From contig GG745336.1 of the NCBI GenBank assembly GCA_000151295.1, positions 1,333,124-1,380,953 on the forward strand: 47,830 nt of DNA, read 5' to 3'. Shown in pieces: positions 1 to 47,830 of the stretch. The translations under genes were made by a program, and so were the position numbers. Numbering within the stretch: the first letter of the stretch is position 1; every line of letters begins with the position of its first letter. The notes beneath the pieces were generated by a model. That model was not told where the DNA came from. It searched no databases and worked only from the letters and a program-made list of their open reading frames with translations. Origin of the DNA: Allomyces macrogynus ATCC 38327 (Eukaryota; Blastocladiomycota; Blastocladiomycetes; Blastocladiales; Blastocladiaceae).

Positions 1-1417
1 TCCTCCGGTCCGAGTCTGGAGAGGAGGATGCGGCGGTGACGCGGGACGGTTCGGTGAGAGGGTTGAGAATGCGGGAAAAAGGAAGTACCTTCGTCCTCGT
101 TGTTCTTGGTCGTGGCCACAGCAATTTGCTGCTTGAGCTTGCTCCAAACACCCCACATGCCGGTCGTTGCGGCACCACTGTTCCCGTTCTCGTGGACATT
201 GGCGGCGTGGTCGCCGGAATCGCGCTTGTCGCCTTCCGCCGCGGGCGGAGTGGCCGCGTGTGAGGCTTCATCGCCTACGACGCGAAACGGAGAAAGAGGG
301 ATGAAGAGTGAGCGACAGGCCACTCTGAAATAGAAAACGCAAAATGTTAACGTACCCGAGGTTCTCTTGGCGGCACCTGTCGCCACACTCTCCTTGAGTT
401 TACTCCACAACGACCCACCCCAATTCGCGCCCGCCGACCGCGGCGCCGACGTATCCGAGTGCGTCGCGCTCACATCGCTCGACGCTTCACCCGACGGCCG
501 TGCCGGTGGGACCGGCACGGGCGGGACTGGCGGCGCGAGCTCATCCTCGTCGACGTTCGGCTGGCCACACTTGTGCCGCGCCGGGGTAAAACCCGACATC
601 GCGGCCACAATCCTTGCACAGAATCACGACGCGAGAGACGCGGTAGTCGATGGTCTTGCCCGGGAATGTCAATCGTCTTGGGCTTGTCGGGCCGCGCAAT
701 CGGCACGTCCGGGTCGGTCGCTGGCGTGCGTGGGCGGCTCGCGGCACGTGTGCGACGCTCAGAGCGCGCGGGAAGTGCGGGAGGGTCACTGTTGGTACGC
801 AGGGAGGGCGGCGGCCGCTCCGGACGCGGTACGCGCTCAGCGGCGATTGCCGGGCGAGCAGTCGATGACGAACCGACCTCGGACCGCGATGAGTATCCGC
901 CACCGCTGACCTCGGACCGCGACGAGTAGCCGCCCCCACCGACTTCGGAGCGGGACGAGTAGCCTCCACTTCCGACTTCGGACCGCGACGACGAGTAGGC
1001 CGGCGCGCCGCTGCTGCCGACCTCCGACCGCGACGCGCCGTATCCGCCACCCACTTCTGACCGTGACGAATACCCGCCCACTTCCGACCGGGACGAATAC
1101 CCGCCCACCTCGGACCGCGAAATCGTTGTCGCAGCAGGCCCACTTGCGCCACGAGTTGGGCGCGGGGGACGACGCACGGGCTCGGCCTCGACCGACGGCC
1201 GTGCGCGACCAAGCGTGTACGGCTGCGGCGTACTACCGGCAGGCGGCATTGGCGCGAGCGTGCCGGGCGTGCCGACATCGGACGCGTACCCACGCGTGCG
1301 GCTCGGGCTGCGCGGACGTGCGGGGCGCGAACTTGAGTATTCGGTGCGTTCCGGGCGCGGGATACGATGCCCGTCGCGCGGCGGGCGGGGGGCAGCGCGC
1401 GCGTACTGGCCATCCAT
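1..1417 (-). CDS. Orphan SRSEV-repeat protein with Cys/His cluster, partial at left edge
   Basis: I do not recognise a family. The start is taken at 1417 (MDGQYARAAP). The reading is basic, Pro/Ser/Arg-rich, then carries eight SRSEV-G/S/Y repeats (about 1120 down to 866). Next comes a conserved-looking stretch, RVVILCKDCGRDVGFYP, followed by HKCGQPN, which could bind zinc (C-x2-C ... H-x-C). Two related amphipathic segments follow, GSLWSKLKESVA (about 400) and GVWSKLKQQIA (about 140). Introns are inferred at 275..355 (GTACGT...TAG) and 16..88 (GTACTT...CAG), and the gene continues past base 1. Two one-base frame breaks, at about 656-664 and 577-590, separate the repeat frame from the Cys frame and the Cys frame from the tail. 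Removing one base at each restores the frame and makes the splice phases agree, so I read them as indel errors. Function unknown. Confidence 0.6.
866..1120 (-). repeat. Tandem SRSEV-coding repeat, 8 units
   Basis: Eight imperfect in-frame units of about 27-45 bp each encode SRSEV followed by a short Gly/Ser/Tyr linker. The third base varies between units while the SRSEV core is kept, which suggests selection on the peptide rather than recent slippage alone. Confidence 0.8.
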
Positions 1418-1855
1418 GGTTGCGTGGGCCGGCGATGGCGAGCTGGTGCTGGTGATGTTGGGTCCAAGCGGTCGACGTGGGCTGCCTCTGGCGTCGCTGG
1501 ACTGGTTGGCCTCGTTGCCTGAACTTGCGCGCTGGAGGCTGCTGCCGGTGGTTGTCCTTCGAGCCGAATCGCGGGGGAGAAGCAAGGAGGAGAGCCAGTC
1601 CAGCTCGCGGTGGCGGCGGGTCCTTTGCCGTTGGCGTGTAGTGGTTGCGCTTTGTGGCGAGCGCACGCGTCCAGCCCTCAATTTGCATGCGCTTGGTGCA
1701 AATGACAACGCAAACCCAACAAAATAGTGCATTTTGATTCCACATCCACATCCGGCACTCCGCTCACACCACACCAAGCAGCATCCATCGTGCCGCTACA
1801 GACAGACAATAATCATCCCCCAAACACCAGAAAATGCAAATCCGAAAAGCGACGC
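1418..1855. other. Intergenic, 5' of the SRSEV gene and 3' of the MADS gene
   Basis: This stretch should hold the promoter of the leftward SRSEV gene and the 3' UTR of the MADS-box gene. The SRSEV frame stays open up to 1777, but that extension looks like composition rather than protein. No clear TATA box or other site is visible. Confidence 0.4.
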
Positions 1856-3905
1856 TTACCGCGTCGCCGGTCCCGGTGGAGCCACTCCACCCTCCACCCT
1901 GCCTCGCGCCGCCCACCCCGCGAAATCACCAGGGCCACGACCTGCAACCGCCGGCGGCGTATTGGGCGGTGTCGTTCGGCCCGGCGCGCCCGCCGTCCAG
2001 GTCGCTGATGCCGGCGACGGCGGCGGCATTTGAAGCGCGACCATAAGGCTCGACGGCGACGACATGATGGATGCGCGCCGCGCGTGGCTCGCGGCCAGGA
2101 ATGCCGGGTCCGCACGCAGATCGATAGGCGTTGGGAGGTCAGTACCGGCCGGCGTGTCGGCTGCGGACGGCATTGCCGCGAGCGTCGTCACCTCCCACCC
2201 AACGGGCATCGCGACATGGGTCGCGGCAGGCGGGGGCCATGCGGTGGTAGCGGCGATCATGGTCCATGCGCTGCCGTTGTCGACGGAGCTGGGGGTGGCC
2301 ACGGCGCGGACACGGCCGGTGGTGGTGCCGCGTGCCCGGGCCATGACAATGGGGCCGGCAGCATCGTTCCTGGGCGGCTCGGGACGGCGGAAACGGTCGC
2401 CGGGATCGCGGCCGTGGATACGGGTGCCGGGATCGAAGAATACACAAATGACATGTTGGGCACGGTGGAGAACATGGGCACGGGACCGCTCATTGCGCTG
2501 TTCGTTGCTCCAGTAGCGACGGGTGCTGGTCGCGCTGGTGCAGTCGAACCAGCGGCTTGTCCTGGTGGTGGTGGTCCCGCAATGAATGTTACTGGAACCA
2601 TAGGCGCTGCGGCAGGAGCAGAACTCGGTCGCCCAATTTCTGGAGCGCTGATATTTTCGTGCGCAGCGGCACTCAATGGAATCGGTGGAGCCGAGTACGG
2701 TGACGAGGGCCAACTCGGCGGCGCGGCATGCAAAGCACCGTGATCCGATGGCGACGCCCACGACGATGACAGGTTTACAACGCCGCCCAAAGACACGATA
2801 GAATCACGACGCGTCGATGCCGATGCCGATGCCGAATCGTGTCGCGGTCGTTTTGCTGGTGGATCCTGAAGGAACCCGTGCGCCGCATTCGGGAACGTTG
2901 GTGAAAACGGTGCTTGAGCGAGTCCGCCCGCGTAGGGAACAGACGGCGCCGGCGGGAGGTGGAGGTCCTCGGACTCGTCGCCATCGTCGTGCGTGTCGTG
3001 CCCACGTGCGCACAGCGCGGCAAACTAACGAATCGGCACACAATGATCACAGCAGCGATCAGTCCATGTGTAACGCGTCACACCCATACCACCATCCGCG
3101 CGCGCACATACCTCGTCGTTTGTGCGCACTTCTATCGGCCTCCCACTCTGTCTGTGCACTGTAAACTTGGCGAGCAGCGCGTCCACGTCGTCGAGCGACG
3201 AAAAGTACGCGGCCTTGCCCTCGTACATGACAATCAGGGCCACGTCGGCCCCGCACAGCGCGCTCAATTCGTACGCCTTCTTCATCACGCCGTTCTTGCG
3301 CTTTTGAAATGTAACCTACAAGATTGAGATAACGGATGCGCAGCATCGGACATTGGTGAGCAACAAGTGCCAAGTCCACAAAGCATGCGCAGGTGCTTGC
3401 AGCTCACGGCAACACGACCCAAGCCCGATGCACAACGAGGCTGAGTGCATCGAAAAGCTCTGGAACAAAACCCGTGCGCTGCTGCAACGCGCCGCGACGC
3501 CATCCCACTTTGCACGCGCGGCGCCTCATTTGAAACGGCCCGTGGCGCACGAGAGTCATGGGCAACATCCAGCCGCAGCAGCGCAACAAGTGAGAGGGGT
3601 GAGACGGCCGTTCCGGCGCTTTTTCGTTGCAACTCGGGTTGAATCGGCTAGTCCATCGTGGCGACCCATGCGCGCGCACCGCGCATCCGCGCGCGCGGGG
3701 AGTGGTTGACCGTGTTGCAAGCGCGTGTCGGCCGCGCGCGTGAGCAATAGCGAGAGCTCCTCGCGCTCGCAACGCGCGCGTGCACGATGCCGGAGCGCAA
3801 ATCGGTTCCAGCTTGCTTGCACTCGAGCCAGCGAACAGAGGATCCACGTACGTTTCGTGCGCGAGTCTCAGTGATGCGAGCAATCTTGATTTTGCGGCGT
3901 CCCAT
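1856..3905 (-). CDS. MADS-box transcription factor (MEF2/Rlm1 type)
   Basis: Exon 1 (3905..3852) encodes [18 protein letters not shown]. Exon 2 (3315..3112) continues with [18 protein letters not shown] and then the beta-strand part [18 protein letters not shown]. Joined, these form a complete MADS domain of about 58 residues, whose family binds CArG-like A/T-rich DNA as a dimer. The MGRRKIKI start and the [14 protein letters not shown] helix fit the MEF2/Rlm1 class rather than the SRF class. Introns are 3316..3851 (536 bp, unusually long) and 3025..3111 (GTATGT...TAG). Exon 3, from 3024, encodes a long Ala/Pro/Ser-rich region typical of activation domains, with a basic PAKRPRHDS patch. One frame break (one base missing, somewhere around 2260-2400) is needed to pass from the first frame, which stops at 2257, to the one ending at 1856. 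The predicted length is about 475 residues. The fold assignment is firm; the C-terminus is less so. Confidence 0.85.
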
Positions 3906-5261
3906 CGTGGTCGTTGCGGTCGTTCTTGTCAGATCGGGATCGCAGAACGGGTGAAGCAAACCGTCTCGACGACGGGAACGGTCGTGGAATGTCGAGGAGA
4001 AACCGCGGCTCGGTGAAGGGGGGTGGGGGTACGGTCGTAAAGAAAATGCCCCTGGACGACGAGTGAGGGAGGGAGAAAATGGTCGCGTGGGGGATATAGA
4101 CGCCGGTGAGCGTCCAGTTCGAACAAGAGCATCGCAAGCGGAAGAACGGCGTAACAAGCCCTCGAGTGCCGCCTCGACATTGGACTGATCATCTTTTTCC
4201 ACTCTTGCCTAGGGCAAGAGGTTTTACGGGCGGAACATTGCCGTCGGGGCTTTCACCAAACGCCATAGGGATGGCACGGTACGCGCTCGGCAGCTCGCGC
4301 GCGAGCCAGGAACTGCGGTGGCGCAATAAGTGGTGGAGAAGGCTGGACGCGCGTCGACCTCTTCGTACTGATGGAAACGTCGATCGTGTGGGCACGTTCT
4401 TGGGTGGAGAACGTGCACGGCCGACTCATCATCGAGTGCCCCCACCAAGTTTCGTCTGGGGTGGGGCAAGGTCTTGGCACCAGCTAGCGCGCGTCGGTGG
4501 TTCGCAGTTGGCCACCCGTCAAGCGCGTCGCGCGCGCGTCGAGCGGAAACGCGAAATCGTCGAGCTCATCGGCGGGACCTGGGCGTTGGTCCCGCCTCGC
4601 CCTTGCTTACGTGGGGGACAGGGGAGGAAGGCACAACGAGAACCCCTGGCCACGGCCAAGCGCGTGCATCTCGGACGTGCAAACCCCTTGCGCTCCTGTC
4701 ACGATCATCGTCTCATACTGCATGGCAGCAAGGCTCTCCACCAACAAACCATGACCGCGCATGCTTCAATCCGGCCAGTTTGCAAGCTCCTGGATCATCC
4801 CCTCAGCGCAACTTCACGCCGCAAGCAAACTCGCCCGGGTTCACCCGGGTTGGTCGCGATTTGTTTGGTTTCCGCGGCGTTTAGGCGATTGTTGCCGCAA
4901 GTTATGTGGCACGGTCTTGCATTTCCGCCGTACGACAAAGATTTATTTCGCGACGCGTCACCAATGGCTGGTCAACTTCCTCGCTTCATTCTGTTCGTTA
5001 TCGTTCACAGCATCCTCAGACAGCGAGCCCGCTCTTTTGGCCGCCTGAATTGACAGAATTTGAAGGGTCGAGGCATTACGACGAGCGAAAGCATGGCCAG
5101 CGGCGAAATCTGACAAGAACGCATAGACGAGGAACGGTTTTACTAGACTAGAATTTCATGGTTTCCGGCGACAGAGGGGCAAGGGGTATAAAAATCCCAC
5201 ACAACCGCGGCACGACCTGCCGAAAACGATCCGTGAGCACGAACTGAGCACGCGAAGCAAA
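3906..5261. other. Gene-poor spacer upstream of the MADS gene
   Basis: The first few hundred bases must contain the MADS promoter. The rest, to 5261, shows no recognisable protein, RNA gene or repeat. A 315-codon open stretch on the plus strand (4106-5053) has no domain, no conserved-looking segments and an Arg/His/Pro composition expected of noncoding GC-rich DNA. A TATAAAAA string at 5187 faces no plus-strand gene. Confidence 0.4.
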
Positions 5262-6628
5262 TTACTTGCGCGAGGCCGACGGCACGCGCTTACCCGTGGG
5301 CGATGCCGGACGCTGTTGTGACTGTTGCTGTTGCTGCTGGGCCTGCTGCTGCTTGCCGACCGGCGCGTTCTGCTTCTGTTGCTGCTGCTGCTGCACCGGC
5401 GAGTTCTTGGCCTGCTGTTGCTGCTGCTTATTAGACGGCGACGACGGGCGCTGCTGTTGGTGCTGATGCTGCTGCGGCTGGGACTGCGCCTGCTTGTTGC
5501 TGGGCGACGCGGACCGTTGGCTTTGGCTCTGCTGCTGCTGCTGCTGCTTCTGGTTCTGGATCGGCTGCGTGGAGGCCTGCTTGTTGGTCGGCGAGGCGGG
5601 ACGCTGCTGGTTCTGCGACTGCGACTGCTGCTTGGACTGCTGCGGCGCGTTCTGCTGCGACTGCTTGATCTGCGCCGACTGCGGGCGCGTTGTGGGGGCC
5701 TGCTGCTGCAGCTGCTGTTGCTGCTTGGACTGCTGCGGCGCGTTCTGCTGCGACTGCTTGATCTGCGCCGACTGCGGGCGCGTTGTGGGGGCCTGCTGCT
5801 GCTGCTGTTGTTGCTGCGTGCGCGTCACGGCCTGCTGCTGCTGCTTGGGCGCCGGCAGCTGCGACTTGAGCCACACGGGCGCGACCGAGTCGTCAAAGAG
5901 CCACGCGCCCGACTCGAACGCGTCGTCCGGGTGCGCGTTACGCGCCCGGATCGCGCCGACCGGCATCGGCTGGCCCGACGGCGCGGCCTGCTTCTGAGTC
6001 GTGTTCTGCTGAGGGCGGGAGGCCTGCGACTGCCGCTGCGAGTGCTGCTGCGAGTGCTGCTGCGAGTGCTGCTGCTGCTGCAGCTGCGACTTGGCCTGCA
6101 TCTGCTGCTGTTGCTGAGCCGACAGCGGGCGCGCGGCCGAGTTCTGCGACTGGCTCTGCGTCTGCGACTTGGCCTGCTGCTGCTGCTGCTGGACCGGGTT
6201 GGCCGTCTTCTGCTGCGCCGACTGCGGCCGCATGGTCGATTGCTGCTGCTGGATCTGCTGCTGCGACTTGGCCTGCGCCTGCTGCTGCTGCCCGTTCTGC
6301 TGCTTGGCCTGAGCCTGCTGGTGCTGCGTGTTATGCGACTTGGCCTGTTGCTGCTGCGGGTTCTGCTGCAGCTTGTTCGAGGGCGACGCCGGGCGCTGCT
6401 GCGACTGCTGGTTCAGCGACTGCTGTTGCTTGTTCGATGGCGACGCAGGGCGCTGCTGTTGCTGGTTCAGCAACTGTTGCTGCGTCTGCTTGTTCAACGG
6501 CGAGGCCAGGTGCTGCTGCGACTGCGACTGATGGTTCTTGGCCTGTGCCTGCTGGTTCTTGACCGATGCCTGCTGCTGAGCGCCGGCGCAGCGGCGGTCT
6601 TGGCCTGCGCGTTCTGAGTGCGACCCAT
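5262..6628 (-). CDS. Gln-rich PASPSNK-repeat protein
   Basis: No family is recognised. The ATG at 6628 (MGRTQNAQAKTAAAPA) leads into a protein of about 455 residues that is overwhelmingly Gln, with recurring RPASPSNK/RPASPTNK motifs and TTRPQSAQIKQSQQNAPQQSK units, and a basic tail ending RVPSASRK. One non-repetitive island, GAIRARNAHPDDAFESGAWL and the next 25 or so residues, sits in the middle (about 5850-5970) and may be the functional core. The start and the long Gln frame are joined by one frame break at about 6575-6592; adding one base makes the length a multiple of three. The SPSNK/SPTNK motifs could be proline-directed phosphorylation sites (inference). Gln-rich tracts of this kind occur in transcriptional and RNA-granule proteins, but nothing here decides the role. 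A TATA box lies 100 bp upstream of the ATG. Confidence 0.7.
5628..5802. repeat. Direct repeat of about 82 bp, 93-bp period
   Basis: The stretches 5628-5709 and 5721-5802 read as identical. They encode the same TTRPQSAQIKQSQQNAPQQSK block twice. Their identity at synonymous sites points to a recent duplication inside the Gln-rich gene, or to an assembly artefact in repetitive sequence. Confidence 0.7.
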
Positions 6629-7469
6629 CTTGTCTTGCTTGGCTTGGTTGGTTAGTGAAGAGGAGGACAAGGAGGAAAGAGCGAATGGAACTCGATGGAG
6701 ATCCTGGATCGGAGCGGGGGTGCGCAGTATTTATACTCGGGCAGGCCGCTCACGGCGGCGAGTGCGGCTCACGGCGGTCGAGCATGGTTGGTCGGTTCGT
6801 GCAGACGAGTGCGGAGAGTCACGCTTGCTTGCTGGCTGGCTGGATAAATATCATGGCTTGGGTGCGGAAAATGAAGTGGTGGTGGTGGTAGTGGTGGTGG
6901 TGGTCGACGTTCTCGACGCGACGCGTCGAGGCGTGCTGCGGTGTTCAAAGAGATGCCTTCCTAGTCGCGGTCACGTTTCAAAGTTGTTCTGTTGTTGCCA
7001 ACACTGATTTGTTCTTGATCCCGGCCGTTCCTGGACATTTATCACAGCGAACCGGTGTGTCCGAGCACGCCTCAATCGGTCACAATATTATTGGCGGGCA
7101 TGGGCGGTCGCTGCGGTCGCTAGAATAGGTGTCGGCCCCACTTCGGTGGCGACCAGGCGGCCTGCGAACGAGGCTTTCAAAGAACTTGTCTCCCTAAACG
7201 TCGTGGTCACGATGCACGCTAGATGCCATCTCCGCATCTCAACAGATCACGCCAGAGTCGAGCGACCATCTTGCGTGTCTCTCTCTCTCCTTCTGCGCGC
7301 TGGCCCCGGTCGTTTCCCTCGTCCGGATCGTGCAACGACGGTCGTGACGACAACCGCAACACCGCTCCCAGCGTCTCTGATCCGGCCGGTCGTCAACAAA
7401 AACGTCTCTAATTCCCTCACCCAAAAACCTCACCCACCCCATCGCTCTTCCCTGCGCGCGGGCCCTCGC
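6629..7469. other. Intergenic, 5' of Gln-rich gene and 3' of SRP68
   Basis: This region contains the TATA box noted separately and a GTG-rich simple repeat at about 6876-6904. No further gene is recognised. Open frames here are the continuation of antisense shadows of SRP68. Confidence 0.4.
6728..6735 (-). promoter_or_regulatory. TATA box of the Gln-rich gene
   Basis: TATAAATA on the minus strand, 100 bp upstream of the ATG at 6628. The match to the TATA consensus and the spacing both fit a core promoter. Confidence 0.5.
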
Positions 7470-9460
7470 TCACTTGCGCCCCCACAACCCACCAAACCAG
7501 CCCGCCAACAACGGCTTGGCCTCCTCCACCATCACTTCCTCCTTCTCCTTTTCCACCACCTCCTCCACCAGCACCGCATCCGCCGCCTTGGCCACCCGCT
7601 GTTTCCCCTCCGCCCGCTTATCCGGCGCCTCCTGCCCCGCGCCACCGAGGAGGTTCGGGAACTCGATCGCATTAAACGCCAAATCAAAGAACACGGGCTT
7701 TGCCGGCACAGGCAACGGGTGCACGCGGACGACCGGCATCGCATTACTCGCGCCATCCAGGACCGCGCGCGCAGCCGCCGGCGCGTGCGAGACCGGCGGG
7801 ACCGCCGCGTCGCGCACGGGCGCGAGAACTCGCATCGCGTCAGTCCAGGCGGCCCGACCTTCGAGGTCGGCGCGCAAGATGGCGACAGATCCGTCGGCGG
7901 TCGGGAGTGCTGGCGCGTCGCCCCACTCGACACCGTCGGTATCGTCGATCGAGTCGAGGTGCTCGACCGCACGAGAAAAGACGGCCTTGGCGTCGGCAAA
8001 CTTACCGGCGCTCACATAGGCGAGGGCCAAGTCGCGCGCACGACGGGCACGGAATTCAATCGCGCGGGCGTCGATTGCGGCGCATGCGCGCGCGTCGGCC
8101 GCGACGTGCGGCAGTGCACGGGCTTCGGCGAGGTTGGCGAGGAGGTTGTCGTACAACCGCACGTTCTCGGCAAGCCGTTTCTTGGTGGTCGGTGCCGACG
8201 GCGCCGTCGTTGATGCGGCAGCGGGGAGGGCCGCGGCCTTGGCACGGTCAGCGTCCTCGGCGGCGCGGTCCGCGAGGAGCGCCAGGTTCCGGTGCGCCGT
8301 GAAAATGCGCCGCGCGTACGCGAGGTACGTGTGCGTGACTTGCAGTCCGCGCGTGGTCGAATCGGCCGTCGACGTCGCGACTTTTTGTTTGGCGGCCTGG
8401 TCGGCATCCAAGTCCTTGCGCGCGAGTTTCTCGGCGGCCAGGAGCGCCGTGATCAGGGTTTGCAGTACCGGCACGCGCTGGTTGGGCTCGATCAGCGGGA
8501 CTGAGTCGGCCAAGTCGCGCGCCTGGGCGATGGCGCGCGCGACGGCGGCGTTGCGGACGGCCACGGCGGTCCCGAGGAAGGTGAGCGTGGTCGCGGCCGA
8601 GTCGGTCGTGTCGGAGGTTGCGAGCAGCGCGTCGAGTTCGCGCTGGAAGTGGTCGGCGTCCGGGTTGGCGCGGCGGCCAGAGGCAATGAGTTCGACGAGG
8701 GCGTCGACGTCGTGGCCGCGCTTCGACAGGTGGTAGGTGCAGTACCGCAGCTGCGGGTCGAGCACGTCCATGGCCGATTGGCACAGCGCAGCATGGGTCG
8801 CGTCCGGCGTGACCTTGGCAATGTTTTCGTAGACCGACCTGGGAGAAATTGGTTTAGTCAGGTGCCCCAGCACGAGGATTTAGGGGAAGAAAAGGCGTAC
8901 TTGGCACCCAAAAAGTGGTCGAGAGCCTCCTGCCAGAGGTGCTTTTCAAACAAGTAGCGGCCATTCATTTCGTGCGCGTACGCGCGGACCTCGAGCACGT
9001 CGGTCAGGCTAAACTGGAGCGCGGCTTCCTTGCCACCATCCGCGGTGTCCTTGGCACGCTTGGCAAGTTCCACGACCACCTGCTCCAAGTGCCCGGCCGA
9101 GCTCGCGGCCAACTTCAACTTCTTGAGCATATGGCGGCGCTTCTGGTTGGCCGAGACTTCATCAACGAGCTTGGCCTGCTCGGCGAGATCCATGGCGTAG
9201 GCCCAGTACCGGTCAACGGTAAAGACGAGCGCGAGCACGTGCTTGAGGTCGTTGGCGGTCTCGGCGTTGATCGGTTTCGGGTCGTACTTGCCCGCACGAC
9301 CCTTGGCCTGGCGCATGCCGGACGCGGCACGCAGGCGCTGGATGCGGCGCGTGCAAAAGGCGCGGTAGCGCGCATAGTCGTCGTGGCGCAGGCCGTAGGT
9401 GGCGCGCGCGTCGGCGAGCGTGGCGAGCAGCGCCAGCGCGGCGGGCGTGGGGGTCGACAT
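7470..9460 (-). CDS. SRP68: Signal recognition particle subunit SRP68
   Basis: SRP68 binds SRP RNA and pairs with SRP72 in the S domain of the signal recognition particle, which targets ribosomes to the ER. Exon 1 (9460..8901) starts MSTPTPAALALL and carries the N-terminal RNA-binding TPR-like region: YGLRHDDYARYRAFCTRRI, then RAYAHEMNGRYLFEKHLWQEALDHF. The intron is 8839..8900 (GTACGC...CAG). Exon 2 (8838..7470) begins SVYENIAKVTPD, continues with RYCTYHL, and ends in the helical C-terminal part expected to contact SRP72. The total is 642 residues, close to the usual 600-630. The frame is intact across both exons. The gene shares a 378-bp divergent spacer with the DUF155 gene. Identification rests on motif order and length; confidence is high. 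Confidence 0.9.
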
Positions 9461-9838
9461 GGTTGCAGCAAGTCGTGCGGGGTCTGGCGCGCGCGGATCG
9501 GCGTTGAGGTCGCGGTCGACGGCGACGGCGCGAGCGTGGTGGTCGTGGTGGAGGCGAGCGTGCATCGGTGCGGTGGGATCGGCACGGGGATCGCATGCCA
9601 CGGCCGTCGGTTCGCGTCGTGACCGTGTCGCCCGATGGTGCGCTTGCGTTGGTTCGCCCGCACCCCGTCCTCCACTGTGAGCTGCACATCGTCGTCCTCA
9701 ACTTTGCGCAATCTGGCGCGCTGATTCCCGCCTGCACCACACCACCGCGACTCGCTGCACTCGCGCGGGCTCCACCTACGCTCTACGCTCTCCGCCCGGA
9801 TCCGCACGTGCAAGATCAAGGACAAGCCCGCCACCACC
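9461..9838. promoter_or_regulatory. Divergent promoter region, SRP68 / RMD1-like
   Basis: These 378 bp separate two ATGs facing away from each other, so they probably hold both core promoters. No TATA box is obvious. A pyrimidine-rich stretch with CCACC precedes the ATG at 9839. Confidence 0.5.
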
Positions 9839-12073
9839 ATGCCCGGTCCTGGCAACTCGAGCGGCACCAGCCAATCCGGCGCGCGTGCTACCGCGCCGTC
9901 CGATCCGCTGTTGCCCGTCACGACCCCACGACCCTCTGCTATATCCGCTGCCAAGCGCACCAGCTCGACCTCGGGCGCTGGCGGCGCCTCGGCTGTGCGG
10001 TACCGCATCATCACCCCACCCAACGTTGTTGGCCGCGCCACGCCCAACACCTCGCCGCACCTGTCGCCCTCGCTCGCGGCCGCGCGTGTTCTGCCCGGCA
10101 GCGGCGGCGGCATGTCGCCGTTGTCCCCCATCGGGCCCGCCGGATTTGGCACTTTTGCCGACCTGCCCTTACCGCCCCCGCCGCCACAATTTGGCAGTGG
10201 CGGTGCCGCGTCGCGCGTCGCGCAGCGCACGACATCATCCAAGCTCGCGCACCCGACGCCCAAGACGGTGCTGTTGCCGGACAGCGACGACGGCGAAACG
10301 AGTGGGGATGATGCCGACGACGAGGATTTCGGGCCGGGGACGCCCACGCGCACGGACGCGAGCGTCAACCCGGCCGACGTGCCGCTGCCGGCCGGTTCGC
10401 GCACGGCCTCGCCTGAACGGGTTCCCGCCGAGGACGACACGCAGCAGCACGTGCGCAACGATACATGTTCGACGCCCGGTGAGCCCGTGACGTGGGGGGA
10501 TACGGGCAACCAGCCTCCGCTCACCGAATCGGCCAATACGCTGCGCCGGCAGCGGTCATTCCAGCAGCAGCAGCACCACCGCACGCACATTCAGGAACTG
10601 TCGAGTGAGCGCGCACGTACGGTGGCGGAAAACTTGCCCAAGGAAGACCGCCGGTGGAAGCCGCGGTGTGCGGCGTATGCGACGGCCAACAAGTACCGTT
10701 TTGCCGACTTGATCAAGTACACTCTCCCTTCCACCCTTTCCTTTTTGTAGATTTGCCGCTAACAACGAACGACCGCTAGTTTCCTCGTTACCAAGCACAA
10801 GGTCCAAGTCCGCGCCTACGACGAGTGCCTCTACGCCATCTACCCACAATTCTGCCACGCGCCGCTCTACGCGACCCCTCTCCCGCCAGCGACTCCCACA
10901 CCCGCGTCGCCCGCGGTCGGCCCGCCGCAGAGCACGACCCCGACGGACTTGCGCCGCGCCAAGTCGCTCTCGCAGTCGCACCTCGTTGACTTGCCCACGA
11001 CCACCATCCCCGCCCCCACCGCGATCGACAGCGTCGATCACCTGGCTTACGCACCCATGGCCGTCCCGCCCCCGCCGCCTACGCGGCCCGTCGCACCGGG
11101 CAGCGAACTGTACGACGGTCCCGTCACGGTCGACAATCTGTTTTCGGGCGCGGCAGCGTCGTCGTCGTCAGCGACGGCAGCAACGACGCCGGACCCGCCG
11201 ATTTTGCCGTACGGCGAAGTGTGTCTGTTCGAGTACGGTGTGGTCGTGTGCTGGGGGATGACCGAAAAAGAAGAACGGTGGCTCTTACGCCAACTGCGTC
11301 CGTTCCACGAGGACCGCGACGGCACGTCACCGAGCGACGACGCTCTCCTTGACCCGGCCGACCTCGACGACATTGTCCAAGAGGAATTCCACGTGCAGTA
11401 CGAGACGCGGCGGCACGGCAAGGCGCGGCTGTTCAACGACATTATCACCTTGACGAACGGGAACCATATGACCAAGGTGACGATCTCGCACGGGATTGCA
11501 CAAAGCTGCAAGTTGTTGCAGTTTGAAGTGTTGATGGAGACGACGCTCGAGCGCACGCGCGGGATCCCCAAGAGTTTGGCGCAGACGGGCATGGTGCACT
11601 TGTCATCGCATGAGATTACGATGCTCATGGGGCAGCTGTACCGGCTGCGCATGGACGTGAATTTGGTCTCGAATGTCTTGGATACGCCGGATTTCTTTTG
11701 GACTGAGCCGAGGTGTACGTTGCTTTGAGTTCGGGATGTGATTGGACTTGGTCCCGTACTGACTTTTGTTTCTTGAATGGGTAGGGCAACCGCTCTACCG
11801 TGCTGTGCAGAAATACCTCGAAATCACGCAACGCGCGTCGACGCTCAACCTTCGCGGTACGTTTTGACCTCTCCGCTCTTCGGTCGGTGCTGACCTCGAC
11901 CCTAATCATTGATGATAGCGTCGGTGCTCTCGGACCTGCTCGACATGCTCTCGTCGCACACGACCTCGTCGAAAATGGACTACCTGACCTACGTGATCAT
12001 CATCTTGATTGCTGTCGACGTGGTCGTGCTGCTCGGCGAGATTGTCATGAAGGCCATCAAGATTGGGATATAA
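9839..12073 (+). CDS. RMD1/DUF155 (YagE) family membrane protein
   Basis: This is a member of the RMD1/Sif2-type DUF155 family, fungal proteins associated with meiotic division, mitochondria or Sad1 interaction. Four exons: 9839..10716, 10780..11714, 11785..11856 and 11919..12073, giving 679 residues in an unbroken frame. The first 250 or so residues are disordered, Ser/Pro-rich with an acidic patch. The DUF155 core starts near YATANKYRFADLI, passes LVTKHKVQVRAYDECLYAIYP, GEVCLFEYGVVVCWGMTEKE and DILTNGNHMTK-type segments, then YRLRMDVNLVSNVLDTPDFFW and EPRWQPLYRAVQKYLEI. The C-terminus has one hydrophobic segment, YVIIILIAVDVVVLLGEIVM, a likely membrane anchor. Introns are 62-70 bp with GTACAC/GTACGT donors; CTAAC is visible in the first. 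It converges on the RAB5IF-like gene. Confidence 0.88.
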
Positions 12074-12284
12074 GCTGTGGTTTGTGGGCGCTGGACGCTC
12101 AAGGACGGGCGTGGGGAGGAAGGAGATGCGTGCGATACGAATCCGTTTTTTTTCTTCTTTGCTCTTTGCTGTGCGCTTGTTCTGGTTCCTTTGCCAGAGC
12201 CGAGCGCAGGCAGGGCCAGCACCGCCCGACCGTGAAATCAGGAAACATGTCTATGAACAGCCGACCAACCCGCTCCAACTCGAA

Positions 12285-12656
12285 TCAAACCGCCGCGGCC
12301 GTCACAGCCGCGCCATGCAACAAATTACTCGTCGCTGTCCAGATCAACACAAACAGCGCGGTCGACGGCATCACGCCCTCGAGCATGATCTTGTACTTGC
12401 CGCCAACAGCCTCTTCGTCAACGCCCACAAACGTAGCCGTCAGAATCCCGAAAAAGTTGGCCAATGACATGTACCCGACGAGTGTGTTGCCGCCCTGCAG
12501 GTTGTACCACCCGAAAATCAGGCCGGCGACGACCGCCGTGATCAGCTTGGCGTGCGTCACGAACGGGTGGATCTTGGAGGTCGCGGTCACGGCCGACTTG
12601 GTCGTGGTGCCGGTGCTGGCGGCGGACGAGCGCGGCTGAGACTTGGGGCTGGCCAT
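12285..12656 (-). CDS. RAB5IF/OPTI-like small ER membrane protein
   Basis: A 123-residue single-exon membrane protein starting MASPKSQPRSS. After a Ser/Thr-rich cytosolic N-terminus it has about three hydrophobic segments: KLITAVVAGLIFGWYNL, VGYMSLANFFGILTATF and ALFVLIWTATSNLLHG. The segment VGVDEEAVGGKYKIMLEGVMPSTALFVLIW has the Asp-Glu-Glu, Gly-Gly, Glu-Gly, Ala-Leu-Phe pattern of RAB5IF (OPTI), the obligate partner of TMCO1 in the multipass translocon. RAB5IF belongs to the same broad Pfam family as EMC6, so an EMC6-like role is the main alternative. The start at 12656 is the first ATG in frame and precedes the first hydrophobic segment. No TMCO1 gene is in the window. Confidence 0.72.
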   Translation of the reverse strand: MASPKSQPRSSAASTGTTTKSAVTATSKIHPFVTHAKLITAVVAGLIFGWYNLQGGNTLVGYMSLANFFGILTATFVGVDEEAVGGKYKIMLEGVMPSTALFVLIWTATSNLLHGAAVTAAAV

Positions 12657-13072
12657 CTTGGGAGAGGAGGGGCTGGGATGTTCGCCAGCTGCTGGTCAGA
12701 GCTGGTCCTTGGAGCGGACAGGAATGCTCAGCGCACGACTTGAACGGCGCGGCCTCCTCCTCGCACCGCCGTGGCCAGACGAGTGCGCCGGGTTGCGTGC
12801 GGGCGGAGCGGACGTACGTTGCGGGGGTTCGTGGTCGCGGACGAGGTGACCGGCGTTGCGGACGTGGCGGCGGTTGGCGAACCCACTGCGAGGCGATCGC
12901 GCGCGAGACACAAGCTGGGCGCGAAGCGCGAGACAGAGTGCCCGGCAACCCATCCCATGCGATCACCTGATGCCGTCAGCTTTGTCGTCCGCTCTCACCG
13001 TGCGTGCTCGCACCATCTCTGTCGTGGCCGTGATCGCGCCCCACTCGCAGCACGACGAGCCTCGTCGACCAC
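12657..13072. promoter_or_regulatory. Divergent spacer, RAB5IF-like / SYO1
   Basis: These 416 bp between two diverging start codons should hold both promoters. No TATA box or other specific site is recognised. Only short, low-complexity open frames are present. Confidence 0.4.
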
Positions 13073-15351
13073 CATGGGCAAAAGAATTCCNNNNNNNNNN
13101 NNNNNNNNNNNNNNNNNNNNNNNNNNNNNNNNNNNNNNNNNNNNNNNNNNNNNNNNNNNNNNNNNNNNNNNNNNNNNNNNNNNNNNNNNNNNNNNNNNNN
13201 NNNNNNNNNNNNNNNNNNNNNNNNNNNNNNNNNNNNNNNNNNNNNNNNNNNNNNNNNNNNNNNNNNNNNNNNNNNNNNNNNNNNNNNNNNNNNNNNNNNN
13301 NNNNNNNNNNNNNNNNCATGAGAAATAGCTCGTCGCATCGCGCCCGGCGATCGCGTGTGGGCAGCGCGGCGTTGCCAACCTCGTCACGACGCGGGCAACC
13401 GCAAGATCCTCCTCTCAAGGGCCTGACGACCGCGCTCTTGGAACGGCTGCAAAACGAGTCGCACCCGGAAGTCCTGCTCGAAGTGACTGGCGCGCTGCGC
13501 AACCTGGTGCTCGCCGACAGCACGCAAGCCAACGAGCTCGGTCAAAAGGGTGTTGTCGTTGGGCTCGAAAAACTGCTCGTGACGTGCCGTGGTCTGCTCG
13601 AGGCGCAATTTGCGGGCCGCGCACCGGCGAATACTGACGAGGAGGACGCGCGCAATCTCGTCGGCCCGCTGCTGACGAACGCATTCAGTTTGCTCAATGT
13701 GCTGTGCGTTGCGTCGCGTCGTGCCGTCGCGGCTGTCTCGCAGGCGCCGCAGTCGCTCGCGGTCTTGTTTGAGGTGGTTTCCGCCGCCGACAAGTTCCAA
13801 AAGCCCGTGGTCGCAGCGGCCACGGCTCTACTCGAAATTGTGACCGAGGACAACGAGGCGATCCACGGCAAGGTCGCGCCCGAGGTGCGCGCGGCCGTGA
13901 CGGCGCTCGTCGACCATGCTGACGTGCACGTGGCCGTCGGTGCGGCGGGGATTCTCTACAACTTGCGGTCGCTCGCCGAAGACGAGGCGTGGATTGCGCG
14001 CGTGCTCTCGGTCGTCCAGCGCGTTCTGGCCTCGGAGCACGAGCAGTTGCTCGCCGAGGTCGCCAAGTACATGGACGCGGCGGCACCGCTCGCGGCCGAC
14101 GACGTGATGATGGACGTGGTCAATGACGCGAACCAAAAAGACCAGGTGCCCATCGAGGGCCAGGTCGACAAGACCTACGACCGGCTGAGCGCGACCGCCG
14201 GGTCGGTCGGGACCGCGCTCGAGCTGTTGGCCAATTTGACGACACACGTGGTCGAGCCCGACGCCAAGGACGCCAACGAGTGGATGGATGAGGAGGAGGA
14301 CGTTGCCGAGGGCGACACCGAAGACATTACTGAGGACGAGGACGACGAGGCCGTGATTGCGGCGATGCAGGACGTGGCGCAAGTCGACCGGATCGATGCG
14401 GCCTCGACCAACGACGCGGCAATCACGCAGTACGTTGAGGCGACGCGGTCGCCGCTGCAAGTCCTGTTTGCGCAGACGCTTCCGACGTTGTTGGCGATTG
14501 CCGGCAAGGCTCCGCCAAGGCCCGCGGCCGATGCGGAAATCACATCCAACAAGACGGCGTTGCTCGCACAGGCACAGGGGTTGCGCGTGCGCGCGCTCGC
14601 GGTCCTCAACAACCTGTTTTTTGGTGTTCTTGCGCTTCCCGCCAGCAAGCGCGGCACGCACCCGTTCCCGTTGCTCAACTTGCTCCCGCCACCACCACAG
14701 GGCGCGTCGCCGCGCGCCGTCACGCAAGAACTCTACAACACGCTCGTGCAGCTCTTGACAGCCCTGACGGCGCTCACGCCCGAGGCCGCCGTTGCCTCGG
14801 ATGCCGAGTCCAACAGCGACTCCCTCGCGGAAATGCTGTCGATGACGCTCGGTGCCATCTGGGGCCTCCTCAAGAACTTTGATTCGCCCGTCGATATGGG
14901 CGCGGCCACGTGGGCCGCGATCCCAATCGACCACGTCAACGGGTTCATCCAGGTCTACTACTCGCCGACTGCGACCGCTGACGTGCAGGTCAAGGTGATT
15001 GGCGTTCTCGGCGTGGTGGGTAAGCGGCAACCGGGTCATCTCGATGCGAACCGAGTGATTGGCGCGCACTTGTTCTCGCTGCTGCGTACGCCTAGGACGC
15101 TGCCCGCGGCCGTGCTTGTCGAAGTGCTCAACGCCGTGTTCGACGTTTACGGCGATAAATCGTACGACTACGACGTGTATTTCCGCAAATCGGATGCGTT
15201 GGCCGTGCTCAAGGGCGCGCTCGATGGGGCGCGCGCCGTCGCCAAGGGGATCGATCGCCGGAGGCAGCGCGCGTTGCGGGATGCGTGTGATGAGGCCGTG
15301 TTGAATTTGCGCGAGTTTATCAAGTACAAGGTCGCCGAGTACCGGTCGTGA
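13073..15351 (+). CDS. SYO1: Symportin SYO1/HEATR3, interrupted by an assembly gap
   Basis: SYO1 (HEATR3 in animals) is an ARM/HEAT adaptor that carries ribosomal proteins uL18 and uL5 together into the nucleus for 5S RNP assembly. The start at 13073 reads MGKRI, a typical MGK start, and runs directly into the N gap (13091-13316). After the gap come ARM repeats: KGLTTALLERLQNES, LEVTGALRNLVLAD, NAFSLLNVLCVASRRAV and TALLEIVTEDNEA. An acidic loop with WMDEEEDVAEGDTEDITEDE (about 14280-14350) matches the family's central insertion. More helical repeats follow, ending KYKVAEYRS and TGA. The first 100 bp after the gap show two missing bases: the homologous reading passes through three frames (GVANLVT, then DAGNRKILLS, then KGLTTALL). 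That is typical of poor contig-end sequence. From about 13415 to the stop the frame is intact. Confidence 0.85.
13091..13316. other. Assembly gap (226 N)
   Basis: A run of 226 undetermined bases lies inside the 5' part of SYO1. The true gap length is unknown. It removes the first ARM repeats and any intron located there. Confidence 0.98.
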
Positions 15352-15674
15352 AGAGTTGAGAGGGTGGGCCGGCGTGGAAGTGTGGAGAAGAGTGGAGCAG
15401 GTGGAGGGGCGTGTCATGAATAGTTTTTTGTTCTATAGTCTTGATTCAGCGCGAGTCGTGGAGCATCATGGAGGATTGCGGAGCAAACGTGGAGCGCTGG
15501 TTCAGTCAGTTCAGTCAGTTCAGTCACCATAATCCAAGAGTGCGATGAGATGCCGCGACAGAGAAAAGTGGACAGGACGTGCTGATCTGACCTCATCAGT
15601 CTTGTGAAGCTCCAAGTCGGTGTCCCCGCCAACGATTCTCAACTACCAACCCACAGCAATCACTGCACGCAATC
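15352..15674. other. 3' region of SYO1 with a short triplicated 9-mer
   Basis: Noncoding. It contains three consecutive copies of a 9-mer (ttcagtcag, the last ending in c) at 15501-15527. Nothing else is recognised before the ATG-like start of the ankyrin-like locus. Confidence 0.5.
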
Positions 15675-17107
15675 ATGGGCAAACGCAGCCGAACAGCCGC
15701 CACTGCCACTGCAGCAGCATCCGTCACGACCAAGCCCGTTCCGGCCGGCAAGACCTCCACGCGGGCCTCGCACTCGGCTCCTGGGCCAAGGATCCGGCCA
15801 AGACAACCGCAACCCCACGCCGGTCCCGGCTCAACCTCGCGACGATGCCCGACGATATTATCTTTGATGTCCTGATCCTTTCGCTCGCGCCGTGCCTCGC
15901 TGAATGTTCGCGGTCCCTCGCCGCATCGCTCTTACCCGCTGAACGGGTCCCATCGGCGATCAAGGCGCGGTACCTGTTAGCGCTCGCGCGCGAGTAGTAC
16001 CGGGTTGGGCAGGCGGCCAAGGCCGAGAAGCGCGCGTTGAAGAAGCAATAGAAGAAGGAGTCGAGCAAGAAAAAGGCTAACATCGAGAACGATGACGATA
16101 ACAGCGGTAGCAGCGAGCTCAAGGGTCCCGCACTAATCCAGGCCGCATTCGAGCTCGGGTTCAAGTTCCCGGTGCTCGACCTCGGTACGCTGCGGCACTT
16201 GGACACGAAACTCGTGCGGTGCACGTGGCGTGTGGATGTGAACCCACGGGAAAGGGTGCTCAGTGCCGCGATGGCTCGTGACGCTGGTGGTTGCTGAACC
16301 CGCACCGGACGGGCGGCGGTTCATGCTCATGCAGCAGTTGTTTGATCGCAGGATGGCTGAAGATAAAGGGTTCGCACTGCTCAAGGCTGTGCAGCAGGGG
16401 TGTGTTCCTGTGCTCGAGGAACTGATCACGCGCGGATTTGATGTGAATGTGCGCGTGGGGAAGGCCGGGGAAGTGGCCGTGCGGGTACGTGCCTTTTGCT
16501 CGCTTTGGTCCTAGGCGAGGTGCTCACGAATTTGATCGTTGTAGAATCGCCGGCTTGACGTGCTCCAGCTGCTATTTCGTTCCCGGTACCGACCCGTGGA
16601 ATCAGCCCTCACAGAGGCACTCGCCGCCTACGTCGCCGACCAAACGCAGCCCGCGGACGTTTCTCCACCCGTCGAAACTACAGATCTCAGCCGAAAACGC
16701 GCGCGTGACTCTTCTCCAAACGACGCAACGAGCACCAAGCGCGCACGCGGTCTCCCCACCCCATCCACATCCCCCACGCGCTCCTCCACCACCCCGACAG
16801 TCCGCGACCCCTACACTTCCCTCTTCCTGGCCTCCAACTGTCCCATACGCGACGCCGCGCTGATCACCGCCGCCAAGGCCTACCCGCAGGTGCTCACGCG
16901 GGCCGAAGTGACACTTATGCTGGCGACCGCTCAGAAGCAGGGCCACGTGCCCGGGTCGAAAGTCATGTTGAGCGCGTACTCGCGCGGGAAAGCGGCGGCA
17001 GCGCCCGAAGCCGTGCAGCGGCAGGCCGACTGGTCCCATTGTTGCTGGAGCACGGCGCGGTCCCTGATATGGCGTTGTTGCAAAAGTCGATGCAGTTTGA
17101 TTTTTGA
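15675..17107 (+). pseudogene. Degenerate ankyrin-like / F-box-like gene
   Basis: Pieces of one protein can be followed through several frames. MGKRSRTAATAT opens the locus. A second frame reads ATMPDDIIFDVLILSLAP, which looks like an F-box start. It then hits two in-frame TAG codons (about 15994 and 16049) within a Lys-rich stretch. After another frame change come FALLKAVQQGCVPVLEEL and ITRGFDVNVRVGKAG, which resemble an ankyrin repeat. An intron at 16485..16544 (GTACGT...TAG) still joins AVR to NRRLDVLQLLF in phase. The last segment needs a further shift to read VPLLLEHGAVPDMALLQKSM before a TGA at 17107. Single-base breaks elsewhere in this window look like indel errors. Here the two nonsense codons as well as at least three shifts favour a real pseudogene. 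Confidence 0.6.
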
Positions 17108-17695
17108 GCGACGGGGAGGAAGTGGGTGGGTGAGTGGGGTGTGGTTTCTATTTCATGGGTGGAAATCGGTGGGGGGTTTCTTTTTGCGTTCGACTATGGC
17201 GGTCGCGTAGCGGAACGACCTGCACGGCCCGCTGTCTCGCGCGCGTGGTCGACGGAGCTGGCGCTGCGCGATCGTGAGTCCGGGTCCCCGTGGCCGAGAG
17301 TACTATGGTGGCGGTGCACCTCCAGCGGGCGCTGGCGCGTGGCAAGGACATGTATTAGGTATGGATCAGGCACCACGACGGTGAGCGGTGGCGCTGAGCG
17401 AGGAGGGTGATGCCGCTTGGCTGGAACCGTCGGGCCTGTGCGCGAGACTGGAGGCCATGACGGGTCGCACGTTGCCCGTCCAAAATGACGTTCTCGTTAA
17501 ACTTGCCGACCGGGTGGAGAGTGCTCAGCTCGTCCTTGTTTCCAAGGTCATGCATTGTCAGAAGCGAATGGATGGAAGAGCGCGACTTCCCGCGTCAACA
17601 CGAGCAACCTCACTCTCTATGACCTGAATCCGAGCAAAAATGAAACATGCACGTTCAAAGCAATACGATCCGGCCCACAACCCCCAAACCCACGC
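17108..17695. other. Intergenic between convergent pseudogene and PIG-S
   Basis: No gene is recognised. The stretch carries the 3' regions of two convergent loci. Short frames on both strands have no domain. Confidence 0.4.
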
Positions 17696-19553
17696 CTACG
17701 CCGCCCTCTGCACCGGTTCGATACACGCCTTGCGCTCCTTCTGCCAGACGCGCAGCTCACGCACGACCACGCTCAAGACAGTGACCAAGACGGGCACAAA
17801 CAGCGGCATATACACCGCATACTTGTGCTCGTCCGGGAAATACATGAGCCCGACCATATCCGGATCAAAGAAGGCCGCCTCGGCCTGGGCCCTCGCCGCA
17901 CGGGCGCGCTCGTGCATGTCACTCCATGCTGTGGTCGGGCGCGACGTGACACCGCGCAACGCTGATTGGACTTCGCGCGCGATTGTGGGGGACACGGGCA
18001 GGTTGGTCTGCTGGTCAACGAGACGCACGAGCGCTTGCAGAGTCTGGATTGTTTCGACGGTGTGGGTCACAGCAGAGGAAAGGTGGAAGACGGCGCGCTC
18101 GGTGGACGAGATGCCGGTTGCGGTGCCGGAGTCAGGGAAGTGGAGGGCCGTCGTATCGACCTTGATCGAACGGCACTAGCGCGTTAGTTCAATGGACCCA
18201 AGGAGCTTAGTGGAAAGTGAATAAACGTACCTGCACGGACCCCCGCACGCGCCGCACGCCAAACGCGTCGCGCAAATGCGTGATCCAAGTCTCCGCCAAC
18301 TTGCGCTCCTCGCCGAGCGGCACAATCACTTCCTGCGAGAGTGTCGCCGGATCGCGCACATTGTGCACGACAACCCCACCCCACCGTGGCACCACAAAAG
18401 TCGTTGAACGGAGATGGTGTCGCCGATTCCGCATCATCCCCATCCAAAACCACCATTGGCGTCGCCGGGACGAACGTGACGAGATGTACGACCGACCGGT
18501 GCGGCGCCGCAGCCGACGGGGCCACGGGCCAGTCGGACCCGACCAAGTGCGGCAATCGGTCGCGCGGGAGCCGCAATTCAGTCGCATTACGGTCGGTTTC
18601 GGTCAGCACGCCCTCGCCGGGCTGCACAAAGTACCGGACCTGAGACGCGAGGTGAACGGAGGAGGAGCCATTGGCACGCGTAGGGAAGAGCGCGTCGACA
18701 AAGGGTCGAACGTATTTGTCGAGCGCCGATGGGCCGACGGACCAGGTCGACTGGTACCCGAGCGAGCGGACGGTGGCGGGATCCTCGATGAACAGACTTG
18801 CGAGAATCTCGTACTCGCGAGAAAACGGGACGGATTCCTGCGCGTCGGCGGCGAGCTGGGCCAAGTACACGGTGGCGTGGGCGAGGCGCGTCGCGTCTGG
18901 TGGAGAGAAGAGAGAGAATGCGGTTAACTTTCTGACGCAAAACGCAGATCCAATCGCAAGAGAATCGATGACATACGCTCCAAGCTCGCCGAGCCCGAGA
19001 TCAAGATCGCGTTCTTGCCGAACACGACTCGGCGCTCCTTGCCCTCGGCATGGCAAAGAATCGGCACATTTTCGACTGCATTGTCTTCGGCGTGGACGTT
19101 TAGCTCAATCCGAAGCGTCCAATCCGGGTACCGCACGAGCGGAACGTGCGCGTCGGGCAGAATTCGTTCAAATTCAGCGATCAAGTCGGACTGCAGCGCT
19201 GGCGCGGCCACTTTGAGCGGCTGGGCGCCGGCGAGGAGACACTGCGCGTCGGATCCGATGCGGTATGCGAACGGCACCGTAACAGTCTATTGCAGACAAG
19301 ACATGAGGTGACTGTTCATTGAAACTGCAAGACCCCATCCCTGGCCCGCACCCTTGCTTCTCCGGCAGCAAAAACGTCGTGTTCGGGCAAGGATGATCGC
19401 TGCACGCGCGTCGACGACCACCATCCTGGCACGCCGAGCAGGAACGCAGCGAGGTACGCGGCAAGGATTGTGCGCTGCCAACTCCGTGAAAATTCTGGTC
19501 GTTATTTGAATGCAAATGTTGCCGGTATTGCCGCGCCGTCAATCACTGGTCAT
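17696..19553 (-). CDS. GPI-transamidase subunit PIG-S (Gpi17)
   Basis: PIG-S is an ER-lumenal subunit, with a membrane segment at each end, of the complex that attaches GPI anchors to proteins. An N-terminal membrane segment, TILAAYLAAFLLGVPGWW, is followed by STRVQRSSLP. The lumenal part includes YEILASLFIEDPATVRSLGY, TWSVGPSALDKYVRPFVDAL and VPRWGGVVVHNV. The C-terminal signature is AFFDPDMVGLMYFPDEHKYA, then a membrane segment, VYMPLFVPVLVTVLSVVV. Firm exons are 18977..19286, 18231..18896 and 17696..18175, with introns 18897..18976 and 18176..18230. The TM exon (about 19352..19494) and a 7-nt first exon at 19547..19553 are proposals from splice phase. One extra base near 18395-18410 breaks the frame; removing it gives 534 residues, close to known members. 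Confidence 0.85.
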
Positions 19554-20082
19554 GGTTGATTGTCGCCTAATTTTCGACCAAGACTGCGACCATGGCTGGT
19601 CGGATCCGGAAGCTCCAAGTCGGTCGGGCCGTTGCGAAAAAGCGCCCATACCCGGAAATTCGATTGCCATCAGTCTTGGTGCGTACAGTCGAGCAATTTT
19701 TGGTGAAGATTGTCGCTCCTCCAAAGATGGGCCGTTGAACCATTTAAAAATCACGGCCAAAAACGCGAAATGAAATAGAGTGATATCAAACCTATCAAAA
19801 GCATTGGACTTGATCACTTCAGCAATTCTTCAAGACCTTCGCGGCTCGCGCTCCCCTATCCCTGCTGCAATTATCGCAGCTAGCCCCCACTGATCGTTCC
19901 GCGCGTGCCGTGCTCCCAACTGTGTGCAATCAACCGAGCGTCTGACTGACGCCAAAGAGCCGGAGTCTCGCCGCCGTGATCCGCCACGCCGCTGAATTGG
20001 TGTGCATCGATATGTCGGCTTACGTCGCCGGGTCCTGATCAACCCCCGTTTCCTGCCGCCGAACCAGTCTCTTCCAAGCAAC
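19554..20082. promoter_or_regulatory. Divergent spacer, PIG-S / Ser-rich orphan
   Basis: Promoters of both flanking genes should lie here. The sequence is less GC-rich than the genes and holds no recognisable coding or RNA element. Confidence 0.35.
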
Positions 20083-21486
20083 ATGGCGGGATTTTCTCTC
20101 ATCGCGTCCATCCGCCCCACGGCGGGCTCGGCAACAACCTCGACAAGGCAAGCCGACACGTCCGGGTCCTCTTCGCCGCATCATTCCAGCAGACGAAGGC
20201 CGTCGCTCGAGGCGTTACATTTCGATGCACCGTCCTCTGACAGCTCGGCTCGGACCGTCCGGGACCACACGTCGCCGGTCGCGACGTCGTCACCGTCAAG
20301 CTGGCTCTCGGATCGTCGGATTGGTCATTTCTTTGCCGCGCTTGCCGCGACAGCGGGATTCGACTCGACCGCGTCCCAACTTACTGCCAAGAATGCATCT
20401 CGTGAGCGCCAGGACGTTGCGGCGAGCAACGAGTCGCTCGCCAGTATCCGGGCGGACGTGGACCCGCTGCGGTCACCAACAGCCATAGCAACCGATTTCG
20501 GCGGTGTGACACCGTACTCTCTCCCTGATCGCGATGGCGCGTCTCCGAGCAAGCTGCGGCCCGGCGGTGAGCCGCTCATTTCCGCGAGCCTCTTTCTCGG
20601 CGCGACGCGCGCACCAATGGGACTCGCTGTGCGCCCGCAAGGTATCTTGCTCGCGTCGGCCTTCTCCAATCCGCAACACCGCATGCTCGCGTCGCGCGCC
20701 GTCGCACCGCCGCAACCACCGTCCACGTCACCACTCCCCACCTCCCAGTCGATCCGGATCGGCAGCCCGCACGGCAGTCTCGGGCACCTGGCACCAATAG
20801 GTGATCGCGCACGGCGCGCGTCTGATAACCTCGACGCGCCATTCCTCGCGAGTGCGCACTCGGTGCGCCAAGCGCCGCTCAAGGGTTCCAGCGAGACGCT
20901 CGGCCGATCGAGCGTCTACTCGTCATGCAACTCGGTGCGCACCCCGCTTCGGGGCGGGTCATCACACGCGGCGTCGACGGTCGGCACGAGCGATCCGCAG
21001 CTGTACGAGTCGGCGTGCAGTTTTACGACACCGACACCGAGTCTCGCGTGTCTCGGATCGGTCAGCGATGACCATATCGTCTCGGACGACTGGGCGGCCA
21101 AGACGGCCGATTTGATTCGCACGCTCGATGACTTGGTGCATGAGATTCGCGGCACGCTCACGGACATGCACGCAGCGCTCGATGATGAGGTCGCGGACCA
21201 GTTGCATTTTGGCGAGCGGCTTCTCGTGTTTCGCACGAATTTGCACTCGTTGCTCGAGTGGGAGGTGGATAGTACGGAGACGGCGGTCGCGTACCTGTCG
21301 CGGCGCACGCAGGGGCTCTCGGCGTCGCTCGGGTCGTCGCAGGCGACCAGTATGAGCATGTCGCGCGATGGTTCACTTGCGGCCGGTGCCGTGCAGGACC
21401 GATCTGTCGCAGGGCTGGGGCGGGTCACAGATATGGGGCCTTTTCATCCTGCACCGGCACTGGTGGCGCTGACGGGCCTTTCGTGA
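20083..21486 (+). CDS. Ser-rich orphan protein with C-terminal helical region
   Basis: No known family is recognised. The start is taken at 20083 (MAGFSLIASIRPTAG), giving 467 residues in one exon; the frame stays open upstream to 20002. About 330 residues are disordered, Ser/Pro/Ala-rich with basic SRRRPS-type sites. The last 130 or so residues are different: DDWAAKTADLIRTLDDLVHE, IRGTLTDMHAALDDEVADQL and FRTNLHSLLEWEVDSTETAV have a strong heptad-like pattern and probably form long helices or a coiled coil. This suggests a scaffold or complex subunit (inference). No membrane segment or signal peptide is seen. Low third-codon bias problems are absent, and the length of the frame supports a real gene. 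Confidence 0.6.
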   Translation: MAGFSLIASIRPTAGSATTSTRQADTSGSSSPHHSSRRRPSLEALHFDAPSSDSSARTVRDHTSPVATSSPSSWLSDRRIGHFFAALAATAGFDSTASQLTAKNASRERQDVAASNESLASIRADVDPLRSPTAIATDFGGVTPYSLPDRDGASPSKLRPGGEPLISASLFLGATRAPMGLAVRPQGILLASAFSNPQHRMLASRAVAPPQPPSTSPLPTSQSIRIGSPHGSLGHLAPIGDRARRASDNLDAPFLASAHSVRQAPLKGSSETLGRSSVYSSCNSVRTPLRGGSSHAASTVGTSDPQLYESACSFTTPTPSLACLGSVSDDHIVSDDWAAKTADLIRTLDDLVHEIRGTLTDMHAALDDEVADQLHFGERLLVFRTNLHSLLEWEVDSTETAVAYLSRRTQGLSASLGSSQATSMSMSRDGSLAAGAVQDRSVAGLGRVTDMGPFHPAPALVALTGLS

Positions 21487-23012
21487 CGACTTTGAGGAGA
21501 CTCTGGAATAGTGGTGGGTGGCGATGATGACGATGACGGTTCTGGTAGACTGCAACAGATTTGTTTAGCTGCTCATCTCTCATCTCATCACGACGGCTGA
21601 GGTGGACGATGTTTCTCATTCTTTTGCCGGATTTTTCGCTTTCATGAGCCGCTGCCAGACTGTGAGCGTGCTGAGCATGATTTTGAAGAGAGACATCAGG
21701 CGGAGAAGTCGAGTCAAGCAACGAATGCTCAAGTTTCCTCGACAGTGGTGAGAAATGAAAGATGAATCTTTGCGGCGGAGGCGAGGCAGATCGGGTTGAC
21801 AACAAACATGAATGCTCACGAACAGAGCAGAACGAGACGCAAAGTAGGTAAAATGGCGTGGTAGAACTGGTAGATGACCTCTTATATCAATGTCTGGTTG
21901 GTGCGGAGTGCCAAGTGGAGGAGCCGAACATTCCCATCGTCAACAGCGTGAAGTAATGTTTTGGCAAGCGTCACAATTGCGTCGTAAGGCAGCGTGTCGA
22001 GGCGGGCGGTACCGACCGTTGGACCAGCGGGCGCGATTGTTGATAGCTTAGGCAACATGTTGTCAGCCCTGAAATGATATTCTTGATGTTATCGTGTTCT
22101 CGACAATTGTGTGCTTAGTCTCGGTCGTGAGGATTTGGAGGAGCGTGAGCACCGAATGTGGCCGACAGATGTGGAAAGCTCACTTTTGTTGGCATACAAC
22201 GATCCACGCTGTCCGTCCGTACGAAGCGCTTTGCACGTGAACGATGAGGTTAATATATCGTCAACCACACCAACGCGCATCACTCTCGCCACCAAAGATT
22301 CCAAGACGCGCATTCAAGTCTGCGTACCTCTCTTTTTTTTATGGCCGAGACTCTGTCTTCTCCACCCAATTCTTGCGATGGCTCGATCAATTCTCGGATA
22401 TTTGATCTACAAGCAACACGAAATGAAACAGACACGAACATCCGTGGAGAAGATTGTGACACGCCCGCCGAACAACGTGTCTGGAGCTGGATCATCAGGC
22501 CGGACTATTCGACAGTTTGGAACAGTCTGGCCCAATGCGGTGTGTCCATGGTCTCGCGTGCACGCTCCACCACGGGCAAAGCGGTCCACGAACACCTGAG
22601 CCTTATCCACCCGCAAATGGAGCGGCCGAATCGCCCAAAGACCAAGAGCGCGCTCAAAGCAGGAGTGGCCGATGGTCTGGAAATTCCTTTTGTGGATGGC
22701 GGCTGTAACTAGGGTGTCTTCGATTCCTGTTTTGATGCGGGAGGTCAACATGGGCCTTGCAGCGGGGATGTGGGGCAGGATTGCCACAGCGAATTCGCGA
22801 TTTGTCGGTGCCAAAATTTCAGCATTCTTGTTCTGGCACGTGGGTCGCAATCCGCGATCCGACCAACCGCTTCTTCTCTGACAGCGACCACCAACGACCA
22901 CCGACAACGTCTCCGTCGACGAGGTGGAATCGCAAGCGAAAACCAGCAACCAGATTTCCTGCAAGCGCGCTGCAACTGCTCGCAGAACGACTCAACAGCA
23001 CCAGCACCAACC
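21487..23012. other. Lower-GC spacer without recognised genes
   Basis: About 1.5 kb is visibly richer in A/T than the flanking genes. Open frames on both strands near 22340-22960 (up to 185 codons) have no domain and no codon regularity that I trust. No terminal repeats, tRNA or transposase motif is seen. The last 200 bp probably hold the promoter of the Mpv17-like gene. Confidence 0.4.
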
Positions 23013-23941
23013 ATGACCGTCCAATCGAAGCAAGGCAACCGTGGATGGTGGGCTGCCTACGTCGCGATGCTCGCCGCGCGGCCTGTCCTGACCAAGGTGA
23101 TGCCCTTTCAGCTTTGCAAAAACTACGGTCAACGGCCATGGATGCTGACGCGCGCAAATCGGCGTCGAATTTCTCTCGTAGGCGGCGACATCGGCGTTCT
23201 TGAACACGCTGCAGGAGACCATCTCGCAGGTCATGACGAACCCGCGCCAGGACCGCGGCATTGTCCTGGAAAAGGCGCTCAAGATGGGCACTTACGGTGT
23301 GTTGATTGCGCGTGTTTTGATGCCGCTCGACCAGCAGGCTTCAGACTAATTCGCGGACGCGGCGATGCTCAAGGATTCACAATTGGAGGCCCGCTCGGTC
23401 ATTTCCTCTACGCGATCCTGAACGGCGTGTTTTCCGGCACGTCGCTCGGGCACCAAATTGGCCAGCTCGTCGGCGCCAATGTTTTCGTCGTGCCGATTCA
23501 GAATGCCGGTTTGTCGTCTTCCGCTTCGTCGCGTCGAATTTGGTTGCGGTGGACAAGTGGACTCATTATTTCCCGCTCCTCACTCCAGTGTACCTGGCCG
23601 CCATGGCCCTGATTTCGGGCGGCGACGTGGTCGCCGAGGTCAAGCGCGGTTTCTGGCCCTTGAGTACGCCCTCGACTTGAATTGGATCGCGACCGCAATC
23701 GTTCCCAGCAGCTGACGACTCTCCACCCACCCTCTTCTTCGCAGTGAAACTCACCTGGAGCATTTTCCCGGTCGTGCAACTGATTGCGATCAAGTTCCTG
23801 CGCCCGGACCTGTGGCTGCCATTCTTCCAGGCCGTCGGGTTCGTCTTTGGCGTCTACGTCTCGTACCAGGTCAAGAATGCGCAGCGTCGGCGCCGGTTGT
23901 CGGACGGCAGCAAGCGCAAGTCGCAGCCGCGGTCGTCGTGA
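23013..23941 (+). CDS. Mpv17/PMP22 family membrane protein
   Basis: This family comprises four-helix membrane proteins of peroxisomes or the inner mitochondrial membrane. Four exons: 23013..23096, 23182..23311, 23374..23663 and 23745..23941, predicting 233 residues. Diagnostic segments in order are YVAMLAARPVLTK (N-terminus), TLQETISQVM, GVLIARFTIGGPLGHFLY (the family GPLGH motif, formed across the second intron), GANVFVVPIQNA, then FVASNLVAVDKWTHYFPLLT, and KLTWSIFPVVQLIAIKFLRP in the last exon. The tail is basic (KNAQRRRRLSDGSKRKSQPR). The introns are 85, 62 and 81 bp. One base is missing at about 23505-23512, right after PIQNA; adding it restores both the next homologous segment and the exon phase. 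Whether the product is peroxisomal or mitochondrial cannot be read from the sequence. Confidence 0.83.
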
Positions 23942-24262
23942 ACAGGGTGAGGAAGGAGGAGCGCGTTGGTCGCTCTGTTTTATTAAATCAGTTTATCCCA
24001 GCCAACCTGTGGTCCTGTGTATCTACGCGCATCACAAATTTTTTTTTCTTCGCACGCTGTTGGACCCGCGATTGTGCCACTCTCCATTTGCTTCTTCGGG
24101 ATTGGACCATGTCGTCGAATCGCGACGTCGCATGCGGGCGACGAACGAAAGATGGCGCAATGGTTCCACGCTTGCGGTCTGAACGTTCGCTCCCGCCCTT
24201 TTCTCTTGATACATGATCTGCCCATGATACATTGTATTCTACACGCCCAAACCACTTCCTCC
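23942..24262. other. Intergenic between convergent Mpv17-like and ENP2 genes
   Basis: The 3' ends of two convergent genes lie here. A T-run at about 24039-24048 is the only notable feature. No coding signal. Confidence 0.4.
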
Positions 24263-26379
24263 TCACGCGCGCCGCCTACCCCCTCGCGCACCCCCTCGCG
24301 CCCCACCTCGCCCACTACCGCTGCTGCTGCCGCCACGACCACCACCGCGGCCCTTCTTCCCACCAAGGGCAAAGCTCATTTCCATCCCGCCCGACGTGGA
24401 CCGCGTGTTGGCCACATGCTCGCCCGTCTCAGCCTGCACGCGCGCGGCAAACGTCTGCTTGCGCCGCAACGACTCGAGCGACTTAACCTCGACCATGCTC
24501 GGCCCCTTGGGCGGTGCCGGTTCCGCCGACTTGCGCGATTTCGCGGCCCGGGATGCGCGCGGGGCCAAGATCGGGTCGGCCGTGCCGTCGCCGCGCTTAC
24601 CTTTACCCTTGGCGGGTGCCGACGACGAGGGAGAGGGTTCGTCGACGTCCATGGCGTCGTCGTCGCTGATCGAGTCGTCGCTCGCGTCCGAAACCTCGTC
24701 CGCCGACTCGGCGCCCGTCGCCTTGCGCAGATCCTCCTCGTCGGACGACTCGTAAATCGCGTTTTTCCTCGCGACCGTGGGCTTCGTCGACGGGTTGAGC
24801 AACTTGAACGCGTCTGACGACTCGTCAATCGCAAACTCGGGGTTCTCAAACACCGCCTTGAACCGATCGTCGACCGCATCGGTCCCGCCCAATTTCGCGG
24901 CCAAGTTCGAATTGACCTTGGCCTTGGGTTTTGCGGCGATCCGGGACCCGCGCTTGGCCTCGAGTTTCTCCTTGATAAGCTGCTGCTTGTACTCTTCAAA
25001 CGCAAACGGATTCGCAATAAGCTTGGCGCGCTCGTAGAGCCGCTGGTCGATGAAGTACCCGTGCATGTACGCCTTGGCCGCCGCCGTGCCCACAACCTGC
25101 TCGAGCCCGAGTTTCTTGAGCTCCTTGCGCGTCACAAACTTGTAGTTGTCGTAGAGCACTGCCGCCTGCGTCTCGGCCATTTCCTCGGTCAGGTTCTCAA
25201 GGAACGCGGCAAAGTGCGGCGCCGGACCGAGGTCCGGGACCAGGTAAGTGTGCATTTGCACGGCCTCGCCCGCGACAAACAAGAGGCCCGAGTCGGGCAC
25301 GACGCAGACGTCGTTGATATCGTTGGGCGGCTCGATCGAGGTAAACAATGCGCCGGACTCGCGGTTCCACATGCGGATGATTTTGCGGTCGGTCGAAATG
25401 ACGTTTTCCGACCGGTCGTGCCAGGCCACGTTGCGGATCTCGAGTCCGTACTGGTGGTCCTTGACGAGCCTCGGTGCCGGGTGACGCAGGTCGTAGAGCA
25501 GGACGTGGCCGGACGACGTGCCCACACCGAGGTGCAACCCGTCGTTGCGGAAACTCAACGCCGAGATTTCGGGTCGCGAACTGGGCGAGTCGAGGTACTC
25601 GCGCAATGCGGGCTGCACGTCAATCCGAGCGATCCGCGACCGAATCCTCGGGTCCCAGAACTCGACACACCCGTCGTCGCCGCCAAAGCACCACAATTGG
25701 TTGGCCGGATTAATCTCGATCTTGTTGATCCCAGGCGAATCGGTCACGAGCGGGTTCAAGAACCGGCCTTCTTCGAGATTGAGCCGGTAGATATCGGACG
25801 AGGCACCGCCCACGAGCAGGTCGCACGACGGGTAGTGGTACTGCAAGTCGCGGCCGAATTTCGGGATGCGCGTCGTGTAGTGAATGCCGAATTGCGTGTG
25901 GAATTGCAAGGAGCGGTCTGCTTGCAGGTGCACCGACTTGGTCCAGTCGTCGGAGAGAATGACAAAATTGATGTTTTCCACGTCCGAGTGGCGGTCGAAT
26001 TTCATGGCCATTTCGGCAAATTCGTAGACGCGGATCTGCGGCTTGTAGACGCCGGTGGCCATGGCGTATTTGCCGTCGCGCGTGAGCTTGATGCGGTACG
26101 AGGCCTCGGGGAACTCGAAATCCTGGATCAGCTCGATGCGGTTGCGCCATTCTGGTGGAGAAGGATAAGGGTCAGGTTCGCGTTCGAATACGTGACGCCT
26201 GAGCGGCAATGAGAGTGACATTGAGAAACGGGAGGGCGGGAGGGTCAGGACTTACCCGGGTCCTTTTTCAAGGCCGACTTGGAGCGCTCGGTGAGCCACT
26301 CGGGCAGCGTCACGTTGCGCGCCGAGCCGCCGACGCGGTAGACCTTGACATTGTTGGGGTTGCTGACAGCCAGCGCCAT
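24263..26379 (-). CDS. ENP2: Nucleolar WD-repeat protein ENP2/NOL10
   Basis: ENP2 (NOL10) is a beta-propeller component of the small-subunit processome, required for early 18S rRNA processing in the nucleolus. Exon 1 (26379..26256) encodes MALAVSNPNNVKVYRVGGSA, then LPEWLTERSKSALKKDP. The intron 26152..26255 (104 bp) has GTAAGT...CAG ends. Exon 2 (26151..24263) reads WRNRIELIQDFEFPEASYRI, TRDGKYAMATGVYKPQIRVY, HYPSCDLLVGGASSDIYRLN, then NQLWCFGGDDGCVEFWDPRI. These are the family's propeller motifs. After the propeller come basic/acidic helices (MHGYFIDQRLYERAKLIANP) and acidic Ser/Asp tracts. The end is an RGG-like tail (GRGGSSSGSGRGGARGGARG) expected to bind RNA. The total is 670 residues, close to human NOL10, with no frame break. 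Confidence 0.92.
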
Positions 26380-27352
26380 GGTGGAGGCGGGAGGGCAGAA
26401 TCAGGGCGCGAGAGGGGGCGAGACGAGGCTGTAGCGGTCGGGTCGATGGGTTTGGTGGAGGTGCCGCAGATCGATCGTGCAGAAGGTGGAGCGGCTTGGG
26501 GGTGGGTGCTTGTTGCCGTTTCGATGGTCTCGGACTGGTCGATGGCGGTGGGGTGGAGATGGTGGTGCAGGGGTGCAAGGCGTGGTTGGTGCGCGATCGG
26601 TCATGTGCTGGCATGTGGCGTGTTGCGATGCTGTAGGAAAGCGTTGCCATGCACCATGGCTCCCCTTTCTGCCGGCGCGGCTCCCCCGCACAGTGGTGGG
26701 CAACGATGAGCCAACGGCACTTGCACGCTGCGCCGAGGCTCTCTCCAGCTTCTTCCGCTTTCGGCAATACGCACCCATACGCACCCAACCGCACCCATCA
26801 GCCAACCACCACCATCAACTGCACCAGCACCTTGCACCAGCACCTTGCACCAAGCATCAACAGCAGCACGAGCAGCAGCAAGGAGCATCAGAACGGCGAC
26901 ATCAACACGGCAACTGTGCACGACCAACGGTGGCTACCAGCAAGCTGCGCCCGTTCCTGGCCCTTGCGATCTACTCGTTACCGCACAACACCAACACGAT
27001 CAAACGGAGTCAAGCGCAGAAGCGTTGCGCACCCGATTCTCGAAGCGGCGGCCGACCCTGCTGCACAACACCAGGCTGCGAACGAGGGCCGACGGCCGAC
27101 GGTCGAGGCTGCTATTGATTGCGATTACCTGAGCGGCGCTCGCCGCTCGCTGGTGCCTTGGCCAAACGCAACGGCCGGTGCATCCACAGCGCATTGCTCA
27201 CGTTTCTGACCATTGCGCTGATCGCGACGCCAAACGATCTCGCTCGCGTGCTCGCTCGTTCGGCGCGCTCCCGTCCCGTCGGCAGCGAGAGTCGACTGTG
27301 ATTTTATCTGCCCGGCGGCACCTTTGCCCTTACGTCCGACCTCCGTACCGGC
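26380..27352. other. Divergent spacer, ENP2 / orphan membrane protein
   Basis: About 970 bp with promoters expected at both ends. Repeated CACCAGCACCTTG-like and CAGCAG motifs occur near 26820-26890. Between 27119 and 27301 an open stretch in the same frame as the following gene contains a hydrophobic segment (SALLTFLTIALIA) but has no ATG, and a TGA at 27299 separates it from the gene. Confidence 0.4.
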
Positions 27353-29473
27353 ATGTCGACGCCGTCGCTCTCCACCATTGCGTCGCCCACCAGCTCGTCG
27401 ACGCGGTCCCCAACAGCGTCGCCGACACCCGCGAGTTTCCGGGACACGGTCAAGCCCGCGCTACTGAAGGGCACGTCCCTTGCCGACGTTCTCGGGGACC
27501 TGCACGCGGCCAACCCCGTCGTCTACGCACTATGCCGCCCCTCTGCCGCGGCGGTGGCCGCAACCGCAACCTCGCGCAAGATGCTGAACGACGGCACGGC
27601 CAATCTCGAGCCGGGCAATCCCGTCAAGTCGAACACCACCACTTCGGCACCGTCCGCAACGGTCTCCCCCGCATGCCTGCCGCGGTTCGACGCCGACCTG
27701 ATGGCATGCCAGGCGTCCGAGTGTTCCGGGGCCGCTGCAGACTTACAGGCGGCGATCATGGTTTTCCGAACGACTTCCACGGCCGCTCAGGCCGCGTCCG
27801 TCCTCGTCGCCGCCGAACAACTGCACGTCTGTGCGCGCACGCAGTGCACCGACCAGTACCTCGCGGCGCACTCGCTGTCGTGCGTCGACCTCGACTCACC
27901 CGCGCTCCGGTCCGCCAATATCTCGCTCACGACCCTGCCACCGATCGTTGGCAACGGCGTCCTCCTCGGCGGCGCTCCACCCGACGCCGACGCGTCCCTC
28001 GCCGCAGATTTCACCAAGTACCAAGCCCGTCTCGCGTCGGGCGTGGCCCCACCAAACGACGCCGCACGGCGCGTTGGCGTGTGCTTACTCACGGCCCCCG
28101 CGGGGACCGCGTGCGAGCCTGCGCGAATGGCCGCAGATGACTCTGGGGAACTGAGTCCCGCCGCGGTCCCTGCTGGCATCCCGGCGGACTTTGCGTCGCT
28201 CGAATTTGGCGGGACGGCGGTCGCGAAAGTGGCGCGATTCCCAATGTCTTTTGAACTCGCGGCGCCACAGAATTACTATCTTCCGGCGGGCACGTGCCGT
28301 AACGGCCGGGTCGTGACCGCGGGCGTTGCGCGAGTGCCCGGTGCGCCGTGCGCGACCACGGGCGATTGTTTGTTTGGCACGTGTGTCGATGGGTCGTGCG
28401 CGTTACGGCCGCCGAAATCGGTGGTGAGCGCTGACGCACTCGCGCAGTCGTTTGGGACGTTGCGTGGCCGTGCGAGTGATGGCAGTTTGGATTCGACGTT
28501 GTCGCAGGTGATTTTGATCCCAACGATTGTCATGGCCGCGGCACTGATTGCATTGATTGCGAAACGGCGGTGGGAACTGCACAAGGCCGCGAAAGCCGCG
28601 GGCGACCCGGCGCACGCGACCGACCCAGTGCGCCGCGCGTGGTGGCGGCCGCACGATCGGCGCAAGTACGGCAAGGGCGTGAAGCGGTTCGGGACGTTGG
28701 GCGGGTTTGCGGTCGCTCCGCGCCGGGACGCGTGTGCGGTGCCCGTGGAGGACGGGAATGCGGATGAGGATGATGAGGATGATGAGGATTGGGTCTGGGA
28801 GGACGAGATTGTCGTGCCGACGGGGAATTCGACCGAAGATGTGGCCGCGGCCGCGGCGGGGATGCTCGAGCCGCTGGATGCCGACGAGGAGGGGTTGCCA
28901 GAGTACGCAAGGGTACTGTTCACGCGGCGACTGTCGGTCGCGACCATGGGCCATGTCGACTTGCGCGCCGTCCGTGATGCGCCAGACGCGGCTGGCGTGG
29001 CTGAGAACGTGCCAGAGTCGGACGCGACACTGGTGCCGCCGGTCGCGGCACCATCAGTCCCACCACTCGCGCTGGGTCCGCCGACTCTGACCCCGCCTGC
29101 ACCTGCCGCAACGGTCGCACCAGCTGCTGCGATCATGGCCACGGCTGCGGCGACCCCGCGGCCCGAGTACGACGCGCACGAAGACCACGCGCAAGTGGCT
29201 GTTGGACTCCCGCCTGGATCAACAGGCGGCGAACAACATCTCGCCGCATTCCCGGCGATCCCGGGCTCGGGCCTGTACCTCGGCCCGCACGGGTCGGTTC
29301 TGTCGCTCGCGCTCGCACGGTCCGGCGCGAATAGCGGCGTCTCGTCGGCGGCCGCATCGCTGCGTGGGGTCACGCCGCGGTCGGGGTCCTTGGAGATGGC
29401 GCCGCTGGTGAGCGCGTCGCGGCGGTCCTCAGCGAGCAGTGTCGGACGAGGTGGAGGCGGAGGGCGGGGATGA
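27353..29473 (+). CDS. Orphan single-pass membrane protein
   Basis: No family is recognised. A 706-residue unbroken frame starts at 27353 (MSTPSLSTIAS). The N-terminus is Ser/Thr/Pro-rich. The region to about residue 380 contains spaced Cys (PACLPRFDADLMACQASECS, CARTQCTDQYLAAHSLSC, CATTGDCLFGTCVDGSCALR) consistent with a disulfide-bonded extracellular domain. One hydrophobic segment, QVILIPTIVMAAALIALIA (about residues 385-403), is followed by KRRW, a typical stop-transfer. The cytosolic part has an acidic stretch and long Ala/Pro-rich disorder. A signal peptide is missing from this start. The in-frame hydrophobic stretch just upstream, separated by one TGA at 27299, may be the real signal in a misassembled or differently spliced N-terminus. 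It could be a cell-surface or wall sensor (inference). Confidence 0.65.
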   Translation: MSTPSLSTIASPTSSSTRSPTASPTPASFRDTVKPALLKGTSLADVLGDLHAANPVVYALCRPSAAAVAATATSRKMLNDGTANLEPGNPVKSNTTTSAPSATVSPACLPRFDADLMACQASECSGAAADLQAAIMVFRTTSTAAQAASVLVAAEQLHVCARTQCTDQYLAAHSLSCVDLDSPALRSANISLTTLPPIVGNGVLLGGAPPDADASLAADFTKYQARLASGVAPPNDAARRVGVCLLTAPAGTACEPARMAADDSGELSPAAVPAGIPADFASLEFGGTAVAKVARFPMSFELAAPQNYYLPAGTCRNGRVVTAGVARVPGAPCATTGDCLFGTCVDGSCALRPPKSVVSADALAQSFGTLRGRASDGSLDSTLSQVILIPTIVMAAALIALIAKRRWELHKAAKAAGDPAHATDPVRRAWWRPHDRRKYGKGVKRFGTLGGFAVAPRRDACAVPVEDGNADEDDEDDEDWVWEDEIVVPTGNSTEDVAAAAAGMLEPLDADEEGLPEYARVLFTRRLSVATMGHVDLRAVRDAPDAAGVAENVPESDATLVPPVAAPSVPPLALGPPTLTPPAPAATVAPAAAIMATAAATPRPEYDAHEDHAQVAVGLPPGSTGGEQHLAAFPAIPGSGLYLGPHGSVLSLALARSGANSGVSSAAASLRGVTPRSGSLEMAPLVSASRRSSASSVGRGGGGGRG

Positions 29474-29479
29474 GGAAGA

Positions 29480-29500
29480 GGGGGGAGGGGGGGGGGAGGG
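29480..29500. repeat. G-rich run between convergent genes
   Basis: A nearly pure G tract, interrupted by two A bases, lies just after the stop of the orphan membrane protein. It could form a G-quadruplex on the plus strand. Confidence 0.6.
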
Positions 29501-29642
29501 AGTGAATCAAAATGCAGACAAACATGAATGAAACTGGTATTCCAATTCTTCAATGATCTTGTCTTGCGTGCAACAACATCCGTGGCCCAGTTCGTCTTTC
29601 TGCAAGTCCTCTCGTCTGGTCCAGTTCTTCTGCTCGACATCC

Positions 29643-30740
29643 TCACCACGCGTGCAGTCCGCCCCCGGCTCCCCTCGCCGCCCCACCGGCCAACGCCGCC
29701 ATCGCCATCGCGACCGCCGTCGACCCACCTCCACTCTCCACCGGCACCGCCGCCGCCGTGCGCGTCAGAACTAACACGACGGGCGTTTCCCTAACCGCTG
29801 GCGTCTGCACTTTACACTTCAGTTCCGCGACCTCGTTCGGATTCGCCAACGCGTACCCACACTCCATAACCTGATTCAGCAGCGCGACCACATGCGCGCG
29901 CATCAGCGTATTCGTCTGCCCGACGTCGCCAATCACGTTCCCGCCCCTTGCACCACCCCCACCACCTTCCAGAAAAACGAGCCGCCCGGGGTACGGCCAC
30001 GGCGGATCCGTGTTGACTCGTGCGCGGAATTCGGCTGGGTAGATCTCGACACACATGGCGAGTTCCGAGACTTCGATCGTCGCGGACCGCACGCCGATCC
30101 CGTATGCGCGACGCGCCATTTCGGGCACGAGTCGTTCTTCTTTTGCGGTCCATGAGACGCGCACGGTGACGAGGGCTGGGGTTGGGTGGGAAAGGGTGAC
30201 GGCGAGCCGGCGGTGTTGTGCGAGGACGGTCTTGGCGTCGTGGAGGTACCCGTAAAAGTCCAGTTCTTGCGCGAGCGACAGGTGCGTGCAAAGTGGGCGC
30301 GGGTCGGGCCAGTCGTGTGGGGTGCCCGATGAGAAGTTGGTTGGGGAGGAGGTTGGTGGAGACCGCGCGCGGCCACGGTATGTGGAGGCGGATGAGGAAG
30401 AGGGCGAGGTTGACGGGGTGCCAGCGGTGGGGGATCCGGGACTGCCGAGCGGGACGGCATGCCGCCGGCGCAGGTGGGAAAGAATGAACGCGAAGATGGC
30501 CGGGTCACGGTCGATGAAGAGCGGCGGGTCGCGCGGTGCGTTGTCGCCCAGGTCGCGGATCGAAAGGTGGTGCAGTGTGCGAAAGAGGCCCGTTTCTGGA
30601 TCGTTGCCAGTCGCGAGCGTCGACCAGTACGTCGTGAACAGGTGGCCGCCAACGTCGAGTGTGACGGCGCCGGGCGGCAGAGGCGCGGCGTGGTGGGATG
30701 ATTGGCTGCAGGCCGAGAAGCAACAACGACAGGACGGCAT
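29643..30740 (-). CDS. BTB/POZ (T1-type) domain protein
   Basis: GAVTLDVGGHLFTTYWSTLA is the hallmark first strand and turn of the KCTD/Kv-T1 class of BTB domain. It is followed by GLFRTLHHLSIRDLGDNAPR, then FIDRDPAIFAFILSHLRR, where the family has an F-x-D-R-D-P-x-x-F-x-x-I-L-x-x-L pattern. A Ser/Pro-rich insertion of about 55 residues interrupts the domain before LAQELDFYGYLHDAKTVLA, the usual C-terminal helix. The rest (ALVTVRVSWTAKEERLVPEM onward) is an unrecognised beta-rich domain with a Gly-rich tail. Such proteins often serve as cullin-3 adaptors or oligomerisation modules. The start is placed at 30740 (MPSCRCC), giving 365 residues. The frame is open to an ATG at 31007, but that extension has noncoding-like composition. 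Confidence 0.75.
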   Translation of the reverse strand: MPSCRCCFSACSQSSHHAAPLPPGAVTLDVGGHLFTTYWSTLATGNDPETGLFRTLHHLSIRDLGDNAPRDPPLFIDRDPAIFAFILSHLRRRHAVPLGSPGSPTAGTPSTSPSSSSASTYRGRARSPPTSSPTNFSSGTPHDWPDPRPLCTHLSLAQELDFYGYLHDAKTVLAQHRRLAVTLSHPTPALVTVRVSWTAKEERLVPEMARRAYGIGVRSATIEVSELAMCVEIYPAEFRARVNTDPPWPYPGRLVFLEGGGGGARGGNVIGDVGQTNTLMRAHVVALLNQVMECGYALANPNEVAELKCKVQTPAVRETPVVLVLTRTAAAVPVESGGGSTAVAMAMAALAGGAARGAGGGLHAW

Positions 30741-31302
30741 GCGGCCAGGTTCGCAAGGGTTCGTTGACGGAAACGGCGTCGAAGAGACTGCGTGGGCATA
30801 CGTGACGGCGTGATCATGGTGATTCGCAGATTGCGCGTGGTGAGGATGGTCACGCGCGCTCGTCGGTGTGCACGGGGACGGCAGTGCGCCGCAAGGCGTG
30901 GACCATGGCTGGCCGGACGTTGTTGAAGTCAGATCTGGAGTAGTGGCGAGGTGCAGCGAAGGGCGACACGGCGCGCTACTGGCGTGGCGTGTGCTGGGCG
31001 AATCCATGGCGCGGATGCTCTATGCGCGATGCGGAAAGTTGGTGCCCTAAAATGTTGGCGCCGTCGCCGTCTTCGGCGACCGCGGGCGGCTGCATGGCGG
31101 AAGGCGCGGACGTCACGACAGTCGAACAAAAAAGCTGACGATGGCATGTCTCGCACTGCAGTTTCGCGTCTCGCAGCGCTGCGCGTGTTGGTCACGGTTC
31201 ACCAAGTCAGACCCTACTTGCCGTTCTCCTTGTCGACGGTCGGAGCCAATGTTCGCCACGCGCCGAGCTCCGCCCCAACGGGCTTCACTCAACAAACACG
31301 CC
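30741..31302. promoter_or_regulatory. Divergent spacer, BTB gene / USE1
   Basis: Promoters of both genes are expected here. If the BTB protein starts at 31007 instead, the spacer shrinks to about 295 bp. No specific site is recognised. Confidence 0.35.
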
Positions 31303-32570
31303 ATGACACTCGCTGCAACAGTCCACCCCGAGTCAGCACGCGTGGCCGATACTGTCCCCGCTGGTGCCGACGACGTGACGCGCGCACGCATCAATACCGA
31401 CCGCCGCCTGCACCGCCTCGAGACGCATCTCAGCACGCTTCTCGACGACCCCGACAAGCGACAATGGCTGGCGCTGGTATTGCGAAACCGGACCGACAAA
31501 TTGAGTGCAATGAACAGTGATTGACGCTGCTCGGTGCCGTGTGCAGAATGTGGCTGACCTGCACCAAGTCCTCGACAAGCTCAAGACGTCACTGTACGGC
31601 GGACATCCGCATTCGCATCGCAACGAAGCGAGCGCTTATTCGCTACCGAACGAACCCGTAGCTCTCCCAACGATCCGGTTCTCGTCAACTACGCGGAACG
31701 GCTGCGTCGCTTGCAAGCCGCCGTGCAGCACAACAAGGTGCATTGCGAACAGAAATGGATCCCTCTGCGCACGTCCATCAGTTTCTCATTTCCCTTGCTG
31801 TTGCTAGGCGTCCGTGGGCCTCCCCAAGTTTGAGCACCAGGCGTTCCGCCTGCCCAACGTGCCGCACGCCGATCTACTCGCGCAGCTGCAGCAGCAGGTA
31901 CAGCGCAACCGCGATGCGCACGAGGCCAAGCGGAGGGAGCTCTTGGTGTGTTGTGACCACATTCCTCGCTTGACCGCTCACGAGTTTGCTGACATATCTT
32001 TTACGTGGCGTTAGGATCTGCCGAGCGACGCGACTAATGCACCCACCGGCTCCGCAGCCCTGAAATCCATCCCACCGCCTACACTCGAATCGCTCGCGTC
32101 GGCTTCGGCCACGTCCACCGCGTCGCTGCGCCAGCGGAGGCTACCAGGACGGTACGATTGCCATTTCCCTCGATTCTTCGCGCAAATCGCTGCTGACCCA
32201 TCGCACTCCGTTCACCCCACGTAGCGATACGCGGTCCTCTCCAATCAACACCGCCGACTCGAAAGACGTCTCCGAGGTGCTTCAAATGCACGACAAGATG
32301 CAAGACGAGCTCGTGCAGAACCTCGCGTCAATGGCGTCGGTGCTCAAGTCCAATGCGCGCGCCTTTTCGCACCACTTGCAGACCGACTTGCAGGTCGTCA
32401 ACGACGCGTCACAGATCTTAGCCAATAACACGGCGCGCATGGACAAGGAGGCCGACCGGCTGAAACAGTACCGCGCGTCGAGTCGGTGGACGACGTGCAC
32501 GCTGGTGCTCGTGTTGTTGGTCATGATGGGGGTCACGGCGGGCATGTACATAGTGATCAAAATCTTTTGA
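31303..32570 (+). CDS. USE1: ER SNARE USE1
   Basis: USE1 is a Q-SNARE of the ER that acts in Golgi-to-ER retrograde fusion. Six exons are inferred: 31303..31476, 31547..31593, 31662..31737, 31808..31945, 32015..32151 and 32225..32570. They total exactly 306 codons (305 residues). The N-terminal helical region has RRLHRLETHLSTLLDDPDKR and ADLHQVLDKLKTSLSPNDPV, then YAERLRRLQAAVQHNK. The C-terminal exon holds the SNARE helix, MQDELVQNLASMASVLKSNA followed by FSHHLQTDLQVVNDASQILA, and a tail anchor, TCTLVLVLLVMMGVTAGMYI, ending VIKIF. The first donor is GTATTG at 31477, chosen because the more obvious GTGCAA at 31505 gives the wrong phase. This is the most intron-dense gene here; all five introns are 68-73 bp. 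Confidence 0.85.
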
Positions 32571-32618
32571 GAACAATCCAAAAAGAAGTCGTGAATTGAT
32601 TCATGGATCGGAAAGGTC

Positions 32619-33508
32619 CTAACTGCGCTTGGCCAGCTCCTTGGCCACGGCACGCTCAATATGCGCCTGCAACAAATTCCCGAGCGACGGCTTACTGCCC
32701 TCCGTCGCCGTCTCCTCGGCCTCGGGCGCGCTCCCCAGCATGCCCACGACCACGCGCTCGACGTACTTGCCGAGCATGTCGACCTCGACATTGACCGTGT
32801 CCCCAACCTTCTTGAGCGGCATGACCACATGCTCTTGCGTGTACGCGACAAGCATGATCGTGAACGTGCGCGCCGTGTCGTTCACGTCGCAGACGGTCAG
32901 GGACGTGCCGTCAAGCGCAACGTAGCCCTTGGGGATCAGGTACGGCAGGAGGGACCGGTCCGGCAGCGTGAATTCGAACCGCAGCGAGTTGACGTCGGGC
33001 GTGATCTTGGAAATGGTCGCGGTGCCGTCGACGTGGCCCTAAAATGTGGCACGGCGTGATCAGTGTGGGTTCCCTGCATGCGGGTCCCACGTAAGTCATG
33101 GCGGACTGTACCTGAACAAAGTGTCCACCGAACCGCGTGTGCGAGGTCCATGGCGCGCTCGAGGTTCACCTTGGCGCCGACTTGCAGCTTGCCGAGGTTC
33201 GTGCGCTGCAGGGTTTCCGGCGCGAGACCCGACCTTGAACGTCGACTCGGTGAAGGCCGTCACAGTCAGGCACGTTCCTGGTGGACAGCGGCGCGCGCGC
33301 ACGACGACCGTCAGTCCCATTTGTCTGGGATCATTCATTCAAGCGGAGAGCGTGCAGGACGCCTACCATTGACCGCAATACTGTCGCCCAAGTGGCAATC
33401 GCCGAGAATGGCCTCGGCGCCGCCAATCGTCATGGTCCAGCCGCCGTCCGTGTCGTGCTCAATGATCTCGGCGACATGGCCCATAATCTCGACAATGCCC
33501 GTGAACAT
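32619..33508 (-). CDS. RIB5: Riboflavin synthase
   Basis: Riboflavin synthase converts two 6,7-dimethyl-8-ribityllumazines to riboflavin plus the pyrimidine precursor, the last step of vitamin B2 synthesis. The start MFTGIVEIMGHVAEI is diagnostic. Exon 1 is 33508..33367. Exon 2 (33277..33112) reads TCLTVTAFTESTFKVG, LAPETLQRTNLGKLQVGAKV, then NLERAM and TRFGGHFVQ. Exon 3 (33038..32619) begins GHVDGTATISKITPD and holds the second lumazine-binding repeat, IPKGYVALDGTSLTVCDVND, ending AKRS and TAG. Introns are 33278..33366 and 33039..33111. Two one-base insertions in exon 2 (about 33228-33230 and 33134-33148) break the frame. Removing both gives 241 residues, the family length, and consistent splice phases. 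I take them as sequence errors, but an inactive gene is not excluded. Confidence 0.85.
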
Positions 33509-34079
33509 CTTGGTGGTGGTTGGTTGTTGAGGTTGTCGGAAGGGATGACAGTGCGGGGGTGTCGAGACTGCTGCAGCCGATCCGTCGTGATGCGTTGTTG
33601 GAGGAGCGCGGCGGCGTGGGGGGTGGTGCAGCGGATTTGTATTCCTCGTGCCAGGGGCCAGCGTGGTCGCGCGACTGTGCTCGCTGTCGTGGTGGGCGGG
33701 TCCATGGTGGTTGGAATGGCGGAAGATTCGGGGCGGGCGGGAACGGCTGTTTGTCAGGGGCATGCAGAATGACGGCGCGGCCTGGTGATCGCTGACATAC
33801 ACTCCACTGTACACGCGCCTGTTAGTTACTCGGCTTGGGCCCTGGCAAAGAAAAAGAGCAGCAACCGGTCAGGTGAGCCTGACGCGCAACAACCTCCCGC
33901 TTGGGCTCGCTTTCCGTGACGACAAGGCGGTGACAACGGCAGCAAGCACGGCGCGGACGACGACAGGACGCCGCAATCGCAGCGACAGCATCTGCAACGC
34001 AACGACGCTCTGACCGCATTCGACCCGGAACCGCATCCATCGCCAACCACCACCACCTTCGGCACCACCCACAATCACC
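33509..34079. promoter_or_regulatory. Divergent spacer, RIB5 / NUG1
   Basis: About 570 bp between diverging starts. No TATA box, and no FMN riboswitch-like fold that I can recognise. Only short frames with no domain. Confidence 0.35.
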
Positions 34080-35997
34080 ATGGGCAAGCGGCAACCCGCC
34101 CAGCAAAAGGCCAAGGCGCTCAACAAGACGCGCGAGGCCGATCGCAAGGCCAAGAAAAAGGACCCGAGCCTGCGGTCCAGTATGTTGCGCTTTGCACAAA
34201 TCGACTCCACCATGCGTTCCTCGAATCTGACCCCTTGCGCGCGCGCGTCTGAACAGAGGCGCGCAAGGACCCGGGCATCCCGAATCTCGCGCCGTTCAAG
34301 GCCAAGCTGCTCGCGCAGGCCGAGGAATCGCAGGCACAGCTCGCCGACAACAAGGCGCAACTGCGGCAAAGGCGACTGGCCATGCAGAAGGCGGCGCTGC
34401 GCACGGCCGCGGGTCATTTCGCCAGCGCGCCGCCCACAGCGGAAGAACCGCAGTGGCAGGAGCAGTCAACCAAGCAGTCGCAGGGCGCTTACTACCGCGA
34501 ATTCCAGAAAATCATGGAAAAGGCCGACGTGATCTTGCAGGTGCTCGATGCGCGCGACCCGATTGGCACGCGCGCTGTGCACGTCGAAAAAATGATTCTC
34601 GAGTCGGGTACGGGCAAGCGCGTGATATTGGTGCTCAACAAGGTGGATCTCGTGCCCAAGGACAACGTGCAGCAGTGGCTCGCGTATTTGCGGCATGAGT
34701 TCCCGACGATTGCGTTTAAGGCCAGCACGCAGGCGCAGCGCCGGAACTTGGGGCAGGGGAACGTGCGGATTGAGCATGCGACCGAGGCGATGCTGCAGTC
34801 GTCCGAGTCGATTGGTATTCTTCTTCGCTTTAGTTCCGTGCTTGACGCCCAGTGTGCCACAGTGCTCACCCCATTGCTGCTCATGTAGGTGCCGACATTC
34901 TCGTGAAGCTGCTGAAAAACTACTCGCGCAACCAGGACATCAAGACGTCGGTCACGGTCGGTGTGATCGGGTACCCGAACGTGGGCAAGTCGTCCTTGAT
35001 TAACTCGTTGAAACGCGCCAAGGTCTGCGGCATCGGCGCGACCCCGGGGCTCACCAAAGTCGTGCAAGAAATCCACCTCGACAAGAACATCAAGCTGCTC
35101 GACTGTCCCGGCATCGTCTTCTCACCCGAACGAGCCGACGCGACTTGGCAAGAACGCGCCGCCGTGCAATTGCGCAACTGCATGCGCGTCGAGTCGCTCG
35201 CGGACCCGATCACCCCCGTCGAACTGATCTTGACCCGTGCCGCACCCGCGACGCTCTGTGTGCTGTACGGGATCCCGCCGTTCAAATCGACCAACGAGTT
35301 CCTGTTTCATGTGGGCAAGGCGCGCGGCAAGTTGAAGCGCGGTGGGGTGCCGGACGTGGAGGACGCGGCGCGCGCCGTGTTGAACGACTGGAACCACGGC
35401 AAGATTCCGTACTATTCGGTCCCGCCGAAACGCGATTTGGGTGGCGGTGCCGCGATAGTTGACCAGTTTGCCGACCAGCTCGACTTGGACGCGGGGCTCG
35501 CATCGCTCATGTCCGAGCAGGAACTGGGCGCCGAGTTTGCGGCGCGACACGCGCAGGGCGGTATGGACGTGAGCGACGACGACGATGAGGACATGATGGA
35601 CGACGATGACGACGTCATGGACGAGGACGACGACGACGACAGCGACGATAGCGACGACGGCGCACCGTCTGACGCGATCGTGGTTCCGGATCTCGCATCG
35701 ACCGGTTCGCGCAAGCACGCGGCGCTCTTGCGCGCGGCCGAGAGCGAGGATAGTGGTGCTGCGCCGGGCCGCGCACGAAAGCAGATGATCATGACCGACG
35801 AGGAGGCCGCGCTCAACCCGCGCACCAACCAGCAGCGGCGTAAGCAGGCCAAGCAGGCGCGCAAGCTCGCGGCCAAGCTCGAGGGCAAGATGAGCGATAA
35901 CGTGCGCGCGTGGGTGCAGGGCGATGTCGACATGGATATGGATGAGGCGCCGGCCGACGCGAATGAGTTTGATTTCGGCGAGTTTGCGCGGATGTAA
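34080..35997 (+). CDS. NUG1: Nucleolar GTPase NUG1 (GNL3/nucleostemin family)
   Basis: This circularly permuted GTPase is needed for 60S subunit maturation and export. Exons are 34080..34179, 34257..34814 and 34889..35997, giving 588 residues with no frame break. The basic N-terminus MGKRQPAQQKAKALNKTRE, then KARKDPGIPNLAPFKAKLLA, is the family's nucleolar and RNA-binding region. The GTPase motifs come in permuted order: DARDP (131-135), G4 NKVDLVP (from 161), G1 GYPNVGKSS (247-255), a TPGLTK G2 segment, and G3 DCPG (291-294). GIPPFKSTNEFLFHVGKARG and the following helices form the RNA-binding domain typical of the family. The C-terminus has a long Asp-rich tract (about 35570-35660) and a Lys/Arg-rich segment, both common in nucleolar proteins. 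An AATAAA signal lies 76 bp after the stop. Confidence 0.92.
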
Positions 35998-36073
35998 GAC
36001 GGCAGGCGTCGTGTCGCGGCCTGGGTTGGACGGTCGATTTCGGTTTCGTTGTTCTCGGTGTGTCTTTTTGCTC

Positions 36074-36079
36074 AATAAA
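36074..36079 (+). terminator. Polyadenylation signal of NUG1
   Basis: AATAAA, 76 bp downstream of the NUG1 stop at 35997, on the coding strand and ahead of the next gene's 5' UTR. Confidence 0.5.
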
Positions 36080-36329
36080 CAGTACCCTCTCCACCGGGCG
36101 TTGTTGCGGTGCGGCCGCGTCTTCGTCGGCAAAGTGAGAGAGCCGGGCAGCGGCAGTTTTGTGATCAGAAACAGATGGGCGGAAGGGACCGGAAAACTCG
36201 ACACGTTGCGACTTGCAGCCTCACTTCGAAAAGCCTGCCAACCGCTGCTCTCTCTCTCTCTCATCTCTCCCAGCAACACTTCACCATCTTGCACCGAGAA
36301 GCGACGACGAGTGAAAGCACTCGAGCGAG

Positions 36330-36375
36330 AGCAGCAGCAGCAGCAGCAGCACGAGCAGCAGCAATACGAGCAGCG
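36330..36375 (+). repeat. CAG/AGC tract in the presumed 5' UTR of the CobS-like gene
   Basis: About seven uninterrupted AGC units followed by interrupted ones, 45-90 bp upstream of the ATG at 36421. No coding frame from this tract leads into the gene without a stop that I can see. Confidence 0.6.
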
Positions 36376-36420
36376 CGGTAGTCCAGGCCGCAACACCTTT
36401 ACTTATCACAAACCAGCACC

Positions 36421-37683
36421 ATGGGTCGTAAAAAAGCCGGCAGCAAGGCCAAGTCAGCTAGTCCCGCAATGGTCCAGGATGTCACGGAGCGCCCGGACAG
36501 TGCGGTCAGCGCGCCCGTCGTCGAGGAGGACCCGTTTGCGCCGCCCGTCAAGACGGACCGTGGCGACCTGAACCGCTATCTCAACGAGCAGATCCCCGAC
36601 AGTGTGCTGAACGGCATGTCTTTTTGGATGCACGAGTACCAAGCGTTTTTGACGGGCATCATGTTCTTTACGCGGCTGCCGTGCCCAACGTGGGTACGTG
36701 CGATGCGCCGCTGTGTAGTGATCAAGTGAAAACGCACGACATGTGGCTGATAATGACGACCCTCGCATACCAGGTCGACCATAACCTGTACTGGATCTCG
36801 CAAAGCACCGTCTACTTCCCGCTGATCGGTACCAACGCGCTCTTACCCTCGCCCGGGCCCACTCCCTCCACCATCTTACCTCCCGCTCGAACCTTTCTCA
36901 CACCATTTCACCAGGCGTCATCGTCGGCTTGTTCGGCACGATTGCGTACAAGTTTGCCGCCTTCCTGTGGCACCCAACGATCGGCGTTCTCTTTTCGACC
37001 CTCGCGACCGTCTGGCTCACCGGCGCCTTCCACGAGGACGGTGTCGCCGATTGCTTTGACGCATTTGGCGGCGGATGGGGTAAAGCCGAGATCTTGCGCA
37101 TCATGCGCGACTCGCGTCTTGGCACCTACGGGTGCATCGGGCTCGTCTTGGTCCTCGGCGCGAAACTGTCGGGCCTGAACTTGTTGCTCGGTGGGCTCAC
37201 GCCCGTGACGACGCCGGTCATGGTCTTGTCGCCGATGGTGCTTGTGGCGGGGCATGTCATGTACGTATTTTTTCCCCGCAACGACTCAGTCCTAGGCGCT
37301 GACACGTAAAATGTAGGGGCCGGTGGGCGTGCGTCTACCTCCTCTACGCACACCCGTACATGGACGACGCCGCGCAATCCGCACCGGGCAAGCACTTTGT
37401 CCTGTACGTGACCCCCATCCGGCTCGTGGTTGGGACCGTGACGGCGTTTGCGTTCACGGCGTGGGCGCTGCAGGGTTCGCTCTACCATCTCGCGCTCGTC
37501 TGGGTGCTCGGTATGGCCACGACGATTGCCGCGGGCCGGTACATTGTCTCGATTTTGGACGGCGTGATTGGTGATTCGTTGGGTGCGGCGAACCAAATTG
37601 TGGAAGTGGTCACATACCTCGCGCTCGCGGTGCGGCCGCTGGATGTGGTTGCGGCCGAGTTGGTGGCGGTGGTTGGGCTGTGA
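36421..37683 (+). CDS. CobS-family adenosylcobinamide-GDP ribazoletransferase
   Basis: Bacterial CobS, an integral membrane enzyme, joins adenosylcobinamide-GDP to alpha-ribazole (or its phosphate), releasing GMP and giving cobalamin (or its phosphate). Four exons (36421..36693, 36774..36828, 36915..37260, 37317..37683) give 346 residues in perfect frame. After a 70-residue hydrophilic extension, CobS motifs come in the family order: FFTRLPCPTW (82-91), FPLIG (106-110), TGAFHEDGVADCFDAFGGG (145-163) with the conserved acidic cluster, EILRIMRDSRLGTYG (168-182), GRWACVYLLYAHPY (from 226), and GDSLGAANQ (310-318) before the last membrane helix. Introns are 80, 86 and 56 bp; two fall inside CobS motifs, so this is a nuclear gene and not bacterial contamination. 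No other cobalamin gene is in the window. The catalytic motifs look intact. The physiological role is an inference: lower-ligand attachment or remodelling of scavenged corrinoids. Confidence 0.85.
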
Positions 37684-37912
37684 GTGGGGTGGAGGAGGGT
37701 GGGGAGTGCTTGCGTTGCGCCAGTGTTTAGCGGATAGCAAAATGAATCTTGTATAGAGAGCGTGTTGTATCAAATCACGACAACAGCGAGGGGGAAACGA
37801 AACACACGGGGAGCAAACAAGGTCTACACAACAACAAAACCTTCTCGTGCCGCGTCGCACAGTGACACGGCACAACGGGGCCGGGAAAACAACAATTCTG
37901 GACGCGAATCTT

Positions 37913-39306
37913 CTACTCGGCGCGCACCGGCACCGGCGGGACCGGCACCTCCGTCCACGCCTCTGCAGCCCGCGGGGACACGGGCGCATCAATCTTTTGG
38001 GAAAACCCCGGACAATCCGTAAAAGATCGGTCGGTTCCCGGGTTCCCCCTTCGGGGGGGCGCCCCCCGGGGGGGGCGGGGCCCCGCGGGTGGGCGCGGGC
38101 CCCGCGGCAGGCGGCCACAGCGCAAGTGCGCGGTCCGTATCCACATCCGGATCGACCCACGCAGGCATCATCGAGTCCGGGCGCTGAATCGTCCCTTGGG
38201 TCGCGTCCGTCAAACCGGCGACAGACCACAGCGACGTACGCGGGTTGGTCGCGGCGGCCGAGACGCGTTTGGCCGTTCCCGCCGTCACTGCAACGGGGGA
38301 CACGGGCGGCGCGTTGTTATTCTCAAGTTCGAACGCCAGCGGCGGGAGTTTCGGCGCGACCATGGGCACGGGCGGGACGGGCGGAGCGGGCAACGGCAAT
38401 CGACGATCCGCGCGGCGAAACGCTGTTCACCAGACTCCCACCTTCGTACGCGGTGGTCGCAGTGGTCGCGGTCGTGACCGTCGACGACGACACGCACGAC
38501 GCGCCATCGCCCCACGTCGACCGCACGTTTCGAACCGTCAGTGCGCGGCGCGGGACGGCCAGTGTCGCCTTTGGCGCCGAGGGCGTATCGGGCACAACGA
38601 CGCGAGGGGTCAGCCCAACGTCCGACGCGGACGGTGCCCATGCGGGGGCCCACGTGACGGATTGCACGGATTCGAGTGTTGAACGCTTGAGTGCGCGGTC
38701 GACGGAGGCGAGGAACGTGGGGGAGGGCGCGGCGCGCGCGCCCGGACTGGTTGGGGTCGTCGACCCCGTGCGGGGGACGGTGCCATTGTTCTCGTCGTCG
38801 GCGGACCGCTGGCCAAGGAGGGTGCGGATCGACCGCGCAACCGTGTGCCACCGGCCAGTCGACAGCTTGGACGACTTGGTGGAGGTCGACAGGTTCGACC
38901 GGACCGACCGCGGCAGGGACGGCGGGTTGGCCGACGCGGGGGTCCCAGGCGACGCAGGCGGGGCCGTCGTATCGGCCGCACGCCGCTGCTTGTTGCGGCG
39001 CGCGACGGTCACGCCGAGCGCGACGAGGCCAATCACGACCGCGGGGACAACGACAGCGAGGGCGAGGACGGCGGGCGTCGAGAGCGCCGCGCCCGAGGCG
39101 GCCGTGGACGCGCCGAGCGTCGCGGTCGGGGTCGGATCGACGGCGCCGCCGGCCGCGGCCTGCAAGTTACGCGCGCCGTTCGAATTCGATGCAGGCCAGA
39201 CGGTCGCGGTCGGGTCCGTTGTGGCGGTCACGGCCGCGGGCACGGGGACCACCGTCGCGGCGGGCACCCCGTCAGCGCGGCGCACGAGCGTGTATCGGGG
39301 CGACAT
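37913..39306 (-). CDS. Orphan single-pass membrane protein, Ala/Thr/Pro-rich
   Basis: No family is recognised. The ATG at 39306 (MSPRYTLVRRADG) opens an Ala/Thr/Pro-rich, probably O-glycosylated outer region. One membrane segment follows, VLALAVVVPAVVIGLVALGV (about residues 80-99), then a basic stop-transfer ARRNKQRR. The cytosolic part is Ser/Thr/Pro-rich (SLPRSVRSNLSTSTKSSKLS). The frame breaks at about 38400-38412, after which a good reading continues as APKLPPLAFELENNNAPPVS and SLWSVAGLTDATQGTIQRPD. It breaks again inside the GC palindromic tract (38041-38110), after which SFTDCPGFSQKIDAPVSPRA leads to a TGA at 37913. Removing one base at each break gives 463 residues. No signal peptide is present at this start. 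The topology resembles the orphan at 27353, but I see no clear sequence similarity between them. Confidence 0.55.
38041..38110. repeat. Extreme GC palindromic tract
   Basis: About 70 bp with almost no A or T. It contains runs of five to eight C or G and perfect palindromes such as ggggggcgcccccc and cggggccccg. It lies within the 3' coding part of the minus-strand orphan, exactly where the reading frame changes. Confidence 0.8.
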
Positions 39307-40413
39307 GGTGGACGAGGACCGAGGGAGTACGGGCGGGGATCACGACGCGCGTGTCGGTGATCGAGTTTGGTTCGTTGGGGGTTGTTGTTGCACGAGTGGC
39401 GACAGCCGGTGCAGGATTTGTCTTGCCGAGCACGTGCGCGTTCGTCAAAAGAAGTGGCACCACCAAACCAACCGGCCTCCCACCAGTGCACGGCGGGCCG
39501 AATTCGGTTTTCACGAGAGGGTCGGAGCGTGGAGCGCGCAGCAGAGGTGCCGAGGCATTCGTCGGCCAGCGTGCAACGGCGGGCAGCGGGTCGCTTGCAG
39601 GCGCGTGGGGCTGCTCGAGAGTGTCGTCAAAGTGATAGGCCGCAGGAAAATTGGCCAGTTGCGCCGATCCAGTCTATGGCGCCGGGATGGGCGCGTGGAT
39701 TGCGGGCAGAGGCGCGGCAGCGCGGGCAATGGTGGGCCGTCTATGGGGTGTGGGGGTCCCGGGGAGTGGTCGCGGTCGTCGACAGTGGTTGCGGCTGTTG
39801 AGCCCGCGTTGCGTTGGTCATGAAGCATGAATTGGCCATGAAACGTGAGATGGGCCACCGTTAACACATCTCGATATTTGTGATATTTCCGGCATCGTCA
39901 CAGATCCTCGCCCAGAATGAACACGACGCGCGCAAGCGACATGCATAAGTGAAGAAGAATGCAACAAATGTCTGCCCTGCTCGGACCCACGTAAGTGTGG
40001 CAGCGTCGTCGCCAACATCCAGCAACAGGCTTGTTTCTGGCCCGTGGTCCGAAGATTGACGGGCCAAGATCCTTGCGAAATACGGTGGAGAAGCCGCGGA
40101 GGAATCAAACGGCGCGTTGGACGCGCGGGAGGGGTGCGTGGTCAGAGATTGGCGGTCTGATTCAGTCTGGTTCCGTGAGACGGCGTCCACGGCCGCCGTC
40201 TCCTCAAAAAATATGACGGGTCGTCGTCATCAAGTAGCACGGGCCTCACGAATGCCTTGCTGTCCTGGCATCGGGTGTCCCTCCTCGACGGTGCTGCCGC
40301 TCAGAGAACCACGCAGGCACACCATCTATTCACGCCGCTCTACCCCGGCCTCCCAACGCACGCACACAACTAATACCCGACGGCCCCTGACCAGGCCGAA
40401 CCCAACCGCTCCG
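39307..40413. other. Intergenic between orphan membrane gene and F-box gene
   Basis: The promoter of the orphan membrane gene (39307 upward) and the 3' region of the F-box gene lie here. Frames around 39860-40190 have no recognisable domain. No repeats or RNA genes seen. Confidence 0.35.
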
Positions 40414-41703
40414 CTACGCTTCCATCGGATCCGCGGCGGTACACCGCGCACACAAGCTCCCCTGCCGTACGGCGCCATCATTCCAGCACGCCCAGCAGTA
40501 CCCGACACCACACCGCGGACACGCCCAGCCTTGGTAACACGCGCTACAATTCGCAAGCGCCTTGCGATGCTGCGGGCAATAAAAGTACCCGAGCCCGCCA
40601 TCAGCGCGGATCGGGATCATCGTACTTTCATCAAACATGGGTCCACCCGGCTGCGCGTCCGGATTCGCCGCGGCCCACGCGCGCATGGCCGCTACGGGCA
40701 CGACCAAGGAGGTGGAGGACGGCGGCGGCGGGAAATCGACGGGCACCCACGGAACCGCGTGCAGGCGGCACCGCGAGCAGACGCGCGCGAGGAATGCGTC
40801 GGTCGCGCAGGTACTGCAGTCGCAGTTGAGCGAGTCGTCTTCGCACTCGGGACAAATGTCGACGGGCGCGTTACAGTGCCGGCATGCCAGCGGGCTCGGG
40901 ATCACTTGGTGGCACGGCGTGCACAGTTGCACATCTGGGACTTGGATGCCGGCAGAGCGGAGCGTTACGGCCAGGTCGGCCGTGAGCACGTCGGTCTCGT
41001 CGAGGTAGACGCGCTCGATGCGCGGGAGTGCTGGCATGTAGGTCGGTGCGATGGAAGTGGTCGCTGCGGGGACGGGCAACGGGGTCGCGGGTGCGAGCCA
41101 CGCGAGAAGCTGGTGGCCGACCGACTCGGGCTCGCCACCGTCGACAGATTGCTGCGCGGGCGACGCGGCCACGTGCAGTTCAAAGCACCGCACAAGCGAC
41201 ACTGCACGGGCGCTCGGGAATGCGCGCACAATGTCTCGCGCCGCGTGGGCAATGGGCGTGTCCGAGAGGTTGACGACGGTCACGGCCGTTCGCCACGGCG
41301 CGTACGCGGTCGCGAGCAAGAACCTCAGTACGCGAAAATCGTAGACCATGTGCGACGGTGAACTGGCAGCCTCGGCGGCCATGATCACCAGCGGTGACGG
41401 GGGCAGCACCACGTCACGCAGCACGAATACACGCCATGGAAGCCGCGTCCGGAACAGAAGTGCAGCGCGAATGGCGCGACATGTCGGCGCGAGAGCGAGT
41501 AGCAGCGTGCGCCAGTCGATGTAGCTGCCGATATGTCCGAGCAGCTCGCATGGCAAGTCGTCGAGCCTTGGGCGACGCGGCGGGTGGTGGTGGTGGTGGT
41601 GATGATGATGGCGATGATAAGGGTTGTGCTGGTGCTGGTGTGCGGGCGGCGGCAGCGTTGCGGCAAGCGGCGCGCTGATAGCGCCGGGCGCGAGCGGGTC
41701 CAT
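40414..41703 (-). CDS. F-box protein with His tract and two Cys-rich clusters
   Basis: The start at 41703 (MDPLAPGAISAPLA) gives 429 residues in one exon, ending at a TAG. A His-rich N-terminus includes nine consecutive His. It is followed by LDDLPCELLGHIGSYIDWRT and LLLALAPTCRAIRAALLF, a good F-box fold (L-P-x-E-L-L ... C-R). F-box proteins recruit substrates to SCF ubiquitin ligases. The middle has leucine-rich-like segments (AVTVVNLSDTPIAHAARDIV and ARAVSLVRCFELHVAAS). The C-terminus carries two Cys clusters, CTPCHQVIPSPLACRHC with CPECEDDSLNCDCSTC, and YCPQHRKALANCSACYQGWA with CPRCGVGYCWACW ... CARC. Both look able to bind zinc. I know no family with exactly this combination. Confidence 0.72.
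   Translation of the reverse strand: MDPLAPGAISAPLAATLPPPAHQHQHNPYHRHHHHHHHHHPPRRPRLDDLPCELLGHIGSYIDWRTLLLALAPTCRAIRAALLFRTRLPWRVFVLRDVVLPPSPLVIMAAEAASSPSHMVYDFRVLRFLLATAYAPWRTAVTVVNLSDTPIAHAARDIVRAFPSARAVSLVRCFELHVAASPAQQSVDGGEPESVGHQLLAWLAPATPLPVPAATTSIAPTYMPALPRIERVYLDETDVLTADLAVTLRSAGIQVPDVQLCTPCHQVIPSPLACRHCNAPVDICPECEDDSLNCDCSTCATDAFLARVCSRCRLHAVPWVPVDFPPPPSSTSLVVPVAAMRAWAAANPDAQPGGPMFDESTMIPIRADGGLGYFYCPQHRKALANCSACYQGWACPRCGVGYCWACWNDGAVRQGSLCARCTAADPMEA
41583..41610 (-). repeat. His-codon tract
   Basis: A run of CAC/CAT codons on the minus strand encodes nine His in the F-box protein. Both codons are used, so this is not a pure trinucleotide expansion. Confidence 0.8.
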
Positions 41704-42969
41704 GGTCAAATGGTCGTCGGCGCGGTTCAGTTGGTCAACGTGGACGGGGCACGGTCGGGTGAGGAGGCGGGACGGAGAGAGAGGACAGGCGACAATCCAA
41801 GGCCCCAGTTTTACGCCGACGCGTTTGCCTACGTATTCGCCACGACACGACCGATTCGCCACACACTCGCGTCAGTCGGTGCATGCTCCAAAAAAACATC
41901 CTTTACGCCGTCCACCCACGCCAACGAACGAAGGCCCGGTTGAGGCCGAGCCCCCGGGCACAGGCCACCGGATTCTGCACTTGTTGTGCCGCGCGACGTG
42001 GGAAAAGTGTCGACGTACGAACAACCTCCTCACCTGTGAACTACTGCTCGCGGCCGGTTGCGCAGTCAGTCGCCTTGGCTTCAAGAGACGACGACCGTGT
42101 TGTGCGAGAGCTGCAGCCCCGACAGTAGTGGAAAAGTTGCCACGGGCAATCAGGGGCGTGTGTTGGCGTCGGCGGCGTCGCACACAGTACGAGTCCAGAC
42201 GAGGGTCAAGTACGACCGAGAGCGGGCCGATGAAGACAGGTGTGGGCGAGCCGAGAGCGTGGCGCACACCCTGACCATCGTGCTCTGGCGTGCACACCAC
42301 TTGCGTGTCGCAAAAGCCGACACGAAGCGTGCGTGTGTCGCCAGGATAACTCGGTTGCTGCGGCTTCGAGAATACAGCCAGGTCGCCGCGGCCAGCTGGC
42401 GTGAGGCGGGAATAGGACGTCGCGGCCAATGACACGATCCAGCTCAGGCGCGTTCCACGTCCAGTCGGATCCACTTGCAGCTCGTTTGTATTGAGGAAAT
42501 GTCGGGCAACACGGGTTGGCGGGGTAATAAATATGGAGTGCCGCAAGTTGCGTTCGAGTTGGATGGCCACTGGTCGCGCCTTGGCTGGTCGCGCAGCAGC
42601 ATGCCAACACCTTGAGCAACTGGCGCGTCGGAGAAAATCAAGTTGAAATCAAGCCGTGATCAATCGGGCCGATCGACGACCAGGAGCCTCCCCTGGCGGC
42701 GCTCAAGACAGCAATCACCTGATCGACAGCTCTGGGGCAGTTTGGACCACGTCATCCGCTTCGCTCGGAATTTGCCGAGACAGCAGCCCTGTCGCCGCTG
42801 TGGTTTCTGGCCGCTGCCGTAACTCATCCCCCACTCCAACCCCGGCAGCGCAACTGGCCGCACTCGCCCGTGCACTCTCCGGTGCATCTGCTGCTGCTGC
42901 TGCTGCCGTACCGCCGCCCTCGTTCGTCTGGCCGCCCGCCCGCTTGCTCGCCCCGACAGACCCGCCGCC
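41704..42969. promoter_or_regulatory. Divergent spacer, F-box gene / TFIIB copy 1
   Basis: About 1.27 kb holding both promoters. The longest frame (41872-42570, minus) has no domain and a noncoding-like composition. No TATA box lies within 150 bp of the TFIIB ATG at 42970, unlike copy 2. Confidence 0.35.
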
Positions 42970-44348
42970 ATGGACGACAACTTTTTCCGCGCCGCGCAGC
43001 AGGGCACGGCACCCGACCTGCTCCCGGGCGCGCACGGCGACGCGCACGCCGCGCAAAAGTACCGGCAAGTCACGGCCAAACAGCAAGTCGACCTGAACGT
43101 GAAGCTCATCTGCCAGTTTTGCCGCGACCCAGTGCCGAACCTGATCGAGGACTTCAAGCAGGGCGACTTGATTTGCGGCAACTGCGGCACCGTCTTCAAG
43201 GACCGGATCATCGACACGCGGTCGGAATGGCGCACGTTTTCGTCGGACGAGGGCGGCGATGACCCGTCGCGTGTGGGTGGGGCCGAGAACCGGTTGCTTG
43301 GTCCCAAACTGAACCTCGAAACGTCAATTGGTGGGGGGTTGCATGCGGATAAGCGCGAGTTGGCCAAGACACACGCCAAGACGTCGGTCGTGCGGTCGGA
43401 AAAGATTTTGCTCGAGGGGTTCCGCACGATCACGGCCATGGGCGAGCGGATGGGATTGAACCGCAAGATTATCGAGGCCGCCAAGCAGTACTTTAAGATG
43501 GCCGAGACGGGCCAGCCGATCAAGAAGATTGAAGCGACCGTCGCGGTCGCACTGCTGCTCGGGTGCCGCAAGTGCGGTGCCGACCGATCGCTGCAGGAGT
43601 TTGCGTCCATGATCAACATTAGCAAGACAGGTACGCTGTGGATCCGCGGGTTGGTCGTGGAGTGTCGCTCGGTGGTATTCTTGGCTCGCACTGACCCAAC
43701 GTCACGCACTCTTCTCGTTCTCTCTTGTCCTCGCTCCTCGCTCTCGACTTGATCGCCACTTTGAAACTTGTTTTATGACTCGACTCTTGGAATCGAATCA
43801 CGTTACGACCGACGCGCACAATGCCCCCTCCACTTGCCCGGCTCGCCGCCACTGCTTTGCTGTCATTTGCACCGCTTTCCGTTTGCCACAACTCAGAATT
43901 CGGCAAGGTGCTCAGCCAAGTCAAAAACACGCTGCGGCAAGCGAGCCAGCAACAGCAGCAAGCGTTGTCGGCGACCGCGGTGGCCCCCGTGGCGGGCGAC
44001 GACCACGATGCGAACCCGACCACCAACAATGCCGGCGCGCTCGCGCGACGGTTCTGCAATGCCCTGAATCTGCCGATGCCCATGGTCAATTCGGTCGTGG
44101 CCGTGTGCGACCGCGCTTACACGATCACGGAAATGGCGTCGCGTAATCCGCGCACGATTGCCGGCGCTGCGATTTACTTGGTCACGCACCTCTATGGGCA
44201 GCCGGTCGCCGCCAAGACGGTCGCCAGTATGGTCAAGGTCACGGAGAACACGGTGCGCCAGGCGTACCGTATCGTGCGTGGGAACTTGGAGGCGGCGTTG
44301 CCCGAGGATCTGTTGAAGATGGATACGTCGCGGCTGCCCGCCAATTGA
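42970..44348 (+). CDS. Transcription factor IIB, copy 1 (with intron)
   Basis: TFIIB bridges TBP and RNA polymerase II at promoters. Exons are 42970..43630 and 43897..44348, giving 370 residues. The N-terminal zinc ribbon has C48, C51, C69 and C72 (CQFCRDP ... CGNCG), followed by the B-reader motif DRIIDTRSEWRTF. The two cyclin repeats follow: FRTITAMGERMGLNRKIIEA and ATVAVALLLGCRKCGADRSL, then RRFCNALNLPMPMVNSVVAV, TIAGAAIYLVTHLYGQPVAA and SMVKVTENTVRQAYRIVRGN. The intron (43631..43896, 266 bp, GTACGC...CAG) is longer than most introns here and lies between the cyclin repeats. A second, intronless copy lies 860 bp downstream in the same orientation. Confidence 0.93.
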
Positions 44349-45207
44349 TGGCGGCGGCGCGGCGTCGTTGGCGGGATTCGTTGCTGGTGGACTGGCGGTC
44401 GGGCGGCTTCGCGGGTGCGCCTGCACGGTTTTGGTTTGGTTCCGTTTGGGGGGTTTGTGAATTTGGCTGGACGTGATTTCTGCTTTGTCTTCTTGTTGCC
44501 TGTCGTCACTCTAAACACGCAAATATGCACAACAAAGCGATCCTTAAGCCTTGTTGCAGCAGCACCACATCTTGACGATGGGTGCCGTGGGCCTAATGGC
44601 TCGTCTGCACAGTGTGCTTGAGTCTGACACTCATCCAGTGGTGGCCTCCAGCTCGAATCTGGGCGCTGATATAAAGCATAAGTGCGACTACTAGTTTGAA
44701 GATGGCCCCCAGGTTTCGCACCGCCTTCTTTTGTCGAACACTGGCCCAGAAATTCTCTCATGTACACTGATCCAGGCAGCATCAGTCACCTATGCTGATT
44801 CTCCTTGTCCCTCACCATTGGCATCCTTCACACCAGCTACACATTTTAGCAGGCTCGGAGCCACGCATCTAGGCCAGTCGGGGTCAGGTCCGGTCGGTCG
44901 CTCTGCTTCGTCTTCAAGATGGCTTGCAGTTCCGCCAAATGTCAACGCATGAGTCACGAAAGACGCAGAACAGTGCCAAACCGTCTGGATGTTGCCCAAC
45001 AAACATGGTGTCCAAGTCATCCAAAGCGGCGGTCGCAAGTCGCAACCAAGTCATCCAGCGACCCATTTCCTCTCTTGCCGAGATATAAATGCGTCGCCCC
45101 TCTCAGTCCCATCCATTTCGCTAAAACACTGCCCTCGTTGTCAACGCACGCTCCTGGCACGCCCGTTGCTGCTCGCCCCACGGTTTGCTTTCCCCATCGG
45201 GTCCACC
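44349..45207. other. Spacer between the two TFIIB genes
   Basis: It carries the 3' region of copy 1 and the promoter of copy 2, including the TATA box noted separately. No target-site duplication, poly(A) tract or other retroposition scar is obvious. Confidence 0.45.
45084..45090 (+). promoter_or_regulatory. TATA box of TFIIB copy 2
   Basis: TATAAAT lies 118 bp upstream of the ATG at 45208. Copy 1 has no comparable element near its start. Confidence 0.5.
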
Positions 45208-46317
45208 ATGAACGCCAGCTTCTACCGGACCGCGCAGCAGGGTTCCACGCCGGACCTCCTGCCGGCCGTCGCAAATGGTGCCAACGCTCATGCCGTGGCT
45301 GCAAAGTACCGGCAGGTGACGGCCAAGCAGCAGATCGACTTGAACGTGACACTCATCTGCACGTACTGCCGCGACCCAGTGCCCAACCTGGTGGAAGACT
45401 TCAAGCAGGGTGACCTGATTTGTGGCGACTGTGGAACCGTCTTCAAAGGCCGGATCATTGACACGCGGTCCGAGTGGCGCACGTTTGCAGACGAAGGTGG
45501 TGACGATCCGTCGCGCGTGGGCGCGGCGGAGAATCCGCTGTTGGGCGCGAAGTTGGGGTTCGAGACGAGTATTGGAGGCGGGAAGTTTGCGCCAGATCAT
45601 CGCGAGTTGGCCAGGGCGCACGCGAAAACGTCGCTCGCGCGGTCGGAAAAGGTGGTGCTTGATGGATTTCGCGCGATCATGGCCATGGGCGAGCGGATGG
45701 GTCTGAACCGCAAGATAATCGACGCCAGCAAGCAGTACTTTGTGCTGATCGACAGGGCCCAACCCATTAAGAAAGTGGACGAGACGGTGGCCGTGGCTGT
45801 CTTGCTCGGGTGCCGGAAATGTAGGGCTGACCGCTCGTTGCAAGAAATTGCGGCCTTGATCAAGAAGAGCAAGCATGAGCTTGGCAAGGTGCTTCTCCAG
45901 GCCAAGAAGGCGTTGCAAGGCATGCCACACGACGACTCGTCGTCGTTGACGCCCATGGTGTCGCCAGCGCCGGCCGACACGAACACGGCCGCCGTGAATG
46001 CGGGCACGTTGTCGCGCCGGTACTGCAACGCCCTCGGCCTATCGATGCCCGTCAGCAATGCGGTCGTGGCTGTGTGCGATCGCGCCTACACAATCACTGA
46101 AATTTCGTCGCGGAACCCGAAAACGATTGCGGGTGCCGCGATTTATCTCGTCACGCACCTGCATGGGCAACCGGTGGAGATGACGGCGGTCGCAAGCATG
46201 GTCAAGATGACCGTGGGCACGGTGCGACAGGCTTACCGGATCATGCGCACCAATCTCGACACGATGCTGCCCGACGAGTTGAGGACAATGTCCACGGCGA
46301 TGCTGCCCACGAGCTGA
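45208..46317 (+). CDS. Transcription factor IIB, copy 2 (intronless)
   Basis: A single exon of 369 residues starting MNASFYRTAQQGSTPDLLP, aligned end to end with copy 1 (MDDNFFRAAQQGTAPDLLP). The zinc ribbon (CTYCRDP ... CGDCG) and B-reader (IDTRSEWRTF) are intact. Both cyclin repeats are present (FRAIMAMGERMGLNRKIIDA, AVAVLLGCRKCRADRSLQEI, RYCNALGLSMPVSNAVVAVC and TIAGAAIYLVTHLHGQPVEM). Where copy 1 has its 266-bp intron, copy 2 reads straight through as KKSKHELGKVLLQAKKALQ. The two proteins differ mainly in the linker (ALQGMPHDDSSSLTPM) and at scattered sites, so both appear to be under constraint. The frame is open about 220 bp further upstream, but homology begins at 45208. Confidence 0.93.
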   Translation: MNASFYRTAQQGSTPDLLPAVANGANAHAVAAKYRQVTAKQQIDLNVTLICTYCRDPVPNLVEDFKQGDLICGDCGTVFKGRIIDTRSEWRTFADEGGDDPSRVGAAENPLLGAKLGFETSIGGGKFAPDHRELARAHAKTSLARSEKVVLDGFRAIMAMGERMGLNRKIIDASKQYFVLIDRAQPIKKVDETVAVAVLLGCRKCRADRSLQEIAALIKKSKHELGKVLLQAKKALQGMPHDDSSSLTPMVSPAPADTNTAAVNAGTLSRRYCNALGLSMPVSNAVVAVCDRAYTITEISSRNPKTIAGAAIYLVTHLHGQPVEMTAVASMVKMTVGTVRQAYRIMRTNLDTMLPDELRTMSTAMLPTS

Positions 46318-47308
46318 TGGTCTAATGCTGGGTGGCCAAGCGATGAGGCATGCGCGCAGAGCGTTTTGTCCTTGATTCGTTGTTGTTAATTCTTTCGATC
46401 TGCACGCTATTTATCACCCCATCCATTCCTTGGCGATACGGCCCTGTGCATAAAACATGTCATAAATATACATTCATCCATTGTGATATCATGCCTGGGT
46501 CATGGCAAGACGCCAGTGCGGCCAGAATTCTGCAACTGATCGGACTGTGATCTCTGCTGGACGCGAGCAATGTCATGTCCACTGGCTCCTCCCCGCGTGA
46601 AACCACCAGGTGGAGAAGGTTGTCCTTGGTCCTCGGGGCCGATTCCAGGAGCAGTTGGTGCAATTCGCGTCCAGTGCGTTTGCAAGGAGCCCATCTTCTC
46701 GGTCGACCTTGAGCAACATCTAGGTGAGGCCGCCTAGCCGTGGTTCAGTCAAGACGTGTTGCTGCTGACGGTACTGGACATGGCCACAACAGGATCCGAC
46801 CGACCGCTCGACCTTTTCCGCTGGATCCGAATTGATCGATGGGCGGCGAGTCTGGATGACGGAGTACGGCCGTAAGTGGTCGCAACGGACGCGAGGGACG
46901 TTGGTCGGCGACTCTGGACGTGTCTCTTCTCCGCGCTGGCTGCATGGTGGACCAACTTGACTGGAGTATTCCTCCCTCCTCGAGACTGCCACCCCGCGGG
47001 GTCAAGCTCACGAAGACAACAACAGAACTACGCGGATCACGAACCGATAACGAAACGTCGATTTACTGCTAAATGAAAATGAAAAATCCCGCGATCCAGG
47101 ACACCCACCCATCCCTCGCCCGAACTGGCACGAACGCACGCACGCACAACACACACCAAACACCAAGCAAGTGCAGAGCACGGACAAACGTAACCGAAAC
47201 CAATGAAACCAAATCCCCCAAACCACCCAAACCAAAACACTTCACTCACGGCCGACTCGCTGGCGAGCCCGAACCGCTGTGTCTCCTCCGGGTATCCCAT
47301 TCCCTATT
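46318..47308. other. Intergenic, lower GC
   Basis: Between TFIIB copy 2 and a convergent partial gene. The sequence is less GC-rich, with AT-rich stretches near 46380-46480. No coding, RNA or repeat feature is recognised. Confidence 0.4.
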
Positions 47309-47830
47309 TCACACCCCACGCCACACACCCGCCGCATCGTACGCCCCCACGCCAAACGCGTGCGCCGGCGCCGGCGCCGGCACGGCGACCGTGACCCGTG
47401 GGTAATAGTACTCCGCGGCCGTCGCCGGCTGCGGAGCCGCGGGCACCGCGTCGTACGCCTGCACCGGCTGCTGGACCGCCGGCTGCGGTGGCGGAGGCGC
47501 GTAGGTCGGATAATACGCGTACTGCTGCTGCTGTTGCACCTGCTGTTGCACCGGCGGCGGCGCGTACTGCTGCACTTGCTGCGGCGCAGCGCACGCATAA
47601 ACCGGCTGCACCGCCTGCACTGGCGGCTGGGCGTACCCGTACGGGCTCCCGGCCCCACCGCCGCCGCCGGAGGTGCCGGCGAGTGACGCGCGGTGCGAGC
47701 TCTGCCGCGCATTGATCACGGCGGCCGCCGCGGCCGCGGCTTGAGCCTGCGCTTGCGCGGGCGAGTACCCGCGTGCCGCGCACGCGTAAATCCGTCGAGT
47801 CACCGTGCGCGCGGCCGGCCGCGGCCGCGG
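47309..47830 (-). CDS. Gln/Ala/Pro/Tyr-rich protein, C-terminal part, cut at right edge
   Basis: The frame is open from the window edge to a TGA at 47309, so the 5' part lies outside. The visible 173 residues are low-complexity: an Ala/Gln stretch (AQAQAQAAAAAAAVINARQS), a Gly run, then Tyr/Pro/Gln-rich YAPPPVQQQVQQQQQYAYYP and similar segments. The composition resembles prion-like or RNA-granule proteins and some coat-associated scaffolds. No domain is seen, so the function cannot be assigned. Genuine coding is supported by the consistent composition and absence of stops, but not by homology. Confidence 0.5.
   Translation of the reverse strand, partial: PRPRPAARTVTRRIYACAARGYSPAQAQAQAAAAAAAVINARQSSHRASLAGTSGGGGGAGSPYGYAQPPVQAVQPVYACAAPQQVQQYAPPPVQQQVQQQQQYAYYPTYAPPPPQPAVQQPVQAYDAVPAAPQPATAAEYYYPRVTVAVPAPAPAHAFGVGAYDAAGVWRGV

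What the first reader, a model, noticed from the sequence alone, without database searches (positions are those of the whole stretch)
36421..37683. A spliced eukaryotic gene for a CobS-type cobalamin synthase in a probable fungus
The protein carries the CobS motif series in order (TRLPCP, FPLIG, GAFHEDGVADCFD, EILRIMRDSRLGTYG, GRW, GDSLGAANQ). Four exons add up to exactly 347 codons, with two introns inside conserved motifs. That argues against bacterial contamination and for a resident nuclear gene. De novo cobalamin synthesis is prokaryotic. Some eukaryotic algae are known to remodel imported corrinoids with CobT/CobS/CobC-type enzymes. A comparable step in a fungus would mean this lineage can attach or swap the lower ligand of scavenged B12 precursors. 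The 70-residue N-terminal extension could affect targeting.
Basis: partly seen in the sequence, partly recalled or inferred. Interest (0 to 1): 0.88.

Follow-up and report, generated by a model that had tools for sequence, protein, structure and literature searches.

The report
Fungal vitamin B12 tail-swapping gene
This fungus carries an intron-containing gene of the bacterial vitamin-B12 family CobS together with a partner CobT gene, and the pair would likely let it turn scavenged B12 look-alikes into usable B12, a trick previously reported in bacteria and algae.

Summary
Window 36421-37683 is a four-exon gene (346 aa plus stop) matching Pfam CobS at E 5e-42, with the two motifs needed in Salmonella CobS intact. 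It is resident: the 54 Mb genome (genus Allomyces, inferred from 95% protein identity) holds a second, diverged copy with the same three intron positions, an equal-length coding part and dN/dS 0.069, inside a ~20 kb stretch of shared gene order. It is not unique: 13 fungal species in the hit lists carry CobS. Fungal CobS forms one clade (100/97) and groups with algal and oomycete CobS (99/94; an AU test does not exclude another arrangement, p 0.18). The genome also has a spliced CobT, MetH, methylmalonyl-CoA mutase and adenosyltransferase. No CobU, CbiZ, CbiB, CbiR or BluB was detected, and no CobC over its cut-off. The best reading is cobamide remodelling, as proposed for algae. Because the corrinoid-activating enzymes are missing, Chlamydomonas remodels pseudocobalamin but cannot use cobinamide, and one bacterial CobS is known to take part in remodelling, a bolder reading stays open: CobS itself may swap the lower ligand of intact cobamides. 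Splicing and activity are untested. New member of a known kind, with a testable mechanism.

The parts
36421..36693 (+). CobS exon 1 (start codon, N-terminal extension, to TRLPCPTW)
   Evidence: splice model; same exon in second copy
36694..36773 (+). intron 1, 80 bp, GT-AG, phase 0
   Evidence: position shared with C59 copy (84 bp)
36774..36828 (+). CobS exon 2 (VDHNLYW to FPLI)
36829..36914 (+). intron 2, 86 bp, GT-AG, phase 1
   Evidence: position shared with C59 copy (69 bp)
36915..37260 (+). CobS exon 3
   Evidence: PF02654 exon match
37031..37060 (+). motif HEDGVADCFD (HxDxxxDxxD), residues 149-158
   Evidence: motif needed in Salmonella CobS, PMC8092220 passages
37261..37316 (+). intron 3, 56 bp, GT-AG, phase 2
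   Evidence: position shared with C59 copy (68 bp)
37317..37683 (+). CobS exon 4, with stop codon
   Evidence: PF02654 exon match
37561..37584 (+). motif GVIGDSLG (GxxGDxxG), residues 307-314
   Evidence: motif described in PMC8092220 passages
28046..47811 (.). stretch that shares gene order with contig C59 (reverse strand), which carries the second CobS copy
   Evidence: blastn, 80-82% identity in the three pieces that cover most of 28046-44542, 69-76% in the rest

Best explanation
This is a spliced nuclear CobS gene of a fungus, present in two diverged copies with dN/dS 0.07, whose protein is predicted to work with the fungus's CobT to replace the lower ligand of scavenged cobamides and so likely yield cobalamin for its B12-dependent enzymes. 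Shown here: the gene model, the family match, the intact motifs, the second copy, the spliced CobT gene, and genes for MetH, methylmalonyl-CoA mutase and adenosyltransferase. Inferred from the known families: CobT would make alpha-ribazole phosphate from scavenged dimethylbenzimidazole (DMB), and CobS, in a membrane, would join it to the corrinoid. Inferred and least certain: because no CobU, CbiZ, CbiB or CbiR was detected, CobS probably acts on intact pseudocobalamin-like cobamides, exchanging the old nucleotide loop for the new one, rather than on free cobinamide.
For: Family match over the whole profile. Motifs HxDxxxDxxD and GxxGDxxG intact. Second copy with same intron positions, dN/dS 0.069 overall and 0.041 for residues 71-346. 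One fungal clade, next to algae and oomycetes. Spliced CobT in the same genome, matching solved bacterial CobT by sequence at E 4.8e-37; a Quaeritorhiza CobT passes the curated CobT cut-off, 324.9 against 319.3 bits. CobS and CobT carry neighbouring locus tags in Quaeritorhiza and are listed on contigs of equal printed length in Quaeritorhiza, Paraphysoderma and Polychytrium; in 2 Aphanomyces proteins CobS is fused to part of a CobT. MetH, mutase and adenosyltransferase present. Algae with COBT and COBS remodel pseudocobalamin plus DMB (PMC4850488 passages). CobS of Vibrio is reported to be involved in remodelling (PMC7733943).
Against: No activity, transcript or metabolite evidence. The Allomyces CobS and CobT both score below NCBI's curated bacterial cut-offs. 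CobU, which makes the canonical CobS substrate, was not detected, and no CobC passed its cut-off. BluB was not detected, so DMB would have to be scavenged. In the capped listings several fungi show CobS without CobT (for example Phlyctochytrium, Cladochytrium, Podochytrium) and others CobT without CobS (Blastocladiella emersonii, Blyttiomyces, Dinochytrium). CobT has only one copy here while CobS has two.
Confidence: 0.74

Rival explanations
1. Ordinary loop assembly with an unrecognised activating route: some phosphodiesterase frees AdoCbi-phosphate from imported cobamides and a CobY-like or other unrelated guanylyltransferase makes AdoCbi-GDP, so CobS does its usual job. (This overlaps with the general remodelling claim; it rivals only the direct-exchange step.)
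For: CobS's known substrate is AdoCbi-GDP; known phosphodiesterase CbiR makes AdoCbi-P (PMC7733943). It also explains why cobinamide, which lacks the phosphate, fails in Chlamydomonas (PMC4850488).
Against: CobU not detected with two models, CbiR not detected. CobY was not tested.
Confidence: 0.4
2. Cobinamide salvage: the fungus completes free cobinamide to cobalamin as Salmonella does, with a CobU too diverged or too intron-split to be found.
For: CobT and CobS are two of the salvage enzymes; the genome search works exon by exon and could miss a gene cut into short exons (caveat printed).
Against: 0 matches for PF02283 at E 0.001 and for NF004469 at E 1, while each rings in 6 of 14 control genomes; CobS and CobT were found despite their introns. 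Chlamydomonas did not grow on cobinamide plus DMB.
Confidence: 0.12
3. CobS and CobT have another role in eukaryotes, unrelated to the lower ligand.
For: No biochemical test of a eukaryotic CobS was seen here; both proteins score below the bacterial cut-offs.
Against: Intact motifs, low dN/dS, CobS-CobT neighbourhood and fusion, B12-dependent enzymes in the same genome.
Confidence: 0.1
4. Bacterial contamination, a dead gene, or a recent single transfer into Allomyces.
For: The family is best known from prokaryotes, and the rows next to the eukaryotic clade are bacterial and environmental.
Against: Three introns, a second copy with the same introns and dN/dS 0.069, shared gene order over about 20 kb, and a fungal clade of 13 further species.
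Confidence: 0.02

Closest known systems
Algal COBS/COBT (Chlamydomonas reinhardtii, Pavlova lutheri; PMC4850488, passages)
   Same: Eukaryotic CobS and CobT in B12 users; cbiZ and cbiB not identified in the algal genomes there either; green-algal CobS (Raphidocelis, Chlamydomonas incerta) groups with fungal CobS in the tree.
   Different: Fungal host; remodelling not yet tested in a fungus; in Allomyces the genes are spliced and CobS is in two copies.
Bacterial CobS, adenosylcobinamide-GDP ribazoletransferase (Salmonella; PMC8092220, passages)
   Same: Same Pfam family, motifs HxDxxxDxxD and GxxGDxxG.
   Different: Salmonella makes the substrate with CobU; none detected here. Allomyces CobS has introns and an N-terminal extension of about 70 residues.
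Vibrio CobS in pseudocobalamin remodelling (known to me only through PMC7733943)
   Same: A CobS counted among enzymes with remodelling activity, acting on pseudocobalamin but not cobalamin.
   Different: Bacterial; whether the fungal enzyme shares the activity is untested.
B12 use in early-branching fungi (PMC8085122)
   Same: MetH, mutase, adenosyltransferase in non-Dikarya fungi, including Blastocladiomycota.
   Different: That paper's eight enzymes do not include CobS or CobT, and its main text has neither word.
CbiR of Akkermansia (PMC7733943)
   Same: Solves the same problem, replacing an unsuitable lower ligand.
   Different: A different protein family; not detected here.

Membership tests
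CobS (PF02654) | Significant match over the whole family profile | tested here: met
   E 5.3e-42, profile 2-207 of 207
CobS (PF02654) | Motifs HxDxxxDxxD and GxxGDxxG | tested here: met
   Residues 149-158 and 307-314 (motifs). M173 and R177 match Salmonella M104 and R108 by spacing only
CobS (PF02654) | Score over curated bacterial equivalog cut-off (TIGR00317 and the PRK00235 models) | tested here: not met
   84.5 of 110 bits for TIGR00317; the other 4 listed models also below. The cut-offs are set for bacterial and archaeal annotation
CobS (PF02654) | Polytopic membrane protein | tested here: inconclusive
   Several hydrophobic stretches and an all-helical model of the A. arbusculus orthologue; no topology test
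CobS (PF02654) | Transfers alpha-ribazole (phosphate) to AdoCbi-GDP | not testable with these tools
   needs an enzyme assay
Eukaryotic cobamide remodelling (algal type) | CobT and CobS in the same genome | tested here: met
Eukaryotic cobamide remodelling (algal type) | CobC present | tested here: inconclusive
   5 TIGR03162 matches, 0 over the cut-off, best 69.4 of 162.9 bits; the one scanned is PF00300
Eukaryotic cobamide remodelling (algal type) | Uses pseudocobalamin plus DMB in place of cobalamin | not testable with these tools
   growth assay needed
Bacterial cobinamide salvage (CobU-CobT-CobS-CobC) | CobU present | tested here: not met
   0 of 1 genome with PF02283 at E 0.001 and with NF004469 at E 1; controls 6 of 14 each
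CbiZ or CbiR remodelling | CbiZ or CbiR in the genome | tested here: not met
   CbiZ 0 of 1, controls 5 of 14; CbiR 0 of 1, controls ring in 11 of 14 but 0 over the cut-off, so a weaker negative
De novo cobamide synthesis | CbiB present | tested here: not met
   0 of 1, controls 8 of 14; other de novo genes not tested

The most novel reading that the evidence does not exclude
Eukaryotic CobS is itself the missing remodelling enzyme: in zoosporic fungi and in algae it directly exchanges the lower-ligand nucleotide of intact cobamides for CobT-made alpha-ribazole phosphate, so two enzymes replace the bacterial salvage route, and fungi have inherited the pair since before Blastocladiomycota and Chytridiomycota split.
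Probability: 0.35. Interest if true: 0.78.

Novelty: new member of a known kind. Interest (0 to 1): 0.6.

Why it matters
Fungi were deemed devoid of cobalamin until recently (PMC8085122 abstract). A CobS-CobT pair means that some fungi likely edit the vitamin as well as use it, which would let them live on the pseudocobalamin that cyanobacteria release (PMC4850488). It also makes an open question directly testable. A 2020 paper still speaks of a yet-to-be-discovered remodelling enzyme in algae (PMC7733943), and the pattern here, CobS and CobT kept while the known corrinoid-activating and tail-removing enzymes were not detected, suggests that eukaryotic CobS may be that enzyme.

Tried and rejected
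Contamination and a dead gene were tested and rejected (introns, second copy, dN/dS, gene order). A recent single transfer into Allomyces is contradicted by the fungal clade. One common origin of eukaryotic CobS is favoured (99/94) but not proved: holding the fungal rows with the bacterial sister rows and shutting out algae and oomycetes was 15.8 log units worse but not rejected (p-AU 0.184). CobC: the three best-placed TIGR03162 frames that I read look to me like fructose-2,6-bisphosphatase (recalled resemblance), and the one scanned is only PF00300. The orthologue's model found no PDB relative at E 0.001 (0 of 258 matches up to E 10), and the protein has no solved relative by sequence at E 0.01. 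A link to riboflavin synthesis through the frame at 33335-33868, which begins like riboflavin synthase (recalled motif), was not confirmed: Pfam gave no family. The N-terminal extension (9 K/R, 10 D/E in 70 residues) gave no testable targeting signal. A plasmid search only showed ordinary bacterial CobS and was not used.

Papers: PMC8085122, abstract, part 1 of the results and passages. PMC4850488, PMC8092220, PMC10828217, PMC1550239, PMC10406608, PMC5592239, PMC9667741: passages only. PMC7733943: passages and section 13. 10.1093/femsle/fnaa171 is not held and was not read; the Vibrio CobS paper is known only through PMC7733943. Ten paper searches (listings) showed no paper on CobS or CobT in fungi by title or abstract start. 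PMC10406608 lists 'cobalamin synthesis proteins' among families lost in fungi, citing PMC8085122, without naming genes in the passages seen; its supplement was not seen.

Full report
What is there. The window lies at G000:C67:1333124-1380953 of a 54 Mb genome in 75 contigs. At 36421-37683 four exons join to 347 codons including the stop, with introns of 80, 86 and 56 bp, all GT..AG and none divisible by three. The 346-residue protein matches Pfam CobS over the whole profile at E 5.3e-42. Five NCBIfam CobS models match too, the best at 8.5e-57, all below their curated bacterial cut-offs.

It looks functional. In Salmonella CobS the motifs HxDxxxDxxD and GxxGDxxG hold residues whose change stops or weakens growth on cobinamide (PMC8092220, passages). 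The fungal protein keeps both: H149, D151, D155, D158 and G307, G310, D311, G314, with M173 and R177 at the spacing of Salmonella M104 and R108. I did not align the two proteins or compare the paper's other positions. The genome has a second copy on contig C59. Its coding part has the same length (1038 nt), its introns sit in the same three places with other lengths (84, 69 and 68 bp), coding identity is 89.5% against 57-72% for the introns, and dN/dS is 0.069 overall, 0.041 for residues 71-346 and 0.16 for residues 1-70. Window 28046-47811 and the fetched 19.9 kb of C59 share gene order, at 80-82% identity in the three pieces that cover most of 28046-44542 and 69-76% in the rest. This argues strongly against contamination or a dead gene. 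The organism is placed in Allomyces by inference: its CobS is 95% and its CobT 94% identical to A. arbusculus proteins; the species was not established.

It is widespread in zoosporic fungi. The listed hits (120 of 1277; 120 of 550) include 13 fungal species, two Aphanomyces oomycetes and two green algae. A tree of 81 rows puts the 15 fungal rows, with 3 unnamed environmental rows, in one clade (100/97). Inside it Allomyces, Catenaria, Blastocladiella and Paraphysoderma form a clade (99/95) and eight chytrid rows another (100/96); Quaeritorhiza, a chytrid by taxonomy, stands apart unresolved. Fungi, oomycetes, green algae and 5 environmental rows form a clade (99/94). Its neighbours are 20 environmental and 5 bacterial rows (92/87), including a Longimicrobium and a Rubricoccaceae protein and three labelled Bacteroidota. 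The link between oomycetes and fungi is weak (88/40), and a tree that shuts out algae and oomycetes is not rejected (p-AU 0.184), so one eukaryotic origin is likely, not shown.

CobT belongs to it. The genome has CobT at one locus on C63 (3 exon matches): three exons, two GT-AG introns, 376 aa. It matches 10 distinct solved sequences, best E 4.8e-37, and scores below the two NCBIfam CobT cut-offs; a Quaeritorhiza CobT passes both. In one search (120 of 4791 hits listed) 11 fungal species have CobT. Six of them also appear in the CobS lists (A. arbusculus, Catenaria, Paraphysoderma, Polychytrium, Quaeritorhiza, Nowakowskiella JEL0407), besides this genome; a seventh name is cut off as 'Blastocladi' and I labelled it Blastocladiella britannica in the tree by assumption. 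Other species show only one of the two in these capped lists. In Quaeritorhiza the two proteins have neighbouring locus tags; there and in Paraphysoderma and Polychytrium both are listed with contigs of equal printed length, which I read as the same contig. Two Aphanomyces proteins fuse CobS to part of the second half of CobT, but that CobT part is very diverged (end branch 6.8 or more). Fungal CobT is one clade (100/98, with one environmental row), with a long-branch warning for Paraphysoderma.

B12 context. MetH activation domain: 3 matches, 2 over the full profile. Methylmalonyl-CoA mutase: 4 matches at 2 loci, the long one of each crossing one TAG, perhaps an intron. Adenosyltransferase: 8 matches on 4 contigs. 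A B12-uptake-like protein (CBA1) is reported in Allomyces macrogynus (PMC10828217, passages), and expressed B12-dependent propionate enzymes in Blastocladiella (PMC1550239, passages). Not detected: CobU with two models, CbiZ, CbiB, BluB, CbiR. For CobC, 5 matches, none over the cut-off. These searches work exon by exon. They found CobS, CobT, mutase and adenosyltransferase despite gene pieces, but a gene cut into short exons could be missed, and the CbiR control had no genome over the cut-off.

How it most likely works. CobT would activate imported dimethylbenzimidazole, and CobS would place it on the corrinoid. The canonical corrinoid substrate needs CobU, which was not detected. Two published facts point to another route. 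Chlamydomonas, in which COBT, COBS and COBC were identified but cbiZ and cbiB were not, uses pseudocobalamin plus DMB, yet cannot use cobinamide plus DMB (PMC4850488, passages); failure to take up cobinamide would also explain this. And CobS of Vibrio is reported to be involved in remodelling, acting on pseudocobalamin but not on cobalamin (PMC7733943). So I infer that eukaryotic CobS may exchange the nucleotide loop of intact cobamides. A phosphodiesterase plus an unrelated guanylyltransferase fits the same facts and is the main rival; CobY was not tested. I give 0.74 to remodelling in general and 0.35 to direct exchange by CobS; the first rival overlaps with the general claim.

Comparison and novelty. 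Eukaryotic CobS/CobT is known from algae, and its evolutionary history was left open there, with Aphanomyces and Sphaeroforma as best non-algal hits (PMC4850488). Fungal B12 use is known (PMC8085122), without mention of CobS or CobT in its main text. Ten paper searches showed no report on these genes in fungi in their listings, while public records already carry CobS names for several of these fungal proteins. So this is a new member of a known kind, with a bold mechanism that is not excluded. The model of the A. arbusculus orthologue (mean pLDDT 84.9, 46 sequences) is helical with a low-confidence N-terminal part (residues 1-60) and has no PDB match at E 0.001.

Noticed in passing
window 42823-43752 and 44953-46317, + strand: Two neighbouring TFIIB-type frames (zinc ribbon plus TFIIB repeat), apparently a tandem duplication.
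   Followed up: partly
window 34253-35997, + strand: Frames with GNL3L/Grn1 and MMR_HSR1 GTPase domains just upstream of CobS.
   Followed up: partly
window 33335-33868, - strand: Frame that begins like riboflavin synthase (recalled motif); Pfam gave no family. Interesting only because DMB derives from flavin in bacteria.
   Followed up: partly
window 24263-26251 (-) and 12850-15351 (+): NOL10-like and SYO1-like proteins; the second frame crosses a run of N at 13091-13316.
   Followed up: no
P0241, Chytridiales sp. JEL 0842: CobS joined to an acyl-CoA ligase in one 929-aa record; perhaps a gene-model fusion, as the CobS end is cut short.
   Followed up: partly
P0031 and P0242, Aphanomyces: CobS fused behind part of a much diverged CobT; the CobT half may have lost or changed its activity.
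   Followed up: partly
G000:C63:46638-47897 (L008:4639-5898): Spliced CobT, found at one locus only, whereas CobS, MetH and mutase have two or more.
   Followed up: partly
   Followed up: no
window 5262-6749, - strand: A long glutamine-rich open frame.
   Followed up: no
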